DNA of 64,000 nucleotides from Allomuricauda sp. CP2A (GCF_001683915.1 NZ_LXTT01000026.1:124001-188000), one strand, 5' to 3'. Positions 1-64,000 are shown, counted from the stretch's first letter. Translations and numbers: made by a program. Notes: generated by a model from the sequence alone, not told the origin.

Positions 1-1
1 A

Positions 2-1009
2 GCCTTTGGAGGAAAGGGGGCCATCTTTGATCCTGCCAAAATTTACTATACCATCATTCTGTACGGAGTGCCGTTTTTGGCCCTTTGTATGATGGGCAAC
101 ACAGTGATCAGGGCCGAGGGAAAACCAAAATTTGCCATGATCGCCATGATCATACCCTCAGTGGGGAACCTCTTGATGGATTACATTTTCATTTATGTGT
201 TTGATTGGGGGATGCACGGAGCCGCTTGGGCTACCACCATAGGATATTTGCTGTGCTTCGGGTATATTTTGTATTTCTTTCTTTCCAAAAACTCCGAGTT
301 AAAAATAAGCCTGCCCCATTTTGGGCTCGATTTGCCCATCTTGAAGGAAATAGGATCGCTCGGTTTTGTGACCTTGGCCCGACAGGCCGTTACCAGCATC
401 ACCTATCTGTTGATGAACAACATCCTCTTCAATTTGGGCGGAGAGGCCATGGTGGCCGTGTATGCCATTATCGGTAGAATGTTGATGTTTGCCCTGTTCC
501 CGGTTTTTGGGGTTACCCAAGGATTCTTGCCCATTGCCGGATTTAATTTTGGGGCCGAAAAATATGATAGGGTCAAGGAATCCATCTATACGGCCATAAA
601 ATATGCCGCTTTGGTAGCGACTATTGTGTTTGTGGTTCTGATGGTATTTCCGGGGGAGATAGCTTCACTGTTTTTGAGCAATCGCCCTGAACTTTCCCAA
701 AAAGAACTGGCAACAAACGCTTTTGTGCTGCAACATGCCCCTTTTGCCATGCGGTTGGTCTTTGCTGCCACACCCATTATCGCGTTACAGTTGATAGGGG
801 CCGCTTATTTTCAAGCAGTTGGGAAAGCCATACCAGCTTTGCTGTTAACCTTGACCAGACAAGGTTTCTTTTTTATTCCCTTGATTTTGGTATTGCCCTA
901 TTTTATGGAAGAGACAGGTGTGTGGATATCGTTTCCTATTGCGGATGTGCTTTCTACAGTGGTAACTGGAATATATTTGGCCAGGGAAATCAGAACCCAA
1001 CTCAGCTAA
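2..1009 (+). CDS. MATE family efflux transporter (5' end outside window)
   Basis: The frame is open from base 2, so the start lies upstream; the last 335 residues are visible against about 450 for the family. The protein is almost wholly hydrophobic, with eight or nine likely membrane helices. The segment with N-T-V-I-R-A-E-G-K-P near residue 40 of the visible part resembles the conserved loop after a MATE helix. Members are inner-membrane antiporters that expel cationic drugs or metabolites using Na+ or H+. The substrate cannot be told. The next gene follows after 35 bp on the same strand, without an obvious terminator. Confidence 0.9.
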   Translation, partial: AFGGKGAIFDPAKIYYTIILYGVPFLALCMMGNTVIRAEGKPKFAMIAMIIPSVGNLLMDYIFIYVFDWGMHGAAWATTIGYLLCFGYILYFFLSKNSELKISLPHFGLDLPILKEIGSLGFVTLARQAVTSITYLLMNNILFNLGGEAMVAVYAIIGRMLMFALFPVFGVTQGFLPIAGFNFGAEKYDRVKESIYTAIKYAALVATIVFVVLMVFPGEIASLFLSNRPELSQKELATNAFVLQHAPFAMRLVFAATPIIALQLIGAAYFQAVGKAIPALLLTLTRQGFFFIPLILVLPYFMEETGVWISFPIADVLSTVVTGIYLAREIRTQLS

Positions 1010-1044
1010 ACTTTTTAATGTCAAATACATAAATTAGATAACTC

Positions 1045-2145
1045 TTGAAAAAAATGCTTTTGCTTAGCCTTTTGGTTGTTTTAGGAATTACCTGCGGAAA
1101 AAAACCAGAAGAAAAACTAATGTACACGCTATTTGTGGGAACCTATACTTATGGAGACAGTGAAGGCATCTATTCGCTTCAATTCAATGCTGAAACTGGA
1201 AGTTTGGACTCCTTGACATTGGCCGCTAAACTGTCCAATCCTTCCTTCTTGACCATTTCAAAGGACAAGCAAAACCTTTATGCGGTTCAAGAAACTTCAG
1301 ATTTTGATAGTTTGGGCGGAGGAGTCACCGCCTTTAAGCTTAATGAAGGAATTTTGGAACTACAAAATAGTATGGCTACACAAGGGGCAGGTCCTTGCCA
1401 TGTATCTCTTTCTGGTGATGGGCATTTGGCAGTTTCCAATCACGGTGGAGGCAACGTGGCCCTTTTCAGTTTAAAAAATGATGGGTCGATTATGGGCACA
1501 CCCCAAATTATAGACCACAAAATTTTAGATACCACCAAAACGGCCCACGCCCATATGGCACAGTTTAACAAGAATGAGCTTTTTGTGGTCGATTTTGGAT
1601 TGGACGCCATTAAACGATATGAATTAAAGGAAGGTGAATATGTTCCTTTAGAACAAACTTCGCTGCCACTTTCTGATAATGCAGGCCCACGCCATTTTAC
1701 GTTCGGACAAAATGGAAAGATGCTATATGTGATCAATGAACAGGAAAACACCATAGTTGTATTTCAAAAAGATAGTAAAGGAAACTTCAACACTATTCAG
1801 ACTATAAATACCTTGGACTCAGATTTTAAAGACAAGAGCTACTGTGCCGATATTCATTTGTCCCCCGATGGCAAATTTTTATATGGCTCCAACAGAGGGG
1901 AGGACACTATTGTAATTTTTACCGTTGACTCTATTTCCGGAAAATTGACGTTGGTGGGAAGGGAACCTGTTCGTGGAGATTGGCCTAGAAATTTCACTTT
2001 AGATCCCACAGGAAAGTTTTTGTTGGTGGCTAATGAAAAGACCAACAATATTGTGGTGTTTAAAAGAAATGAAGAAACTGGAACCCTTGCTTATGTAGAC
2101 GAAATTGAGTTACCAGCACCAGTTTGTTTGAAGTTCCGATATTAG
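1045..2145 (+). CDS. Lactonase family beta-propeller lipoprotein (6-phosphogluconolactonase-like, PF10282)
   Basis: 366 residues if translation begins at the TTG at 1045; an in-frame ATG lies at 1054. The TTG start keeps the Lys-Lys of a normal signal peptide, so I prefer it. A lipobox (LGIT-C17) marks a lipoprotein. The mature part shows features of seven-bladed lactonase propellers: FVGTYT at the first strand, AGPRHF in the middle, and repeated D-G-K-F-L-Y type blades. Cytoplasmic Pgl of this fold opens 6-phosphogluconolactone, but an exported lipoprotein is more likely to act on other sugar lactones. Its stop overlaps the stop of the convergent next gene. Confidence 0.8.
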   Translation: MKKMLLLSLLVVLGITCGKKPEEKLMYTLFVGTYTYGDSEGIYSLQFNAETGSLDSLTLAAKLSNPSFLTISKDKQNLYAVQETSDFDSLGGGVTAFKLNEGILELQNSMATQGAGPCHVSLSGDGHLAVSNHGGGNVALFSLKNDGSIMGTPQIIDHKILDTTKTAHAHMAQFNKNELFVVDFGLDAIKRYELKEGEYVPLEQTSLPLSDNAGPRHFTFGQNGKMLYVINEQENTIVVFQKDSKGNFNTIQTINTLDSDFKDKSYCADIHLSPDGKFLYGSNRGEDTIVIFTVDSISGKLTLVGREPVRGDWPRNFTLDPTGKFLLVANEKTNNIVVFKRNEETGTLAYVDEIELPAPVCLKFRY

Positions 2146-3077
2146 AAGTCTAATTTCTTTTTTGCCAAGCGGTAATTCTCCAATTGGGTTGGATCAATGA
2201 TGGTAGTGTTCTCTTGGTTAAAATTATCCAACTGGGAGTCTGCTACAAAATACATGTAATTTTTATGGATGGCGAAAGTAGTAGGGATGTCCGAGGGGTG
2301 TTCAAATGTTACTATTTTAGTTTCCGATAGAATTTCGGTACCCGCTTCATTCAAGCCAAACTGAAAGACCCCATTATGGGAAGGATCACGTTTTGCATTG
2401 ACAATGGCAATGAGCTTGTTCCGATAAAACTTCATCCCATCAACACCCTTAAAAGTATTGGGTTGGTTGAGTAACTTTTTGCTGGCAATATCCAAAATCC
2501 GGATACCACTGGTGTACGAAGCCAGGTACAGATACCTGTCATCACTGGAAATGGCGATGCCATTGGAGTGTTTCACTGCTTCGTTGGAAAAAAAGACCTC
2601 CAGTTCGTCCGTAGTTTTGTTGATGGTGTAAATGTCAGTGCTTTCCGAATCCGTGATATAAATGTTCCCTTTTGAATCTACAGCAAGATCATTCAAGAAG
2701 ACAAAACTCCCATTGTCTAACGGGTACGATTTGATGAGTTCTCCCGAAATTGTATGCAACAACAGCAAGACGGATTTATTGTTTTCCTTTGACAAACCAT
2801 TCCCCAAAGCATAAAGCGTATTCCCCTGTATGGTCATCCCAAATCCGGAGAGGTATCCGTGTTCATGACTTGACAGAAAATCCTCGGCATTGCTACCATC
2901 TAAATTGCATCGAACAATCTTGGCACTTTTTAAACTGTTCAGGTACACTTTTTGTGAAACCGGGTCCACAGCAATACCCTCAGGGATGAGGTCTTTTTCA
3001 AAATGAAGTTCAATAGAGTTTTTGGGCTGCACGCAGGAAGCCAGCAAAACGAACAAAGAAAAAAAGCATCTTTTCAT
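2142..3077 (-). CDS. SMP-30/NHL-like beta-propeller lipoprotein
   Basis: The frame runs upstream to 3116, but the start at 3077 gives a clean signal peptide with lipobox LLAS-C15 and avoids overlap with the gene ending at 3085. The mature 297 residues consist of repeated blades such as EGIAVDPVSQKVYLNS and NDLAVDSKGNIYITDS, as in SMP-30/gluconolactonase or NHL-type six-bladed propellers. Exact activity is unknown: it may be a lactonase or only a binding propeller. It lies 7 bp after the zinc-ribbon gene and probably shares its transcript. Its stop overlaps by 4 bp the stop of the lactonase gene coming the other way. Confidence 0.7.
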   Translation of the reverse strand: MKRCFFSLFVLLASCVQPKNSIELHFEKDLIPEGIAVDPVSQKVYLNSLKSAKIVRCNLDGSNAEDFLSSHEHGYLSGFGMTIQGNTLYALGNGLSKENNKSVLLLLHTISGELIKSYPLDNGSFVFLNDLAVDSKGNIYITDSESTDIYTINKTTDELEVFFSNEAVKHSNGIAISSDDRYLYLASYTSGIRILDIASKKLLNQPNTFKGVDGMKFYRNKLIAIVNAKRDPSHNGVFQFGLNEAGTEILSETKIVTFEHPSDIPTTFAIHKNYMYFVADSQLDNFNQENTTIIDPTQLENYRLAKKKLDF

Positions 3078-3084
3078 ACCAGTT

Positions 3085-4176
3085 TTATTTACCAAAAAAG
3101 AGAACAAAAAGTCCAATCACTGTCAAACCTAAGAGCACCGCAAAGAAAATCTTCCAGAAACTATAGGGCCGCGTACCAGAAATTTGCCCATTTTCCCCGT
3201 TGATAAAGAAATTGTATTCCTTGCCTTGGTACCGATAGGCACTTACATAAACGGGCAATAAAATGTGCTTAAAGGTCTCTTCCGAGAGTTGCATATCCAT
3301 GCTGGTCACTCGTTGTGTATCTCCGCCGATGTCCTGTCGGCACCAGCGCTCCGCAATGTCACGGGCCACTTCCTTGGAATGGAGATGTCCTTCTTTTAAG
3401 GCGATGGTATATTTTTCCGTAACAAAACCCGACAAGAAACTACTGTCAAACGGTTGGAGTTTCTGCAAATTCCACTGGGCAATCTTTTGGGGAATCCGTC
3501 CCGATTTTTGGTGGGAAGCTTTGATCAAGGTATCATCCACAAAGCCAGAAACCTGTCCAGCGGCCGGATACCATCTTGTTTTTCGAACCCGTTGTGTTAC
3601 CATTTTGCCATTGGCGTTCCGTACCCTTCGGGTTTCATAATAGTATTCACCACGTTGACCTGTATACGAGGCAGAAAGTTGGGCATCAAAAGTCCAATAG
3701 GGCAGGTAGAGCCCTTTTGTAAATTGAGGGTCGAGAGCGGCTTTTTTCAGTTTGTTGGGAGCAAACCAGAGTCGTTTTACCCATTTCTTAAAAATGGCAA
3801 ACGAAGCTTTTTGGTCAAGCTGAAAAGGGAGTACCGCACCGGGCAGAATCCAATTTTCCTTGTAAGCATCCTCTATGACCAAGGGCATACCGCAATAGAC
3901 GCAGTGCAGCGATTTATAATTTTCCTCAACATGTTGGTCGGCACCACAATTTTTACAGTGCAGCATGGAGATTTCCTCACTGTGCCGTTGCGCCCCCATT
4001 TCCTGGAGGTAGGGATACAGTTCCAACTCCTCAAACCCTTTTTCATCCAGTTTGATGGTTTCCTCATATCCACAATACGCACAACTGATCTTGGTGGTGC
4101 CGGGCTTGTATTTAAGTTCGGCACCACAGTTGACACAGGCTTTCTTGAGTTCTGTTTTTTTTATGGTTTCTTCCAT
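3085..4176 (-). CDS. Zinc-ribbon membrane-anchored protein of unknown function (YdjG-like)
   Basis: 363 residues from the ATG at 4176; the longer frame to 4227 runs into an extragenic repeat and is rejected. Two zinc ribbons stand at the N-terminus: CVNCG paired with CAYCG, then CKNCG paired with CVYCG. A middle region with a YLPYWTFD segment and many aromatic residues follows, and a single membrane helix closes the C-terminus. Proteins of this build sit beside SPFH proteins in some bacteria (B. subtilis YdjG with YdjI), and here the SPFH gene is the next gene upstream on the same strand. I infer a membrane-stress scaffold role; the sequence alone does not prove it. Confidence 0.65.
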   Translation of the reverse strand: MEETIKKTELKKACVNCGAELKYKPGTTKISCAYCGYEETIKLDEKGFEELELYPYLQEMGAQRHSEEISMLHCKNCGADQHVEENYKSLHCVYCGMPLVIEDAYKENWILPGAVLPFQLDQKASFAIFKKWVKRLWFAPNKLKKAALDPQFTKGLYLPYWTFDAQLSASYTGQRGEYYYETRRVRNANGKMVTQRVRKTRWYPAAGQVSGFVDDTLIKASHQKSGRIPQKIAQWNLQKLQPFDSSFLSGFVTEKYTIALKEGHLHSKEVARDIAERWCRQDIGGDTQRVTSMDMQLSEETFKHILLPVYVSAYRYQGKEYNFFINGENGQISGTRPYSFWKIFFAVLLGLTVIGLFVLFFGK

Positions 4177-4180
4177 GCTA

Positions 4181-4224
4181 TCATTCCCACGAACCTGCCT
4201 ATCGGTAGATAGGGGCGGGAATCT
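4181..4224. repeat. Extragenic palindromic repeat, ATTCCC/GGGAAT type
   Basis: ATTCCC at 4183-4188 is mirrored by GGGAAT at 4217-4222, and a tight inner hairpin CCTATC-ggta-GATAGG lies at 4198-4213. Elements of this look are scattered between genes in flavobacteria. It falls in the false N-terminal extension of the zinc-ribbon frame, which supports the start at 4176. Confidence 0.6.
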
Positions 4225-4244
4225 CATAATTTTGGGTTCTTATT

Positions 4245-4331
4245 TGTCATACTGAGCGAAGCGAAGTATCTCAATTATTTTTGTAGGTTTCATGAGATTC
4301 TTCATCCACCTTTGGCGGATTCAGAATGACA
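4245..4331. repeat. Extragenic palindromic repeat, TGTCAT/ATGACA type
   Basis: The element begins TGTCATACTGAGCGAAGCG and ends CAGAATGACA, with GTATCTCA and TGAGATTC as inner arms. It fills most of the gap between the SPFH and zinc-ribbon genes. A relative with the same ends lies at 22541-22618. It may fold in the mRNA and split expression of the two genes. Confidence 0.65.
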
Positions 4332-4340
4332 AAATGAAAA

Positions 4341-5474
4341 TTATTGTCCCGGTAGCGGTGGTGGCGTATTGCCGCCCAAGAACGATTTTAGTTCCTCCAC
4401 TTCCTTCAATGGGGTCCATGCTGCCATACCCTGTTTCCAGACCAAACTGTCCCTGTTGATGGTTCTTCCTGCGAAGAGCGCCTGCAACTGTTCAAACGAA
4501 ACCGGACCATGTTGCGTGCCATTCATGGCATAAAAATACTGGATTGGCGTGGGCATGGGTGGAGGAGTTTGGGCCGCTGCCGGTTGTCCTTGAACGGCAC
4601 CACCCATTTGAGGGTTCATCATGCCCCCCATTTGCTGGGCCAAAACAAAGCCCATTCCCATTCCCATTCCGGCCCCAGCTGTTCCACCCTCATTTTTGGC
4701 TGCTGCTTCAATGGCTTTGGCGGTCTTGAACTTGGTGAGTTTGTCCAAATCCAATTTGTCAATACGGCTGTACTCAAAGATTTCCTTCTTGAGGTCTTCG
4801 GGCATGGAGACATTTTCTATATAGAATTTCTCCAATGAAATGCCCACACTCTGAAACTCGGGCGCCATCACTTCACGGCAGGTGTCCGATAGTTCAGTCG
4901 TATTGGCCGCATAGAGCTCAATGGGCAGATTGGCCTGGCCAACCGTATTGGTGAATCGCGTGGCGATCAAACTTTTCAAGTGCTCGTTGATCTCAAAATT
5001 GGTGAAGTTGCTATCGGTCCCCACAATGTCGATGATGAACTTTCCAGCATCTGAAATTTTAAAAGCGTAGGTGCCAAAGGCTCTGATTTCCACCAAACCA
5101 AAACGGTCATCACTTAAAGTGATGGGACTCTTGGTGCCCCACTTCTCGTCAGTGAACAAATGCGTGTTCACAAAATAGACTTCAGCCTTGAAAGGTGAAT
5201 TAAAACCGTATTTCCAACCCTTCAATGTGGTTAAAATGGGGAGGTTTTGGGTGGTGAGGTCATAGGTGCCCGGACCGAACACATCGGCCAGTTGCCCTTC
5301 ATTGATGAACACGGCGGTCTGCCCTTCCCGAACAATCAATTTTGCCCCGTTCTTGATTTCGTTCTGGTAGCGCTCAAACCGATACGCAATGGTGTCATCG
5401 GTATAATCCAGCCACTCAATAATGTCAATAAACTCATTGCTGAGTTTTTCCTTGATCTTGCCAAAAATATCCAT
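4341..5474 (-). CDS. SPFH/Band-7 domain protein with C-terminal GYF_2 domain
   Basis: 377 residues. An SPFH (YdjI-type) domain covers about residues 25-235. A Gly/Met-rich linker (262-293) with runs of GMGMG and QMGG follows, then a proline-rich hinge (300-311) and a GYF_2 domain at about 312-362, with W346 and W353 as likely ligand-pocket aromatics. SPFH proteins form large oligomeric rings at membranes; GYF_2 usually binds proline-rich peptides, and the protein carries such peptides itself, at the hinge and at its end (PPPLPGQ). There is no signal peptide, so it is cytoplasmic-side. The zinc-ribbon membrane protein downstream is a plausible anchor. Confidence 0.85.
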   Translation of the reverse strand: MDIFGKIKEKLSNEFIDIIEWLDYTDDTIAYRFERYQNEIKNGAKLIVREGQTAVFINEGQLADVFGPGTYDLTTQNLPILTTLKGWKYGFNSPFKAEVYFVNTHLFTDEKWGTKSPITLSDDRFGLVEIRAFGTYAFKISDAGKFIIDIVGTDSNFTNFEINEHLKSLIATRFTNTVGQANLPIELYAANTTELSDTCREVMAPEFQSVGISLEKFYIENVSMPEDLKKEIFEYSRIDKLDLDKLTKFKTAKAIEAAAKNEGGTAGAGMGMGMGFVLAQQMGGMMNPQMGGAVQGQPAAAQTPPPMPTPIQYFYAMNGTQHGPVSFEQLQALFAGRTINRDSLVWKQGMAAWTPLKEVEELKSFLGGNTPPPLPGQ

Positions 5475-5505
5475 GGTTATAGTGTTTTATTAGTATTCAA
5501 TTTAA

Positions 5506-5946
5506 TTATTTCACCTCACAAGAGGTATCCGCAATAATCTTCCATTCTCCATCAAATCTTTTGAGCACCAGCATAAAAATACCATGCATATTGCCCACAG
5601 TTCTCGTCAGATCATATTCCCCCATCACCATATAGGCATCATCATTCACTTTGGAAATATCATTGGAAGTCAACTCAAGATGACCAAAATGCTCTTTGGA
5701 CGGATAACTTTTCTTGTACCGATCCTTGGTGCTTTGCCACCCTTTTACCACTCCGGCACTTCCGTAAAAGGTAAGCTCCTCCGATTTCCAGTAGGTTTCC
5801 ATAAACGTATCAATGTCGTAATCGTTCCAAGCATCTTGTTGTATGGACAGCACCTCCAAGATGTCTGCCTTGTCTTTGGCCTGATTTGGAGCTTGCGAAA
5901 ACGAGGCTATGGAGAACAATAAAATCAGGTAACATAACTTTTTCAT
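5506..5946 (-). CDS. Secreted NTF2-like protein (SnoaL/DUF4440 family)
   Basis: 146 residues from the ATG at 5946, which opens a signal peptide (MKKLCYLILLFSIASFSQ). The longer frame to 6069 starts at TTG and crosses the intergenic region, so it is rejected. The mature domain has the one-domain cone fold pattern of nuclear transport factor 2 proteins: helix with QQDAWNDYDIDTFM, then strands with ELTFYG, YMVMGEYDLTR and WKIIADTS. Family members bind or modify small molecules, but no catalytic set is clear here. It diverges from the DUF2891 gene, with 122 bp between the starts for two promoters. Confidence 0.75.
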   Translation of the reverse strand: MKKLCYLILLFSIASFSQAPNQAKDKADILEVLSIQQDAWNDYDIDTFMETYWKSEELTFYGSAGVVKGWQSTKDRYKKSYPSKEHFGHLELTSNDISKVNDDAYMVMGEYDLTRTVGNMHGIFMLVLKRFDGEWKIIADTSCEVK

Positions 5947-6068
5947 ATCAGTTGGTCTTTGGAGCTTTAAATCTATGAAAAACGAACTTAGCTTCCGTTG
6001 GATTAGTATAAAATCGAGGGGTTTTGTTACATTGGCCTTCACCAAACGGATAAAAACGAAATAGCCCA

Positions 6069-7189
6069 ATGAAGTTTCAACTAAAAATTCCCCTTGTTGC
6101 TGTTTTAATTCTTATTGTCTCCTGTGGAGAAGTGGCCGAAAAATCAAAATCAGAAGAAGCATCGGAGGTGGCGCCGACCATTCCTGAGAAAATCACGCTT
6201 ACCTTGGAGCAGGCCAATACCTTGGCCAACCTTCCTTTGGAATGCGTGCAAAAGGAATACCCCAACAAGTTGGGGCACACCTTGGGCGACAAGGAAGATT
6301 TAGGAGAACCCCAAGCATTGCATCCCGCTTTTTACGGTTGTTTTGATTGGCATTCCTCGGTGCATGGCAATTGGTCCATGGTGCGATTGCTGAAGGAGTT
6401 TCCTGATGTGGAAGAAGCCGAAAGAATGCGTAGCATCCTTTCAGAAAACATCACCCAAGAAAATATTGCTGGAGAAGTGGAATATTTTGAAGGCGAGCAC
6501 AACAAGAATTACGAGCGTACCTACGGTTGGGGTTGGTTGTTGAAATTGGCCGAGGAACTCCATACTTGGGATGATCCACTTGCGCGCGAATTGAAAACCA
6601 ATTTAGAACCTTTGACGCAGCTTATTTCCCAAAAATTCATTGAGTATCTACCCAAATTACAATATCCGGTCCGAGTTGGAACGCATACCAATACAGCCTT
6701 TGCGTTGGCCTTTGCGTGGGATTATGCCCAGACCATGAACCATACCGCTTTGCTGGAAGCGATAAAACAGCGTGCTTTGGATTTTTATCAAAATGATGCT
6801 GGTTGTCCACTGACTTGGGAGCCCAGCGGAGCCGATTTCTTTCCCCTTGTTTTGAGGAAGTGGATTTAATGCGACGGATTTTGGGCAAGGAAGAATTTTT
6901 GAAATGGATGGAGCAGTTCATGCCCAGTTTACGAAAGCCCGATTTTGACGTAGCTGTGGCCTTGGTCGGTGACCGAGAGGATGGTCAATTGGTACACTTG
7001 GACGGATTGAACTTTAGTAGGGCTTGGGTATTGTTTGGGCTTGCCAATCAATATCCAAAAGAGTATGGGCATTTGGAGCCATTGGCTCACGAACATTTGG
7101 CCTATTCTTTCCCAAACCTGATTGGCGACAATTACGAAGGAGGCCATTGGCTGGGCACCTTTGCGATTTATGCTTTGGGGGAGCAATAA
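6069..7189 (+). pseudogene. DUF2891 family lipoprotein, interrupted by a one-base frameshift
   Basis: Two overlapping frames make one DUF2891 protein of about 373 residues. The first (6069-6869) has a signal peptide with lipobox IVSC, DWHSSVHGNWSM and VGTHTNTAF, then runs off family sequence after GAD at about 6835. The second (open through 6803-7189) resumes with FLSPCFEEVDLMRRIL and continues to the natural end. Adding one T to the TTT at 6836-6838 joins them as GADFLSPCFEE. The base may be lost in the strain or in the sequence. Both halves keep good codon use, so the event is recent or an error. Family function is unknown. Confidence 0.85.
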
Positions 7190-7200
7190 GGAAGTTTTTT

Positions 7201-7704
7201 TTAATCTTTCAAAACACTCACAGTAACCAAAAGCTGACCCACATGCCGTTGGCTATGTTCGGCGGCATGGAAGAGCAGCCCAATTACCGTTGTGGGCAAT
7301 TTTTTGCGGCCCACATAGCGGTTTTCGGTCAAGCTGGATTCGGGGATGGTTTTAAAATAGTCCAACGCTTCGTTGACTTTGGTTTCAAAATCTGAAATCA
7401 ATTGTTGTACACTGGGAGCGTCTTGTCCGTTGCCTTCATTTTTTAAAAAATGGAACTGTTCCTCGGTCAGGGATTGTTCCTTGGCATAGGTCAGCAATCG
7501 GTCCAGTACGCCGGTCAAATGCCGTAAATGAAATCCCACCGAAGCCCTTCCAAACGGTTTTTCCCAAAGTTTTTCCTCAGGAAAATCAATGAGATAGGTC
7601 TTTATTTCACGAACGGACTGTAACAGCGCATGCGCCGAGGGCTGCAAAAGTGGAGGCACGTTTGGAATAGGGCCACTTAACCAATACTCTTGAGGAGATG
7701 ACAT
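7201..7704 (-). CDS. DinB family metal-dependent protein
   Basis: 167 residues, four-helix-bundle DinB_2 type. Likely metal ligands are His in FHLRHL near residue 60 and the pair in HAAEHSQRH near residue 150. Members are putative zinc or nickel-dependent transferases or isomerases; some use mycothiol or bacillithiol. It is the third gene of a minus-strand operon DUF1080 - Gfo/Idh/MocA - DinB, 18 bp behind the oxidoreductase. That placement, repeated at 44932-45375, suggests a role in sugar metabolism rather than DNA damage. No signal peptide is seen, so the protein is cytoplasmic. Confidence 0.85.
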   Translation of the reverse strand: MSSPQEYWLSGPIPNVPPLLQPSAHALLQSVREIKTYLIDFPEEKLWEKPFGRASVGFHLRHLTGVLDRLLTYAKEQSLTEEQFHFLKNEGNGQDAPSVQQLISDFETKVNEALDYFKTIPESSLTENRYVGRKKLPTTVIGLLFHAAEHSQRHVGQLLVTVSVLKD

Positions 7705-7722
7705 AGAAATATGTTTTTACTT

Positions 7723-9147
7723 TTAAAAATCTCGATAATCGCCTGATAAAAATTGATTGGCCTTTTCTTCTTTAAAGCGGGCGGTTTTCGCATCCCAATG
7801 CAGCGTTTCACCGGGGAAACGCCCCGCAATGGTGCCCAATAGAATGGTTTCCGTCAATCTGGCCGCATAATCAAATGGAGCTGAAGTCTCCGCTTTACCC
7901 AAACAAGCGTCCACAAATTGGTGGTAGTGCTTTGGCCCCTCCGTTTCGTAATTGCGAATGGGTTTTCCCAAATTATGCTCTTCGGAAAGCTTGGCAATTT
8001 CCTTTGAAATATCCACGTACTTCCCTTTTCTAATTTTCTTGGGCAATTGCATAAAATGGGGTAATAACAAGCGTCCTTTTTCACCCACGAACATGGCCCC
8101 TTGTTCTGGCAATTCGTTTTCTGCGGCAACACCAGCATCCAACGAAATTTTATCTTCTACGCTTTGGTCATCCGATTTCTTGTCCTTTTTCGTTTCCATA
8201 CCCGGCAGCATTAGGTCTTCATGCATATCTGGAGCGCCTTCTCCATCATACCAAACCCATTTCAAGGTTTCGGTGGTATATGGCGTTTGTGGGAATTCAT
8301 AGGTAACGGTATTCTTTTCGGGATAGCCATAACCGCTTGGAGGACGGCATTCGGTGGTGATGGTATTGGGAACATCCAAAGCCAAAGCATTATAAGGCGT
8401 ATCAAAGATGTGAACGCCCATATCGCCCAAAGTCCCGCATCCATAATCCACTAACTTTCGCCAATTGGCGGGATGGTAGTACCCTTCTTTATAAGGTCTT
8501 TCGGCGGAGGTGCCCAACCATAAGTTCCAATCCAACTGCGTTGGAACAGGGTCTTCGCCTTCGGGTGCTGCTCCATCAAATCCCCAATTTTTGGGGGACC
8601 ACGCATGAACCGTATGCACTTTCCCAATGATACCGGATTGAATCAATAGTGTAGCTAATTTGTAATCGTAAAACGAGTGCACCTGAATTCCCATTTGGGT
8701 CACCAATCCTTTTTCTGCGGCCATTTTTTTCATGGCTCGGGATTCGGACACATAATGGGTCAATGGTTTCTGGCAATAGACGGGCTTGTCCATTTCCATG
8801 GCCATCAACGAGGCAGGGGCATGGGTATGGTCGGGGGTGGACACGATAACAGCATCGATTTCATCCCCCATTTCCCCAAGCATAGCCCGATAATCAAAAA
8901 ACACCCGTGCGCCGGGATGTAATTTATGGGCCGCGGACAAATACACCGCATCCACATCGCAAAGCGCAACCACATCTACCTGTGGATGTGAAGAAATGGC
9001 CTTAAGGTCCTCACCTCCCATATTGCCCACACCTATATGGGCTGTTCTTAATCGTTGTTGCGGATCTAAATTTTTCAATAGTGATGGTGCCAGTGCGAGG
9101 CCTAGAACGCCAACACTGCTTTTTTTGATAAACTCTCGTTTGTTCAT
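7723..9147 (-). CDS. Gfo/Idh/MocA family oxidoreductase, exported type
   Basis: 474 residues. The N-terminus KREFIKKSSVGVLGLALAP is a Tat-like signal in which Lys-Arg replaces Arg-Arg. A Rossmann nucleotide-binding motif follows (HIGVGNMGG). The usual EKP signature reads CQKPLTH, so Gln takes the Glu position. The C-terminal part has DYGCGTLGDMGVHIFD, typical of large Bacteroidota members, and a charged insert around 320-335. The family oxidises or reduces sugars and glycosides with tightly bound NAD(P). Between a DUF1080 gene (17 bp upstream) and DinB (18 bp downstream), it probably acts on 3-keto-glycosides. Confidence 0.88.
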   Translation of the reverse strand: MNKREFIKKSSVGVLGLALAPSLLKNLDPQQRLRTAHIGVGNMGGEDLKAISSHPQVDVVALCDVDAVYLSAAHKLHPGARVFFDYRAMLGEMGDEIDAVIVSTPDHTHAPASLMAMEMDKPVYCQKPLTHYVSESRAMKKMAAEKGLVTQMGIQVHSFYDYKLATLLIQSGIIGKVHTVHAWSPKNWGFDGAAPEGEDPVPTQLDWNLWLGTSAERPYKEGYYHPANWRKLVDYGCGTLGDMGVHIFDTPYNALALDVPNTITTECRPPSGYGYPEKNTVTYEFPQTPYTTETLKWVWYDGEGAPDMHEDLMLPGMETKKDKKSDDQSVEDKISLDAGVAAENELPEQGAMFVGEKGRLLLPHFMQLPKKIRKGKYVDISKEIAKLSEEHNLGKPIRNYETEGPKHYHQFVDACLGKAETSAPFDYAARLTETILLGTIAGRFPGETLHWDAKTARFKEEKANQFLSGDYRDF

Positions 9148-9164
9148 GTGAAGTTGTTAGTCAG

Positions 9165-9959
9165 TTATAGTTTTTTGATTTTAATATTGCGGAACCAAAT
9201 GGGGCTGGAGTGGTCCTGAAGGGCAATATAGCCTGTTTTGAATTTTCCGTAATCGGGGGCATTGTCCCATTTTCCCGAATTCTTTTTGGCTTCCCAATCT
9301 TCGGACCAGGGCACAAATTCCAATAATTTTTTGCCATTGAGCCAGTGTTCCACCTTTTCAGGGGTAAAAACAATTTTTGTGGAATTCCATTCCCCAACCG
9401 GATTCAATTGTTTTTGGGATTCATCCGCTACATGCATGGCATAATCAGCTCCTGTTTTCTGCCAATCTTGAAGCAATTCTGGGTGTTCGGCGCCAAATTG
9501 TGAGTTGTACCCCACCAAATCATGGATATTGGCATAGTTTTCATCATCAATGAGTTGGTACTCTGGGGCTACCTCTGGAGGTCCATCGTAACCTTCCTTC
9601 ACATGGTAAAGAATACCACTGTTGCCACCTTCGGGGATTTTCCATTCCAGATAGAGTTCAAAATTATCGAACTCCTCTGCACCATATAGGATATCTTTCC
9701 CACCCGTATAATCTTGTTCCAGGCCCAATTCGGTATCAAAAGTCAGGGTACTGTCCTTAATGGTCCATCCTGGCGGGAGGGAATCCATATTATAGCCCCG
9801 CCAACCTTCCAAACTGGTCCCATCAAAGAGATACATCCAGTCTGAAGCAATTTTTTCGGGAGTTTCAACGGTTTGTTCCCCATCTTCTTGTTTAGGGGTG
9901 TTTTTGCAGGCAGTAGCAAGAGCAATAACGAGAATTAATAGCTTGAAATAATTTTGCAT
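9165..9959 (-). CDS. DUF1080 (3-keto-disaccharide hydrolase-like) lipoprotein
   Basis: 264 residues from the ATG at 9959, which opens a lipoprotein signal with lipobox LATA-C18; the longer frame to 10031 is rejected. The family signature LFDGTSLEGW appears near residue 48, and GGNSGILYHV marks the core of the jelly-roll. Characterised DUF1080 proteins cleave glycosides that carry a 3-keto sugar. First gene of the operon with Gfo/Idh/MocA and DinB. It diverges from the BNR gene at 10066 across 106 bp. Two more DUF1080 genes lie at 50698 and 51449. Confidence 0.85.
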   Translation of the reverse strand: MQNYFKLLILVIALATACKNTPKQEDGEQTVETPEKIASDWMYLFDGTSLEGWRGYNMDSLPPGWTIKDSTLTFDTELGLEQDYTGGKDILYGAEEFDNFELYLEWKIPEGGNSGILYHVKEGYDGPPEVAPEYQLIDDENYANIHDLVGYNSQFGAEHPELLQDWQKTGADYAMHVADESQKQLNPVGEWNSTKIVFTPEKVEHWLNGKKLLEFVPWSEDWEAKKNSGKWDNAPDYGKFKTGYIALQDHSSPIWFRNIKIKKL

Positions 9960-10065
9960 TGTGTGGCGAAAGATTTTTTCTGAAGGGTTAAAGTACAAAA
10001 TATTGGACAACCTTTTTTCTTCCATTTTCACTACATTTAAGGCCGACTAATTCAACACTTTTAAA

Positions 10066-13000
10066 ATGAAGACTAGCTTTCTCAAAATCGGTATGCTTGT
10101 GCTTACCGCAACACTGTGCATTGCCCCAGTTCAATCCCAACGAAACAAGAAAACACAAACTACTCCTGAATATCCAAAGGAACTCTATTCCAGCTTGGAA
10201 TATAGGCTTATTGGCCCGTTCCGAGGAGGACGTTCAGCAGCGGTGACCGGAGTACCCGGCGAGCCCAATCTGTTCTATTTTGGAGCCACTGGTGGCGGTG
10301 TTTGGAAAACAACCAACGGAGGCCGTACCTGGAGCAATATTTCTGATGGTTATTTTGGTGGAAGCATTGGTGCCGTTGAGGTGGCCCAGAGCGACCCCAA
10401 TGTCATTTATGTTGGCGGAGGAGAAAAAACGGTTCGTGGCAATGTCTCGTCTGGTTACGGCATTTGGAAAACTGAGGATGGTGGTGCCACTTGGCAAGAG
10501 GCCGGCCTTGAAAAGAGCAGACATGTGCCCAGAATACGTGTCCACCCAACCGATTACAACACGGTGTATGCCGCGGTTCTTGGAAATATTTATAAACCTA
10601 CCAAGGAAAGAGGGGTGTATAAAAGTACCGATGGCGGAAAATCGTGGAAGCAAATTCTTTTTGTGAATGATCAAGCCGGTGCTGTTGACCTTACGTTTGA
10701 CCCCAACAACCCCAGAATTTTGTACGCATCCACTTGGAGAGTGCAACGAACCCCCTATAGTTTGAGCAGTGGTGGTGACGGTTCCGCGCTTTGGAAAAGT
10801 ACCGATAGTGGCGAAACCTGGACCGAGATTTCAAAGAATGAAGGATTCCCAAAAGACACCCTGGGCATTATTGGCGTCTCGGTTTCGCCCAAAAACAGTA
10901 ACAGGGTTTGGGCCATTGTGGAAAATAAAGAAAAGGGCGGATTGTACCGTTCCGAAGATGGAGGGAAAAAATGGACCTTGGTCAATGAAGAACGAAAAAT
11001 TCGTCAGCGTGCATGGTACTATACCCGGGTTTATGCCGATACCGAGGATGAAGATGTGGTGTATGTCCTTAATGTATCCTATCACAAAAGTACCGATGGC
11101 GGGAAAAGTTTTAGCACCTTCAATGCACCGCACGGTGACCACCACGATTTATGGATAGCCCCAGAAAATTCCCAGCGCATGATCATAGGGGATGATGGTG
11201 GTGCGCAAATCAGTTACGATGGCGGTGAAACCTGGAGCACGTATTACAATCAGCCTACCGCACAATTTTATCGGGTTACTACGGATAATGCCTTTCCCTA
11301 TCGAATTTATGTGGCCCAACAAGATAATTCAACCTTGCGGATCAATCACAGAAGTGACGATGGTTCCATTGGAGAAGACGATTGGGAGGAAACCGCTGGA
11401 GGCGAATCGGCCCATATTGCGGTAGATCCTACCAATGACGATATTGTGTATGGAGGAAGTTATGGCGGATTGTTGACGCGGGTCAATCATGAAACCAATA
11501 CGACTAGGGGAGTCAACGTTTGGCCGGACAACCCCATGGGATACGGGGCCGAAGGCATGAAATACCGATTCCAGTGGAATTTCCCCATCATATTCAGCAA
11601 GCACGACCCTAAAAAGTTGTATACCTTCTCCAACCATGTGCACATGAGCACCAATGAAGGTCAAAGTTGGGAATTGCTCAGTGGTGATTTAACCCGAAAC
11701 GACCCTACCAAATTGGTGTCCAGTGGTGGGCCCATCACCCAGGATAATACCAGTGTGGAATATTACTGCACCATTTTTGCCGCCAATGAAAGCCCCTTAA
11801 AAGAAGGCTTGCTTTGGGTGGGCAGTGATGATGGCTTGATCCATGTAACCAAAGACGGCGGACAAACATGGGAGAACGTTACCCCGCCCAACATGCCCGA
11901 GTGGAACATGATCAATAGTATTGAACCTTCCGCTTTTGATGAAGGCACCTGCTATGTTGCCGCTACGCGGTATAAGCTGGGGGATTTCGCTCCCTATTTG
12001 TACAAGACCACCGATTACGGAAAAACGTGGACCAAGATTACCAATGGCATCGAGGATGAACATTTTACCCGTGTGGTGCGTGAAGACCCCAAAAGAAAAG
12101 GATTGTTATACGCCGGTACGGAAACGGGGATGTATATTTCTTTCAATGATGGTCAGAGTTGGGAAAAGTTCCAGTTGAACCTGCCCGTTGTTCCCATTAC
12201 GGATTTGACCATCAAGGATAATAACCTTATAGTCGCCACGCAAGGAAGAAGCCTATGGATTATAGATGATCTTACCGTTTTGCACCAGTTGGATGCTTCT
12301 AAAAAATCAGCGGAGGCCATTTTGTATCATCCAAAAGACAGTTATCGAACCAAAGGAACGGCGGCCCAAACACCTTCGCTGACTGAAGGTCAAAACCACC
12401 CCAACGGAGTGTTGACCCATTTTTATCTGAAAGACCTTGCTGAAAAGGATAGCATTGTCCTTACCTATACCTCCATGTCGGGTGATACTTTGGCTTCGTA
12501 TAGCAACAAAGCAAAGGATAAGGAGAAAAAACTCGAAGTGAAAAAAGGAGGCAATACCCACGTTTGGGACACTCGTGGCAAAGGCGCAAAACTATTGGAT
12601 GGCATGATTTTGTGGTGGGCCAATTTGGATGGTGCCAAAGCGGTTCCCGGTTCGTACAAGGTGCATCTGAATGTGAACGGAAGCAACCAATCCCAAGATT
12701 TTAAAATTCTTCCCGACCCAAGAGCTGAGGTTTCTGTTGCGGACATGCAAAAACAGTTTGATTTTATTTCTGATATCAACGAAACGGTGGACAAAGCCCA
12801 TCAGTCCATTAAAAAGATACGGGACATCAACGCTAAATTGGATGCCTTTGTAAAACAGTATAAGGACAATGCAGCTACCGAAGCTTTGGTGGAAAAAGCG
12901 AATAAAATGAAAGAGGAATTCGGCGAGATTGAAAAGGCACTGTACCAAACCAAAAACCAAAGCAATCAGGATCCCTTGAACTTCCCGATTAAATTGACGA

Positions 13001-13200
13001 ACAAATTGGCGCACTTGAACAGTCTGGTGTCCATTGATGATTTTCCACCAACGGGGCAGGACATTGCCGTTAAGAATGAGCTTTCAGGCAAAATCAAGGC
13101 TCAATTAACGGCTTTTGATGCCTTGGTGGATGATGAAATCCAAGCGTTCAACGACGAGTTCAACAGCTTGGGATTGGAGTATTTGAGCATAGAAGATTAA
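10066..13200 (+). CDS. Secreted BNR/VPS10-like beta-propeller protein, copy 1
   Basis: 1044 residues with a Sec signal peptide ending near VQSQ. It opens with [12 protein letters not shown] and carries about eleven Asp-box-like motifs (S/T-x-D/N-x-G-x-x-W/F), for example [16 protein letters not shown] and TTDYGKTW, spread over the first 730 residues. This predicts one or two large propellers of the sortilin/xyloglucanase type. The last 300 residues hold a beta-sandwich-like part and a helical tail. Such proteins are common in Bacteroidota; substrate unknown, and no sialidase catalytic set is evident. The paralogue at 13220 follows after 19 bp. Confidence 0.85.
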
Positions 13201-13219
13201 GCCTAAAAAGATTTCAACC

Positions 13220-16200
13220 ATGAAAAAAATAATTTTTTTCCTATGCGTACTCTGCGGAACCATGGCGTTTGCCCAAACCGCAAACGAGTATTTTAAACCC
13301 ATGAAGTTTAGGAACATCGGCCCGTTTAGGGGAGGGCGTTCCGTAACCGCAAGCGGTGTGGTGGGTGACCCCCTTACCTATTATATGGGCACTACCGGAG
13401 GTGGACTTTGGAAGACCACCAATGCAGGACAACGGTGGGACAATATCTCCGATGGCTTTTTTGAAATGGGCTCTGTGGGAGCGGTGGCCGTTTCCGCATC
13501 CAACCCGAACATTGTGTATTGTGGTATGGGAGAGCATGCCCCTCGCGGGGTAATGACGTCCTATGGTGATGGGGTGTACAAATCCAATGATGCCGGAAAG
13601 ACCTGGATCAAGCTCGGGCTGGAAAAAACACAGCATATCTCTCGAATCATCATTCACCCAACCAACCCGGACATTGTGTATGTAGCCGCTCAAGGTGCGC
13701 TATATGGTCCCAATAAAGAGCGTGGGGTGTATCGTTCCACCGATGGGGGCAAGACATGGAAGAATATTTTATTTGTGGATGAAGGTACGGGTGCCGTGGA
13801 ACTTTCCATGGATGCTCAAAATCCATTGGTATTGTATGCCGCTATGTGGGAGCACCAACGCAAACCCAACATGGTGATCAGTGGAGGTGAAGGCAGTGGA
13901 TTGTACAAAAGTTCAAATGGAGGGGATACTTGGACAGAATTGACGGAGGGACTTCCCAAAGAAAAGGGCAAAATGGCCATTGCTGTGAGCCCGGCCAATT
14001 CCAATAAGGTATATGCCCTCATTGAAAGTGATTCCAATGCCGATAAAGGAGGTCTTTTTGTTTCTAACGATGCTGGAAAAACGTGGAGCATGATCAGCGG
14101 CGACAATCGTTTGGTGCAACGGGCTTGGTACTATATTGAGGTTTTTGCGGACCCCAACGATGAGGATACGGTATACGTTTTGAGTGCTGAAATGTTCCGT
14201 TCCGAAGATGGCGGAAAGACCTGGGAGACCATTTCCGTGCCTCACGGTGATACCCACGACCTATGGATCAATCCGAAAGATTCCAAGAATATGGTCATGG
14301 CCGATGATGGCGGTGCCACAATCACCTTCGATTACGGAGAGAACTGGACGCTTCAGGACAATATGCCCACCGCGCAGTTTTATCGCATCAATACAGACAA
14401 CCTTTTTCCCTATAATATTTATGGTGGACAACAGGATAACACCTCTGTGAAAATAGCAAGTCTTTCTGTAGGGCGATGGAGCATTAACCAAGAAGATTGG
14501 CATTATTCCGCGGGTGGGGAAAGTGCCTTTTTAGGCTTCGACCCGGATAATCCACGATATGTTATGGGCGGCAGTTATTTGGGGACCATTGAGCTGTTGG
14601 ATATGGAATCAAAACTATCCACAAACGTAATGGCGGCACCCATTCAATATTTAGGCCGGGATGCACGGGACATGAAATACCTCTACAACTGGAATGCACC
14701 TATCATCTGGTCACAGCACGAACCCGGCACTTTTTATCACGGAGCGCAATTGGTACTTCGTACAAGGGACAATGGATTGACGTGGGATGAAATTTCGCCC
14801 GATCTTACCCGAGATCAAGATGCGCTTCAAGGGAAAGGCGGCGGGCCGTACACCAATGAAGCGGTGGGCGCGGAAAACTATGGTACCCTTTCTTATATCA
14901 TTGAATCTCCCCATGAAAAAGGCGTTTTGTACACCGGAAGCGATGATGGTTTGGTCCATGTGACCCGAAATGGAGGGGAGACTTGGGAAAACATCACCCC
15001 AAATGGATTGCAGGAATGTTTGGTCAATGCTGTTGAAGTATCACCGCACGATCCTGCCACGGTCTACATTGCCACCACACGCTATAAATTCAATGACCAT
15101 ACCCCGGCATTGTACAAGAGCACCGATTATGGAAAAACCTGGACGAATATTAGTCAAGGTATCCCCTATGGAGCTTTCACCAGAGTAGTTCGGGAAGATC
15201 AAGAACGCAAAGGACTTTTGTATGCCGGAACGGAGAAAGGATTGTACATCTCTTGGAATGATGGTAAAAGTTGGGAGTCTTTGCAATTGAATTTGCCAAA
15301 GGCGCCCATCACAGACTTGAAGGTGCACAAGGGAGATTTGATTGTGGCCACTTCAGGGCGGTCCTTTTGGATTTTGGACAATATCACCACCTTGGCGCAA
15401 TACGAATCAAGTTCAAATAAATTGAAGCTGTTTTCACCCGAAGAGGCCATTCATGGTTTTTGGGGAAGTCCGCTCAACAGCAGTTCAAAAGAAGTGGAGG
15501 CGACCAATCCGTATGAGGGGGTCAACCCTGCCAATGGCATGACCATCTACTATAATCTGCCGAAGGCCATGGACAGTACGGAAATTACCATGGAAATCTT
15601 AAATGAGCAAGGCAAGATGGTGCGCAGCTTTACGTCCAAAAAAGACAAAGATTATGTGCCGCACCACGGAGGAGGAGCACCACCAAAACCGGTTTTGGGA
15701 ACCGAGAAGGGACTGAACCGTTTTGTCTGGGATTTAAAAACCCCAATCGTTCCCGGGATTCCAGGTGTGTATATTGAGGCGGATTTCACGGGTCACAAAG
15801 TCCCTCCGGGAAGTTACACCCTTCGTCTAAAAGTTGAAGGAGAAACGGTTACGGCCCAAGGAACCGTTGTGCCTACCCCAAATACCGATGTGACTGCAGA
15901 TCAGTTTAACGAACATGATGCTTTTATGACCGAGTTGGAAACCAACTTGACTGACATGCACCAAAAGTTGAACACACTGTTCAAGGTTCAGGGGCAGTTG
16001 AAGGAATTGTTGGAGGAGTTAAAAGATGAATCCCTGAAAGAGGAAGGAAAAGCTCTTTTAAGCAAACTAAAGGCATGGGACGAGGATATGGTACAGCGAA
16101 AATCGCAGGCGTATGATGATGTGGAGAACTTCCCCAACAAATTTACCGCCGAATATTTGTTCTTGATGAACCATAGCAACAGTGCTTTGCCCAAGATCAA

Positions 16201-16342
16201 TCAGCCGTCAAAGGATAGAAAAAAAGAATTGGATGCCCAATGGGTGGGGTTGCGGCAACGTGCCCTAACTTTGATGAACACCGATATTCCCAATTACAAT
16301 AAAAAGCTTTGGGAGAAAGGTGTGGGTGCCATCCGTTTGTAG
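13220..16342 (+). CDS. Secreted BNR/VPS10-like beta-propeller protein, copy 2
   Basis: 1040 residues with a signal peptide ([19 protein letters not shown]). It has the same plan as copy 1: [12 protein letters not shown] opening, about eleven Asp-box-like motifs, matching PTAQFYRI and TDLKV(H)[12 protein letters not shown] segments, and a similar C-terminal tail. It differs in a His-Gly-rich insert ([10 protein letters not shown]) at about 815-825. The shared order shows a tandem duplication followed by marked divergence. The two genes are 19 bp apart and likely co-transcribed; copy 2 is 19 bp upstream of the HemJ-like gene. Confidence 0.85.
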
Positions 16343-16361
16343 AATTTAAAAACAGAGCATA

Positions 16362-16907
16362 TTGCTGTACGCATATATTAAATCGTTGCACTTGATTTTT
16401 GTGGTCACCTGGTTTGCCGGACTGTTCTACATTCCTAGGTTGTTCATTTACCATATTGAGGCAATGCAAAAACCATCACCGGACAGGGAAATACTAAGCA
16501 CGCAATTAAAACTTATGACCAAACGGTTGTGGTACATCATTACATGGCCCTCGGCAATTTTGTGTACGGTTTTTGCCATTTGGTTGTTGGTTTTGATGCC
16601 AGGGTGGCTCCAACAGCCTTGGATGCATGTGAAACTGGGGTTTGTGGTGCTTTTGTTCGTATATCATTTTAAATGCCACCAAATCTTTAAACAATTGCAG
16701 CGCGATGAGGTAAAATACACCTCAAAATTTATGCGGATTTGGAACGAAGTAGCCACTTTGATTCTGTTTGCCGTGGTGTTTTTAGTGATTCTCAAGAATG
16801 CGTTCAACTGGATTTATGGCGTTATTGGAATGCTTGTTTTGGCCGTACTTTTGATGTTGGGCATACGACTCTACAAGCGGATACGCGACAAAAATCCGAA
16901 TGCTTAA
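16362..16907 (+). CDS. hemJ: HemJ/CopD-like membrane protein, likely protoporphyrinogen IX oxidase
   Basis: 181 residues from a TTG start. Four or five membrane helices are visible. The first helix carries SLHLIFVVTWFAG followed by YIPRLFIYH, a conserved His/Arg pattern of the HemJ family (UPF0093), whose members convert protoporphyrinogen IX to protoporphyrin IX in heme synthesis and bind heme. The same fold includes CopD copper proteins, so the call rests on the N-terminal motif and length. The position behind the BNR genes gives no functional support. Confidence 0.75.
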   Translation: MLYAYIKSLHLIFVVTWFAGLFYIPRLFIYHIEAMQKPSPDREILSTQLKLMTKRLWYIITWPSAILCTVFAIWLLVLMPGWLQQPWMHVKLGFVVLLFVYHFKCHQIFKQLQRDEVKYTSKFMRIWNEVATLILFAVVFLVILKNAFNWIYGVIGMLVLAVLLMLGIRLYKRIRDKNPNA

Positions 16908-16909
16908 AA

Positions 16910-16990
16910 AAGTTCAAGTATCAAGAGCAAGTATCAAGTTCAAAATGGCAAGATTTAAAATTATTTGAACTTGTAGCTTGAACTTGAATT
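16910..16990. repeat. Intergenic inverted repeat of CAAGTTCAA / TTGAACTTG units
   Basis: Repeated CAAGT(A/T)TCAAG units on the left face TTTGAACTTG and CTTGAACTTG on the right, around a centre near 16952. The region can fold into a long imperfect hairpin and could act as a loose terminator for the HemJ-like gene. It has no coding value: frames crossing it are low-complexity. Confidence 0.55.
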
Positions 16991-17017
16991 TGCCCTTGCC
17001 TTCATTTGGCTTGATAA

Positions 17018-18496
17018 TTGCTTAAATTTATCTCAAATCAGCTAAGATTGCTCAGTAAACTCTCCTTACGATCCCGGATTTTTTTCACCATGATCCTGTT
17101 GGTGGTCATTGCATCCGTCCTGATAGCCGGAGTGACCATTTACCAATATAATGAGCAGGCTCGCGATTATCATGAGAACCGCTTGGAGCGAAAAGAGGAA
17201 CAGGTGATTCAAAGCATTTCCTATACCTTAAGGGAGACTACCTATCCGGTGACGACTGATAATTTGGGCCTCATCTTTAAGGATGAGATTTATAAAATTG
17301 CCGATGTTCAAAATGTCAATTTTAATATTTATGACCTCGAAGGAAACCTGATCAAAAGCTCCAGGCCCAGTTTTGAGGCCGATTCCATTTCCAATTGTCT
17401 TGATGCAAATGTGCTGAACTTTCTCAGGGATAGCGGAGAGAAGAGATATGTGGAGGAACAACATGCCGCCGGGGATAACTATCAAGCTTCATACACCTAC
17501 ATCAACGACCCAAAGTTCAAGCCTATCGGCATCATGAACCTTCCTTATTTTGAGGACAATTCTTTCAACAACCATGAGCTAAAGGAATTTTTGATGCGGT
17601 TGGGGGGTGTGTATTTGGTCATGTTGCTCTCAGCCATTCTGTTGGCCTATTTCATTTCAAAATATATTACCCGCTCATTGCAGACTGTTTCCGATAAGAT
17701 GAATCGGACCAATCTGACCCTACGAAATGAAAAGATCTATATTAAAAACCCCAGTGAGGAAATTGGCAAACTGGTCGATTCCTATAACCGAATGATTGAC
17801 GCACTGGAAGAAAGTGCGGTAAAATTAGCGAGAAGCGAACGTGAGCAGGCCTGGCGTGAAATGGCCAAACAGGTGGCCCATGAAATCAAGAATCCGTTGA
17901 CCCCTTTACGTTTGACCGTTCAAAATTTTGAACGCAAATTCGATCCCGATGACCCTGCCATCCAAACCAAGGTAAAGGAGTTTTCAAAGACCTTGATTCA
18001 GCAAATAGATACCATGAGCAACATTGCCACGGCTTTTTCCAGTTTTGCCAACATGCCCGCACAGCAGAACGAGACCCTGAACGTGGTGAAAATTGTTAAA
18101 CTGGCCTTGGAAATTTTCAATGAGGAGTACATCCATTTTATTGCCGATGAGGAAGAAATCATAGCCAAATTGGACCGCACACAACTCATTCGGGTAATTA
18201 CAAACTTGGTAAAAAATGCCATACAAGCCGTTCCCGAAGTGGAATCGCCACGGATTTTGGTCACTGTGGCCACCGAGGGGCAGCAAGTAAAAATTTCGGT
18301 AGCGGATAATGGAGTCGGTATTTCAGATGAGTTCAAACACCGGGTTTTTGAGCCGAAGTTCACAACAAAGTCCAGTGGCACCGGACTAGGCCTCGGAATG
18401 GTAAAAAACATTGTGGAAAACTATGGCGGAACCATTACTTTTACCTCAAAAGAAGGGAAAGGAACTGTATTTACCATAAGATTTCCCATTCAGTAA
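17018..18496 (+). CDS. NtrY-like sensor histidine kinase
   Basis: 492 residues with a TTG start at 17018; the exact start is uncertain because no ATG precedes the first helix. Order: membrane helix (about 21-41), periplasmic sensor region of about 150 residues, second helix (193-215), HAMP linker, HisKA with the phospho-acceptor H288 in KQVAHEIKNPLTPLR, and HATPase with N-box NLVKNAIQA, DNGVGI and GTGLGLGMVK. The H-box with NPLTPLR is typical of the NtrY/nitrogen-type group. No response regulator gene is adjacent, so the partner is elsewhere. Confidence 0.88.
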   Translation: MLKFISNQLRLLSKLSLRSRIFFTMILLVVIASVLIAGVTIYQYNEQARDYHENRLERKEEQVIQSISYTLRETTYPVTTDNLGLIFKDEIYKIADVQNVNFNIYDLEGNLIKSSRPSFEADSISNCLDANVLNFLRDSGEKRYVEEQHAAGDNYQASYTYINDPKFKPIGIMNLPYFEDNSFNNHELKEFLMRLGGVYLVMLLSAILLAYFISKYITRSLQTVSDKMNRTNLTLRNEKIYIKNPSEEIGKLVDSYNRMIDALEESAVKLARSEREQAWREMAKQVAHEIKNPLTPLRLTVQNFERKFDPDDPAIQTKVKEFSKTLIQQIDTMSNIATAFSSFANMPAQQNETLNVVKIVKLALEIFNEEYIHFIADEEEIIAKLDRTQLIRVITNLVKNAIQAVPEVESPRILVTVATEGQQVKISVADNGVGISDEFKHRVFEPKFTTKSSGTGLGLGMVKNIVENYGGTITFTSKEGKGTVFTIRFPIQ

Positions 18497-18502
18497 AAAA
18501 AA

Positions 18503-18543
18503 TGTCAGGTCGAACGCCCGCCTGTGAGGTTGGAGCCGAGACC
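18503..18543. repeat. Possible degraded extragenic repeat before the enoyl-CoA hydratase gene
   Basis: GTCAGGTCGAACGC faces GAGCCGAGACCT as an imperfect inverted pair, resembling the GTCAGGTCGA...GAGACCT class of intergenic repeats in flavobacteria. It lies in the 64 bp between the kinase and the hydratase. Only one copy is in the window, so the assignment is weak. Confidence 0.35.
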
Positions 18544-18560
18544 TATTTAAAAAAGCACGT

Positions 18561-19343
18561 ATGGACTACGAAAACATTTACATAGAGGAAGAAAACAATA
18601 TTGCAACCATCACTATTGATCGGCCCGAGAAAATGAACGCCCTCAATAAAAGGACCATTGAAGAGCTTCATGTGGCCTTTAAGGAATTGGATGAGGATAA
18701 GGAAACCAAAGTGATCATTATTACGGGAAGTGGACAAAAGTCCTTTGTGGCCGGGGCGGATATTTCCGAATTCGCACATTTCTCGGTGAAGGAAGGCCGA
18801 CAATTGTCGGCAATGGGCCAAAAAAATCTATTTAACCTAATAGAAGGCCTTACCACACCTGTCATCGCAGCCATCAATGGTTTTGCCCTGGGTGGAGGGC
18901 TGGAACTGGCCATGGCCAGCCATTTTCGGGTGGCAAGCAGCAATGCCAGAATGGGACTACCTGAAGTTTCCTTGGGCGTAATCCCCGGCTATGGTGGAAC
19001 ACAACGGTTGCCCCAACTTGTTGGCAAGGGAAGGGCCATGGAAATGATCATGACCGCAGGGATGATCGATGCCGATAAGGCCTTTGCCTACGGATTGGTG
19101 AACCATGTGGTATCCCCTGAAGAATTGTTGCCCCTCTGCGTTAAAATTGCGAGCAGGATATCGAATAATTCCACTGTGGCGATAAAACAGGCAATAAAAG
19201 CGGTAAATGCTGGTTTTAAGTATGATGCTGATGGCTATGCTGTGGAAATCGATGCCTTTGGCCATTGTTTTGGCACCGACGATTTCAAGGAAGGAACGTC
19301 GGCCTTTTTGGAAAAACGCAAGGCAGACTTCCCCGGTTCATGA
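18561..19343 (+). CDS. Enoyl-CoA hydratase/isomerase (crotonase) family protein
   Basis: 260 residues, the normal length. The oxyanion-hole motifs are intact: SFVAGADISEF near residue 66 and ALGGGLELAMA near residue 112. The catalytic Glu is present in GLPEVSLGVIPGYGGTQRL, and a second acidic residue in the hydratase position supports hydration of trans-2-enoyl-CoA in beta-oxidation. The C-terminal trimerisation helix ends FLEKRKADF. The next gene starts 26 bp downstream but has no fatty-acid link. Confidence 0.92.
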   Translation: MDYENIYIEEENNIATITIDRPEKMNALNKRTIEELHVAFKELDEDKETKVIIITGSGQKSFVAGADISEFAHFSVKEGRQLSAMGQKNLFNLIEGLTTPVIAAINGFALGGGLELAMASHFRVASSNARMGLPEVSLGVIPGYGGTQRLPQLVGKGRAMEMIMTAGMIDADKAFAYGLVNHVVSPEELLPLCVKIASRISNNSTVAIKQAIKAVNAGFKYDADGYAVEIDAFGHCFGTDDFKEGTSAFLEKRKADFPGS

Positions 19344-19369
19344 CCATTGGCTTAACTAAGCCAGACCTG

Positions 19370-20920
19370 ATGAAAAAACAAATACTTCTATGTTGCTTCC
19401 TGCTGATTGGGATGCTGACGGGTGCCCAAAAGATGCCCGTTTCCTATGATTTTGGTGAAAAGTTCCATGACCGGCATCGCTATTCAAACCTATTGACCCT
19501 GGATGAAGATGGTACGGGGGGGTATATTTTGGTACGGGCCTACTACCAAGGACTTGTATTAAAGCCCAAGGGCTACCTTGTTGAACATTACAACAAGGAT
19601 TTGGAACTGATGTCCGAATACAATTACAAGCTCAAAGGCTTGGATTTTGTGGACGGTTTCCTCAAAAATGGGCAGCTGAACCTGTTGTTCCTCAATTATA
19701 ACCATGACAAAGGGGAATATGAATATTGGGTGCATACAAGCCCCATCATTGACTTTAATTTTAGAAGCAAAAAACTGCTTTCCATTGCTTCGGAGGAGGT
19801 GAACGATCCTGTTGGGAAGAACTATTACAATCGCAATTTTTCCAATGGATTCACCACTGCAATTCTTTTTAATGAGGATAAAAGGGGATTCATCATCAGT
19901 ACGCACCATAAAAGGGGGAAAAACAACAAGCACATTATTCACCTGTACGATACGGCCTTGAACAAGAAGTTTGAATACGACTTTTCAGATGAGATAGAGG
20001 AGAAAAACTATGCTTTTGAGAATGTGGCCATTTCCCGGGACCTTCAAACGGTCTATATCGTAGGGAAAGCCTATTTTAAAAAGAGACGTTTTCAGGTAGA
20101 TGAGCGCAAATTTCAATATGAGCTGGTCAAGGTTTCCCAAAATGGAAGCAGAACACAGTCTTTTGTGGATCCAGGAAAGTATCCCGAAGCCCTGTATCCC
20201 ATTATGTTCGATAACAGACTGGTCTGTGCAGGATTTTATGCCGATAGAAAGGATAATCGGTACAATGGAATCGCTTATTTTGATGTTGACCCAACCACTT
20301 TGGAGGTAAACGCTAGAAAATACAACCCCTTTTCCCAGCAATTTATGGAGGATAAATTTGGAAGGGAAGGCGACAAGGACATCAAAAACTTAGTTTTTAA
20401 AGGTGTTGAGGTCACTCCAGAGAAAGACATCTTTTTTAACGCTGAGGAATACTTTGTTACCTCCGGACTTGAGGTTACGGGCGCAGGGCAACGTGTTAAG
20501 ATTGAACGGTACCACTACAACGACATTGTAAGCGTAAAGTTGGATGCCAAGGGTGCAATGGAGTGGGCCCGAAACATTAATAAGACCGAGGTAACGCAGG
20601 GCGATGGAGCCTATGCCTCCTATAGTTCCTACTGTAAGGATGGCAAGACCTATTTCTTTATCTGTACCGCTGCCGAAAGACCAGAGTTGATCAACAATGA
20701 ACGATTGATTTTTAAACAAGGTTTTAGCAGAAACCGTAATGTGTTCCTTATCTCTTTGGATGAAAATGGGAAGATCGACTACGAAAAAATAATAGACTCA
20801 CAGGAAGCCAGATTGCCTTTAATGGTGTCCAAACCCTTAAAGAACGAACAGGAGGACAACATGCTCTTCTATGCAAAAAGAGGCAGTAAAAAACAGTTGG
20901 TCAAGGTGGATTTTAACTAA
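19370..20920 (+). CDS. Secreted protein of unknown function
   Basis: 516 residues from the ATG at 19370, where a signal peptide begins (MKKQILLCCFLLIGMLTGAQ). The longer frame from 19265 overlaps the hydratase and is rejected. The mature part alternates short beta strands and charged loops, with repeats such as GFIISTHHKRGK and NVFLISLDENGK. This suggests a propeller-like or WD-like fold, but I recognise no family. It has no membrane helix and no lipobox. It probably shares the hydratase transcript. Confidence 0.7.
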   Translation: MKKQILLCCFLLIGMLTGAQKMPVSYDFGEKFHDRHRYSNLLTLDEDGTGGYILVRAYYQGLVLKPKGYLVEHYNKDLELMSEYNYKLKGLDFVDGFLKNGQLNLLFLNYNHDKGEYEYWVHTSPIIDFNFRSKKLLSIASEEVNDPVGKNYYNRNFSNGFTTAILFNEDKRGFIISTHHKRGKNNKHIIHLYDTALNKKFEYDFSDEIEEKNYAFENVAISRDLQTVYIVGKAYFKKRRFQVDERKFQYELVKVSQNGSRTQSFVDPGKYPEALYPIMFDNRLVCAGFYADRKDNRYNGIAYFDVDPTTLEVNARKYNPFSQQFMEDKFGREGDKDIKNLVFKGVEVTPEKDIFFNAEEYFVTSGLEVTGAGQRVKIERYHYNDIVSVKLDAKGAMEWARNINKTEVTQGDGAYASYSSYCKDGKTYFFICTAAERPELINNERLIFKQGFSRNRNVFLISLDENGKIDYEKIIDSQEARLPLMVSKPLKNEQEDNMLFYAKRGSKKQLVKVDFN

Positions 20921-20973
20921 AGCTTTTCCTAAACGTTAAATATAGTTTTTAAAAACCATAAAAAGGATTATCT

Positions 20974-21004
20974 CCATAAATTTGGATTAAATCCAATTTT
21001 ATGG
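20974..21004. promoter_or_regulatory. Promoter -7 box inside a 14-bp inverted repeat that spans the start codon
   Basis: TAAATTTG at 20977-20984 is an exact flavobacterial -7 box (TAnnTTTG), 16 bp before the ATG at 21001. It lies in the left arm (20974-20987) of a near-perfect inverted repeat; the right arm (20991-21004) ends on the start codon, with 13 of 14 positions paired and a 3-nt loop. It could be an operator, or an mRNA hairpin hiding the start. No clear -33 TTG is present at normal spacing. Confidence 0.5.
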
Positions 21005-22074
21005 AGTCCAAAGAATTTCTCAAAGGAAGAGGTGCACAGCAAAACACGCCCAACAAGTTTCTGAAGCACGTATATGAAGTGCGTGAGGATTTTTTGGAAT
21101 TCTGTCGCTTGGAAGGGGAGGAAGCAGACAATAACAAGACGCAGTACATCCCCATTTTCCCAAAAACCATTGTCAACAAGGTAGATAGCCCAGATGTTGG
21201 GATGATGTATTCCATGAACCCCTATCAAGGCTGTGAGCATGGCTGTATCTATTGCTATGCCCGCAATGCCCATGAGTATTGGGGCTATAGTGCGGGTCTG
21301 GATTTTGAACGGAAAATTTTGATAAAAAAGTCGGCTCCTGAATTGTTGGAAGCCAAGATCAAACACAAAAATTGGAAAGCAGCGACCATTGTGCTTTCAG
21401 GGAACACGGATTGCTATCAACCCGCCGAAAAAAAGTTTGAGATTACCCGCAAATGTCTCGAAGTCTTCTTAAAGTACCGTCACCCCGTGGGTATCATTAC
21501 CAAAAATGCATTGATCCTTCGGGATTTGGACATTTTAAAGGAATTGAATCGACATCAATTGGTGGCCGTTAATATTTCAATCACTTCACTATCCGAAAAA
21601 ACCAGACGAAAGTTGGAACCCCGGACGGCTTCCCTTCAAAAAAGATTGAAGGCGATTAAAGTGCTTTCAGAGAACAATATTCCCGTAAATGCCATGCTCG
21701 CCCCCATGATTCCGGGCATCAACAGCCATGAATTGTTGAAATTGGCAAAAACGGTATCCGAACATGGGGCACTTTCCTTCGGATTTACGGTAGTTCGACT
21801 GAATGGAGCCATAGGCCAAATCTTTACCGATTGGATTAAAAAGGCCATGCCAGATCGGGCGGAAAAAGTGCTGCACCTCATTCAAGATTGTCATGGTGGG
21901 AGCATCAACGACAGTCGTTTTGGACTTCGGAACAGAGGAGAAGGAAAAATTGCCACCCAAATCCATGATATGGCCAAATTGGCCAGGCAGCTTTATTTTA
22001 AGGATAAAACATTTCCAAGACTTAATGTTGAGCTTCATCAGCAATACAAAAATGGGCAGATGCGATTATTTTGA
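21001..22074 (+). CDS. PA0069 family radical SAM protein
   Basis: 357 residues. The radical SAM cluster motif CEHGCIYCYARNAHEYW (C-x3-C-x2-C) sits near residue 78 after YSMNPYQG. The rest matches the PA0069/SPL-like subgroup: VLSGNTDCYQPAEKK, GIITKNALILRD, SITSL, PMIPGIN. Relatives include spore photoproduct lyase-type enzymes, but the substrate of PA0069 members is unknown. It stands alone between a secreted unknown and the YciI gene. A palindrome over the start codon suggests its own control. Confidence 0.85.
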   Translation: MESKEFLKGRGAQQNTPNKFLKHVYEVREDFLEFCRLEGEEADNNKTQYIPIFPKTIVNKVDSPDVGMMYSMNPYQGCEHGCIYCYARNAHEYWGYSAGLDFERKILIKKSAPELLEAKIKHKNWKAATIVLSGNTDCYQPAEKKFEITRKCLEVFLKYRHPVGIITKNALILRDLDILKELNRHQLVAVNISITSLSEKTRRKLEPRTASLQKRLKAIKVLSENNIPVNAMLAPMIPGINSHELLKLAKTVSEHGALSFGFTVVRLNGAIGQIFTDWIKKAMPDRAEKVLHLIQDCHGGSINDSRFGLRNRGEGKIATQIHDMAKLARQLYFKDKTFPRLNVELHQQYKNGQMRLF

Positions 22075-22176
22075 ATAAATTTATAAAGCTTGTCCAATAC
22101 ACCCTCCACTCTTCGTCTTAAGGATGAAAACAACGTATAACCGTTCACTTTGGGTGGACATTAAAATGTAAAACCG

Positions 22177-22527
22177 ATGAGTAATTTTTTGTATTTGTTC
22201 AGGGGAGGGGATGATTCCTTTGAAAAATTGTCACAAGAAGAAAAGCAGGCCCATATGCAGGTATGGGGCGAATGGATGGGCGGCCTAAAGGAAAAAGGAC
22301 AACTTTTGGACGGCCTTCCTTTGGAAAAGGATGGAAAAGTGGTCCACAAACGAGGGGAGGTGGTCACCAATGGGCCTTTTATTGAAGGTGCGGAGATGGT
22401 GGGAGGCTACCTCATCGTATCGGCAAAAAACATTGATGAGGCCGTTGAAATCTCAAAGGGATGTCCCATTTTTGATTATGAGGGAGCTTTTGTTGAGGTG
22501 CGGGAAATCCTTTCTTTGGACCATTGA
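22177..22527 (+). CDS. YciI/DGPF family protein linked to ECF42 sigma factor
   Basis: 116 residues, single YCII-like ferredoxin-fold domain. The family DGPF signature reads NGPFIEG here, followed by GGYLIVSAKNIDEAVEI. DGPF proteins are characteristic genomic partners of ECF42 sigma factors, and such a gene starts 122 bp downstream on the same strand. Their enzymatic role is not known; YciI relatives act as small dehydrochlorinases or accessory proteins. Confidence 0.85.
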   Translation: MSNFLYLFRGGDDSFEKLSQEEKQAHMQVWGEWMGGLKEKGQLLDGLPLEKDGKVVHKRGEVVTNGPFIEGAEMVGGYLIVSAKNIDEAVEISKGCPIFDYEGAFVEVREILSLDH

Positions 22528-22540
22528 TTTTTTAATCCGA

Positions 22541-22618
22541 TGTCATTTCGAACGAATGTGAGAAATCTAAAACACTTCATTAACGTATTATAGATTTTTC
22601 GTTTTACTCGAAATGACA
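22541..22618. repeat. Extragenic palindromic repeat, TGTCATTTCGA type
   Basis: The left arm starts TGTCATTTCGAACGAATG and runs to GAGAAATCT; the right arm reads AGATTTTTCG and ends CTCGAAATGACA. The arms are complementary with few mismatches around a short AT-rich centre. It has the same ends as the element at 4245-4331. It lies between the YciI gene and its sigma factor and may separate their expression. Confidence 0.75.
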
Positions 22619-22649
22619 TTTTAGGAGTTGGCCCCCAACAATATTACTT

Positions 22650-23897
22650 ATGCCACAAGACCATAACACAACCATTGAACATCTTTTCCGAACGGAATAT
22701 GGAAAAGTGGTGGCCTTATTGACCCATAAGTTTGGCACATCGTACTTGGAGCAGATTGAAGATGCTACCCAAGATACATTTGTAAAGGCCATGCAGGTTT
22801 GGGCCTATCAATCCGTTCCTGATAATCCCACGGGGTGGCTATATCGGGTGGCAAGCAATAGGATGATTGACGTATTGCGAAGCGGCAAGAAACTGGAATA
22901 TCGAGAGCTTGAAGAATTGCAGCATAATAGTACTGTTTCCCATTCCGCCGATCCTGATTTGGACCAATCGATTTCAGATAGTCAATTGAAAATGATATTT
23001 GCCTGTTGTCATCCCTTGCTCTCACAGGAATATCAGATTATACTGAGCCTAAAACTGATTGGTGGGTTCAGCAATAAAGAATTGGCGGAAGCATTGTTAA
23101 AAAAGGAAGAAGCCGTTGCCAAATCCTTTACCAGGGCCAAGAAAAAGTTCAGGGAAGAGGTACAGTTCTTGAAAATTCCCGTGCAAATGGGGTTGCAGTC
23201 AAGTTTGTTCCAAGTGCTCCGGGTCATCTATCTGATGTTTTCTGAAGGATATGCCGCTACCTCGGGCTCACAGATCATTAAAAGGGACATCTGTTATGAA
23301 GCCTTACGTTTGGCCCTTTTGCTTCAGGAAAACAAGTACTGCAAGCACCCCAATCTGAATGCGTTGATTGCCTTGATGTGTTTCCATGCCTCACGATTTG
23401 ATGCCCGGTTGGACGAAGCAGGGGAATTGGTGACCTTGGAACAGCATGACCGTTCCAAATACAATCAAGAGTTGATTTCCATTGGAGTTCATCATCTGGA
23501 AAATGCGGGGACATTGGACCGTACTCCTTCGGAGTATCATTTGGAAGCGGCCCGCTCCTATTACCACAGTAAGGCCAAAAGTTTTGCCCAAACAGATTGG
23601 AAAAATATTCTGTACCTGTACGATGTGCACTTGAAACTGTACTATTCGCCCATGGTGGCCCTAAACCGAATCATCCCTTTTGCCAAGGTTTATGGACCAA
23701 AAGATGGGCTCGTAGAGCTGGAACTCCTTGGCCAACGGGCCAATTTAGGGAATCAAGGGTTGTACCATGCCATTAGGGCAGAACTTCAATCTGAATTGAA
23801 TCAACCTGAAAAACAACAATCAGCCTTAAAAAAGGCCATTGCCCTTACCGAAAACGAACTCGTTAAAAAGCACTACAGAAGGAAAATGAACCTTTGA
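22650..23897 (+). CDS. ECF42-type RNA polymerase sigma factor with DUF6596 C-terminal domain
   Basis: 415 residues, about twice an ordinary ECF factor. Region 2 lies near 10-80 (QIEDATQDTFVKA, PTGWLYRVASNRMID), region 4 near 110-165 (LSQEYQIILSLKLIGGFSNKELAEAL), and a long C-terminal extension (DUF6596, TPR-like) fills the rest, with FSEGYAATSG, YLEA-like helices and a LYDVHLKLYYSPMVALNR block. ECF42 factors need this extension for activity and have no classical anti-sigma factor. The DGPF partner lies just upstream. The stop is 6 bp from the convergent haloperoxidase gene. Confidence 0.88.
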   Translation: MPQDHNTTIEHLFRTEYGKVVALLTHKFGTSYLEQIEDATQDTFVKAMQVWAYQSVPDNPTGWLYRVASNRMIDVLRSGKKLEYRELEELQHNSTVSHSADPDLDQSISDSQLKMIFACCHPLLSQEYQIILSLKLIGGFSNKELAEALLKKEEAVAKSFTRAKKKFREEVQFLKIPVQMGLQSSLFQVLRVIYLMFSEGYAATSGSQIIKRDICYEALRLALLLQENKYCKHPNLNALIALMCFHASRFDARLDEAGELVTLEQHDRSKYNQELISIGVHHLENAGTLDRTPSEYHLEAARSYYHSKAKSFAQTDWKNILYLYDVHLKLYYSPMVALNRIIPFAKVYGPKDGLVELELLGQRANLGNQGLYHAIRAELQSELNQPEKQQSALKKAIALTENELVKKHYRRKMNL

Positions 23898-23903
23898 TGA
23901 GGA

Positions 23904-25379
23904 TTACATTTTCATTTCTTCTTCTTCCCCTACGTGCTTTTTATAGAACTTCCATGCCTCATGCGCCACATCCCGTCCCAATTCCAGACCGGCTATATTA
24001 TCAGCTTGGATGTGATAGCCACCCAGGACTCTTGATATGCCGGCCATTTCAGCGGTTTTGGTGAAGGTTGGGAATTTTAGGGTAACCGTATCACCCAAAT
24101 TATCGGGTTCTGTAAGATATCCTGCAACCAATTCCACTTCCGATCCAAACTCATCACTGCCGGTCCAAAGTTTCAGGGCTTCGGCACAACCCCCACTTAT
24201 GGTACTGTGCCCAGAGGTGTAACTTGGGAAAGGAGGGCATAAAAAGGTGTCTGGTGAGTACGGACGCCATTGGTTGCCGTCCATTTCCATCATTCCTTTT
24301 CCAACGCCGCCCCAAGCCTTTATCTTTTGTTGGTCATAATACTCATGGACCAAGGCGTAAGGTCTGGCAAAGTCATAGTACATTTTGCTGTCCCAAGAGG
24401 CGATGAACGCATCCATGGCCACTACTTGGTTGTAGAAGAACATTTTTACGTCTTCATCCAAGGTATGGTTATCACGTAGTGAAACTTCTTGGGCAAACTT
24501 TAACCAGTGTCCGGCCTGTTGAACGGATTGGGGGCCATCTCGCATGAACTCCACCAAAGCTTTTTGCTCATCGGTGAGGTTGGCTTGCATCTCTATTACT
24601 TCTTTTACCTCTTCTTCCAACTGTTTGGACCCTATTTTAGGGGGAGGGCCCGGGCGGAACTGATCACCAGATTTCAATGAAACGGGTTTTACCTTGTCCC
24701 AAAACGGGGTTAAACATCCCGGGGCGAACTTTCCACCTTTTCCATCGGAAAAATACTTGGGCTGCCAACGGTTGGGGTCAATGTTCTTGTCAACCGGGTT
24801 GATGGGCTCGTATCCGGTATAATCAAAATAAGGAATACCATTGGAACCTTCCTCCTCACCGTATTGGTTGGCACCATCACCCTTTCGGGCTTCAATGACG
24901 GCTTTGGCGGCCAAGTTTCCGATTCCCTCGGGAGTGGTTGGATCCAAAGATTCGTTGTTGGGATCAAGGCCCAACTCCACCATAAAGTTGGTAAAAAGTT
25001 CCTTATCTGAATAATAATATTCGTTCATGGCCCTGTATGCCGCATAACTGATGGCAATTTCCTTGTTTTCAAGGGTCTGTTCTTCAGAGGGTCGTCTTTC
25101 CACGCCATCAAGATAAACAGGTGTTGCTTTTTCATCATATCGGGACCAAGCATCGAAAACTGAAACAAAAATCAAGCCCAGGAACCGTGAGGTTATAGTT
25201 GGTCTTGGCTTAAACATTTCAGTATCGTTTGCCGTTGCGGTGATGGCCATTTCGCTCCATTGGTAGGCGATGTTGTCCGCACCCCTGGGCTCCATGGCGG
25301 CGTCATTTGATTGTTTCGTTTTTTGCTTGCAGTTTAGTAGCGTTATTACAACAAACAGCAGTAAGGTTGCTCTTTTCAT
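23904..25379 (-). CDS. Vanadium-dependent haloperoxidase-like lipoprotein (PAP2 superfamily)
   Basis: 491 residues with a lipoprotein signal (lipobox TLLN-C17). The C-terminal third carries the vanadate/phosphate pocket: PPFPSYTSGHSTISGG with the axial-acid His, and SRVLGGYHIQADN with the second conserved Arg and His. Members oxidise halides with H2O2, or act as phosphatases. Flavobacterial ones are often found as secreted or lipid-anchored forms of this length. Ordinary neighbours give no pathway. Halide preference cannot be read from the sequence. Confidence 0.82.
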   Translation of the reverse strand: MKRATLLLFVVITLLNCKQKTKQSNDAAMEPRGADNIAYQWSEMAITATANDTEMFKPRPTITSRFLGLIFVSVFDAWSRYDEKATPVYLDGVERRPSEEQTLENKEIAISYAAYRAMNEYYYSDKELFTNFMVELGLDPNNESLDPTTPEGIGNLAAKAVIEARKGDGANQYGEEEGSNGIPYFDYTGYEPINPVDKNIDPNRWQPKYFSDGKGGKFAPGCLTPFWDKVKPVSLKSGDQFRPGPPPKIGSKQLEEEVKEVIEMQANLTDEQKALVEFMRDGPQSVQQAGHWLKFAQEVSLRDNHTLDEDVKMFFYNQVVAMDAFIASWDSKMYYDFARPYALVHEYYDQQKIKAWGGVGKGMMEMDGNQWRPYSPDTFLCPPFPSYTSGHSTISGGCAEALKLWTGSDEFGSEVELVAGYLTEPDNLGDTVTLKFPTFTKTAEMAGISRVLGGYHIQADNIAGLELGRDVAHEAWKFYKKHVGEEEEMKM

Positions 25380-25459
25380 AATTGATTTTAGTTCTAAGGC
25401 TGGCGAATATAATGGTTTAATAACCTAAATGCCAGTCATTAATCCAAAAATGATATGTA

Positions 25460-26884
25460 TTAAGTCAGTTCCCAACCCTTACGATATTCACGAGTGACCC
25501 AATCGTTTGCTTTATCGTAATTGGTAATTTTCATATTGTCACCATCCCAGAACAGTTTTCTTCTGCCGGGATATTCAAAAGGATCCCAATCCCCCACTTT
25601 TTTGCCTTCCTTCAATACTTTGTATTGATATGCTTTAACGGCCAGGTTACCCATGAGCACGGTTTCGGTCAATCGTCCGGCTTTGGCAAAATTGGATGAG
25701 GTTGGCGTTCCATTTAAACAGCCATCCACAAAATTGCCAATGTGTCCGCCCATACCTCCGGGAATTCTTGGGTATTTGGGTGCTGGAGCATTGTATAGAT
25801 CCATCATGTCTGAAGGAAGCAAACGGGCATTTTGTGAATAGGTGTCGCAAACCAGAGTGCCTTTTTCACCATACATTATGGTTCCGCCTCCACCATCGCC
25901 AATGGTTTCTCCATCCTTCAGTTCGTCTGGAAGGTCGGGTTTAATCCCACCATCGTACCAATTAAGGGCGATGTCTCCATGCGCTTCATGTTCAAACTTT
26001 AAATGTATTTTGGAGGAAGGTGGACAGGAAGGACTATAATCCGCTTCCACAAAATCACCTACCCAAACGGTTGTACAGCTGGCCTCAGCTTCTGTGGGAT
26101 AGCCCAAATCCAGAACACTGAAAGGGGTTTCCATGATATGGCATCCCATATCGCCCAAAGCGCCAGTGCCAAAATCCCACCATCCCCGCCATTTGAACGG
26201 CAAGTAGGCGGCATTATAATCCCGCATTGCTGCCGGACCCAACCAAGTGTCCCAATCCAATTCCTTGGGCACTCTTTGTTTTTTGGAAGGAACAGGGACG
26301 CCCTGTGGCCAAACAGGTCTGTTGGTCCAACAATCTATGGTATGCACTTTTCCTATGATTCCAGATTCTACCCATTCCCGTGCAATACGGCTACCATCAC
26401 TGGAGGCACCTTGGTTTCCCATTTGGGTAACAATGCCGTTTTCCTCCGCTACTTGGGTCATTAAGCGAGCTTCGTAAATGTTATGGGTCAACGGTTTTTC
26501 AACATAGGCATGTTTTTTCTCCCGCATAAAGGGCAATGCTATGGAAGCGTGCATATGATCGGGGGTGGCCACCATTATGGCATCAATATCATTTAAGTGG
26601 GTATCGAAGACCTTTCTAAAGTCCTTGTATCGTTTTACATCAGGAAATAAGTCAAAAGTGGCTTGGGCACGGCGATCATCTACATCGCAAAATGACACGA
26701 ATTTAACCTTTCCCGTTTCGTTGAGTCCGCGAATTACGCTTTCTCCTCTTCCTCCTACGCCAAAGGCCCCAACATATAAAGTGTCACTAGGAGGAACATG
26801 GGTTTTTCCCAAAACATGGCTTGGAACAATAGAAAAAGCAGCTGAAGCCGCTGCCGCATTTTTAATGAATTTTCTTCTTTGCAT
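25460..26884 (-). CDS. Gfo/Idh/MocA family oxidoreductase with Tat signal
   Basis: 474 residues from the ATG at 26884, which places a true twin-arginine motif at the N-terminus (RRKFIKNAAAA, ending VLGKTH). The upstream extension to 26935 is rejected. The Rossmann motif reads VGAFGVGGRGES, and the EKP signature is intact (YVEKPLTH). The C-terminal half has WWDFGTGALGDMGCHIME and GDGGGGTIMYGEKG. It belongs to the same large Bacteroidota subgroup as the gene at 7723, but has no DUF1080 neighbour. Probably a periplasmic sugar or glycoside oxidoreductase with bound NAD(P). Confidence 0.87.
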   Translation of the reverse strand: MQRRKFIKNAAAASAAFSIVPSHVLGKTHVPPSDTLYVGAFGVGGRGESVIRGLNETGKVKFVSFCDVDDRRAQATFDLFPDVKRYKDFRKVFDTHLNDIDAIMVATPDHMHASIALPFMREKKHAYVEKPLTHNIYEARLMTQVAEENGIVTQMGNQGASSDGSRIAREWVESGIIGKVHTIDCWTNRPVWPQGVPVPSKKQRVPKELDWDTWLGPAAMRDYNAAYLPFKWRGWWDFGTGALGDMGCHIMETPFSVLDLGYPTEAEASCTTVWVGDFVEADYSPSCPPSSKIHLKFEHEAHGDIALNWYDGGIKPDLPDELKDGETIGDGGGGTIMYGEKGTLVCDTYSQNARLLPSDMMDLYNAPAPKYPRIPGGMGGHIGNFVDGCLNGTPTSSNFAKAGRLTETVLMGNLAVKAYQYKVLKEGKKVGDWDPFEYPGRRKLFWDGDNMKITNYDKANDWVTREYRKGWELT

Positions 26885-26931
26885 GTTGTTTAGTTTGAAT
26901 AGCCCTTCAAGATACAAAAAACCGTTAGAGG

Positions 26932-27594
26932 TCAAAACCTATTCCCGTTCCATTCTTTATAAAATTGATCCAAATAAACCAACATAAACTGGTGCCGTTC
27001 TTGAGCCAGTTTTTGGCCCGTTGCCGTATTCATTTTTTCCTTTAGCAAAAGAAGTTTTTCATAAAAATGATTGATGGTCGGCGCTTGGGAATTCTTGTAT
27101 TCCTCCTTGGTCATATTTAGATTGGGGGGAACGTTTGGGTTGTACAGGGGTCTATTTTTGAATCCACCATAATTAAAGGCCCGGGCAATGCCAATGGCAC
27201 CCATAGCATCCAATCGGTCTGCATCTTGTACCACTTGAAGCTCTTTTGATGAAAATGTTGCCGAGCTTTTATCCAAACTATTTTTAAAGGACATGTGTTG
27301 GATGATGTTGACCACATGGTCAATAGTGGTGTTATCCACTTGCTGTGATTTTAGAAAATCACGGGCCATGTTGGGACCCACGTTTTCATCGCCATCATAA
27401 AACTTTGGGTCAGCAATATCGTGTAACAAAGCGGCCAGTTCCACCACGAGTGAATTTACTTCCTCATGTTGGGAAATCAGTTTTGTTGTGTTGAAAACCC
27501 GTTCAATGTGAAACCAATCGTGCCCCCCTTCAGCATGTTGAAGCGTCTCTTTTACAAAATCGATGGTATTTTGTATCAGATGGTCTTTTTTCAT
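26932..27594 (-). CDS. HD domain phosphohydrolase
   Basis: 220 residues. The metal-binding H...HD...D set is visible: GGHDWFHIERV near residue 26, LAALLHDIADPKF near residue 53, and DADRLDAMGAIGIARAF near residue 127. The plan fits YedJ/PF01966-type nucleotide or phosphate-ester phosphohydrolases of about 215-230 residues. Its start overlaps by 4 bp the end of the acyltransferase gene, so the two are translationally coupled. Substrate unknown. Confidence 0.88.
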   Translation of the reverse strand: MKKDHLIQNTIDFVKETLQHAEGGHDWFHIERVFNTTKLISQHEEVNSLVVELAALLHDIADPKFYDGDENVGPNMARDFLKSQQVDNTTIDHVVNIIQHMSFKNSLDKSSATFSSKELQVVQDADRLDAMGAIGIARAFNYGGFKNRPLYNPNVPPNLNMTKEEYKNSQAPTINHFYEKLLLLKEKMNTATGQKLAQERHQFMLVYLDQFYKEWNGNRF

Positions 27595-28334
27595 TTTGAA
27601 GAAAATATTCCAGATACGATCTGTTTTTCGACCTTGGCAATCAATTCTTCAGCATCACCTACATTTTCAACTGGAGGATGGACCTTGAATTTAAGATGAT
27701 TGCCCAATCCCATGGGAAATTTTCCATAGCGCAACAACTTCCACGAATTGTTTATGCTGATGGGTACAATCAGTGCTGCCGGCGCATTTTTCATCAGCAC
27801 CTTTAATCCGGTGGTGCGAAAAGGCTTGGGGACTCCGTTTCGGCTTCGGGTACCTTCCGGAAAGATAACGGCACTGCGTTTGTTGGTTTCGATGTACTTG
27901 CCCAGTTTTTGGAGCTCAGCGATGCTTTGTTTGGGATCCTTTCGGTCAATCAAGGCAGAACCGCTGTGCCTTAAATTAAAGGACACACTGGGTATACCTT
28001 TGCCCAATTCAATTTTACTGACAAACTTTGGATGATGTTTTCGCATATACCAAATCAAGGGTGGAATATCGTACATGCTCTGGTGATTGGTAACAATGAT
28101 CAAAGGTCTGTCCGTGGGAATGTTCTGGTTGTTTTCAAACGTATATCGCGTGCCCAGTACATTGGTACATCGCATGATGAACCAGTTAAGGATTGAAACG
28201 CTGCGTTTATGTGCATCATATCCTACGGCCTTCAAACAAAACCATTGAATGGGATGAAAAATGACCAAAACCAATCCGAAGCAAATAAAAAAAAGTACGG
28301 TCAAAGGATACGAAAGCAACTTTTGCATGCTCAC
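27591..28334 (-). CDS. plsC: 1-acyl-sn-glycerol-3-phosphate acyltransferase (PlsC-like)
   Basis: 247 residues. A hydrophobic N-terminal helix leads into the acyltransferase domain. Motif I is NHQSMYD (the H-x4-D catalytic pair), motif III is FPEGTRSRNG, and VPISINNSW is motif IV. The enzyme moves an acyl chain to lysophosphatidate at the inner membrane, making phosphatidate. A second start lies two codons in. First gene of a pair with the HD phosphohydrolase (4-bp overlap). Confidence 0.85.
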   Translation of the reverse strand: MSMQKLLSYPLTVLFFICFGLVLVIFHPIQWFCLKAVGYDAHKRSVSILNWFIMRCTNVLGTRYTFENNQNIPTDRPLIIVTNHQSMYDIPPLIWYMRKHHPKFVSKIELGKGIPSVSFNLRHSGSALIDRKDPKQSIAELQKLGKYIETNKRSAVIFPEGTRSRNGVPKPFRTTGLKVLMKNAPAALIVPISINNSWKLLRYGKFPMGLGNHLKFKVHPPVENVGDAEELIAKVEKQIVSGIFSSK

Positions 28335-28410
28335 AATGTTGTGGGTTTATTTTGATAAAATCTGGGACTAAAATAACGCATCGTCAACTTTTTTAATGCT
28401 GAAAAACAAA

Positions 28411-28440
28411 AAACCACCCTAAAGGGTGGCTTTATTTTTT
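28411..28440 (-). terminator. Rho-independent terminator after the bacilliredoxin gene
   Basis: Stem CCACCCT (28414-28420) with AGGGTGG (28423-28429). On the minus strand it is followed by TTTTTTGTTTTT, directly downstream of the gene ending at 28456. A T-run on the other side could make it work both ways. Confidence 0.85.
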
Positions 28441-28455
28441 TAAATCGAGGAAGGA

Positions 28456-28866
28456 TTAACAGAACTCGTTGTAAGCTTCCATCAGGTTTTCTGCGATAAG
28501 TTCCGCAGGTCTTCCTTCAATGTGGTGTCTTTCGATCATATGCACCAATTCACCATCTTTAAAGAGGGCCATGCTAGGTGAAGATGGAGGGAAAGGCACC
28601 ATATGGTTTCTGGCCGTGTTCACCGCTTCGGTATCCACCCCCGCAAATACGGTCACCAAATGGTCTGGTTTTTTGCTGTTTTGCAGGCTTAGCTTGGCGG
28701 CTGGCCTGGCATTGGCCGCGGCACATCCACAAACGGAATTGACCACTACCAAGGTGGTTCCAGCTTGTTTTAGGGCGTTTTCAACGGCTTCGCTTGTATA
28801 TAGTTCTTCAAACCCGGCGGTGGCCAAGTCTGCTCGCATAGGTTTTACCAATTCTTCAGGATACAT
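28456..28866 (-). CDS. BrxA/BrxB family bacilliredoxin
   Basis: 136 residues, full length for the YphP/YqiW family. The active site is CGC in VVVNSVCGCAAANARPA, near residue 50. Thioredoxin-fold elements follow (VTVFAGVD, PSSPSMALFKDGELVHMIERH). In Firmicutes these proteins remove bacillithiol from mixed disulfides; Bacteroidota homologues presumably use a similar low-molecular thiol. A -7 box stands 22 bp upstream and a terminator follows, so this is a single-gene unit. Confidence 0.92.
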   Translation of the reverse strand: MYPEELVKPMRADLATAGFEELYTSEAVENALKQAGTTLVVVNSVCGCAAANARPAAKLSLQNSKKPDHLVTVFAGVDTEAVNTARNHMVPFPPSSPSMALFKDGELVHMIERHHIEGRPAELIAENLMEAYNEFC

Positions 28867-28888
28867 AGACTTCTTTTTAATTCGGTTA

Positions 28889-28896
28889 CAAAGATA
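28889..28896 (-). promoter_or_regulatory. Flavobacterial -7 promoter box for the bacilliredoxin gene
   Basis: Minus-strand TATCTTTG matches TAnnTTTG exactly, 22 bp before the start codon at 28866. No TTG at the usual -33 distance is seen. Confidence 0.55.
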
Positions 28897-28962
28897 CGGT
28901 ATTGTCGGGTTTTTACCATGACCCTTAACATTGCTTATGGTTTAGTTTCCTCTGCAAAGCCC

Positions 28963-28970
28963 TATATTTG
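28963..28970 (+). promoter_or_regulatory. Flavobacterial -7 promoter box for the TerB-DnaJ gene
   Basis: TATATTTG matches TAnnTTTG exactly, 20 bp before the ATG at 28991. A GGAGG lies directly against that ATG (28986-28990), too close to serve as a normal ribosome site. Confidence 0.5.
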
Positions 28971-28990
28971 GGCTTTAAATTTTTTGGAGG

Positions 28991-29728
28991 ATGATTAAAT
29001 GGGTGGCCGCCTTTCTCGGCTATTTTTTATTTCGGTTCCCTGGAGCCATTTTGGGGTTTATCGTTGGGAGTCTATTGGATAACCTCGGCGGGTCCAGTGG
29101 TGGCCCAAAAACTGTTTTTCAAGACTACACCAGACAACGGGTTTCCCCAGCAGATTTTGAATTGAACCTGCTTTCGCTCTGTTCCATTATCATTAAGGCG
29201 GATGGACAGGTGAACCAACGGGAACTGGACTATGTGCGGCAGTATTTTTTGAGCACCTATGGCAAGGAGAAGGCCAATGCCATATTTAGGACCTTTAATG
29301 AGGTCATCAAAAAACGGGAAATCTCTACACAACGTATCTGTGATTATATGGTGCAACGCACCCGCTATGAGGTGAGGTTGCAAATGTTGCACTTTTTGTT
29401 CGGAATAGCCCAGGCCGATGGGCAAGTGAGCAAGGCCGAGCTCGACAAATTGAGGGAAATAGCAAGGTACTTCCGTGTGGGGCGGCATGATTTTGACAGT
29501 ATCATGGCCATGTTCATCAAGTCTGCGGATAATTCCTATAAGATTTTGGAGATTGAAAAAAGTGCCACGGACGAAGAGGTGAAGAAAGCGTATCGGAATA
29601 TGGCCAAAAAATACCACCCCGATCGTGTGGTCACTGAAAATGAGGCCATCAGAAAAGGGGCGGAGGAGAAGTTCAAGGAGGTGCAGAAGGCTTACGAGAT
29701 TATTCAAAAAGAAAGGGGAATTTCTTAG
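28991..29728 (+). CDS. TerB-like/DnaJ domain co-chaperone (DjlA-like)
   Basis: 245 residues. An N-terminal membrane helix with Gly-rich turns (about 5-32) is followed by a TerB-like helical domain (about 55-165, with [18 protein letters not shown] and [16 protein letters not shown] as two acidic repeats) and a C-terminal J domain (about 175-240) with intact HPD in KKYHPDRV. The order matches DjlA, an inner-membrane J protein that recruits DnaK. The acidic TerB sites may bind metal. A -7 box sits at 28963. Confidence 0.9.
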
Positions 29729-29789
29729 TTTAGTTGGGAGTTAGGAGTTGGTGGATTGTGCGTTTTTAATTAAAACCATAAACAGCGTC

Positions 29790-30374
29790 ATGCAAGAGTT
29801 TTTGTTTTATGTGAAACTGGGGTTGAACCACGTGTTGGATTTTGGCGCGTATGATCATATCCTGTTTTTGTCGGCTTTGGCCGTTCCGTTTACTTTTAAG
29901 AATTGGAAACGTGTGGTGGTTTTGGCCACCATATTCACCATTGCCCACTGTACATCATTGGCGTTGTCCGTTTATGAAGTTTTTACAGTGGATGTTGGGC
30001 TGATTGAATTCTTGATTCCCGTAACCATTTTGTTGACGGCCCTTTTTAATTTTGTCTATGTTTTTCGGGAAGCTATGCAGGTGGGATTGATTTTGCACAT
30101 TTTGGCCACCGCTTTCTTCGGTTTGATCCATGGTTTTGGCTTTTCAAACTATTTTAAGATGCTGATGGCGGAAGAGGACGACAAAATCACACCTTTATTG
30201 GGCTTCGCTACCGGAATAGAGCTTTCGCAAGTAACCATTATTCTAGTAATTTTGGCCTTAGCTTTTGTGGTGTTGGACCTGTTGAAAGTAAAAAGGCCCA
30301 TTTTTATTGCAGTGACTTCCATTTTGATCATTTGTATTACAATACCCTTGCTCATTGCAACGTTTCCCATGTAA
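29790..30374 (+). CDS. HupE/UreJ family membrane protein
   Basis: 194 residues from the ATG at 29790 (MQEFLFYVKLGLNHVLDF); the frame from 29748 adds a non-conserved tail. Six membrane helices. The conserved opening GLNHVLDFGAYDHILFL, then FTIAHCTSLALS and GLIHGFGFSN, carry the His residues of the family. HupE/UreJ proteins import nickel or cobalt, but no hydrogenase or urease gene is nearby, so the metal is unsure. Related Bacteroidota genes are often labelled only as hypothetical membrane proteins. Confidence 0.8.
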   Translation: MQEFLFYVKLGLNHVLDFGAYDHILFLSALAVPFTFKNWKRVVVLATIFTIAHCTSLALSVYEVFTVDVGLIEFLIPVTILLTALFNFVYVFREAMQVGLILHILATAFFGLIHGFGFSNYFKMLMAEEDDKITPLLGFATGIELSQVTIILVILALAFVVLDLLKVKRPIFIAVTSILIICITIPLLIATFPM

Positions 30375-30460
30375 GGCCTTCGTTAAAATTAATCGAATAA
30401 GGTTGTAAGGGTCTTTCAAAGCAGGTATATTTATTTCATTATCGGCTGATTTAATGCTAT

Positions 30461-30898
30461 ATGAAGGAGAGTAAACAGTTAAAGTACGACAAAGCATATC
30501 TTCGGATGGCCCAGGAATGGGGCAAACTCTCCTATTGTAAAAGAAGGCAAGTAGGTGCCATTATTGTCAAGGATCGGATGATCATATCCGATGGCTACAA
30601 CGGCACACCCACCGGATTTGAAAATTTTTGCGAGGATGATGAAGGCTACACCAAGTGGTATGTGCTCCATGCCGAGGCCAATGCCATTTTAAAAGTAGCT
30701 TCCTCCACACAGTCTTGTGAAGGGGCCACGTTGTACATCACTTTATCCCCGTGCAGGGAATGTAGTAAGCTGGTGCACCAAGCTGGCATAAAACGTGTGG
30801 TATATCAGACTGCCTACAAGGACGATTCAGGATTAAAATTCTTGGAAAGGGCAGGAGTAGAGACCGTTCATTTGCCCGTTTTGGAAGAAATGGTCTAA
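30461..30898 (+). CDS. Deoxycytidylate deaminase family protein
   Basis: 145 residues. The zinc site is complete: HAEANAI near residue 70 and SPCRECSKL near residue 98, in a cytidine-deaminase fold. Length and the QVGAIIVKDRMIISDGYNG opening match dCMP deaminases (ComEB type), which supply dUMP for thymidylate synthesis. The S41 protease gene starts 16 bp downstream, so they may share a transcript. Confidence 0.88.
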   Translation: MKESKQLKYDKAYLRMAQEWGKLSYCKRRQVGAIIVKDRMIISDGYNGTPTGFENFCEDDEGYTKWYVLHAEANAILKVASSTQSCEGATLYITLSPCRECSKLVHQAGIKRVVYQTAYKDDSGLKFLERAGVETVHLPVLEEMV

Positions 30899-30914
30899 AA
30901 AAACCATCGCTATT

Positions 30915-32543
30915 ATGAAGAAAATTAAAGGATATATTTGGCCCACATTGCTGGCTCTTGCTGTAGCTATCGGGATTTTTATAGGAGGCAAGCTTCACTT
31001 TAATGATAGTCCAGAAAAACTGTTTTCCACCAATTCCAAAAAGGACAAACTCAACCGACTCATTGATTATATCGACTACGAATATGTGGACGAGATAAAC
31101 ACGGACAGTATTGTGGATGTCACCGTGAACAATATTTTGGGAAAATTGGATCCCCATTCGGTCTATATTCCCAAGAGCGAAATGGAAGAGGTTTCCGAGA
31201 GCATGAAAGGGGATTTTGTGGGCATAGGGGTAAGTTTCTACAAATACAAGGATACCATCACCGTCATTCGAACCATAAAGAATGGTCCAAGCTATATCAG
31301 TGGCATAAAACCCGGAGACCGGATTCTCGCTGCAAATAATGACACCCTTTTTGGGCGCAGAATTCCCAATGATGACTTGGTGTCAAAACTAAAGGGCAAG
31401 GTCGGTACCAAGGTCGACTTGAAAGTTTTCCGAAAGTCCGAAAACAAGATTTTGGACATCACAGTGGTACGCGATCATGTGCCCATCAAAAGCGTGGATG
31501 CCTATTACATGCTTACCAAGGATATGGGATATATCAAAATAAATCGTTTTGCGGAATCCACGTTTGATGAATTCAAGGACGCACTGAAGAAGCTCAAAAT
31601 AAGAGGTGCCGGAAAGTTGGTTTTGGACCTGCGTGACAACCCGGGGGGCTATTTGGGCATCGCTGAAAAATTGGCGGACGAGTTTTTGGAAGATGACAAG
31701 CTCATTCTGTTCACCAAGAACAAAAAAGGACGCATCAAAAAAGTTTATGCTACCGGCAAAGGCGATTTTGAGAACAAACCGGTCTACGTTTTGATCAATG
31801 AACGCTCCGCTTCGGCCAGCGAGATCATTGCGGGAGCTTTGCAGGACAATGATATTGGCACCATTGTGGGAAGACGTTCCTTCGGAAAAGGATTGGTACA
31901 GCGTGAAATGGATTTGGGCGATGGTTCTGCTGTGCGCTTAACGGTTTCCAGATATTACACGCCAACAGGCCGTTCCATTCAAAAATCATACAAAAATGGG
32001 AATCGGGATTATTATCAGAAGTTCATGGAGCGCTATGTCAGTGGAGAGCTTATTTCTGCGGATAGCATTAAAGTGGCGGATTCTTTAAAGTTTAAAACCC
32101 CAAAAGGAAAAGTGGTCTATGGTGGAGGTGGAATCATACCTGATGTGTTTGTGCCCATTGGCAGCAATGAGGAAGAGGCCATTGAAAGTATGGACGACAC
32201 CTATCAGTTCTTTTCCCGATTTGTCTTTGAACATTTGGAAGAGGACCGTACCCGATATGCTGACTATGACCGAAATCAATTTTTGGATGAATACCATGTG
32301 GATGATATCCTTTTTGACAACTTCATTGAGTTTGTGCTGAACCGTAAGATCAAACTTGATTTTTATGCCCAAGAGGACAAGATAAAGGCATTTATAAAAG
32401 CAAACATTGCCGAACAATTGTTTTCGCCCAACCTTTCTGCCCAGATCAAGGGGGAATATGATTCGATGCTCAAAAAAGTAAAGGATATTGATGAAGCGGT
32501 GATTGCCCGATCAACCCAAGGAATAATTGGCATGCAGAACTAA
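30915..32543 (+). CDS. S41 family C-terminal processing peptidase
   Basis: 542 residues. Order: N-terminal membrane helix or signal (about 7-25), helical region, PDZ domain (about 95-185, with GIGVSFY), S41 protease core. The catalytic pair is S300 in NERSASASEI and K325 in RSFGKGLVQ, at the normal 25-residue spacing. A C-terminal helical extension of about 130 residues follows. Such periplasmic proteases trim C-termini of envelope proteins. The stop overlaps the stop of the convergent small membrane gene by 4 bp. Confidence 0.92.
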   Translation: MKKIKGYIWPTLLALAVAIGIFIGGKLHFNDSPEKLFSTNSKKDKLNRLIDYIDYEYVDEINTDSIVDVTVNNILGKLDPHSVYIPKSEMEEVSESMKGDFVGIGVSFYKYKDTITVIRTIKNGPSYISGIKPGDRILAANNDTLFGRRIPNDDLVSKLKGKVGTKVDLKVFRKSENKILDITVVRDHVPIKSVDAYYMLTKDMGYIKINRFAESTFDEFKDALKKLKIRGAGKLVLDLRDNPGGYLGIAEKLADEFLEDDKLILFTKNKKGRIKKVYATGKGDFENKPVYVLINERSASASEIIAGALQDNDIGTIVGRRSFGKGLVQREMDLGDGSAVRLTVSRYYTPTGRSIQKSYKNGNRDYYQKFMERYVSGELISADSIKVADSLKFKTPKGKVVYGGGGIIPDVFVPIGSNEEEAIESMDDTYQFFSRFVFEHLEEDRTRYADYDRNQFLDEYHVDDILFDNFIEFVLNRKIKLDFYAQEDKIKAFIKANIAEQLFSPNLSAQIKGEYDSMLKKVKDIDEAVIARSTQGIIGMQN

Positions 32544-32743
32544 TCCTTGTTCAGCTTTTTTTGTATTTTTTTTGAGGTCATAAAAATCAGCAAGAGTATT
32601 ATGGCACATAAGGAAGCCACAATCCCTATCAAAGCTACGGTGCTATCTCCCTGAAAAGGATTTTCAAAATCCACCAAGGTCACATTGTAGGCAATGAGCC
32701 CCAAGGCCAAAATAATAAGGATAATGCTGAATGTTTTATTCAT
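32540..32743 (-). CDS. Small two-helix membrane protein, unknown
   Basis: 67 residues. Helix one at about 5-21, a short periplasmic loop with acidic and Asn residues (VDFENPFQGDST), helix two at about 36-55, and a basic tail (KKIQKKLNKD) that sets the cytoplasmic side. No family recognised. It lies 9 bp behind MarC on the same strand and overlaps the S41 stop by 4 bp. Sensible topology and charge support a real gene. Confidence 0.65.
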   Translation of the reverse strand: MNKTFSIILIILALGLIAYNVTLVDFENPFQGDSTVALIGIVASLCAIILLLIFMTSKKIQKKLNKD

Positions 32744-32752
32744 GATATGGCT

Positions 32753-33334
32753 TTATAGATGCTCAAAGAGCTGATTGATGTTGGCTGCAAAAAGCTTTAC
32801 GGCAATGGCCAAGAGCACTACACCGAATACTTTTCTAATAATGCTGAGGCCTATTTTACCCAAGACCCGCTCAATTTTGGCGCTGGATTTAAGAACCATA
32901 TATACAAAGATAATGTTTAGGATAATGGCAACAATAATGTTTTCCACATGATATTCCGCCCGAAGGGCCAATAGCGAGGTCATGGTTCCCGCTCCCGCAA
33001 TAAGTGGAAAAGCAATGGGAACAATGGAAGCACTCTCAGGCTCATCGTCTTTGTAAAGGGTAATGCCCAAGATCATTTCAATGGCCAGGAAAAATATGAT
33101 AAAGGAACCCGCCACGGCAAAGGAGTTGACATCAATACCGATCAACGAAAGAATTCGTTCCCCAACAAAAAGAAAGGCCACCATAATACAGGCTGCTACA
33201 ATGGAAGCCTTTTCAGATTGAATATGACCCACTTTGCTCCGCAAGGAGATAATTATGGGAATACTGCCCACAATGTCAATCACGGCGAACAGAATCATGC
33301 TGGCGGTAGCAATTTCCTTAAAATTCAAATTCAT
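32753..33334 (-). CDS. MarC family integral membrane protein
   Basis: 193 residues from the ATG at 33334 (MNLNFKEIATASMILFAVIDIVGS); the longer frame to 33457 overlaps the opposite gene's start and is rejected. Six membrane helices, with the family's AVIDIVGSIPI near the start and PLIAGAGTMTSLLA in the middle. MarC proteins have no proven function despite the name. The gene diverges from DUF3109 across 121 bp. Confidence 0.85.
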   Translation of the reverse strand: MNLNFKEIATASMILFAVIDIVGSIPIIISLRSKVGHIQSEKASIVAACIMVAFLFVGERILSLIGIDVNSFAVAGSFIIFFLAIEMILGITLYKDDEPESASIVPIAFPLIAGAGTMTSLLALRAEYHVENIIVAIILNIIFVYMVLKSSAKIERVLGKIGLSIIRKVFGVVLLAIAVKLFAANINQLFEHL

Positions 33335-33427
33335 GACGTTACTTTTTTCGGTCTGCAAATGTACGGCATAAAACGACTTTTGGATGACATATAATGTTTG
33401 GAAAACATCAATTTTTTTGTTTTGGGT

Positions 33428-33435
33428 TACCTTTG
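33428..33435 (+). promoter_or_regulatory. Flavobacterial -7 promoter box for the DUF3109 gene
   Basis: TACCTTTG matches TAnnTTTG exactly, 20 bp before the chosen ATG at 33456. It also argues against the longer frame from 33384, which would start upstream of the promoter. Confidence 0.6.
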
Positions 33436-33455
33436 CCCAAAAAGAAGGCAAGCAC

Positions 33456-34028
33456 ATGTTTCAGATAGGTAAAACCATAGTGTCCGAAGAGATTTTGGAA
33501 AACGATTTTGTGTGCAATCTCAATGCGTGCAAAGGGGCTTGTTGTGTTGGTGGGGAATATGGTGCTCCAGTGGAGGATTCCGAAACCGATATTCTGATCA
33601 ACATCTATGAAAAAGTAAAGCCCTATTTAAGACCGGAAGGCATCAAGGCCATTGAAGAGCAGGGCACTTTTGTGAAGGGAGAGGATGGTGAATGGGAAAC
33701 ACCCTTGGTGAACAACAGTGAGTGTGCCTACGTGATTTTTTCAGGAGAAGGCATTGCCAAGTGCGGTATTGAAGCCGCCTATGAAGATGGAGCAACCAAA
33801 TGGGCAAAACCTGTTTCTTGCCATTTATACCCAGTGCGTACCCGGGAGTATTCTGAGTTTACGGCGGTTAACTACCATAAATGGGAAATATGTGACCCGG
33901 CCTGTAGTTTGGGGAAAGAATTAAAAGTGCCCATTTACAAATTTGTAAAAGAGGCCCTGACCCGGAAATTTGGTAAGAAATGGTACGAGGAACTGGAAGA
34001 AGTGGCCATGGGCCATGCTAAATCGTAG
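33456..34028 (+). CDS. DUF3109 family cysteine-rich protein
   Basis: 190 residues from the ATG at 33456. The N-terminal cluster reads CNLNACKGACC, followed by further Cys at NSECAYVIF, IAKCGIEAAY, PVSCHLYPVR and WEICDPACSLG. This pattern suggests a metal or iron-sulfur binding protein akin to YkgJ. Function unknown. Its last 11 bp overlap the end of the convergent histidine kinase gene at 34018. Confidence 0.85.
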   Translation: MFQIGKTIVSEEILENDFVCNLNACKGACCVGGEYGAPVEDSETDILINIYEKVKPYLRPEGIKAIEEQGTFVKGEDGEWETPLVNNSECAYVIFSGEGIAKCGIEAAYEDGATKWAKPVSCHLYPVRTREYSEFTAVNYHKWEICDPACSLGKELKVPIYKFVKEALTRKFGKKWYEELEEVAMGHAKS

Positions 34029-35985
34029 GAATGTCCAAGATGACCTTGGTTCCCTTTGGACTGCCATCTGTGTTGAACAGGTCCACAATATCCACATCAA
34101 ATTTATTCTGGTAGTCTTTTGAAAAATTGGCCAAACGTTCCTTGGTGATACGGATGCCAACCGATTTTCGTTTCAGCACCCTATTTTCTTTGTTGGCCTC
34201 GGCGGCTCCCCTGCCCACACCATTGTCCTCAATCTCAATGGAAACGTGGTTCTGGCTCTTCCGTTTTACATTCAAATGAATCATTTTTTTGCCCTCTTTT
34301 GGAGAAAGGCCATGCCACAATGAATTTTCAAGAAAGGGCTGCAATGCCAATGAGGGAATTTTGATGTTGGATGGGCAAAGGTCCTCATCCACAGTGATTT
34401 TAAAATCAATTTCATTGGAAAACCGAATGTTCTCAATGTTCATGTACAGTTCTATGGTCTCCAATTCTTCCGCTAAGGTAATTTCCCGTTGTGAAGAGGC
34501 TTCCAGGATTTTACGGATCAGCTTGGAAAATTTGTTCAAGTAGTGTACCGCATTTTTTTGCTCATTGTTGATGATGTAGAGTTTGATGGAATTCAAGGAG
34601 TTGAACAAAAAATGGGGATTCATTTGGCTACGGAGCATGTTCTGCTCCAGGGAAAGCACTCTTTTTTCATTCTTGTTTTGGTACTGCCGGTACAAAATGT
34701 AGAGAATGGAGGCCACCAGCCCCACAATCAGGGCACTTACCAAAAGAGTGGTCTGGTTTTTCTTTAACCGTAGGCGCACAATTTCATTTTCTTTGGCCAA
34801 TACGGAGATTTGGTTGTTCTTTTTCTCGGCTTCGTACCGCACAATAACGTCGTTCATGTACCTTAAGTTGGTGGCACTGGAGATTTCCTTGTCGTATTCA
34901 CTGGCCTTTTTATATAAGGTGTAGGCTTCTTTGTAGTTGCCCCTTTCGCTTTCAAGGTCGGAGAGTCTTTGATAGGCTTCGAGGACATTACTGGGCATGT
35001 TGTGGTTTTGTGCCATTTCCAGCCCTTCTTGGATAAACTTTTGGGCCTTGTCAAATTCTTTCACTTTTGTGTACGCCCAACCTGTATTTATAAAGATGGA
35101 TGAGGTAATAAAAAAATCACCTATTTCTTTGGATTCTTCATGCAGGGGTTCCAATAAAACAAGTGCGGCATAGGGCATATCTTGTTTTAAATAGACCTGG
35201 GCCAAGCTGTTCTTGCAGATGACCCGCCCATAATCTGAATTGATTTCTTCGTTATAGGCCAAAGATTTCCGGTAGTTTTCCAAAGCACCCTCAAGATCCC
35301 CCTTTTGTTCCAAACAATCCCCTATGTTCTGGTGGTTGATGGCAAGCCCCAATTTGTTGCCCAGTTCCTCTTCCAGTTTAAGGGCCCTTTTAAACTGCAT
35401 GATGGCCAGATCGTACTGTTCCAAGGTTTGATATAGGTTTCCGATGCTGTTCAGGGACACATTGATACTTCTCTTGATATGGTGGGAAGGATTTTCAACA
35501 GCCTCTGCTATTTCCAGGGCTTTTTGGTTGTAGTCCAATGCCGTTTTTATGGCATCGGTGCGCCTATAGACCACCCCGAGCATGTTCAGACTTAATACTT
35601 TAAGCTCTGTATTGTTCGCCTTTTCGGCAAGTTCAAGGGCTTTTTCATGAAGGTCTGCGGCCTTTTTGAATTGCGAAATGTTCCTATACTCCCTTGCAAT
35701 TTGGTTAAACGCATAGGCTTCTCCCTCCAAATAGTTGTTCTCCCTGGACAAATTGGCAAAATAGCGCAGCAGGGTTGTGTCCTGGTTTTCTTCTTTGAGT
35801 TCGGTGTTCAAAGAGAGATAGGTCCTGGGCATCAATTCAACCAGTCGGGCGGCCTTTTCTTTAAAGTCATCTGGAATTTCTTGGGCCGGAGCCATGTAAA
35901 CTCCAAACCATAAAAGTAGTGGGCATAAGATTGCCTTTCGCAGCGGACCTAGGTTTTTGATGTGTGTGAACTCAATTTTAAGCAC
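34018..35985 (-). CDS. TPR-containing sensor histidine kinase, LytS/YehU type
   Basis: 655 residues from a GTG start. A signal sequence (about 10-35) exports a periplasmic array of TPR repeats (about 90-375). Next come a coiled helix, one membrane helix (412-433), a His_kinase domain with H458 in SQMNPHFLFNSLNSIK, and an HATPase with LQPFLENSLWHG and DNGVGRG. This class signals to LytTR regulators; here the regulator gene lies 15 bp upstream on the same strand. The TPR array likely senses a protein or peptide outside the inner membrane. Confidence 0.9.
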   Translation of the reverse strand: MLKIEFTHIKNLGPLRKAILCPLLLWFGVYMAPAQEIPDDFKEKAARLVELMPRTYLSLNTELKEENQDTTLLRYFANLSRENNYLEGEAYAFNQIAREYRNISQFKKAADLHEKALELAEKANNTELKVLSLNMLGVVYRRTDAIKTALDYNQKALEIAEAVENPSHHIKRSINVSLNSIGNLYQTLEQYDLAIMQFKRALKLEEELGNKLGLAINHQNIGDCLEQKGDLEGALENYRKSLAYNEEINSDYGRVICKNSLAQVYLKQDMPYAALVLLEPLHEESKEIGDFFITSSIFINTGWAYTKVKEFDKAQKFIQEGLEMAQNHNMPSNVLEAYQRLSDLESERGNYKEAYTLYKKASEYDKEISSATNLRYMNDVIVRYEAEKKNNQISVLAKENEIVRLRLKKNQTTLLVSALIVGLVASILYILYRQYQNKNEKRVLSLEQNMLRSQMNPHFLFNSLNSIKLYIINNEQKNAVHYLNKFSKLIRKILEASSQREITLAEELETIELYMNIENIRFSNEIDFKITVDEDLCPSNIKIPSLALQPFLENSLWHGLSPKEGKKMIHLNVKRKSQNHVSIEIEDNGVGRGAAEANKENRVLKRKSVGIRITKERLANFSKDYQNKFDVDIVDLFNTDGSPKGTKVILDIPTI

Positions 35986-36000
35986 AGGTATATTGGGACG

Positions 36001-36735
36001 TTATAGCATATCCAGAAAATCGGATTTTTTTTGCCTGGAGACTGGGATTTTATGATTGGATTCCAATACGACATATCCGTCGGTCTTTAGGAATTCCTTT
36101 ATTTTGTTCAGGTTGATGATATAGGAGTTGTGAATCCTGAAAAAGCTATTGTCTGGCAAAAGGGTATTTACTTCCTTTAATTTCTTTGTAAGCAGTATTT
36201 TCTGGCCATCGCTCAGGAAAATGGTGCTATAATTTCCGTCAGATTCGGCATAAAGAATATCGTCGCTGTTCAAGAAGACCAATTTGCCATCCGTATTTAT
36301 CGTAATTTTTTTGCTGTGCGATTCAGCATTGAAATTCAACAATATCTTTTCCAACCGGTTTATGGTCAAATTTTTGGCGTTGAACTTTTTTATTTTGGCA
36401 ATGGTCAACTCCAGATCATCCGTGTCAATGGGTTTGAGCAAATAATCTATGGCCTCATTCTTTAGGGCCTGGAGGGCATATTGGTTGTACGCCGTTGTGA
36501 TGACCACGGGGAAGTCCTTGTTCTTTAAATTTTTAATGAATTGGAAACCATCCATGGCGGGCATTTCAATGTCCAAGAACAGACAGTCTGGAGTATTATG
36601 CTCCAGATAGCCCAAGGCCTCATGTGCATCGGTGAACGATGCAATGATGTCCACCTCATCGCTCAAGTTGGTCAGCTCCCAACTCAAGCTCTGTAGGGCC
36701 TTAATCTCGTCATCTACAATAACCGCTTCTAGCAT
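36001..36735 (-). CDS. LytTR family response regulator
   Basis: 244 residues. The receiver domain has the acidic pocket D8-D9, phospho-acceptor D55 in LFLDIEMPAMDG, and K101 in YLLKP. The LytTR DNA-binding domain covers about 145-242 (DDILYAESDGNYSTIFL, FFRIHNSYIINL). It is first in a two-gene operon with the TPR kinase. LytTR proteins bind pairs of direct repeats about 21-22 bp apart; a candidate pair lies 187 bp upstream, in front of a small secreted-peptide frame on the other strand. Confidence 0.92.
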   Translation of the reverse strand: MLEAVIVDDEIKALQSLSWELTNLSDEVDIIASFTDAHEALGYLEHNTPDCLFLDIEMPAMDGFQFIKNLKNKDFPVVITTAYNQYALQALKNEAIDYLLKPIDTDDLELTIAKIKKFNAKNLTINRLEKILLNFNAESHSKKITINTDGKLVFLNSDDILYAESDGNYSTIFLSDGQKILLTKKLKEVNTLLPDNSFFRIHNSYIINLNKIKEFLKTDGYVVLESNHKIPVSRQKKSDFLDML

Positions 36736-36921
36736 ATAAACAATAATAGGTATATCAAATTTAGGATTATTCTGTTTATGCTTATTAAAATTATGTGTTG
36801 TTGGGCATTTAAGGCGTATAACTGGTAAAAAATGTAAAATCAGGTGAAAAAAGACACCTTTTTTGCCCCATGACCCATACTTGTCGGCAAAACAAGATTA
36901 CAATGGTTAAAATTACGTAAG

Positions 36922-36954
36922 CCAACTATACATAAAAGTCAACCGTTTATACAT
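36922..36954 (+). promoter_or_regulatory. Candidate LytTR binding site: direct repeat CC-N3-TATACAT, 21-bp period
   Basis: TATACAT occurs at 36927-36933 and 36948-36954, each preceded by CC and three bases, so the period is 21 bp. The second half-site reads ACCGTTTAT, fitting the known LytTR consensus; the first is weaker. A -7-like box (TATCTTGG, 36984-36991, 7 of 8) follows at a distance suited to an activator, then the peptide ATG at 37035. Confidence 0.5.
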
Positions 36955-37034
36955 ACCAACAAGGAAGCAGGGCCTATGTTATCTATCTTGGTGCTGTCAA
37001 AAAAAATTGGGGTCTTTACCAATATCGTGTAAAA

Positions 37035-37169
37035 ATGAAAAAGTGTTTCATATTGTTCGTGATTTTAATAATTGCCTTGATTTTTGCGGCTGTTTCGGAA
37101 AGTAAGGACATGAAGGTACAGCCAGATTGGGATAGCGTGGCCGCCAAGAGCAGCCATGTGCCCAGATAA
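37035..37169 (+). CDS. Small secreted peptide, 44 residues, unknown
   Basis: A short frame with ATG and TAA. The N-terminus MKKCFILFVILIIALIFAAV is a basic start plus a strong hydrophobic core, as in a signal peptide or a single anchor. The remaining 24 residues are polar and end with S-S-H-V-P-R. The frame lies behind the candidate LytTR operator and divergent from the LytTR/TPR-kinase operon. No family recognised. The antisense frame at 37016-37216 is less gene-like. The peptide could be a signal, a kinase ligand, or an unrelated small membrane protein. Confidence 0.5.
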   Translation: MKKCFILFVILIIALIFAAVSESKDMKVQPDWDSVAAKSSHVPR

Positions 37170-37395
37170 ACGTTCATACAAATATTACCAATAAATTGTA
37201 CGGCCAAAGCAACCAATTCTCTTGATTATAGAAACCGCTTGCAAAAATAAATCTTCAGAGGAGCCTTGGTATACTGTTTGGTTTTAGGTTTCGGGGGAAC
37301 TACCTAGAATTAAATGCACCTATGGCATATCCTGAAGAGGCCGTACTTTTGGTAATAATCACAGATTATAGCACTAACCGCAGTTCATAAGCAGT

Positions 37396-37440
37396 AAGAC
37401 CAATTAGTATGTCGCAATATACTTTTTGGTCTTTTTTGTT
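37396..37440 (+). terminator. Hairpin terminator in the intergenic region upstream of nrdB
   Basis: GACCAA (37398-37403) pairs with TTGGTC (37426-37431), and inner AGTAT with ATACT, then CTTTTTTGTT follows. It ends a plus-strand transcript that starts upstream, either the peptide mRNA or a separate small RNA, and insulates nrdB. Confidence 0.7.
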
Positions 37441-37539
37441 TGGCTGAAATTGTAACCGAAAAGTTATCAAAGGGCCATATTTTGCCGAGGCCAACGAGGG
37501 TAGCCGCCAGATTAGATTTCAACAGCCTGTGTTAAAAAC

Positions 37540-37558
37540 TTTGCGGTTGTTTCGCAAA
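37540..37558. promoter_or_regulatory. Inverted repeat TTTGCG-N7-CGCAAA upstream of nrdB
   Basis: A perfect 6-bp inverted repeat with a 7-bp spacer, 94 bp before the nrdB start and just upstream of a weak -7 box. It may be an operator for ribonucleotide reductase control. It does not look like the known NrdR box. Confidence 0.35.
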
Positions 37559-37651
37559 AACCCCCTTTACAATCTACCAACAATTTTGAATCTTTGTTAG
37601 CCCTGTTCACAAGGAAATCTCCTTCCGAATTAAAAATTTTAACAAGCGATT

Positions 37652-38638
37652 ATGTCAGAAGCAATTGAGCCCATATTACAAGAAAACAAAGATAGATTTG
37701 TAATTTTTCCCATTCAGCACCACGATCTTTGGGATTGGTACAAAAAACAGGAAGCTTGTTTTTGGACCGCAGAGGAGATTGATCTTCACCAAGACTTGAC
37801 GGATTGGAACAACAAATTGAGTGATGACGAACGCTATTTCATCAAACACATTTTGGCCTTTTTTGCCGCTTCGGATGGAATTGTAAATGAAAATCTGGCG
37901 GAAAACTTTGTAAATGAAGTGCAGTATTCCGAGGCCAAGTTTTTCTACGGCTTCCAGATCATGATGGAAAACATCCATTCCGAAACCTATTCGTTGCTTA
38001 TTGATACCTATGTGAAAGAGGAAAAAGAAAAAAGTATCCTCTTCAAGGCCATTGAAAACTTTCCCGCCATAAAAAAGAAAGCGGATTGGGCCTTAAAATG
38101 GATTGAGTCACCAAGTTTTGCCGAGCGATTGATCGCCTTTGCCGCCGTGGAAGGCATCTTCTTCTCCGGTGCGTTCTGTTCCATCTTTTGGTTGAAGAAA
38201 AGAGGCCTCATGCCAGGACTTACCTTTTCCAATGAGTTGATCTCAAGAGATGAGGGAATGCATTGCGACTATGCCGTACATCTGCACAACAACCATTTAA
38301 AAAACAAAGTGTCCAAGGAGCGCATCAAGGAAATTATTGTTGACGCCCTGAACATAGAAAGAGAGTTCATTACCGAGTCACTTCCAGTGAGCCTTATCGG
38401 TATGAACGCTAAATTAATGACCCAATACTTGGAGTTTGTAACAGACCGATTATTAGTGGAATTGGAATGTGAGAAAGAATATAATTCCACCAATCCATTT
38501 GATTTTATGGATATGATCTCGCTCCAAGGAAAGACCAATTTCTTTGAAAAACGCGTGTCCGAATATCAAAAGGCAGGTGTTTTGAACAAAGAGAAAGATT
38601 CTGATTCACAAAAGATCAGTTTCGACGCAGATTTTTAA
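37652..38638 (+). CDS. nrdB: Class I ribonucleotide reductase, small (beta) subunit
   Basis: 328 residues. The diiron ligands and radical Tyr are visible: D75 in [11 protein letters not shown]106 and H109 in ENIHSE, and Y113; later AVEGIFFSG and [11 protein letters not shown] give the other Glu/His ligands. The close match of these blocks to the eukaryotic R2 sequence is typical of Bacteroidota. With NrdA it reduces ribonucleotides to deoxyribonucleotides. The order beta-then-alpha is seen here, with nrdA 119 bp downstream. Confidence 0.96.
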
Positions 38639-38757
38639 GTGACCAAAAGATTTTGTTGACTTCCGACGACCCCGGAAGTTTTCATGCACTTAACCTTAAA
38701 TGTTAAATTTTTAACATTCAACAGAAACCAACAATAAAACTAAATATTCGTAGCGCC

Positions 38758-41229
38758 ATGTATGTAGTAAAAAGAGACGGAAGAAAGGAGCCGATCATGT
38801 TCGACAAGATCACGGCCCGTGTAAGAAAACTTTGTTATGGACTCAATTCCTTGGTGGATCCCGTTAAGGTGGCCATGCGGGTCATTGAAGGGCTGTATGA
38901 TGGGGTTACCACTTCAGAATTGGACAATTTGGCCGCTGAGATTGCAGCCACCATGACCACCACCCATCCTGATTATGCGAAGTTGGCGGCACGTATCTCG
39001 GTTTCCAACCTGCACAAGAACACCAAAAAATCCTTTTCCGAGGCCATGAAGGACCTCTACGAATATGTAAACCCTCGGACGGGCAAAAAAGCACCTTTGT
39101 TATCCGATGAAGTGTACAAGGTAATTTCAGAGAATGCGGAAACGTTGGATTCAACAATCATTTACAACCGTGACTTTGGCTACGATTATTTCGGTTTTAA
39201 AACCTTGGAGCGCTCCTATCTTCTTAAACTGAACGGGAAAATTGCCGAGCGTCCCCAGCACATGCTCATGCGGGTGGCGGTTGGCATCCATTTGAATGAT
39301 TTGGAATCTGCCATAGAGACCTATGAGCTCATGTCCAAAAAGTATTTTACACACGCTACGCCCACACTCTTCAACTCAGGAACGCCAAAACCCCAGATGT
39401 CGTCCTGTTTCCTATTGGCAATGAAGGATGACAGCATCGATGGCATCTATGATACATTGAAGCAAACCGCAAAAATATCACAGTCTGCGGGAGGTATCGG
39501 TTTGTCCATTCACAACATACGGGCCACTGGTTCCTATATTGCCGGAACCAATGGAACCTCAAACGGAATTGTGCCCATGCTGCGGGTCTTTAACGATACG
39601 GCGCGCTATGTGGACCAAGGTGGTGGAAAACGAAAAGGGAGCTTTGCCATTTATGTGGAGCCATGGCATGCCGATATTTTTGACTTTTTGGATTTAAAGA
39701 AAAACCACGGAAAGGAAGAAATGCGTGCACGCGATTTGTTCTATGCCATGTGGATTCCGGATTTGTTCATGAAACGGGTAGAAGCAGACGGCGAATGGAC
39801 CCTCATGTGTCCCAATGAGTGCCCTGGATTGTTCAGCAGCCATAGTGATGAGTTTGAAAAGCTGTACACCCAATATGAAGCTGAAGGCAAGGGGCGAAAA
39901 ACCATTAAGGCCCGTGATCTCTGGGAGAAAATATTGGAGTCCCAAATAGAAACGGGGACACCCTATATGCTCTACAAAGATGCCGCAAACCGCAAGAGCA
40001 ATCAAAAGAACTTGGGAACCATACGTTCCTCCAATTTGTGTACCGAAATCCTGGAATATACCTCCCCCGATGAGGTAGCCGTATGTAATTTGGCCTCCAT
40101 TGCCCTGCCCATGTTCATCAAGAATGGTGAGTTTGACCATAAGGAACTTTTTAGGGTCACCAAGCGGGTCACCAAGAACCTGAACAAGGTGATTGACCGT
40201 AACTTTTATCCCGTGGAGGAAGCAAGGAATTCCAATATGCGGCACAGACCCATTGGTCTGGGTGTGCAAGGATTGGCGGACACCTTTATTATGTTGCGCA
40301 TGCCTTTCACCAGCGATGAGGCCAAAAAATTGAACCAAGATATTTTTGAGACCTTGTATTATGCAGCCGTTTCTGCTTCCATGGAAATGGCAAAGGAAGA
40401 AGGCACCTATTCCAGCTACGAAGGGTCTCCCATTTCAAAAGGGGAATTCCAGCACAATCTTTGGGGCATCAAGGACCAAGAGCTTTCCGGACGATGGGAT
40501 TGGGAAAAGCTCAGAAAGGATGTAAAAAAGCATGGGGTCAGAAACTCCTTGTTGGTCGCGCCCATGCCAACGGCCTCAACATCCCAGATTTTGGGCAACA
40601 ACGAATGTTTTGAGCCTTATACCTCCAATATCTATACCCGTAGGGTATTGTCTGGAGAGTTCATTGTGGTAAACAAGCACCTTTTGGAAGATTTGGTGCG
40701 ATTGGGCCTATGGAACGAAAACCTAAAACAAGAGTTGATGCGTGCCAATGGTTCCGTTCAAGATATTGATGTAATTCCACAGGACATCAAGGAGCTGTAC
40801 AAGACCGTTTGGGAGCTCAGTATGAAGGACATTATTGATATGAGCCGTCAACGGGGCTATTTCATAGATCAAAGCCAATCATTGAACCTCTTCATGGAGA
40901 ACGCCAACTACTCCAAGCTTACCTCAATGCATTTCTATGCATGGAAAAGTGGTCTAAAAACGGGAATGTACTATCTCAGGACCAAATCTGCGGTGGATGC
41001 CATTAAATTCACCTTGGACAATTCCAAAAAGAAAGAAGAGCCGGTTAGCGTGGCGGTAGAGTCTGAGATGACATCAGCTGCAGCCGCAGAAGCCTTAAAG
41101 GTAGAAGCTACCGACGTGAACCAGCAAGAAGTGGACATACGACCTATGACACCAGAAGAGATGAAAGAAATGATCGCCCGCGCCAAGGAAGGTCAAGCAG
41201 ACGATGATTGCTTGATGTGCGGATCATAG
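38758..41229 (+). CDS. nrdA: Class I ribonucleotide reductase, large (alpha) subunit
   Basis: 823 residues. An N-terminal ATP-cone (about 1-90, [16 protein letters not shown]) predicts allosteric activity control. The catalytic barrel has [21 protein letters not shown] and the [15 protein letters not shown] region, and the C-terminal redox pair is C818-x-x-C821 in DDCLMCGS. An Ala/Glu-rich linker near 755-790 separates the tail. A strong terminator follows. The enzyme makes dNTP precursors with NrdB and is cytoplasmic. Confidence 0.96.
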
Positions 41230-41276
41230 TCTGTACTGAACTTTATCAGTATATGTGATAGTGTTTATTGATTAGA

Positions 41277-41327
41277 TACCTCGGAGAACGTTCACCCCAC
41301 TTAGAACCATCCGAGGTATTTTTGTTT
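41277..41327 (+). terminator. Terminator after nrdA
   Basis: ACCTCGGA (41278-41285) pairs with TCCGAGGT (41310-41317), followed by ATTTTTGTTT. Confidence 0.8.
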
Positions 41328-41352
41328 GGATTGTACCATTCAATACCAAAAA

Positions 41353-41376
41353 AACCTCCTAAAAGGAGGTTTTTTA
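41353..41376. terminator. Bidirectional terminator between nrdA and the GMC operon
   Basis: AACCTCCT and AGGAGGTT form an 8-bp stem with T-runs on both sides, so it can end the minus-strand GMC/subunit 3 transcript as well as plus-strand read-through. Confidence 0.85.
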
Positions 41377-41403
41377 TTTCCATAAAAAGAAAGAGAACAA
41401 AAA

Positions 41404-42057
41404 TTACAGTGACCACGCTTTACCGTTGGTCAAAGTAGTTAGGTCGCCACAAGCAATATATTCACCTGGAACAGGGGCATAGGCCAATACTTCCTCACCG
41501 ATGAACTCTGAAGACTTGTATGCCCAAATGGACAGGTCACGAAGGTCATTGGCAAAAGAAAAACGGGCTATGTCGTCATCAATATCGGCTTGGCCACCGC
41601 TGATGATAGCGTCCATATAGCTGTCAATTGCTTCCATATGGATTTCTTCTTGCTCTGGGGTGCGTTTTGCCAAATAGGCCTTTAAAACCGGCTCTATATC
41701 GCTTGCTTCCACATCTGCCAGGGACTGTTTACCGGAATCGGACAAAACTTTGTCATAAAACCTGTCCATCTTCAGTTTTACAAAATTCAATTGATCTTCT
41801 GGCAAAACCTCGTCCAAATAGGCATCAATAAACACATGAACGTTCATTTCCGTGGCCGAAGGCGTATCGGTCTTTGGCAAAATAATGTCCACGGTCTGTG
41901 CAAGGGCATATCCTTGGTCTTTGCTCAAAAAGGAAGGTACCCATTCCGCATACGGAGCCTTATCCTTACAGCTCTGGAGAATTCCCAATAGCGTTGGTGT
42001 GGCCACGGCATAACCAAAGGCCAATCCCATATTTTTTAGTGCAGATCTTCTTTCCAT
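41404..42057 (-). CDS. Gluconate 2-dehydrogenase subunit 3-like protein (Tat-exported partner of the GMC enzyme)
   Basis: 217 residues. The N-terminus MERRSALKNMGLAFGYAVA is a twin-arginine signal, ending near ILQSC, which could also be lipidated. The rest is the helical subunit 3 domain (PF13618): DIILPKTDTPSATE, VFIDAYLDEVLPEDQ. In membrane-bound sugar dehydrogenases this small subunit carries the Tat signal and takes the FAD subunit across with it. Its start overlaps the GMC stop by one base, so the two are coupled. Confidence 0.88.
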   Translation of the reverse strand: MERRSALKNMGLAFGYAVATPTLLGILQSCKDKAPYAEWVPSFLSKDQGYALAQTVDIILPKTDTPSATEMNVHVFIDAYLDEVLPEDQLNFVKLKMDRFYDKVLSDSGKQSLADVEASDIEPVLKAYLAKRTPEQEEIHMEAIDSYMDAIISGGQADIDDDIARFSFANDLRDLSIWAYKSSEFIGEEVLAYAPVPGEYIACGDLTTLTNGKAWSL

Positions 42058-43775
42058 TATATATTTCCTTTTTTAAGTTCTTGAGCAGCATGGTGAGCAG
42101 CCCTTGCCGTAAAGGCCATATAGGTCAACGAAGGATTCACGCAACTTGCAGATGTCATGAACGCTCCATCGGTTACATAAACATTCTTGCAGGCATGAAC
42201 CTGGTTGTTTCCATTCAAGACAGAAGTCTTGGGGTTGCGACCCATTCGGGCGGTTCCCATTTCGTGGATTCCAAGGCCCAAAGCGCCAGGTTCATCGTAA
42301 GGCTCAACATCCCTAATACCTGCCTTGGTGAGCATTTCAACGGCCTGCTCCTTCATGTCCTCACGCATTTTCCATTCGTTTTCATGAAGCTCGGCATCAA
42401 AAGTAATGGTTGGCAATCCCCATTGGTCCAATTTATCGTAATCCAGGGTCATTCGGTTGTCCTCATAAGGAAGTACCTCGCCAAAACCGCCCATACCAAA
42501 GGACCATCCCCCTGGTTTAAGGATAGCCTCCTTAAAGTCTTTTCCATACGAAAGCTCGGCCACGGTTTCTTCCCAGTTGTCCCTTCCGGCACCACCTTGA
42601 TAACCATACCCACGAATAAATTTATCTGAATTGGAGCTGCCGCCCAAGTTTCTAAATCGTGGAACGTATACTCCGTTGGGCTTTCTTCCTTTGTAATATT
42701 TATCTTCAAATCCATCAAATTTACCAGCGGCACCCACATTTAAATGGTGGTCCATGATATTTCTTCCCAATTGGTCGGAATCATTGCCCAAGCCATTGGG
42801 GAAACGATCAGATCTGGACTGCATTAAAATGGAGGTAGAGGCAATTGCAGAGGCACAAAGGAATATTACTTTAGCTTTGAATTCGAATTCTTCTTTGGTC
42901 TCGCGGTCTATTACTTTTACCCCTGTTGCTTTTTGGGTATCTGGATCATAAATTACTTCATGAACAATGGAATCTGGTCGCAATGTCATGTTGCCTGTTC
43001 TTTCCGCAGCGGGCAACGTTGAGGAAACACTACTGAAATAGGCTCCAAACGGACATCCTCGGATACAGCGGTTCCTAAACTGGCAACGTACACGTCCGTC
43101 ACCATCAAACTGCTTATCACTGTTGATGTGGGCCACCCTTCCTGCAGTGATCACCCGTCCATCAAAATGTTCAGCAACTTTTTCCCGGACATGGCTTTCC
43201 ACGCAGTTGAGCTCCATCATGGGTTCAAAGATTCCATCGGGAAGCTGTGGCAAGCCCAAGGCCTCACCGGAAACCCCGATATAACTTTCAACCTTGTCGT
43301 ACCAAGGGGCAATATCTTTATAACGCACGGGCCAATCCACGGCAATGCCATCATTTTTGTTGGCTTCAAAATCAAGGTCGCTCCAGCGGTAGCTGTGACG
43401 GCCCCACATAATGGAACGGCCACCTACGTGGTACCCCCGCATCCAATCAAATCGTTTCGTTTCATTATAAGGATGGTCAATATCATCCACAAACCAAAAA
43501 TTGTGCGGAGCTTTTACGGTATAGCCGGTCCTGGCCTGTTTTTCTTGCCTGGCAGCCTTTTCTCTCGGCAATTCACCATTATGGGGGAAATCCCAAGGGT
43601 CTAAATTAGCTGTAGGATAGTCTTCACGGTGTTTCACCATGGGACCACGTTCCAAGACGAGGGTCTTAAGGCCATTTTCACATAGCTCCTTTGCAGCCCA
43701 ACCACCACTAATGCCAGTTCCTACTACAATGGCATCATATGATTCCTGCTCCTCGTTGTAATAAAATTTACTCAT
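42057..43775 (-). CDS. GMC family FAD oxidoreductase, candidate glucoside 3-dehydrogenase large subunit
   Basis: 572 residues, no signal of its own. FAD-binding starts YDAIVVGTGISGG with LERG at 41-44. The catalytic pair is likely H504 (IHEMGTARMG) and N547 (CVNPSLT). A C231-x5-C237-x3-C241-PFGA segment resembles the 3Fe-4S site of bacterial FAD-linked sugar dehydrogenases. With subunit 3 it forms the pair known in gluconate, fructose and glucoside 3-dehydrogenases. Surrounding DUF1080 genes favour oxidation of sugars at C3. No cytochrome subunit is adjacent, so its electron acceptor is not seen. Confidence 0.85.
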   Translation of the reverse strand: MSKFYYNEEQESYDAIVVGTGISGGWAAKELCENGLKTLVLERGPMVKHREDYPTANLDPWDFPHNGELPREKAARQEKQARTGYTVKAPHNFWFVDDIDHPYNETKRFDWMRGYHVGGRSIMWGRHSYRWSDLDFEANKNDGIAVDWPVRYKDIAPWYDKVESYIGVSGEALGLPQLPDGIFEPMMELNCVESHVREKVAEHFDGRVITAGRVAHINSDKQFDGDGRVRCQFRNRCIRGCPFGAYFSSVSSTLPAAERTGNMTLRPDSIVHEVIYDPDTQKATGVKVIDRETKEEFEFKAKVIFLCASAIASTSILMQSRSDRFPNGLGNDSDQLGRNIMDHHLNVGAAGKFDGFEDKYYKGRKPNGVYVPRFRNLGGSSNSDKFIRGYGYQGGAGRDNWEETVAELSYGKDFKEAILKPGGWSFGMGGFGEVLPYEDNRMTLDYDKLDQWGLPTITFDAELHENEWKMREDMKEQAVEMLTKAGIRDVEPYDEPGALGLGIHEMGTARMGRNPKTSVLNGNNQVHACKNVYVTDGAFMTSASCVNPSLTYMAFTARAAHHAAQELKKGNI

Positions 43776-43911
43776 TTATTCGGATTGTTTAGTTGCTAAA
43801 TGTATTAATTATTAAATTAATTTTCTACATTTAATCCCTATGTTTATTGAGAATTCCCTACTATAACGTTGTAGTTTTTGGATTCTATAAGAAAATCGAT
43901 AGTTTGTGTTT

Positions 43912-44907
43912 ATGAAGAAAAAGAATGTTTTTCAAAGCGGTGTTTTGACCGTTATGGTGATTTTGGTATCAGGATTATATTCCTGCAAACAGAACCAGAA
44001 AAAGGAAACCTCTGATATCCAAACATCCGAGGAGGTAATGGCTGAAACAACCGAACCTTCCTATAAAATTTCCTTGGCCCAGTGGTCCATCAACAGAATG
44101 ATCAGGGAGGATGGGGTAGACCCCTACAAATTTGCCGAAATGGCAAATGAATGGGGCTTTGATGGCCTTGAATACGTAAGCCAGTTATATTATCCCGAAT
44201 TGGAAAAGGATAATTTTTCCGAAGCCGCCATGAACGCTTTTGTGGAAAAAAGCAAGGACGAGAGTGAAAAATACGGTCTGGAGAATTTACTGATCATGGT
44301 GGATGGACAGGGAGATTTGGCGGCCACCGATGAAAAAGAAAGAAAAGAGGCCGTGGAGAACCATTACAAGTGGGTAGATGCGGCGGCGGCATTGGGCTGT
44401 CATTCCATCCGTGTAAACCTAAATGGCACCCAAGACCCTGAAGCTTGGAAACCGGCTTCCATTGATGGGCTAACACAATTGGCCACCTATGCCAAGGACA
44501 AGAACATCAATGTTATTGTTGAAAACCATGGCGGGCCTTCCTCAAATGCAGGATTGTTGGTAGAGGTGATACAACAAGTGGGCATGGACAATTGTGGCAC
44601 ACTCCCGGATTTTGGTAATTTTTGCATAAAAAGAGAGGCAGGGGATTATTATGAATCCAAATGTCTTGAGGAATATGATCGATACAAAGGAGTCACTGAA
44701 TTGATGCCCTACGCCAAAGGTGTCAGTGCCAAATCCTATGGTTTTGATGAAGAGGGCAAGGAGACCACCATAGACTTTGCCAGAATGATCAAGATTGTCA
44801 AAGATTCGGGTTATACCGGATTTATTGATGTTGAATATGAAGGCAATGAACTGGGCGAGGAAGAAGGTATCCTGGCCACTAAAAAGTTATTGGAACAATT
44901 ACTCTGA
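43912..44907 (+). CDS. Exported sugar phosphate isomerase/epimerase-like TIM-barrel lipoprotein
   Basis: 331 residues from the ATG at 43912 (a GTG lies two codons upstream). A lipoprotein signal ends LYS-C25, then an acidic linker. The AP-endonuclease-2-like TIM barrel shows SLAQWSINRM, WGFDGLEYVSQ, VNLNGTQDPEAW, NVIVENHGG and FIDVEYEGNE, with Glu, Asp, His and Glu at metal positions. Its place outside the cytoplasm argues against a phosphorylated substrate. First gene of the plus-strand operon with DinB, two MFS genes and Gfo/Idh/MocA; it diverges from the GMC gene. Confidence 0.85.
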   Translation: MKKKNVFQSGVLTVMVILVSGLYSCKQNQKKETSDIQTSEEVMAETTEPSYKISLAQWSINRMIREDGVDPYKFAEMANEWGFDGLEYVSQLYYPELEKDNFSEAAMNAFVEKSKDESEKYGLENLLIMVDGQGDLAATDEKERKEAVENHYKWVDAAAALGCHSIRVNLNGTQDPEAWKPASIDGLTQLATYAKDKNINVIVENHGGPSSNAGLLVEVIQQVGMDNCGTLPDFGNFCIKREAGDYYESKCLEEYDRYKGVTELMPYAKGVSAKSYGFDEEGKETTIDFARMIKIVKDSGYTGFIDVEYEGNELGEEEGILATKKLLEQLL

Positions 44908-44931
44908 CGCACCTCAATAAGCAACGGCCGT

Positions 44932-45375
44932 ATGAAGGGATTTTTACAACAACTCTTCGACTATAATTTTTATTGCAACAAAAAATTGATTGCACAATGT
45001 AGTTCCCAAGATAAAATCTCGGAGAACACCATACGCCTGTTCAGTCATATCTTGAACGCCCACCATATTTGGAACCAACGGATTTTGGAATCCCCAATTA
45101 AATATAAGGTATGGCAGGAACAGCCCTTTGAAGATTGGGAAGATATCCACTATGAGAACCAAAGGACTTCGTTTGAGATCATCACCAATGCAGATGATCT
45201 TTACAAAAGGGTGGAATATGAAAACAGCGAAGGGAGAACCTTTGGCAATGAACTAAAGGATGTCCTTTTTCACATAGTGAACCATTCTACCCACCACAGA
45301 GGTCAAATTTCAATGGATTTTAGGGGTTCCGGTATCATTCCAGAACCTTTGGACTATATATTTTATAAAAGGTAA
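44932..45375 (+). CDS. DinB family metal-dependent protein
   Basis: 147 residues, four-helix-bundle DinB. Likely metal ligands: His in LFSHILNAHHIW near residue 40 and the pair in HIVNHSTHHRGQ near residue 125. No signal peptide. It sits between the TIM-barrel lipoprotein (24 bp upstream) and the nucleoside-symporter-like gene (7 bp downstream). As the second DinB gene in a DUF1080/Gfo context here, it likely serves sugar metabolism, perhaps as an isomerase or a thiol-dependent enzyme. Confidence 0.87.
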   Translation: MKGFLQQLFDYNFYCNKKLIAQCSSQDKISENTIRLFSHILNAHHIWNQRILESPIKYKVWQEQPFEDWEDIHYENQRTSFEIITNADDLYKRVEYENSEGRTFGNELKDVLFHIVNHSTHHRGQISMDFRGSGIIPEPLDYIFYKR

Positions 45376-45382
45376 CCCCTAT

Positions 45383-46612
45383 ATGAGCACAAAAATAAAG
45401 TTCCAACTTTCGTTTATGATGTTCTTGGAGTTCTTCATTTGGGGAGGGTGGTTTGTGACATTGGGTACCTTTTTGGGCAACAACTTGGGCGCCACCGGTG
45501 GTGAAATAGCCCAAGCATTTTCAACCCAATCCTGGGGAGCGATCATAGCACCTTTTATAATTGGGCTGATTGCGGACAGATACTTTAATGCCGAACGAAT
45601 TTTGGGGATGCTCCATCTTATTGGGGCCTTGCTAATGTATCAAATGTATCAAACTACAGATTTTGGCTTGTTTTATCCTTATGTTTTAGGATACATGATC
45701 CTTTACATGCCTACACTTGCTCTCGTGAACTCCATATCTTTTAATCAGATGACGGATCCCGCCAAGGAGTTTTCTCCCATACGTGTTTTTGGGACCATTG
45801 GTTGGATCGTGGCAGGGCTTGTCATCAGTTATCTGTTTTTATGGGATTCTCCCGAAGGCATTCAATCTGGTATGTTGAAGAATACGTTCCTAATGGTGGC
45901 ATTGGCATCGGCCGTTTTGGGATTGTTCAGCTTTACCCTGCCCAAGACGCCCCCCAGAGCAGATAGAAATGAGAAAGTGAGTATTTCGGAAGTGCTGGGT
46001 CTTGATGCCCTGAAGCTGTTAAAGGATAGAAATTTCTTGATTTTCTTTATCTCATCGGTATTAATATGTATCCCTCTGGCATTTTATTACCAAAATGCAA
46101 ACCCATTTTTATCCGAGATCGGGATGAATAACCCCACTGGGAAGATGACCATCGGGCAAGCCTCCGAGGTACTTTTTATGCTGTTGCTTCCCTACTTCTT
46201 CAAAAAATTTGGCTTTAAAATGACCATCATGGCCGGTATGTTGGCCTGGACCTTACGATATTTGTTGTTTGCCTATGGCGATGCGGGTGAAATAGCCTTT
46301 ATGTTATTGATAGGGATAGCACTCCACGGTATCTGCTATGACTTTTTCTTTGTATCGGGCCAAATATATACCGATTCGAAGGCGGGGCACAAATACAAAA
46401 GTGCGGCGCAGGGGCTCATCACTTTGGCCACTTATGGCGTTGGCATGCTGATAGGTTTTTGGGTGGCCGGACAAATTACGGATGCCAACCTAATTGGTGA
46501 AAACGAACACAATTGGACCAATATTTGGGGCTTCCCTGCTATTTTTGCTCTCGGTGTAGCCCTTATCTTTATGGTTTTCTTTAAAAATGAAAAAGTATCA
46601 TATAAACAATAA
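45383..46612 (+). CDS. MFS transporter, nucleoside:H+ symporter family
   Basis: 409 residues, 12 membrane helices. The opening LSFMMFLEFFIWGGWFVTLG and SWGAIIAPFIIGLIADRYF are typical of the NupG/NHS group (PF03825). In Bacteroidota such genes often sit in sugar operons next to Gfo/Idh/MocA and TIM-barrel genes, so the substrate may be a modified sugar and not a nucleoside. A second, different MFS gene follows after 22 bp. Confidence 0.85.
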   Translation: MSTKIKFQLSFMMFLEFFIWGGWFVTLGTFLGNNLGATGGEIAQAFSTQSWGAIIAPFIIGLIADRYFNAERILGMLHLIGALLMYQMYQTTDFGLFYPYVLGYMILYMPTLALVNSISFNQMTDPAKEFSPIRVFGTIGWIVAGLVISYLFLWDSPEGIQSGMLKNTFLMVALASAVLGLFSFTLPKTPPRADRNEKVSISEVLGLDALKLLKDRNFLIFFISSVLICIPLAFYYQNANPFLSEIGMNNPTGKMTIGQASEVLFMLLLPYFFKKFGFKMTIMAGMLAWTLRYLLFAYGDAGEIAFMLLIGIALHGICYDFFFVSGQIYTDSKAGHKYKSAAQGLITLATYGVGMLIGFWVAGQITDANLIGENEHNWTNIWGFPAIFALGVALIFMVFFKNEKVSYKQ

Positions 46613-46634
46613 TTAACTGAATAAATTCAACCTA

Positions 46635-47807
46635 ATGGAACAAGTAAACAAGAATAGACTTTTTATTGCATCCTGTGTAGCCTTATTGGTAACAGCAATG
46701 ACTTTTGCTATAAGGGCACGACTGGAGACCGTTTTTGGACCCGAAGGGGTAGGACTTACCCTGGAACAAATAGGCTATGCTTTTACTCCTGCCTTTTGGG
46801 GATTTACCTTAGCTATGCTTTTGGGTGGACCTTTGGTGGATTTTTTGGGAATCAAAAAAATCACATGGATTGCATTCATTACCCATGCTATTGGTATTGT
46901 CTGGACTATTTTGGCCAATGACATGACCTCACTTTTCATTGCCACTTTGTTCGTGGGCATTGGCAATGGTTTTGTTGAGGCGGCACTCAACCCTATGATT
47001 GCATCAATGTATCCTAAAAGCAAGACCAAAATGTTGAACCGTTTTCACGTGTGGTTTCCTGGCGGTATTGCGATAGGAGGCGTTGTAGGATGGCTGGTCA
47101 TGGATGTAATGGGTCTTAGCTGGCAAATAATGGTAGGTACGCTGTTTATCCCATTGATTATTTATGCGATAATGTTTTACGGACAAAAATTTCCGGTTAC
47201 CGAACGTGTGGCCCTTGGGGTTACCAATAACAAAATGCTATCAAGTATTGGTAAGCCCCTCTTCATTTTTATGGTACTTTGTATGATGCTTACGGCCGCA
47301 TCAGAATTGGGTACCACACAACGTATAGAATCCTTGTTAAAGGAATCAGGTACCATACCACTATTGGTGCTTGTCTTTATCAACGGAATCATGGCCTTGG
47401 GTAGGGCTTTCGCAGGTCAGGTCATTCATAAATTGCAACCATCCGGTATGCTTCTCTTTTCAGCAATATTTACATTTATAGGCCTTTGGTTGTTGACCAT
47501 AACAAGTGGCCCTGCAACATTTTTGGCCGCAGGGGTATTTGCAATAGGGGTCACTTTTTTCTGGCCGACCATGCTCGGTTTTGTTGCAGAATACCTGCCA
47601 GAAACCGGTGCTTTGGGATTGTCCATAATGGGAGCAGCCGGAATGCTTTCTGTCTCGATAGTACTACCCATCATGGGGAACCTTATGGATAACGCCAGTG
47701 CACATGAAGCTCTTCGTACTATGTCAACCTTACCAGCCATATTGATTGTGGCCTTTATTGGATTGTATATATTTATGCGAGGAAAAAAAGTTCAGACAGA
47801 AGAGTAA
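46635..47807 (+). CDS. MFS transporter, sugar-type
   Basis: 390 residues, 12 membrane helices. After ARLETVFGPEG comes AFWGFTLAMLLGGPLVDFLG, the MFS motif A region, then FVGIGNGFVEAALNPMIASMY with the helix-4/5 signature of FucP-like sugar symporters. It differs clearly from the preceding symporter, so the operon codes two unlike importers. Likely import of the processed sugar from the periplasm. Confidence 0.83.
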   Translation: MEQVNKNRLFIASCVALLVTAMTFAIRARLETVFGPEGVGLTLEQIGYAFTPAFWGFTLAMLLGGPLVDFLGIKKITWIAFITHAIGIVWTILANDMTSLFIATLFVGIGNGFVEAALNPMIASMYPKSKTKMLNRFHVWFPGGIAIGGVVGWLVMDVMGLSWQIMVGTLFIPLIIYAIMFYGQKFPVTERVALGVTNNKMLSSIGKPLFIFMVLCMMLTAASELGTTQRIESLLKESGTIPLLVLVFINGIMALGRAFAGQVIHKLQPSGMLLFSAIFTFIGLWLLTITSGPATFLAAGVFAIGVTFFWPTMLGFVAEYLPETGALGLSIMGAAGMLSVSIVLPIMGNLMDNASAHEALRTMSTLPAILIVAFIGLYIFMRGKKVQTEE

Positions 47808-47837
47808 GTTTCAATAATAGAGTAAAAATTAAGATTT

Positions 47838-48974
47838 ATGCCAAAAAAAATCAGACTTGGAATTCTTGGAGGAGGCGGAGATTCGCTCATTGGAGTGTTG
47901 CACAGAGTAGCCTCGTTCATCAATGACAACTATGAAATCGTAGGGGCGGTCTTCAACCCAAATTTTGAGGACAACATGAATTTTGCAAAGGAGATTGATA
48001 TTCCCACAAACCGTATCTACAAGGATTTTGATACGCTGGTGGAGGAAGAATTAAAACTTCCGGAGGAGGAACGGATTCAGGTGTGCTCCGTGTTAACACC
48101 AAACTTCCTGCATTTTCCCATGGCCAAAAAGCTGTTGGAAAACGGGTTCCATGTCATTTGTGAAAAACCAATGACCACAACCTATGAAGAAGCCAAGATT
48201 TTACAGGAAACCTTGGCCAAGGCGGGAACTGTTTTTGCGGTCACCCATACCTATACCGGGTATCCCATGGTGCGCCAGATGCGGGAAATGATCAAGGCCG
48301 GGGAATTGGGCAAAATCCATAAAGTGGATGCCCGATATTACCAAGGTTGGATCAATCCCATTATCCATGACAAGGAAAAACGCTCGTCTGTATGGCGATT
48401 GGATCCCAAAAAGGCGGGTATCAGTTCCTGTATGGGAGATATAGGGGTGCACGCCTTTAATATGATCGAGTTTACCACGGGGCTTCAGGTAAAATCCCTG
48501 TTGTGTGATTTCAATTATATGTATGATGACAACCAGATGGATGTGGATGGAACAGTTCTCATACGTATGGGTAAGAACGTAAAAGGAGTAATCAGGGCAA
48601 GTCAGGTTGCCACAGGTGAGGAAAACGGACTGGCCATTGCCATTTACGGCGAAAAAGCTGCGTTTAGATGGGAGCAGGAAAAACCCAATTTCCTCTATAG
48701 ACTGAGCGATACAGAACCGGTACAGATTTATAAACCGGGACACGCCTATAATTCTGAACTTTCCTTGGACGGCACCAAACTGCCTCCCGGACATCCCGAA
48801 GGTATCTTTGATGCCATGGCCAATATTTATCTAGGCGTGGCTAGGGCAATCAGGGGAGAAAAATACAACGATGGTGAATTCCCAACCATGTTGGATGGTG
48901 TTCGAGGACTAAATTTTATTGAAGGCACCGTAGCTTCGCACAAGCAAGGCAACGTTTGGATGGATTTGGATTAA
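47838..48974 (+). CDS. Gfo/Idh/MocA family oxidoreductase, cytoplasmic
   Basis: 378 residues without a signal peptide. The Rossmann motif is LGILGGGGDSLIG, the catalytic EKP is intact (VICEKPMTT), and the C-terminal domain has ARYYQGWINP and GISSCMGDIGVHAFNM with the likely catalytic Asp and His. This subgroup reduces keto-sugars or oxidises myo-inositol-like sugars with NAD(P). Last gene of the five-gene operon, 30 bp behind the second MFS gene; a terminator follows. Best candidate for turning imported 3-keto sugar back into an ordinary hexose. Confidence 0.9.
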   Translation: MPKKIRLGILGGGGDSLIGVLHRVASFINDNYEIVGAVFNPNFEDNMNFAKEIDIPTNRIYKDFDTLVEEELKLPEEERIQVCSVLTPNFLHFPMAKKLLENGFHVICEKPMTTTYEEAKILQETLAKAGTVFAVTHTYTGYPMVRQMREMIKAGELGKIHKVDARYYQGWINPIIHDKEKRSSVWRLDPKKAGISSCMGDIGVHAFNMIEFTTGLQVKSLLCDFNYMYDDNQMDVDGTVLIRMGKNVKGVIRASQVATGEENGLAIAIYGEKAAFRWEQEKPNFLYRLSDTEPVQIYKPGHAYNSELSLDGTKLPPGHPEGIFDAMANIYLGVARAIRGEKYNDGEFPTMLDGVRGLNFIEGTVASHKQGNVWMDLD

Positions 48975-49000
48975 TCCAGACTCTCACTCTATAAAAGTAA

Positions 49001-49028
49001 AATGGCCGCAATTTGCGGCCATTTTTTT
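49001..49028. terminator. Terminator between the sugar operon and the ASCH gene
   Basis: AATGGCCGCAA and TTGCGGCCATT form a long GC-rich stem, then TTTTTTT. The T-run touches the stop codon of the convergent ASCH gene at 49027; it can work both ways. Confidence 0.88.
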
Positions 49029-49491
49029 ATCGTTTAAAAAGCAGTTCAAATCCTTGGAAGACCACAATCATGCTCTCGCGTGGAATCTTTCCAAATTCGG
49101 CAAGTTCCCGGGAAAAATAGGACCAATGGGTCTTTTTCCAATGTTCCAGACTTTTGTCCCCCTCACCTTCCAACCGTGCCTGTTCTTCACGTACCGCAAA
49201 AAAAGGCGTCAATTTTACCGAAGTGGTCCGTATGATGCACTTGGCATTACCCTCCCAATCAGTAACAACCGAAAACTCCCCAATTTTGGGCAGTGGCATA
49301 TTTCGCTGTTGCAACCCCATTAAGGAATGCGAAACCGCTCTTTTGGTTTCTTTGCAAATTAAATCCACACACGTATTGGTATCTTGTTCATTATCATAAA
49401 AACGAACGACCTTGGGAGCATCTTTTGAAGCAAACTCCAAATGGGCGTCCAAAAAATCGCCCCATAGATTCCGGGCAGATGCATTTTCCAT
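49027..49491 (-). CDS. ASCH domain protein
   Basis: 154 residues. The PUA-like ASCH core is seen in KIGEFSVVTDWEGNAKCIIRTTSV and a SYFSRELAEFG helix after an Arg/Glu-rich loop (EEQARLEGEGDKSLEHW). ASCH proteins bind RNA, and some hydrolyse N4-acetylcytidine. Single gene between two plus-strand sugar operons, with no visible link to them. Confidence 0.85.
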   Translation of the reverse strand: MENASARNLWGDFLDAHLEFASKDAPKVVRFYDNEQDTNTCVDLICKETKRAVSHSLMGLQQRNMPLPKIGEFSVVTDWEGNAKCIIRTTSVKLTPFFAVREEQARLEGEGDKSLEHWKKTHWSYFSRELAEFGKIPRESMIVVFQGFELLFKR

Positions 49492-49606
49492 AAGCAGGTA
49501 TTTTAAAAACTTTATATTGCTTTAATTGTTGGCGAATTCCTATATTTATGTTTTCTACATGGGGAATAAAAATATCATAGAATTTTTCTAAATATAGAGG
49601 ATAAAT

Positions 49607-49620
49607 CGCAAAATTTTGCG
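49607..49620. promoter_or_regulatory. Perfect 14-bp palindrome upstream of the TIM-barrel/DUF1080 operon
   Basis: CGCAAAATTTTGCG lies 28 bp before the ATG at 49649, a fitting place for a repressor operator. It resembles LacI-family operators in outline but lacks the central CG. Found only here in the window. Confidence 0.45.
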
Positions 49621-49648
49621 GATTTGTTGATTCATAAAACCAAGTTAA

Positions 49649-50701
49649 ATGAAAACTATCAAAGGACCGGCTGTATTCTTAGCACAATTTGTGGACAGTC
49701 AACCACCGTTCAATTCTTTGGATGGATTATGCAAATGGGCTTCAAGCCTAGGATATAAAGGAATTCAAATACCAACATGGGAATCGTTCCTTATCGATTT
49801 GGACAAAGCTGCCGAAAGTCAGGATTACTGTGACGAGCTCAAGGGAAAAATAAACTCCTACGGCCTTGAAATCACAGAATTGTCCACCCACTTACAGGGA
49901 CAATTGGTGGCAGTACACCCAGCCTATGACATTATGTTCGATAATTTCGCCCCCGAAGCATTGCACGGAAAACCAAAGGAACGCACTAAATGGGCCATTG
50001 AAACCGTAAAAAAAGCAGCAACCGCAAGTAGAAGATTGGGAATTACGACCCATGCAACCTTCTCAGGAGCTTTACTTTGGCATACCATGCACCCTTGGCC
50101 TCAAAGACCACCGGGATTGGTGGAGATGGGTTTTGAGGAATTGGCCAAAAGATGGATGCCCATCCTAAACCATTTTGATGAAGAGGGTGTGGATGTGTGC
50201 TACGAGATTCACCCGGGCGAGGATTTGCATGATGGGGACACTTTTGAGCGCTTTTTGAAAGCCACAGGGAACCACAAACGGGTAAACATCCTGTACGACC
50301 CAAGCCACTTTGTGCTGCAACAATTGGATTACATTGAGTACATCGATTTTTACCATGAGTTTATCAAGTCCTTCCACGTGAAGGATTCAGAGTTCAATCC
50401 CACAGGAAAAAAAGGCGCCTTTGGCGGCTACAACGATTGGGGAGATAGAGCAGGACGTTACCGTTCTTTAGGTGATGGCCAAATCGACTTTAAGACCATT
50501 TTTTCCAAATTGACCCAATACGGATGCGATGTTTGGGCGGTAATGGAATGGGAATGTTGCATCAAGAGTCCAGAGCAGGGAGCCCGTGAAGGTGCCAAGT
50601 TCATTCAGGACCATATTATTGAGGCCACGCAAAAGACCTTTGATGATTTTGCAGGGGCAGAAATTGACTCACAAAAACTTAAAAATATCCTTGGGCTATG
50701 A
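49649..50701 (+). CDS. Sugar phosphate isomerase/epimerase-like TIM-barrel protein, cytoplasmic
   Basis: 350 residues, no signal peptide. Barrel strands and metal ligands are visible: LGYKGIQIPTW, ITELSTHLQGQ, VCYEIHPGEDLHDG (Glu), ILYDPSHF (Asp and His), SFHVKDSEF (His), and a late Glu in AVMEWECC. The large insert GGYNDWGDRAGRYRSLG is typical of the subgroup found with Gfo/Idh/MocA enzymes. It starts an operon with two DUF1080 genes (4-bp overlap with the first), so it likely isomerises a sugar released by them. Confidence 0.88.
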   Translation: MKTIKGPAVFLAQFVDSQPPFNSLDGLCKWASSLGYKGIQIPTWESFLIDLDKAAESQDYCDELKGKINSYGLEITELSTHLQGQLVAVHPAYDIMFDNFAPEALHGKPKERTKWAIETVKKAATASRRLGITTHATFSGALLWHTMHPWPQRPPGLVEMGFEELAKRWMPILNHFDEEGVDVCYEIHPGEDLHDGDTFERFLKATGNHKRVNILYDPSHFVLQQLDYIEYIDFYHEFIKSFHVKDSEFNPTGKKGAFGGYNDWGDRAGRYRSLGDGQIDFKTIFSKLTQYGCDVWAVMEWECCIKSPEQGAREGAKFIQDHIIEATQKTFDDFAGAEIDSQKLKNILGL

Positions 50702-51447
50702 GAAAACCGATCCTGTTGGCCGTGCTGGTCATGGCCTTTGCCTGTAAGGAAAAACCCAAGGAAAATGCTTCACAGGAAGCTGGGAAAGAAGAAATGGAAG
50801 TTGTGGAAGAAGCTGAATGGACCGTTTTGTTTGATGGCTCATCCTTTGATGGCTGGCATATTTACAATGGTGGAGAAGTAGGTGCGCCTTGGAAGTTGGA
50901 AGATGGTGCCATGATCTTTGATCCTTCTTTGGATGAATCTGAAGGTAAACACTTTAATCTTGTCACTGATGCGGAATACACCAACTTTAAACTATCCTTG
51001 GAGTGGATGGTGACCGAAGGGGCCAACAGTGGTGTCATGTGGGGCGTTGTGGAAGATGAAAAGTATGGCGAACCGTATATGACCGGTCCAGAAATCCAAG
51101 TGTTGGACAATGTTGGCCACCCCGATGGAAAGAACGGAACATCACACCAAGCTGGAGCATTGTACGATATGGTTTCTCCTGCCGAAGATGTTACAAAACC
51201 CCTGGGAGAGTGGAATCATTTTGTAATCACCATAAACCATGAGACCAATGAAGGCAGTGTGGTTTTGAATGATACTACAGTGGCTGAGTTCCCGGTAAAT
51301 GGGGAAGCATGGAACCAGATGGTCTCCAAATCCAAGTTTGCCGACTGGGAAGGTTTTGGTGAATTCAAAACAGGAAAGATCGCATTGCAACACCATGGCG
51401 AACCCATAGTGATAGGGTACAGGAATATTAAGATTAAAGAATTATAA
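50698..51447 (+). CDS. DUF1080 (3-keto-disaccharide hydrolase-like) lipoprotein
   Basis: 249 residues. Lipoprotein signal with lipobox MAFA-C16, then a Glu/Lys linker. The family signature LFDGSSFDGW near residue 43 and EGANSGVMWGV in the jelly-roll core are intact. It overlaps the TIM-barrel stop by 4 bp and lies 1 bp from the second DUF1080 gene. Likely cleaves 3-keto-glycosides in the periplasm. Confidence 0.87.
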   Translation: MRKPILLAVLVMAFACKEKPKENASQEAGKEEMEVVEEAEWTVLFDGSSFDGWHIYNGGEVGAPWKLEDGAMIFDPSLDESEGKHFNLVTDAEYTNFKLSLEWMVTEGANSGVMWGVVEDEKYGEPYMTGPEIQVLDNVGHPDGKNGTSHQAGALYDMVSPAEDVTKPLGEWNHFVITINHETNEGSVVLNDTTVAEFPVNGEAWNQMVSKSKFADWEGFGEFKTGKIALQHHGEPIVIGYRNIKIKEL

Positions 51448-51448
51448 G

Positions 51449-52207
51449 ATGCAAAAACTAAGAAGTATTTTGTTGGTTTTGTTGGCGGTAATTTCCACAA
51501 ATGGTTTTGCCCAATTGGAAAAGGAACCGACCAAACCGGAAGCCACTGAATTTTATGAACCCGTTGTGCCTGTTGTAACACCGGGAAAAGACGGCGCGCC
51601 ACCCAGCGATGCCATTGTTCTTTTTGATGGTAGCAGCTTGGATAAATGGATCAGTACTGCCGACAGTACTGCCGCCAAATGGACAGTGAACAAGGATGGC
51701 AGCATGACGGTAAAGGACAGAACGGGAGATATTCAAACCAAGCAAAACTTTGGAAGCATACAGCTCCATGTTGAATGGAGATCACCAGCTGAAATACAGG
51801 GTGAAAATCAAAGTAGGGGTAATAGTGGTGTTTTTCTTTCTGGATTGTACGAGGTACAAGTTTTGGACAACAACAATAACGACACTTATGTGAACGGTCA
51901 GGTTGGCTCTATTTACAAACAGCACACTCCATTGGCCATGGCTTCGGTCCCATCAGGGGAGTGGAACACCTATGACATCATCTACCATGCTCCCGAGTTT
52001 GAAAAAGGCCAAAAGGTCAAGTCGGGAACGCTCACGGTGATCCATAATGGTGTTTTGATCCAGGATCATGTGGAAATCAAGGGAACAACACCCTATATTG
52101 GTTGGCCCAAAAACCCACCACATGGAGATGGACCACTTCGACTCCAGGACCATGGCGATAACAGCAGGGTAAGCTACAGAAACATTTGGGTACGGGAGCT
52201 GGACTAA
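51449..52207 (+). CDS. DUF1080 (3-keto-disaccharide hydrolase-like) secreted protein
   Basis: 252 residues with a Sec signal peptide ending NGFAQ and no lipobox. The signature reads LFDGSSLDKW, and RGNSGVFLSGLYEVQVLD marks the core; EWRSPAEIQGENQS lies before it. This subtype differs from the lipoprotein just upstream (different loops, NNNNDTYVNGQVGS), so the two are probably not redundant. Soluble periplasmic or released enzyme. Confidence 0.87.
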   Translation: MQKLRSILLVLLAVISTNGFAQLEKEPTKPEATEFYEPVVPVVTPGKDGAPPSDAIVLFDGSSLDKWISTADSTAAKWTVNKDGSMTVKDRTGDIQTKQNFGSIQLHVEWRSPAEIQGENQSRGNSGVFLSGLYEVQVLDNNNNDTYVNGQVGSIYKQHTPLAMASVPSGEWNTYDIIYHAPEFEKGQKVKSGTLTVIHNGVLIQDHVEIKGTTPYIGWPKNPPHGDGPLRLQDHGDNSRVSYRNIWVRELD

Positions 52208-52264
52208 TTTTCTGCTTTTTAACCCCACATTGATCAAGGGCAAAGGGCCAAAAGCTATTTTGGT

Positions 52265-52272
52265 TACCTTTG
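52265..52272 (+). promoter_or_regulatory. Flavobacterial -7 promoter box for the yicC-gmk-nadD operon
   Basis: TACCTTTG matches TAnnTTTG exactly, 19 bp before the ATG at 52292. The same octamer serves DUF3109 at 33428. Confidence 0.6.
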
Positions 52273-52291
52273 GCAAAATATATTGTTCTAT

Positions 52292-53149
52292 ATGATTCAA
52301 TCCATGACCGGTTTTGGGAAGCATGTGGCACAGCTTCCATCCAAGAAAATTACTGTAGAACTCAAATCGCTCAATAGTAAGAGTTTGGATATCAATGCCA
52401 GAATTCCGCAATCGTATCGAGAAAAGGAATTGGAACTCCGTAAAATGATAGCCGATGTGCTAGTGCGCGGAAAGGTGGATTTGGGACTCTATGTTGAGAT
52501 CACCGGGGAAGAAACCACAGCTGAAGTCAATAAGGGGGTGGTTAAAAATTACATGGAACAGTTGGCGCAAATAGCCAAAGGAGACGATATAAAACTTCTT
52601 GAATTGGCATTGCGCATGCCCGACACTCTTAAAACGGACAAGGACGATATTGACGAAACCGAGTATGAGGCCATAAAAGAGGCTATGAGACAGGCACTTT
52701 CCGAAATATCTGCATTCAGGAGCGAAGAAGGCAAGGTGTTGGAACAGGATTTCGTGGAGCGCCTTAAAAAGTTGACAGTGCTACTCGATGAGGTCAATGC
52801 CATGGATCCAGAGCGTCTGGCAACCGTGCGTGAGCGATTGGAAAAAGCGGTGGCCGATGTAAAAGTTGAGGTCGATGCCAATCGATTTGAACAGGAGCTG
52901 ATCTACTACTTGGAGAAGTACGATGTTACCGAAGAAAAGGTGCGTTTGGCCAATCACTTGAACTATTTTGAAGCCACTTTAAAATCGGATGACTCCAATG
53001 GGAAAAAGTTGGGTTTCATTGCGCAGGAGATCGGTAGGGAAATCAACACCATCGGCTCCAAGGCCAATTATGCCCCCATGCAGCAATTGGTAGTTCAGAT
53101 GAAGGACGAATTGGAAAAAATCAAGGAACAAATGCTCAATGTACTATGA
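52292..53149 (+). CDS. yicC: YicC/YloC family endoribonuclease
   Basis: 285 residues. The start at 52292 gives the family's canonical MIQSMTGFG; the TTG frame from 52283 is rejected. The N-terminal YicC_N part (about 1-155) and the C-terminal DUF1732 (about 200-285, FIAQEIGREINTIGSKA) are complete. YicC proteins are RNA endonucleases acting in small-RNA turnover. It overlaps gmk by 4 bp, an arrangement conserved in many bacteria. Confidence 0.93.
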   Translation: MIQSMTGFGKHVAQLPSKKITVELKSLNSKSLDINARIPQSYREKELELRKMIADVLVRGKVDLGLYVEITGEETTAEVNKGVVKNYMEQLAQIAKGDDIKLLELALRMPDTLKTDKDDIDETEYEAIKEAMRQALSEISAFRSEEGKVLEQDFVERLKKLTVLLDEVNAMDPERLATVRERLEKAVADVKVEVDANRFEQELIYYLEKYDVTEEKVRLANHLNYFEATLKSDDSNGKKLGFIAQEIGREINTIGSKANYAPMQQLVVQMKDELEKIKEQMLNVL

Positions 53150-53745
53150 CAAAAGGTGGTAAACTTATTATTTTTTCGGCGCCCTCGGGTAGTGGAAAAA
53201 CTACCATAGTCAAGTATTTGCTGGATCAGCCCGAACTCAATCTCGCCTTTTCCATTTCTGCCACATCCCGTCCTCGAAGAGTAAAGGAGAAAAATGGGAT
53301 AAATTACTACTTCATGTCCATTTCCGAATTCAAAAAACACATTAAAGAAGGCGATTTTCTGGAGTGGGAAGAAGTGTACCGTGACAATTTTTATGGCACC
53401 CTTAAAAGTGAAGTGGAACGACTGTGGGCCGAAGGTAAAAATGTGATTTTTGACATTGATGTTTCGGGGGGACTCCGGATAAAAAAGAAATTTCCCGAAG
53501 AGACTTTGGCCGTTTTTGTGAAGCCGCCCAGTGTTGATGAACTCAAGATCAGGCTGAAAAAAAGAAGTACCGAAAGCGACGACAAAATAAACATGCGGAT
53601 AGCAAAAGCATCCGTGGAACTGGCCACTGCGCCCCAGTTTGATAAAATCATCAAGAACTATGATCTGGATGTGGCCCTAAAAGAGGCCCACGCATTGGTG
53701 GCAGATTTTGTTGGCGCTAAAATCCCCGACTCAAAAGAAGATTAA
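53146..53745 (+). CDS. gmk: Guanylate kinase
   Basis: 199 residues. The P-loop is SAPSGSGKTT near residue 10; the GMP-binding part has SATSRPRRVKEKNGINYYFM-type sequence and EWEEVYRDNFYGT; the lid region has RLKKRSTES. It phosphorylates GMP to GDP. Second gene of the yicC-gmk-nadD operon; nadD starts 4 bp downstream. Confidence 0.96.
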   Translation: MTKGGKLIIFSAPSGSGKTTIVKYLLDQPELNLAFSISATSRPRRVKEKNGINYYFMSISEFKKHIKEGDFLEWEEVYRDNFYGTLKSEVERLWAEGKNVIFDIDVSGGLRIKKKFPEETLAVFVKPPSVDELKIRLKKRSTESDDKINMRIAKASVELATAPQFDKIIKNYDLDVALKEAHALVADFVGAKIPDSKED

Positions 53746-53749
53746 CACC

Positions 53750-54334
53750 ATGAAAAAGGTAGGGCTCTTCTTTGGAACATTCAACCCTATTCATATTGGC
53801 CATTTGGTGATTGCCAATCATTTGGTGGAGTTTTCCGATTTGGATGAGGTATGGTTCGTCATAACGCCGCAAAGCCCTTTCAAGACCAAGCAATCCTTGT
53901 TGGATGACCACCACAGATATCAAATGGTGTATGAGGCGGTGCAGGATTATCCCAAACTAAAGCCCAGCAAGATCGAGTTTGATCTACCACAGCCCAATTA
54001 CACCATAAACACGTTGGTGCATTTGGATGAGAACTATGGGGAAGACCATCAATTTTCACTGATTATGGGAGAGGATAACCTGAAAAGCTTCCACAAGTGG
54101 AAAAACTACGATACCATCTTGGAGCATTATTCCATTTATGTATACCCCAGAATTTCGGAAGGGAAAATGGAGCATCAGTTTAAAGGCCATCCAAAAATCA
54201 CCAAGGTGAATGCGCCGATCATGGAGATTTCATCCACCTTTATCCGTAGGGAGCACAAAAAGGGAAAAAACGTTAGGCCTTTGCTTCCTTGTACGGTTTG
54301 GAAGTATATGGATGAGATGAATTTTTACCGATAG
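53750..54334 (+). CDS. nadD: Nicotinate-nucleotide adenylyltransferase
   Basis: 194 residues from the ATG at 53750; the earlier frame start lies inside gmk. The nucleotidyltransferase motif GTFNPIHIGH near residue 9 and the ISSTFIR motif near residue 165 are intact. It forms deamido-NAD from nicotinate mononucleotide and ATP. Its stop is 6 bp from the convergent GH130-like gene. Confidence 0.95.
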   Translation: MKKVGLFFGTFNPIHIGHLVIANHLVEFSDLDEVWFVITPQSPFKTKQSLLDDHHRYQMVYEAVQDYPKLKPSKIEFDLPQPNYTINTLVHLDENYGEDHQFSLIMGEDNLKSFHKWKNYDTILEHYSIYVYPRISEGKMEHQFKGHPKITKVNAPIMEISSTFIRREHKKGKNVRPLLPCTVWKYMDEMNFYR

Positions 54335-54340
54335 CAGGGC

Positions 54341-55444
54341 TTACTGTTTTGCCTTGACAACCCCAACCATACTATCAGCGGTACCGTAGTACAGGTGCCA
54401 CATTCCATCAAAAAGAACCAGACCTTCCAAAAACGTTGTGCCATCCTTGTATTGCCCCGATTTTTCAAAAGGGAGTTCGGGTTTAATAAAAGGGTCATTG
54501 GTGCGATCAAGCAGTTTCCATGGTTCGTTGGAATCAAACAGGGCCTGCCCGCCCGTGTAGATTCGATTGCCCAGTTCTTTTACCCCGATGTTTTGGGAAT
54601 TCCCCGCATTGTACAGGACCACAATGCCATTTTCCGTAAGCAAGGGAGGAGGGCCGGCCTCTACCAACCAAGAATCAAAATAACCCGGTCTTGGGCTCAA
54701 TACAGGGGCTAAATTGCCTTCATAAGTTTCAATGGGTTCCCAATCGGTGAGATTGGTTGAGCTGGCCAACCAAATGTGTGGAACTCCGTAATACATCCAA
54801 TATTTTCCATTGATTTTGGCAGCAACCAGCTTGCCATTCTTCAACTCTGTGACAATAGCTCCGGATTTTGTTTCTCGATCAAGATACACGCCTTCCTTAT
54901 GATTTTTCAATGCCGGACCATGTTTTTCCCAATGGATGAGGTCCTTTGATGTGGCCACAGCCAACCGTGGAATCTTTTGGTTCCATTGCGTATAGGTGAG
55001 CACATATAGGCCATCTTCTGTTTCTACAATGCGGGGATCTTCGGTTCCTCCGGGCCACTCATTTTGTTTTTGCCCATCAAGATTTGGATGGAAAACGGGT
55101 TTTGGGTTTTTGGAAAAGAGGATGCCATCCGTAGAGGTGGCCAAACCGATTCTGGACCGGTGCCCGCCAATTTCTTTTTCTCCCAGCTTTTCTTCGGCCC
55201 TGTACAGCACATGAATCTTTCCATCCTTAACAATGGCCGCTGGATTAAAAGTGGCCATGGATTCCCAATGTGCGTCTTTGCCCGTAATAGGGTCTTTGAA
55301 TATGGATGTCGTATCTTTTTGAAGAATGGGTTGGGCATTCTGGGGCCGTTCAAATGGGCCCATCATCCAAGGTTTTTCCGATTTTTGTGAAAACGTGGAG
55401 ACCAAGGGAATCAATAGAATCAGTAGAAATGTGAAGTGCCTCAT
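54341..55444 (-). CDS. Secreted GH130-like glycosidase/phosphorylase
   Basis: 367 residues from the ATG at 55444, with a signal peptide ending TFSQ. The five-bladed propeller shows NPAAIVKDGKIHVLYRA, SRIGLATSTDG, GGTEDPRIVETEDG and GPPPLLTENGIVVLYNAG. The EDPRI block carries the likely catalytic Asp of GH130. Family members act on beta-mannosides or other beta-linked oligosaccharides, by phosphorolysis or by hydrolysis. Export suggests hydrolysis of external glycans. It lies 8 bp behind DUF6503. Confidence 0.8.
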   Translation of the reverse strand: MRHFTFLLILLIPLVSTFSQKSEKPWMMGPFERPQNAQPILQKDTTSIFKDPITGKDAHWESMATFNPAAIVKDGKIHVLYRAEEKLGEKEIGGHRSRIGLATSTDGILFSKNPKPVFHPNLDGQKQNEWPGGTEDPRIVETEDGLYVLTYTQWNQKIPRLAVATSKDLIHWEKHGPALKNHKEGVYLDRETKSGAIVTELKNGKLVAAKINGKYWMYYGVPHIWLASSTNLTDWEPIETYEGNLAPVLSPRPGYFDSWLVEAGPPPLLTENGIVVLYNAGNSQNIGVKELGNRIYTGGQALFDSNEPWKLLDRTNDPFIKPELPFEKSGQYKDGTTFLEGLVLFDGMWHLYYGTADSMVGVVKAKQ

Positions 55445-55452
55445 TGTAGCGT

Positions 55453-56157
55453 CTATTTTTCCAAAATGTCCGTGCCCAAATAGTTGTCGTCCTTGTTTAG
55501 ATACCATGCCCTTGTTTTGGGCATTTGTATGCCATTGATGCTCTCCAAACCTTCCAAAAGGATATATTCCCCATCATTTTTACTTTCATCATGGTAGAAT
55601 TGGTACACTTCCATGGCATAGGTCTTTGGGTCAAAATAGAAATACCAGACATCACTGCCCACGCTTTTTTCATAAGTGACCTTCAACACTAAATATTCCT
55701 TGCCCTTAAAGGTTTTCTTTTGCACTTTCTCATCCAAAAGGGTGCCAGGGTCCTTTAGTTTCATGGGGAGTCCATAGAGATAGGTATAGTAGTTTTTCAT
55801 GGTTTCCCCACGATCACAAGTGAGCCTATAGGTCTTTCTATCCTCATCACTGATTTCAGCAGAGCCGTTTAGGGTGGTGGTACAGTTTCCTTTGTCAAAG
55901 GCATAGGTATAGGAAACCCCATCTTTTTCTACCAAAAGGTGGAACTGCCGTTCTGGAATATCCAGGGTTATAGTGCTCAATCGGTCACTTGAATTGGGAC
56001 TTTTCATGAGGACCTTAAAGTCACCGTCAAAAGTCTTCCAATTACCGTTTGGGTCATGAAACGCAATGGTTTTGTCCAAAAGCTGTTCGGCCGAGATGTC
56101 TTGGGCCTGCGAAATGGTGCCAAGGCATAGTGCCACGAATAAAATAAAGTAGCGCAT
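55453..56157 (-). CDS. DUF6503 secreted protein (LolA-like fold)
   Basis: 234 residues from the ATG at 56157, with a signal peptide ending ISQAQ. The LolA/LppX-like beta-sheet pattern is seen (WKTFDGDFKVLM, YTYAFDKGNCTTTLNG, VWYFYFDPKTYAMEVYQFYH). This suggests binding of a hydrophobic ligand, but the function is unknown. It lies 19 bp behind the PiT gene and 8 bp before the glycosidase, likely in one transcript. Confidence 0.8.
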   Translation of the reverse strand: MRYFILFVALCLGTISQAQDISAEQLLDKTIAFHDPNGNWKTFDGDFKVLMKSPNSSDRLSTITLDIPERQFHLLVEKDGVSYTYAFDKGNCTTTLNGSAEISDEDRKTYRLTCDRGETMKNYYTYLYGLPMKLKDPGTLLDEKVQKKTFKGKEYLVLKVTYEKSVGSDVWYFYFDPKTYAMEVYQFYHDESKNDGEYILLEGLESINGIQMPKTRAWYLNKDDNYLGTDILEK

Positions 56158-56176
56158 AGAAACAAAAGTAAGCAAT

Positions 56177-58459
56177 CTACTTGTCTTCTGGCTTTTCTAT
56201 ACGGGCGGGTTCCACAGTGCTATCATGCTCGGAATAATAGAGGTCCAATAGCTTTATGGTGGCCTGCACCATGTCTCTGCTTTCGGTGAGCAGGGAAAAG
56301 TACAATGTCGTGTTCTTTGGACTGGTCTCCTCGGTCCGTGTACGGGCCACCTGTTTTTCCACTTTGTCGGAAATCAAATCAAAATATCTATCCTTCTCAC
56401 TTAAGATACTGGCAATATTTTCAAAGGATTTTTTACTAAAGGTTTCGGTAGTCTTGGTAAATAGGCCTTCCAAATGTTGATCTAGATCTTTAAGCTCCTT
56501 AATTTGATTGTACTTCAACTTTTTATGGTTGTTGCGCACGTGCGTATAGCTAACTTTTGAAATATACTCGAGAGACTGTGTGAAATCTTGGAGAACGCCC
56601 AGCAAGGTGATGTAAAAATTACTGGCCCCACCCACACTGGATTCATCCAAGTTTTTGATAAAGTAATACAGGTTGTTTTTAAGGCCATCCACTTCTTTGG
56701 ATAGTTTTTTAATCCCTTTATTGTTCTTTTTCAGGGCTTCAAGATCGTGTTTGGCCAAACCATTGATGGCACCAGTATAAATCTTGTTACTTCTTTTTAC
56801 CACGCTGGCAATGTTGGTGGCACTTTCTTCAATGACTCCCTGTATGGAACTGCTCTCAGCTTTTCTTAAGATATCCTCGACCTTGTTCTCTACTTTTTTA
56901 CGGGAATGGCTCAAATAATTTCTGACCAAAAGTACCCCGGCAAAGAACAAAAGCACCAAAAGTGCAATAAAGCCACCAATATGAAGTAAATAGGCAATGG
57001 TGGCAGCTGCCACAAAAGCAGAAATGGCCGTGAAGAACCAACCCCCGATTACATTGAGCACCCCGGCCACGCGGTATACAGCACTTTCAGAGCCCCATGC
57101 CCTATCTGCCAACGAACTGCCCATGGCCACCATAAAGGTAACATAGGTGGTGGACAAAGGAAGTTTCATGGAGGTTGCCACAGAGATGAGCACACTGGCC
57201 ACCATGAGATTTACAGAAGCCCTTACCATATCAAACGCGGGCATATCCTGCACTTTGCCTTTTGGAACATATTGATTGGGTTTGATGAGCCTTGTAGAAA
57301 CTTTTTCCCTAAAATTTTTGGGTGCCACATTGGAAAGATTGTCAAAAGCCGTCATGGAAAATTTTACAATCTGACGGGACAAAAAGTTAGGTTGAAAACG
57401 TTCTTCCCCTTCCCCTTCACGGGCCAGATTAATCTCGGTTTCGGTGACATAACGTGCCTTGGTGGATAGCCACAGGGTAACGATCATTACCAATCCAGAG
57501 ACCAATAATAGATAGACAGGGGTTTGGACTGCAGCGGCCAATCCGCCCATGGAATATTCAGAAGCTGCGATCCCAGAAGCCTGCCAATCCTGAAAAGATT
57601 GCCATGCGGCAATGGGTACACCAATAAAGTTCACCAAATCGTTACCGGCAAAGGCCATGGCCAAAGCAAAGGTTCCCAAAATAATTATGAGCTTATAAAT
57701 GTTAAGCTTAAAAGTTGAGGTGAGCACCAAAGAAACTATGACCCAAAAAACAAAATTCCCCAACAAGAAAAACTCGGGCTGGGTAGAGGCAAAATCAGTT
57801 AGCCCACCATCAAACAAATTGGCACTTTTTAATCCCTTTACCAAGATAAAATGGATAATTGCCGTTATGGCCAGTCCACCAAAAATAGAGCCGATCCATT
57901 TGGGTTGCTCATTGAACCGGAAGGAAAGCAAAAGTCTTGAAACAAATTGCACTATAGCGCCAACCGTAAATGCAATGACCACAGAGAGCAAAATACCTAA
58001 AATAATTTCGGTGGCTTTGTCTGTGTTGATGTAGCTGCCCAAGGCTTCAAAGCCACCACCTGTGCCAGAGACCTTGATCAATGCCATGGCCACAGCGGCC
58101 CCCAAAAGTTCAAAAACGATGGATACCGTGGTTGAAGTGGGCATACCCAGTGTGTTGAAAAAATCCAACAACAGCACATCCGTGATCATTACGGCCATGA
58201 AAATGATCATGATTTCCGAAAAAACGAATTCAGAAGGGTTAAAAATACCTTTCCGGGCCACTTCCATCATGCCACTTGATGACATTGCACCCAAGGCAAT
58301 ACCAATACTGGCAACCACCATTATCGTCTTAAAGGAAATAGCTTTTGATCCCAATGCTGAATTTAGGAAATTCACAGCATCATTACTGACACCAACGACC
58401 AAATCTGTAATGGCCAAGACTGCCAGGGCAACCATTATTACGAGGTAAATATTATCCAT
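56177..58459 (-). CDS. Inorganic phosphate transporter, PiT family, fused to a PhoU-like C-terminal domain
   Basis: 760 residues, much longer than bacterial PiT (about 400-500). Ten or more membrane helices cover about 1-510, with GVSNDAVNFLNSALGSKA near residue 23 and AGNDLVNFIGVPIA as the inverted repeat; KLPLSTTYVTFMVAMGSSLADRAWG holds the later signature. The C-terminal 240 residues are soluble, helical and charged, as in PhoU (SIQGVIEESATN, YTHVRNNHKKLKYNQI). It imports phosphate with H+ or Na+, and the PhoU part may sense phosphate state. The porin gene lies 73 bp upstream. Confidence 0.9.
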   Translation of the reverse strand: MDNIYLVIMVALAVLAITDLVVGVSNDAVNFLNSALGSKAISFKTIMVVASIGIALGAMSSSGMMEVARKGIFNPSEFVFSEIMIIFMAVMITDVLLLDFFNTLGMPTSTTVSIVFELLGAAVAMALIKVSGTGGGFEALGSYINTDKATEIILGILLSVVIAFTVGAIVQFVSRLLLSFRFNEQPKWIGSIFGGLAITAIIHFILVKGLKSANLFDGGLTDFASTQPEFFLLGNFVFWVIVSLVLTSTFKLNIYKLIIILGTFALAMAFAGNDLVNFIGVPIAAWQSFQDWQASGIAASEYSMGGLAAAVQTPVYLLLVSGLVMIVTLWLSTKARYVTETEINLAREGEGEERFQPNFLSRQIVKFSMTAFDNLSNVAPKNFREKVSTRLIKPNQYVPKGKVQDMPAFDMVRASVNLMVASVLISVATSMKLPLSTTYVTFMVAMGSSLADRAWGSESAVYRVAGVLNVIGGWFFTAISAFVAAATIAYLLHIGGFIALLVLLFFAGVLLVRNYLSHSRKKVENKVEDILRKAESSSIQGVIEESATNIASVVKRSNKIYTGAINGLAKHDLEALKKNNKGIKKLSKEVDGLKNNLYYFIKNLDESSVGGASNFYITLLGVLQDFTQSLEYISKVSYTHVRNNHKKLKYNQIKELKDLDQHLEGLFTKTTETFSKKSFENIASILSEKDRYFDLISDKVEKQVARTRTEETSPKNTTLYFSLLTESRDMVQATIKLLDLYYSEHDSTVEPARIEKPEDK

Positions 58460-58516
58460 AGTTAATACTTCAGAAAAAATTGTTCAAATATCTTGATAAT
58501 GACCAATGCCTAAGTT

Positions 58517-58524
58517 ATGTTAAG
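58517..58524 (-). promoter_or_regulatory. CTTAACAT motif upstream of the PiT gene
   Basis: Minus-strand CTTAACAT, 57 bp before the PiT start. The same octamer occurs at 59784-59791 and 59957-59964 before the porin gene. It resembles Pho-box half-sites of other phyla (TTAACA, CTTAACCT). Candidate phosphate control site only. Confidence 0.35.
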
Positions 58525-58532
58525 GTTATCTT

Positions 58533-59744
58533 TTAAAGGTGCACCTCCATTTGTAAACGCCACATTAACTCATCAACTCCATTGTCTAAAGTTAAGTAAC
58601 TTAAATCGGTTTGCACCTTTAGTTTGTGTCCTACTATATACTTTGAAAGCCCCAAGGTGTATTGTTTTTCACTTTCCTTTCCTGTTATCTCCTCATTTAG
58701 ACCAATATCCGTAAACCGGCCGGAAATTTCCCAATTGTTTTTGAAAAGGTATCCGGTTTGTAGGTTCAGCCCATTACCAACCTGCACCACATCTCCCGTT
58801 TCAGTACCATCCGAATTTAGGGCAATGGGGCTGTCTGAATCACGATTGGCATACTCTCCCATAAGAGAAAAGCCATTGTACTTCAACATAAAGTCCAAAA
58901 AAACAGTGGAGATATCGGTTTGGTAAAACCCAGTATCATTGAACATATATTTGCCCAGATTGCTTCTGGTTTTCACAGCGTCCTTGTTGATATCATAGGT
59001 TGCCCCGAGCATTAGTTTTATGGTTTTTTCCCGTTTTAGATCGGCCGCAATGTAATCACCTTTTGAAGTAAACTTGCCAAAGGGCAGCAGCTCCAGTCGG
59101 GTGGTATATTGGTGTCCGCCAAGATTACCTTCGGTAACGTTTCTGCCTTCTCCTTGGGAAAAAGCAAATTTTTCCCGCACCAACATCTTTTTGCCCAATG
59201 TAAAATGGTGCCTTAACTGAAACCCCATATCCCTATCTATGTTAAACCTACTATTGAGCAAGGAGCGGTCCACTTGCTGTAGATTTGCGGATGAAATAAC
59301 CCTCTCTATATTCCCAGGAAGCTTTGTTTGGCCAAACCAGATCACGAAATTTTGATAAAAGTTCCATTTAACAACCGCATCCAAAATATATCTGGGCGTG
59401 TTTCTGGTGAACTGTGACCCTCCTGAAATATCCCGGTTTGAAAGTCCCAACTCTATTTTATATTGAAGCTTCGGAGAATGGACAAAACCATCGAATTTTA
59501 GCCGTGCCCTACGCACCAAAAAGTTTTGTTCCGGGTTTGCAAACCCTTCATCATCCTTGCTCCAGCTAGAAATGGACAAAATTTGCATTCTTGCCCCTAC
59601 CTTTGCAGACCAAGTGCTGTCCTTGCCCATAAAATTTAATAAACCGTTGCCAAAAGTTGAAGGTTGGAGTTCCTGTGAGTAAGAAAAAGGCGCACATAGA
59701 AAAAGAAAGAAAAACCCATAAAGGGCTAACTTTTTAAAAATCAT
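58533..59744 (-). CDS. Phosphate-selective porin, OprO/OprP family
   Basis: 403 residues from the ATG at 59744, which gives a clear signal peptide (MIFKKLALYGFFFLFLCAP, ending SYSQ). Beta-barrel strands alternate throughout: VRRARLKFDGFVHSPKLQYKIELGLSN, FQLRHHFTLGKKMLV, LMLGATYDINKDA, and a C-terminal amphipathic strand ending in aromatic/hydrophobic residues. Outer-membrane channel of the PF07396 family. Next to the PiT-PhoU gene it would bring phosphate or polyphosphate to the periplasm. Confidence 0.87.
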   Translation of the reverse strand: MIFKKLALYGFFFLFLCAPFSYSQELQPSTFGNGLLNFMGKDSTWSAKVGARMQILSISSWSKDDEGFANPEQNFLVRRARLKFDGFVHSPKLQYKIELGLSNRDISGGSQFTRNTPRYILDAVVKWNFYQNFVIWFGQTKLPGNIERVISSANLQQVDRSLLNSRFNIDRDMGFQLRHHFTLGKKMLVREKFAFSQGEGRNVTEGNLGGHQYTTRLELLPFGKFTSKGDYIAADLKREKTIKLMLGATYDINKDAVKTRSNLGKYMFNDTGFYQTDISTVFLDFMLKYNGFSLMGEYANRDSDSPIALNSDGTETGDVVQVGNGLNLQTGYLFKNNWEISGRFTDIGLNEEITGKESEKQYTLGLSKYIVGHKLKVQTDLSYLTLDNGVDELMWRLQMEVHL

Positions 59745-59828
59745 TACGGTACTAGTTTTTGTCGCTGCAAAGAACAGCACCCAATGTTAAGCTAACGTTT
59801 CTTTTATGTTATTTTAAGGAAGTATTAT

Positions 59829-59862
59829 CGACAAAAAAGGGCTACCTTTTTAAAGGTAGCCC
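59829..59862 (-). terminator. Intrinsic terminator in the porin leader, possible attenuator
   Basis: GGGCTACCTTT and AAAGGTAGCCC form an 11-bp stem (59839-59862). Only the minus strand has the T-run (TTTTTTGTCG), so it stops transcription moving toward the porin gene, 85 bp before its start. Confidence 0.75.
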
Positions 59863-59946
59863 CTAGGATTTCGAAGAATAGTCGACAAAAACTAATATCC
59901 GTAAAGAAATCCTTAATCAAACCCCAAAAGTGGTCGCTGGAGATTT

Positions 59947-59964
59947 CTTAACCGTAATGTTAAG
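59947..59964. promoter_or_regulatory. Inverted repeat CTTAAC-N6-GTTAAG upstream of the porin leader
   Basis: A perfect 6-bp inverted repeat with a 6-bp spacer; its right arm is part of the CTTAACAT motif on the minus strand. Possible binding site for a dimeric regulator of the porin/PiT operon. Confidence 0.35.
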
Positions 59965-60073
59965 TTTAAGTAATCATTAAAACTTCTAATATTGTGGAAC
60001 ATAGCAGCGATACGCTTTCTTTCTTTTGAGTTGATAAAGGTTGAACGTATATTGCGCTTCAAATTGACCGCAC

Positions 60074-61432
60074 ATGGAATGGGAACAGCTACTTTCCTTA
60101 AAACGACAGGGAGACACCCATAAACGACTCCGAAAAGAACAAGAAGAGACCCGTTTGGGTTTTGAGGTGGATTATGACCGTATCATATTTTCCTCAGCCT
60201 TTCGGAGCCTTCAGGACAAGACCCAAGTGGTGCCCATGCCCATAAGTGTCGGTTCCAACAAAGATTTTGTGCATACCCGGCTTACCCACAGCTTGGAGGT
60301 TTCCGTGGTAGGGCGGAGCCTGGGTCGCTCTGCAGGACAACAAATTTTATTTAAATATCCTTATTTGGCGGAAGTGCATGGCTATCATTTCAACGACTTT
60401 GGGGCCATAGTGGCCGCTGCTGCCTTGGCCCATGATATTGGCAACCCCCCTTTTGGGCATAGTGGGGAAAAAGCCATTGGCAATTATTTTAAACAAGGAA
60501 ACGGAAAAGGCTACGAAGCCTCACTTTCTCCAGAGGAATATCAAGATTTGGTGGATTTTGAGGGGAACGCCAACGGATTCAAATTGTTGACCGAGGCTAG
60601 GGAAGGGGTTCCCGGAGGGTTACGGTTGAGCTATGCCACCTTGGGCGCTTTTATGAAGTATCCCAAGGCCTCTTTGCCCAAAAAGCCATCCAAACACATA
60701 GCGGACAAAAAGTTTGGTTTTTTTCAATCCGAAAAGGATTTCTTTAAAGAAGTTGTGGAGGAAATTGGTTTGGCTTCCAATCCCGCCAATCCCGAAACAG
60801 GGTTTTTTAGACACCCCTTGACCTATTTGGTGGAAGCTGCGGATGATATCTGCTATACGATCATAGATTTTGAGGACGGGATTCATTTGGGGCTTATTCC
60901 AGAGGAATATGCTTTGGAGTATCTTATCAATTTGGTGAAGGACAACATCAACACCAAAAAGTACAATGCCATGACCCATTCCAGTGATAGACTGAGCTAT
61001 TTGCGGGCTTTGGCCATCAACACCCTGATCAGGGACGCTGTTGATGTGTTTGTACAGAACGAAACCGAAATTCTTAAGGGCGATTTTGACTCCGCTTTGC
61101 TGGACAAGGGAAAATATCAGGCACAGGTAGAGGATATCATAAAACTGAGCGTTGAAAAAATCTACCAATCCACTGAGGTGGTGGACAAGGAGTTGGCAGG
61201 GTATCGGATAATCTCAGATTTGCTGGACACCTACACTACGGCGCTGATCAATGCCAAAGAAGGCAATGCCAGCAATTATGATCGGTTACTGATCAGAAGC
61301 CTACCTGAAAACTACAGGAACGCGGATAAATCAACGTATAAAATCTTGTTGGACACCAGCTGTTTTGTGGCCAGCTTGTCGGACAGTGCCGCGGTGCACA
61401 TCCATAATAAATTGACAGGCCGAAAAATCTAG
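60074..61432 (+). CDS. dgt: dGTP triphosphohydrolase
   Basis: 452 residues, the length of the Bacteroidota type. The HD-domain metal ligands are visible: HTRLTHSLEVS near residue 67, AALAHDIGNPPFGHSGE near residue 117, and a late Asp in YLVEAADDICYTIIDFEDG. The N-terminal DYDRIIFSSAFRSLQDKTQV block is typical. It removes triphosphate from dGTP and controls the dNTP pool. Its stop overlaps that of the DUF3078 gene by 4 bp. Confidence 0.94.
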   Translation: MEWEQLLSLKRQGDTHKRLRKEQEETRLGFEVDYDRIIFSSAFRSLQDKTQVVPMPISVGSNKDFVHTRLTHSLEVSVVGRSLGRSAGQQILFKYPYLAEVHGYHFNDFGAIVAAAALAHDIGNPPFGHSGEKAIGNYFKQGNGKGYEASLSPEEYQDLVDFEGNANGFKLLTEAREGVPGGLRLSYATLGAFMKYPKASLPKKPSKHIADKKFGFFQSEKDFFKEVVEEIGLASNPANPETGFFRHPLTYLVEAADDICYTIIDFEDGIHLGLIPEEYALEYLINLVKDNINTKKYNAMTHSSDRLSYLRALAINTLIRDAVDVFVQNETEILKGDFDSALLDKGKYQAQVEDIIKLSVEKIYQSTEVVDKELAGYRIISDLLDTYTTALINAKEGNASNYDRLLIRSLPENYRNADKSTYKILLDTSCFVASLSDSAAVHIHNKLTGRKI

Positions 61433-62493
61433 AAACTGAAGAGCAGTCCAACGCCCAACAATTGTTTAAATTGAATTCTTGGTATTCCGGGATCTATGAC
61501 TGTACCGTCATCCGCGACCACCTCGTCAAATTTAATGTCATCATCATAGATAAGATGTGTTCCAATGTTGGCGTTGATATGGTCATTGACCTTTAGATTA
61601 AAGTTCATTTCCCAATCCACATCTATGTTTCCAAAACTTCGAACATAATCTGTATACAGGCTTAATCTGTGATTCATTAATACATTCCTGACAATTTCTT
61701 TTTCCCATGTGTTGGTAATGAGAAAACCAAGTTCCAAGAACAGCTGTTCACCTTCTTCCACACCAAATGCACCCTGATTTGAAAGGACTTCATCCAAAAC
61801 AAAGGTAGATTTCATGGTGGCGGGCGAAATATATAGGTTGAACTTTTCTTTTGTAGGAATATAGGAGGTACCCATACCCAGAAAAAGGTACCCGGGAGAC
61901 ATGAACCTGGAAATGGGATTGTCCCTATCCGGGTATTTAAAACCATTTGAAAATTGCGTGTTGAAATTTGTCTTTACGGAATAATACCAATTGGTGAGGG
62001 TATCTTTTCTAAAACTTATGGTGGATGACAGCCTAATTTGGTCGTCTGTTTTTCTGAGCTTCCTCCCTTCCTGCGCATTCAACCCATACCTAAAGATGGC
62101 TTCATTGTTCCAGTTCAAGTATCTGAATTTGTAGTTCCTGCCAAACCGCATACTGGCCAAGGCCGAAACTGAGTTGTCCCCACCTGCGTTCCAATTTACG
62201 AAGGAAACCTCGTTGATGTTCATTCCAAACTCATTGATTTTCTCCCAAAATGAGGTTGGCTCAAAACGGCTGTACCACTTGCGAACTGGTTTTATGCGAT
62301 TTAAAACAGCCCTGGGGTCGGTGAGCTTTGCCCCCCTTGTCACATATTTTAGTTTGACATCTTTAATGCGTATTACCTTGAAAGTATAATCTGTACTGTC
62401 GGATTTAAGCTCAAAAACCTTATATGGGGCAACTTGCGCTTTGGCCGACAGGAAAACAGTAAGGAACAGAATTATAAAAAAGTTTAATCGCAT
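61429..62493 (-). CDS. DUF3078 domain outer-membrane protein
   Basis: 354 residues with a signal peptide (MRLNFFIILFLTVFLSAKAQ). The family blocks are FEPTSFWEKINEFGMNINEVSFVNWNAGGDNSVS-type sequence near residue 78, then alternating beta strands that suggest a barrel, ending in QFKQLLGVGLLFSF with a C-terminal Phe. Function unknown. Its start lies within the end of dxs (10-bp overlap), an arrangement suggesting co-transcription. Confidence 0.87.
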   Translation of the reverse strand: MRLNFFIILFLTVFLSAKAQVAPYKVFELKSDSTDYTFKVIRIKDVKLKYVTRGAKLTDPRAVLNRIKPVRKWYSRFEPTSFWEKINEFGMNINEVSFVNWNAGGDNSVSALASMRFGRNYKFRYLNWNNEAIFRYGLNAQEGRKLRKTDDQIRLSSTISFRKDTLTNWYYSVKTNFNTQFSNGFKYPDRDNPISRFMSPGYLFLGMGTSYIPTKEKFNLYISPATMKSTFVLDEVLSNQGAFGVEEGEQLFLELGFLITNTWEKEIVRNVLMNHRLSLYTDYVRSFGNIDVDWEMNFNLKVNDHINANIGTHLIYDDDIKFDEVVADDGTVIDPGIPRIQFKQLLGVGLLFSF

Positions 62494-64000
62494 TGGTTTA
62501 AGGTTGATTTTATATAGGAATGTAGGGCATCAAAATCTATACCAGCAAGCCTGTGGGTCTCCTCCATTGTTCCGTGTTCCACAAAATTATCCGGAATCCC
62601 AAAGACTGTAACAGGTTTGTGGATCCGCTCTTCATTTGCATATTCCAACACTGCGGAACCAAATCCACCCATCTTGCAGCCGTCCTCTACAGTTATGATA
62701 TGATCGTACTTTTTAAAAATAGTGCTTAGGCACTTTTTATCCAAGGGTTTTACAAAGCGCATATCGTAATGGCCTATGGTTTCCGGATGATCTAGAGTGT
62801 CCAATACCCGAACAATTTCATTTCCAATATGACCCATGGTGAGGACCGCTATTTTTGATCCTTCCTTTAAACAACGAGCTGTACCTATTTCAATGGGCTC
62901 AAAGTTGTTTTTCCAATCCAAAGTCACGCCACGTCCTCTGGGATATCGAATGGCAATGGGGCCCTTTAACCCTATTTGGGCCGTATACATAATGTTTCTG
63001 AGCTCCATTTCGTTCATGGGAGCGAAGAGGATAAGGTTGGGGATACATCGCAAATAGGCCATATCAAAAACGCCATGATGGGTTGGGCCATCCTGGCCCA
63101 CCAATCCAGCACGATCCAAACAAAAAATGACCGGAAGATTTTGAAGTGCCACGTCGTGGATCACTTGGTCATAGGCCCGTTGCAAAAAGGTGGAGTAGAT
63201 GTTGCAAAAGGGAACAAGCCCCTGTGTGGCCATCCCTGCGGCAAGGGTAACGGCGTGCTGCTCTGCAATGCCCACATCAAATGCCCGATCGGGCATTTTG
63301 TCCATCATATATTTTAAGGAACTCCCGGTAGGCATTGCTGGAGTGATGCCCACTATTTTTTTATTTTTTTCGGCAAGCTCCACCAAAGTAATCCCAAAAA
63401 CATCTTGATATTTGGGTGGTTGTGCCTCTTGGGACTTTTTGAGCCGCTCCCCTGTTACCTTATCAAATCTACCGGGAGCATGGTAGACGACTTGGTCTTC
63501 TTCCGCCTTTTTTAGGCCTTTTCCCTTAGTGGTGATGATATGAAGGAGTTTGGGACCTTCAATATTTTTCAATCGCTGCAATTCATGGACCAAAGCTTTT
63601 ACATCATGTCCATCCACAGGTCCTGAATACTTCAAGTTCAAGCATTCAAAAATATTCTCATCCTTGGCAGTCCCAGCTTTTACATTGGTGAGATACTTTT
63701 TTAGGGCGCCCACACTGGGGTCAATTCCGATGGCGTTATCGTTAAGGACAATAAGGGCATTCACATCCGTGACACCAAGATGGTTGAGCCCTTCAAAGGC
63801 CATTCCACTCGCAATGGAGGCATCACCCACCACCGCAATATGTTGTTTGGAAAGTTCCCCTTTTAATTTTGAGGCCATGGCCATTCCCAAAATAGCGGAA
63901 ATGGCGGTTGAGCTGTGCCCGGTGCCAAAATCGTCATACTCACTTTCACTTCGTTTGGGAAAACCACTAATCCCACCCAGTTGTCTGTTGGTGTCAAAGA
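62484..64000 (-). CDS. dxs: 1-deoxy-D-xylulose-5-phosphate synthase (5' end outside window)
   Basis: About 505 C-terminal residues are visible; the frame stays open to the window edge, so the TTG at 63890 is an inner Leu codon. Upstream of it the sequence reads GTGHSSTAISAILGMA, a DXS signature. The thiamine-diphosphate motif is GDASIASGMAFEGLN, with Ala where GDG is common. DVGIAEQHAVTLAAGMA, FLQRAYDQVIHDVALQNLPV and GLVGQDGPTHHG mark the transketolase-like middle. It makes DXP for isoprenoids, thiamine and pyridoxal by the MEP pathway. Confidence 0.95.
   Translation of the reverse strand, partial: FDTNRQLGGISGFPKRSESEYDDFGTGHSSTAISAILGMAMASKLKGELSKQHIAVVGDASIASGMAFEGLNHLGVTDVNALIVLNDNAIGIDPSVGALKKYLTNVKAGTAKDENIFECLNLKYSGPVDGHDVKALVHELQRLKNIEGPKLLHIITTKGKGLKKAEEDQVVYHAPGRFDKVTGERLKKSQEAQPPKYQDVFGITLVELAEKNKKIVGITPAMPTGSSLKYMMDKMPDRAFDVGIAEQHAVTLAAGMATQGLVPFCNIYSTFLQRAYDQVIHDVALQNLPVIFCLDRAGLVGQDGPTHHGVFDMAYLRCIPNLILFAPMNEMELRNIMYTAQIGLKGPIAIRYPRGRGVTLDWKNNFEPIEIGTARCLKEGSKIAVLTMGHIGNEIVRVLDTLDHPETIGHYDMRFVKPLDKKCLSTIFKKYDHIITVEDGCKMGGFGSAVLEYANEERIHKPVTVFGIPDNFVEHGTMEETHRLAGIDFDALHSYIKSTLNQCD

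Follow-up and report, generated by a model that had tools for sequence, protein, structure and literature searches.

Does a ten-gene locus of Allomuricauda sp. CP2A, which joins an FAD dehydrogenase to two TIM barrels, two DUF1080 proteins and two putative importers, encode a complete route for using glycosides without hydrolysis, and on which side of the inner membrane would each step take place? The locus lies in a 64,000-nucleotide stretch of DNA (the window), for which a sequence-only reading had proposed an oxidise-cleave-import-reduce route through 3-keto sugars. All ten genes, with their families and coordinates, agreed with that description; an additional ASCH-domain gene and a hairpin are listed with them.

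41404-42057, minus strand: Gluconate_2-dh3 protein (subunit 3, SU3); PF13618, E=9.8e-22
42057-43775, minus strand: GMC FAD dehydrogenase, proposed glycoside 3-dehydrogenase large subunit; PF05199/PF00732
43906-44907, plus strand: TIMx, predicted exported, lipoprotein-like AP_endonuc_2 (xylose-isomerase-like) TIM barrel; PF01261
44932-45375, plus strand: DinB-superfamily protein without export signal; PF05163, E=1.5e-13
45383-46612, plus strand: putative importer, Nuc_H_symport/LacY-like MFS; PF03825, E=2.9e-118
46635-47807, plus strand: second putative importer, MFS_1; PF07690
47838-48974, plus strand: Gfo/Idh/MocA oxidoreductase (Gfo) without export signal, proposed 3-keto-hexose reductase; PF01408/PF22725
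48999-49025, no strand: bidirectional terminator-like hairpin after unit two, 12-pair stem
49027-49491, minus strand: ASCH-domain gene between units two and three; PF04266, E=2.7e-15
49649-50701, plus strand: second AP_endonuc_2 TIM barrel, predicted 2-hydroxy-3-keto-glucal hydratase orthologue without export signal; PDB 8ro4 match
50698-51447, plus strand: first DUF1080/3keto-disac_hyd lipoprotein, proposed periplasmic 3-keto-glycoside lyase/hydrolase; PF06439, E=3e-46
51449-52207, plus strand: second DUF1080/3keto-disac_hyd protein, predicted exported, of another subfamily; PF06439, E=2e-40

PF06439 is now named 3keto-disac_hyd in Pfam, DUF1080 being the name in the sequence-only reading. 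Gene spacing (-4 to +30 bases inside units) supports the three transcription units proposed there: the GMC and subunit 3 genes share a 1-base overlap, TIMx-DinB-MFS-MFS-Gfo are separated by gaps of 7-30 bases, and hydratase-DUF1080-DUF1080 are spaced by -4 and +1 bases. The ASCH gene, absent from the earlier description, is present in 24 of 80 related loci (the best 80 of the 592 that the GMC gene retrieved) and is probably not part of the pathway.

Conserved linkage and predicted compartments

As relatives we used the best 80 of the 592 loci from the GMC scan, which are related by descent. TIMx was found in 48 of these 80, and the 48 TIMx loci (within the best 80 of 592) included subunit 3 in 46, a Gfo/Idh/MocA gene in 47, the cytoplasmic TIM barrel in 42, a DUF1080 gene in 40, a Nuc_H_symport-type MFS in 41 and an MFS_1 in 11. 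These families form one conserved locus, the core of which is kept in flavobacteria. A lack of linkage across genomes had been set beforehand as a result that would refute the 3-keto-sugar reading, and it did not occur. A Pseudoalteromonas plasmid (locus L099) carries the same set in the order Gfo-hydratase-MFS-DUF1080-GMC-subunit 3-TIM barrel, its MFS being 44% identical to the MFS_1 protein (408-column alignment) and its hydratase-adjacent Gfo 41% identical to ours. On five proteobacterial plasmids, the Gfo encoded beside the hydratase is 35-41% identical to that of the window locus, and Croceicoccus has a Gfo-hydratase-subunit 3-GMC arrangement whose GMC and hydratase are 46% and 67% identical to those of the locus.

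Export was assessed by our own N-terminal hydrophobic-core criterion, which is not a trained signal-peptide predictor. By this test, an export core was present in 43 of 48 TIMx relatives, 33 of 33 first and 30 of 31 second DUF1080 proteins and 39 of 51 subunit 3 proteins, and in 0 of 46 cytoplasmic TIM barrels, 0 of 23 DinB proteins and 2 of 50 Gfo proteins. GMC, which the sequence-only reading had placed in the periplasm with a Tat partner, had a core in 0 of 104 relatives; the N-terminus of subunit 3, MERRSALKNMGLAFGYAVATPTLLGILQSC, is twin-arginine-like and lipobox-like. By this test the predicted split between periplasm and cytoplasm holds in the relatives.

A candidate glycoside C3 dehydrogenase

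Residues 9-570 of the GMC protein align to the fructose dehydrogenase large subunit (E about 1e-39), with Cys231, Cys237 and Cys241 matched to cysteines of that subunit; H504 and N547 are invariant in 13 sequences. The nearest solved structures in the PDB are fructose and glucose dehydrogenases, and the Pfam name of subunit 3 comes from gluconate 2-dehydrogenase, both of which would suit a dehydrogenase of the common kind, acting on gluconate, fructose or an aldose, among a loose collection of sugar genes. We consider this highly improbable, given the tight, conserved linkage to the hydratase and DUF1080 genes in Bacteroidota and Proteobacteria. The presence within the locus of an apparent orthologue of a named 2-hydroxy-3-keto-glucal hydratase argues for oxidation at C3, and we regard the GMC/subunit 3 pair as a candidate glycoside C3 dehydrogenase, the position being suggested by this context.

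In LacABC, a lactose 3-dehydrogenase of three components, LacA, LacB and LacC are a GMC protein, a cytochrome c and a subunit 3 protein. At the family level the GMC and subunit 3 pair is present here, whereas a LacB-type cytochrome was not found: no CxxCH (cytochrome) motif occurs in the eight proteins checked (subunit 3, GMC, TIMx, both DUF1080 proteins, Gfo, hydratase and DinB). In 11 of 80 relatives (the best 80 of 592), GMC/subunit 3 has a small CxxCH protein next to it. With no LacB-type cytochrome among the eight proteins checked, we do not class GMC/subunit 3 as LacABC, although its mode of action is probably similar.

Proposed cleavage, hydration and import

Cleavage of 3-keto-glycosides is a known activity of the DUF1080 family (3-keto-disaccharide hydrolase in Pfam), and the two proteins of the locus belong to different subfamilies (27% identity). 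The first matches PDB 4jqt best (E=1.5e-35), with 8rr2, 8tda and 9fbe at 1.2e-28 to 9e-28; the second matches 4qhz (E=6e-78), and 8rr2 at merely 3e-4. Two published results speak against the pathway: phenotypes are absent for 10 of 10 DUF1080 genes of Pedobacter on lactose (PMC9007349) and for B. theta BT2157 or BT2158 deletions on raffinose-family sugars (PMC11501099), for which redundancy is a possible explanation.

The second TIM barrel aligns over residues 1-350 with residues 1-349 of PDB 8ro4, "2-hydroxy-3-keto-glucal hydratase" (E=8e-163), and shares 64-68% identity with six proteins from proteobacterial plasmids. We take 8ro4 to be the Agrobacterium hydratase. This alignment identifies the second TIM barrel as a predicted orthologue of the hydratase, and it very probably performs the hydration step, which was missing from the oxidise-cleave-import-reduce scheme that had been put forward as complete.

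Since none of 46 hydratase relatives has an export signal and the cleaving enzymes do, what the cell takes up is probably, at least partly, the enone glycal before its hydration, in place of the 3-keto sugar. Alternatively, the DUF1080 proteins might carry out hydration as well as cleavage in the periplasm, with 3-keto-hexose imported and the cytoplasmic hydratase handling only glycal that enters or is made from imported 3-keto-glycosides. The B. theta lyase of which an H275N variant exists is presumably of the DUF1080 type. This variant is described as hydration-deficient in PMC13273386, implying that the wild type hydrates too, and "hydrolysis" is also the wording in PMC9007349. Nevertheless, we think this arrangement somewhat improbable: 42 of the 48 TIMx loci (within the best 80 of 592) retain the hydratase, and it is 64-68% identical across phyla, against 35-41% for Gfo, 32-46% for GMC and 28-36% for the DUF1080 pair. 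This retention and high identity suggest a main-line role for a hydratase acting, as we favour, on imported glycal.

Clusters of the B. theta BT2156-BT2160 type, like the window locus, combine a DUF1080 enzyme that cleaves 3-keto-glycosides with genes of the Gfo/Idh/MocA family, and their dehydrogenase presumably belongs to Gfo/Idh/MocA itself (BT_2158_fam of NCBIfam, glycoside 3-dehydrogenase). Unlike BT_2158, the Gfo of the locus has no N-terminal hydrophobic core or export signal and scores far below every NCBIfam cut-off (36 bits against 750 for BT_2158_fam), and we rejected it as a dehydrogenase of this type. A BT_2158-like gene (291 bits) lies elsewhere in the window, at 7723-9147.

TIMx, an exported TIM barrel near 4ovx

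In a profile search, the top PDB match of TIMx was 4ovx (E=3e-112), then the C-glycoside lyase alpha subunits 9m3b, 7xrf, 7bvr/7exz and 8qvc; the isomerase Art22 was also among the matches (4e-9). An AF2 model (mean pLDDT 88.6) gave a VIA Z of 40.6 to 4ovx, 28.8 to Art22, about 25 to tagatose/allulose 3-epimerases and 24-27 to C-glycoside lyases. Across 21 sequences E206-x-H208, D235 and E310 do not vary, and the lyase alignments position this Glu-x-His on beta-5, the Asp on beta-6 and the Glu on beta-8. Beta-7 has an invariant Ser274 (n=21) where the lyases and the hydratase carry a metal His, an alignment that is significant for 9m3b and 7xrf and weak for the hydratase. By these comparisons TIMx is a subfamily of its own, with the uncharacterised 4ovx as its nearest structure. 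Its nearest characterised sequence relatives, the alpha subunits of the C-glycoside lyases DgpB/DgpC (CGE), share the Glu-x-His, Asp and Glu; unlike them, TIMx has the beta-7 Ser, appears to be exported and is without a detected DUF6379 beta subunit, none being found among 1373 ORFs in the 80 loci (best 80 of 592; phmmer, E up to 0.01) with a single Croceicoccus DUF6379 query and no positive control.

We consider TIMx a candidate periplasmic 3-keto-glycoside lyase. It might be a second lyase beside DUF1080, one serving for example beta-linked and the other alpha-linked 3-keto-glycosides, a division of labour that exists between the A. tumefaciens and B. theta enzymes. The profile ranking after 4ovx, the invariant ligands and the linkage to DUF1080 throughout the phylum (within 3 kb in at least 9 of 40, against 0.5 expected) favour such a role, as does the preference of the Agrobacterium TIM-barrel lyase for beta-configured substrates (PMC10628242); yet the replacement of the metal His by Ser274, the lack of a detected beta subunit in the 80 loci and equally high structure scores to epimerases leave it a possibility to which we give less than even weight. 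That TIMx is instead a keto-sugar epimerase or isomerase, reshaping the released product ahead of import, is in our view unlikely. Its structure score is above those of the lyases for Art22 and tied with them for the 3-epimerases, but TIMx is missing one ligand of the four-ligand metal site of tagatose/allulose-type epimerases, and its profile prefers lyase alpha subunits despite the Art22 match. Only tentatively, and with clear doubt, do we combine these points into a joint proposal, that TIMx (4ovx-type) would be a new Bacteroidota 3-keto-glycoside enzyme family with a three-ligand site (Glu-x-His, Asp, Glu, beta-7 Ser) and no beta subunit, paired with DUF1080, and that the inner-membrane MFS proteins would import a reactive enone, 2-hydroxy-3-keto-glycal, hydrated only inside the cell.

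DinB as a lineage-limited accessory

DinB was found in 23 of the 48 TIMx loci (within the best 80 of 592), and in all 23 it follows TIMx immediately. Outside these loci, its proximity to DUF1080 exceeds chance only about twofold (4 of 103 against 1.8), and the idea of DinB as a general partner of 3-keto chemistry does not survive these counts. His44, His118 and His122, which we take to be the metal ligands, are kept in 24, 23 and 22 of 24 alignment rows, placing the protein by sequence in the DinB/YfiT metalloprotein superfamily. DinB is a lineage-limited accessory in one set of genera, and further evidence would be needed before it is counted among the pathway enzymes.

Relation to known systems

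The route is not new, since a matching set has been published for Caulobacter and an operon of four enzymes for Agrobacterium. According to PMC9007349, the Caulobacter set is tied to lactose use and is noted in Bacteroidetes, LacA has DUF1080 neighbours in Indibacter, Algoriphagus and Halomonas, and Pedobacter shows a dehydrogenase phenotype. As there, a dehydrogenase, two exported DUF1080 proteins, two epimerase-type proteins, a reductase and a transporter occur together (PMC9007349), a likeness of gene families and published description and not of protein alignment; unlike that set, the window locus has DinB, two MFS genes and no cytochrome in the eight proteins checked.

PMC10628242 describes an Agrobacterium operon of dehydrogenase, lyase, hydratase (on preliminary evidence) and Gfo. 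The window locus resembles this GlycDH-OGE-HYD-Gfo operon of A. tumefaciens in its FAD dehydrogenase, two xylose-isomerase-like TIM barrels and Gfo reductase, and differs in having DUF1080 and predicted exported cleaving enzymes. The A. tumefaciens lyase has His-x-His on beta-5 (AtOGE His132, His134; PMC10628242), with HNH in five AtOGE relatives, against Glu-x-His in TIMx. An hhalign comparison of TIMx with the AtOGE family gave a probability of 0.4%, the same as with the hydratase profile, which shares its Pfam family; the comparison therefore has little power. Judging by length and matches, 8bvk appears to be the A. tumefaciens lyase.

A probable non-hydrolytic route across two compartments

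The locus carries the family-level dehydrogenase, lyase-family, hydratase and hydratase-linked Gfo genes expected of a 3-keto-glycoside route, which, given the conserved locus and the hydratase orthologue, stands as its best reading. We consider it very likely that the whole locus is a pathway of non-hydrolytic glycoside utilisation spanning periplasm and cytoplasm: oxidise, eliminate, import, hydrate, reduce. Going by context and homology, exported GMC/subunit 3 would oxidise small glycosides at C3 of their terminal glycosyl residue. Exported DUF1080 enzymes of this characterised family, possibly with TIMx, would split the weakened glycosidic bond by beta-elimination into the aglycone and a 2-hydroxy-3-keto-glycal. 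One or both MFS proteins may import the product; the second TIM barrel, by strong match an orthologue of the named hydratase whose structure is solved, would convert the glycal to 3-keto-hexose in the cytoplasm, and Gfo might reduce this to an ordinary hexose. That neither a SusCD pair nor a classical glycoside hydrolase is needed stands for the locus only.

It is only recently that genes have been linked to non-hydrolytic glycoside breakdown via 3-keto sugars. The route itself is known in other bacteria. The main unassigned enzyme is TIMx, a family singled out as conserved, predicted to be exported and represented by a solved yet uncharacterised structure, 4ovx. Many flavobacteria carry what would be a complete route, with a conserved division between periplasm and cytoplasm, and this locus would place the hydration step inside the cell.

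Organization and conservation of the locus

The locus consists of three tight units holding ten pathway genes and one ASCH-domain gene, and the families and coordinates proposed for it in the sequence-only reading match the gene calls and Pfam assignments throughout. The whole locus and its two TIM barrels lie in the window as follows:

41404-52207, the whole locus
43906-44907(+), TIMx, an exported TIM barrel of the AP_endonuc_2 type
49649-50701(+), a cytoplasmic TIM barrel, here called the hydratase

The other pathway genes encode GMC (the proposed FAD glycoside 3-dehydrogenase large subunit) and its small partner subunit 3, two DUF1080 proteins, DinB, a Gfo/Idh/MocA oxidoreductase (Gfo), a nucleoside-type MFS importer candidate and a second MFS protein. 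The middle unit is followed by a 12-pair bidirectional hairpin, and the flanks, judged by eye from gene calls, are housekeeping-like: upstream lie two ORFs resembling ribonucleotide reductase, and downstream a gene resembling YicC. Bacteroidetes-type promoters follow the pattern TTTG-N18..21-TANNTTTG; sought as a promoter ahead of the units, it gave one match in the window against a shuffled mean of 2.4, and sigma-70-type sites were likewise fewer than in shuffles (14 observed, shuffled mean 23).

We scanned the genome collection with a profile built from 13 GMC sequences and kept the best 80 of at least 592 confirmed relatives, a sample skewed to close relatives, mostly Flavobacteriaceae, whose loci are not independent. 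With a presence threshold of 0.3 bits per query residue, we found subunit 3 in 69 of these best 80 loci, Gfo in 50, TIMx and DUF1080 in 48 each, the hydratase in 47, the nucleoside-type MFS in 42, ASCH in 24, DinB in 23 and the second MFS in 11, all of them lower bounds because many loci end at contig ends and greedy ORF calling missed some genes, the TIM barrels of L126 and L140 among them. The 48 loci with TIMx carry subunit 3 in 46 cases, Gfo in 47, the hydratase in 42, the nucleoside-type MFS in 41, DUF1080 in 40 and DinB in 23; the 32 without it, which are partly contig-truncated and otherwise other GMC loci, carry subunit 3 in 23, DUF1080 in 8, the hydratase in 5, Gfo in 3 and DinB in none. 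The predicted linkage of GMC/subunit 3 with DUF1080 and TIM barrels was thus borne out among the best 80 of at least 592 loci. GMC-subunit 3 usually diverges from TIMx-(DinB)-MFS-Gfo, followed by hydratase-DUF1080; four Aquimarina loci have all genes in one orientation.

Four metagenome bins assigned to other phyla, L074 and L091 (titled Gammaproteobacteria) and L096 and L097 (titled Opitutaceae, Verrucomicrobia), hold a GMC 61–68% identical to that of the window, reflecting either gene transfer or misbinned contigs. Separately, 21 of the 80 loci, for example L092 at 4076-4942(+), hold a member of another TIM-barrel-like family, whose start was judged by eye to be twin-arginine-like.

The hydratase and the probable route

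No other gene pins down the chemistry of the locus as well as the hydratase, because hydrating a 2-hydroxy-3-keto-glycal is useful only after a 3-keto-glycoside has been cleaved by elimination. It matches PDB 8ro4, titled '2-hydroxy-3-keto-glucal hydratase', over its full length (E=8e-163) and shares 64–68% identity with six proteins from proteobacterial plasmids, all six encoded next to a Gfo gene. The Pseudoalteromonas run comprises Gfo, hydratase, MFS, DUF1080, GMC, subunit 3 and a further TIM barrel with a signal-like start, and the Croceicoccus run Gfo, hydratase, subunit 3 and GMC; at the rhizobial and Azospirillum loci (four of the six), no annotated GMC or DUF1080 adjoins the hydratase.

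The oxidise-cleave-import-reduce route had been put forward as complete. It is already known from published gene sets, including one tied to lactose use in Caulobacter (PMC9007349) and an Agrobacterium operon described as encoding a dehydrogenase, a TIM-barrel lyase, a TIM-barrel hydratase and a Gfo reductase (PMC10628242); its dehydrogenase, hydratase and reductase types are also present in the window locus. Nor was the scheme complete, since it omitted the hydration step, for which the locus has an orthologue. For DUF1080 (PF06439, Pfam name 3keto-disac_hyd), PMC9007349 reports a lactose phenotype for none of ten Pedobacter genes.

A simple hydrophobic-core check on N-termini separated the proteins by compartment. 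The core was present in 43/48 TIMx, 33/33 first DUF1080, 30/31 second DUF1080 and 39/51 subunit 3 sequences, and in 0/46 hydratases, 0/23 DinB, 2/50 Gfo and 0/104 GMC sequences; GMC would leave the cytoplasm together with its subunit 3 partner. The TIMx N-terminus is twin-arginine-like in L021 and L022 and lipoprotein-like in the window. If DUF1080 acts by elimination, we infer that an enone glycal would be the form that crosses the inner membrane to reach the cytoplasmic hydratase. The main rival to such import is hydration by the cleaving enzyme, which the B. theta lyase seems to carry out as well (PMC13273386).

The dehydrogenase and a likely electron acceptor in relatives

Over residues 9-570, GMC aligns at E about 1e-39 with the large subunit of fructose dehydrogenase, and Cys231, Cys237 and Cys241 align with cysteines of that subunit that are ligands of a 3Fe-4S cluster. 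No cytochrome was found within the window locus. In 11 of 80 relatives (L041, L043-L046, L051-L053, L057, L065 and L083) the GMC/subunit 3 pair has a small CxxCH protein as its neighbour, in most cases lipoprotein-like; this count leaves out larger CxxCH ORFs in L081 and L091 and a CxxCH protein 2.7 kb away in L047. This small protein is a likely electron acceptor for GMC/subunit 3 in those relatives and is absent from the window locus.

Many relatives (L021, L022, L025-L028, L032, L040, L056, L060, L064 and others) have a second GMC gene between the hydratase and ASCH. A lost copy in the window was considered and rejected: the gene is absent without detectable trace, tblastn queried with the copy of L021 giving no remnant between the two window genes. 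The genome's three other GMC genes are at most 59.5% identical to the L021 second GMC, compared with 67% for the window's own GMC.

DinB and other sites in the window

Wherever DinB occurs among the 80 loci (23 cases), it lies directly 3' of TIMx. These 23 loci span Flagellimonas/Allomuricauda, Croceivirga, Croceitalea, Aurantibacter, Pricia, Maribacter, Zobellia, Cellulophaga, Eudoraea and other relatives; DinB is absent from the Aquimarina and Christiangramia loci and from one of two Cellulophaga loci. DinB is kept in its loci, since 13 orthologues are 49–72% identical to the window copy; the putative metal ligands are lost in two copies (L031 and L058).

The broader suggestion that DinB belongs to the 3-keto theme in general did not hold up. 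In eight hand-picked Flavobacteriaceae genomes (six with at least 12 DUF1080 matches, G143 with 8 and G139 with 7), we used 117 of 123 DUF1080 matches, excluding six under the Pfam cut-off. Of 103 DinB genes, 4 have a DUF1080 match no more than 3 kb from their start (1.8 expected), including the one in the window's second cluster, and we dropped the idea that DinB generally partners 3-keto chemistry. The counts were 2 within 1.5 kb (0.9 expected), 6 within 5 kb (2.9 expected) and 11 within 8 kb (4.6 expected), four of these last looking, by spacing, like the same locus type, including the window's own; outside the locus there is no clear DUF1080 association. Across sampled genomes of one family, DUF1080 matches range from 0 to 30 per genome, and two often share a single open frame of roughly 440–530 aa.

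Three further sites were observed in the window:

7201-10031(-), a small 3-keto-type cluster, the window's second: a DinB_2 protein, a lipoprotein-like DUF1080 and a Tat-like Gfo/Idh/MocA related to the glycoside 3-dehydrogenase BT_2158 (291 bits, cut-off 750)
23904-26935(-), a vanadium-chloroperoxidase-like protein (DUF6851/VCPO_2nd/PAP2) adjoining a BT_2158-like Gfo with a twin-arginine-like start (476 bits, cut-off 750)
54341-55507(-), 2.1 kb downstream of the locus, a GH130-family protein with a signal-like start, close to the BT3780 beta-1,2-mannosidase (460 bits, cut-off 550)

TIMx is a recurrent partner of DUF1080

We analysed TIMx with a 21-sequence alignment and an AF2 model (mean pLDDT 88.6). 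Its nearest solved structure is PDB 4ovx (profile E=3e-112; for the model, VIA Z 40.6, rmsd 1.3 over 265), a Planctomyces limnophilus structure whose title assigns no function. By sequence profile, C-glycoside lyase alpha subunits come next (2e-12 and weaker), then Art22 (4e-9); by structure, lyase subunits (Z 24–27) tie with ketose 3-epimerases (about 25) and fall under Art22 (28.8). E206-x-H208, D235 and E310 are invariant in the 21 sequences, as is Ser274, which stands where lyases carry the beta-7 His, a placement based on alignment and motif, with one further alignment weak. With this His missing and no beta subunit found in the 80 loci, we did not assign TIMx to the DgpC/CGE family. The TIMx profile did not match AtOGE-type lyases, a comparison of little power given that the hydratase profile was equally unmatched.

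TIMx occurs in 65 of 296 Bacteroidota genomes (E up to 1e-40). We took 35 regions from 33 of these, hand-picked for diversity, and at least 14 contain a relative of GMC, subunit 3, DUF1080, the hydratase or Gfo (map reading, at least 0.3 bits per residue), as in L133, which reads TIMx-Gfo-DUF1080-GMC-(subunit 3-like by eye)-Gfo. DUF1080 exceeds the Pfam cut-off in all 33 of these genomes and in 33/60 of a Flavobacteriaceae sample that is not a matched control. In the 33 genomes, which include several congeners, at least 9 of 40 TIMx copies have a DUF1080 match within 3 kb (0.5 expected) and at least 12 have one within 9 kb (1.5 expected); one copy (G109) is in the same locus type as the window. 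Because this proximity exceeds expectation, TIMx is a recurrent DUF1080 partner outside this locus type too. The locus is real, conserved and of a recognised kind; what sets it apart is a DinB confined to some lineages, together with an exported enzyme family that is uncharacterised.
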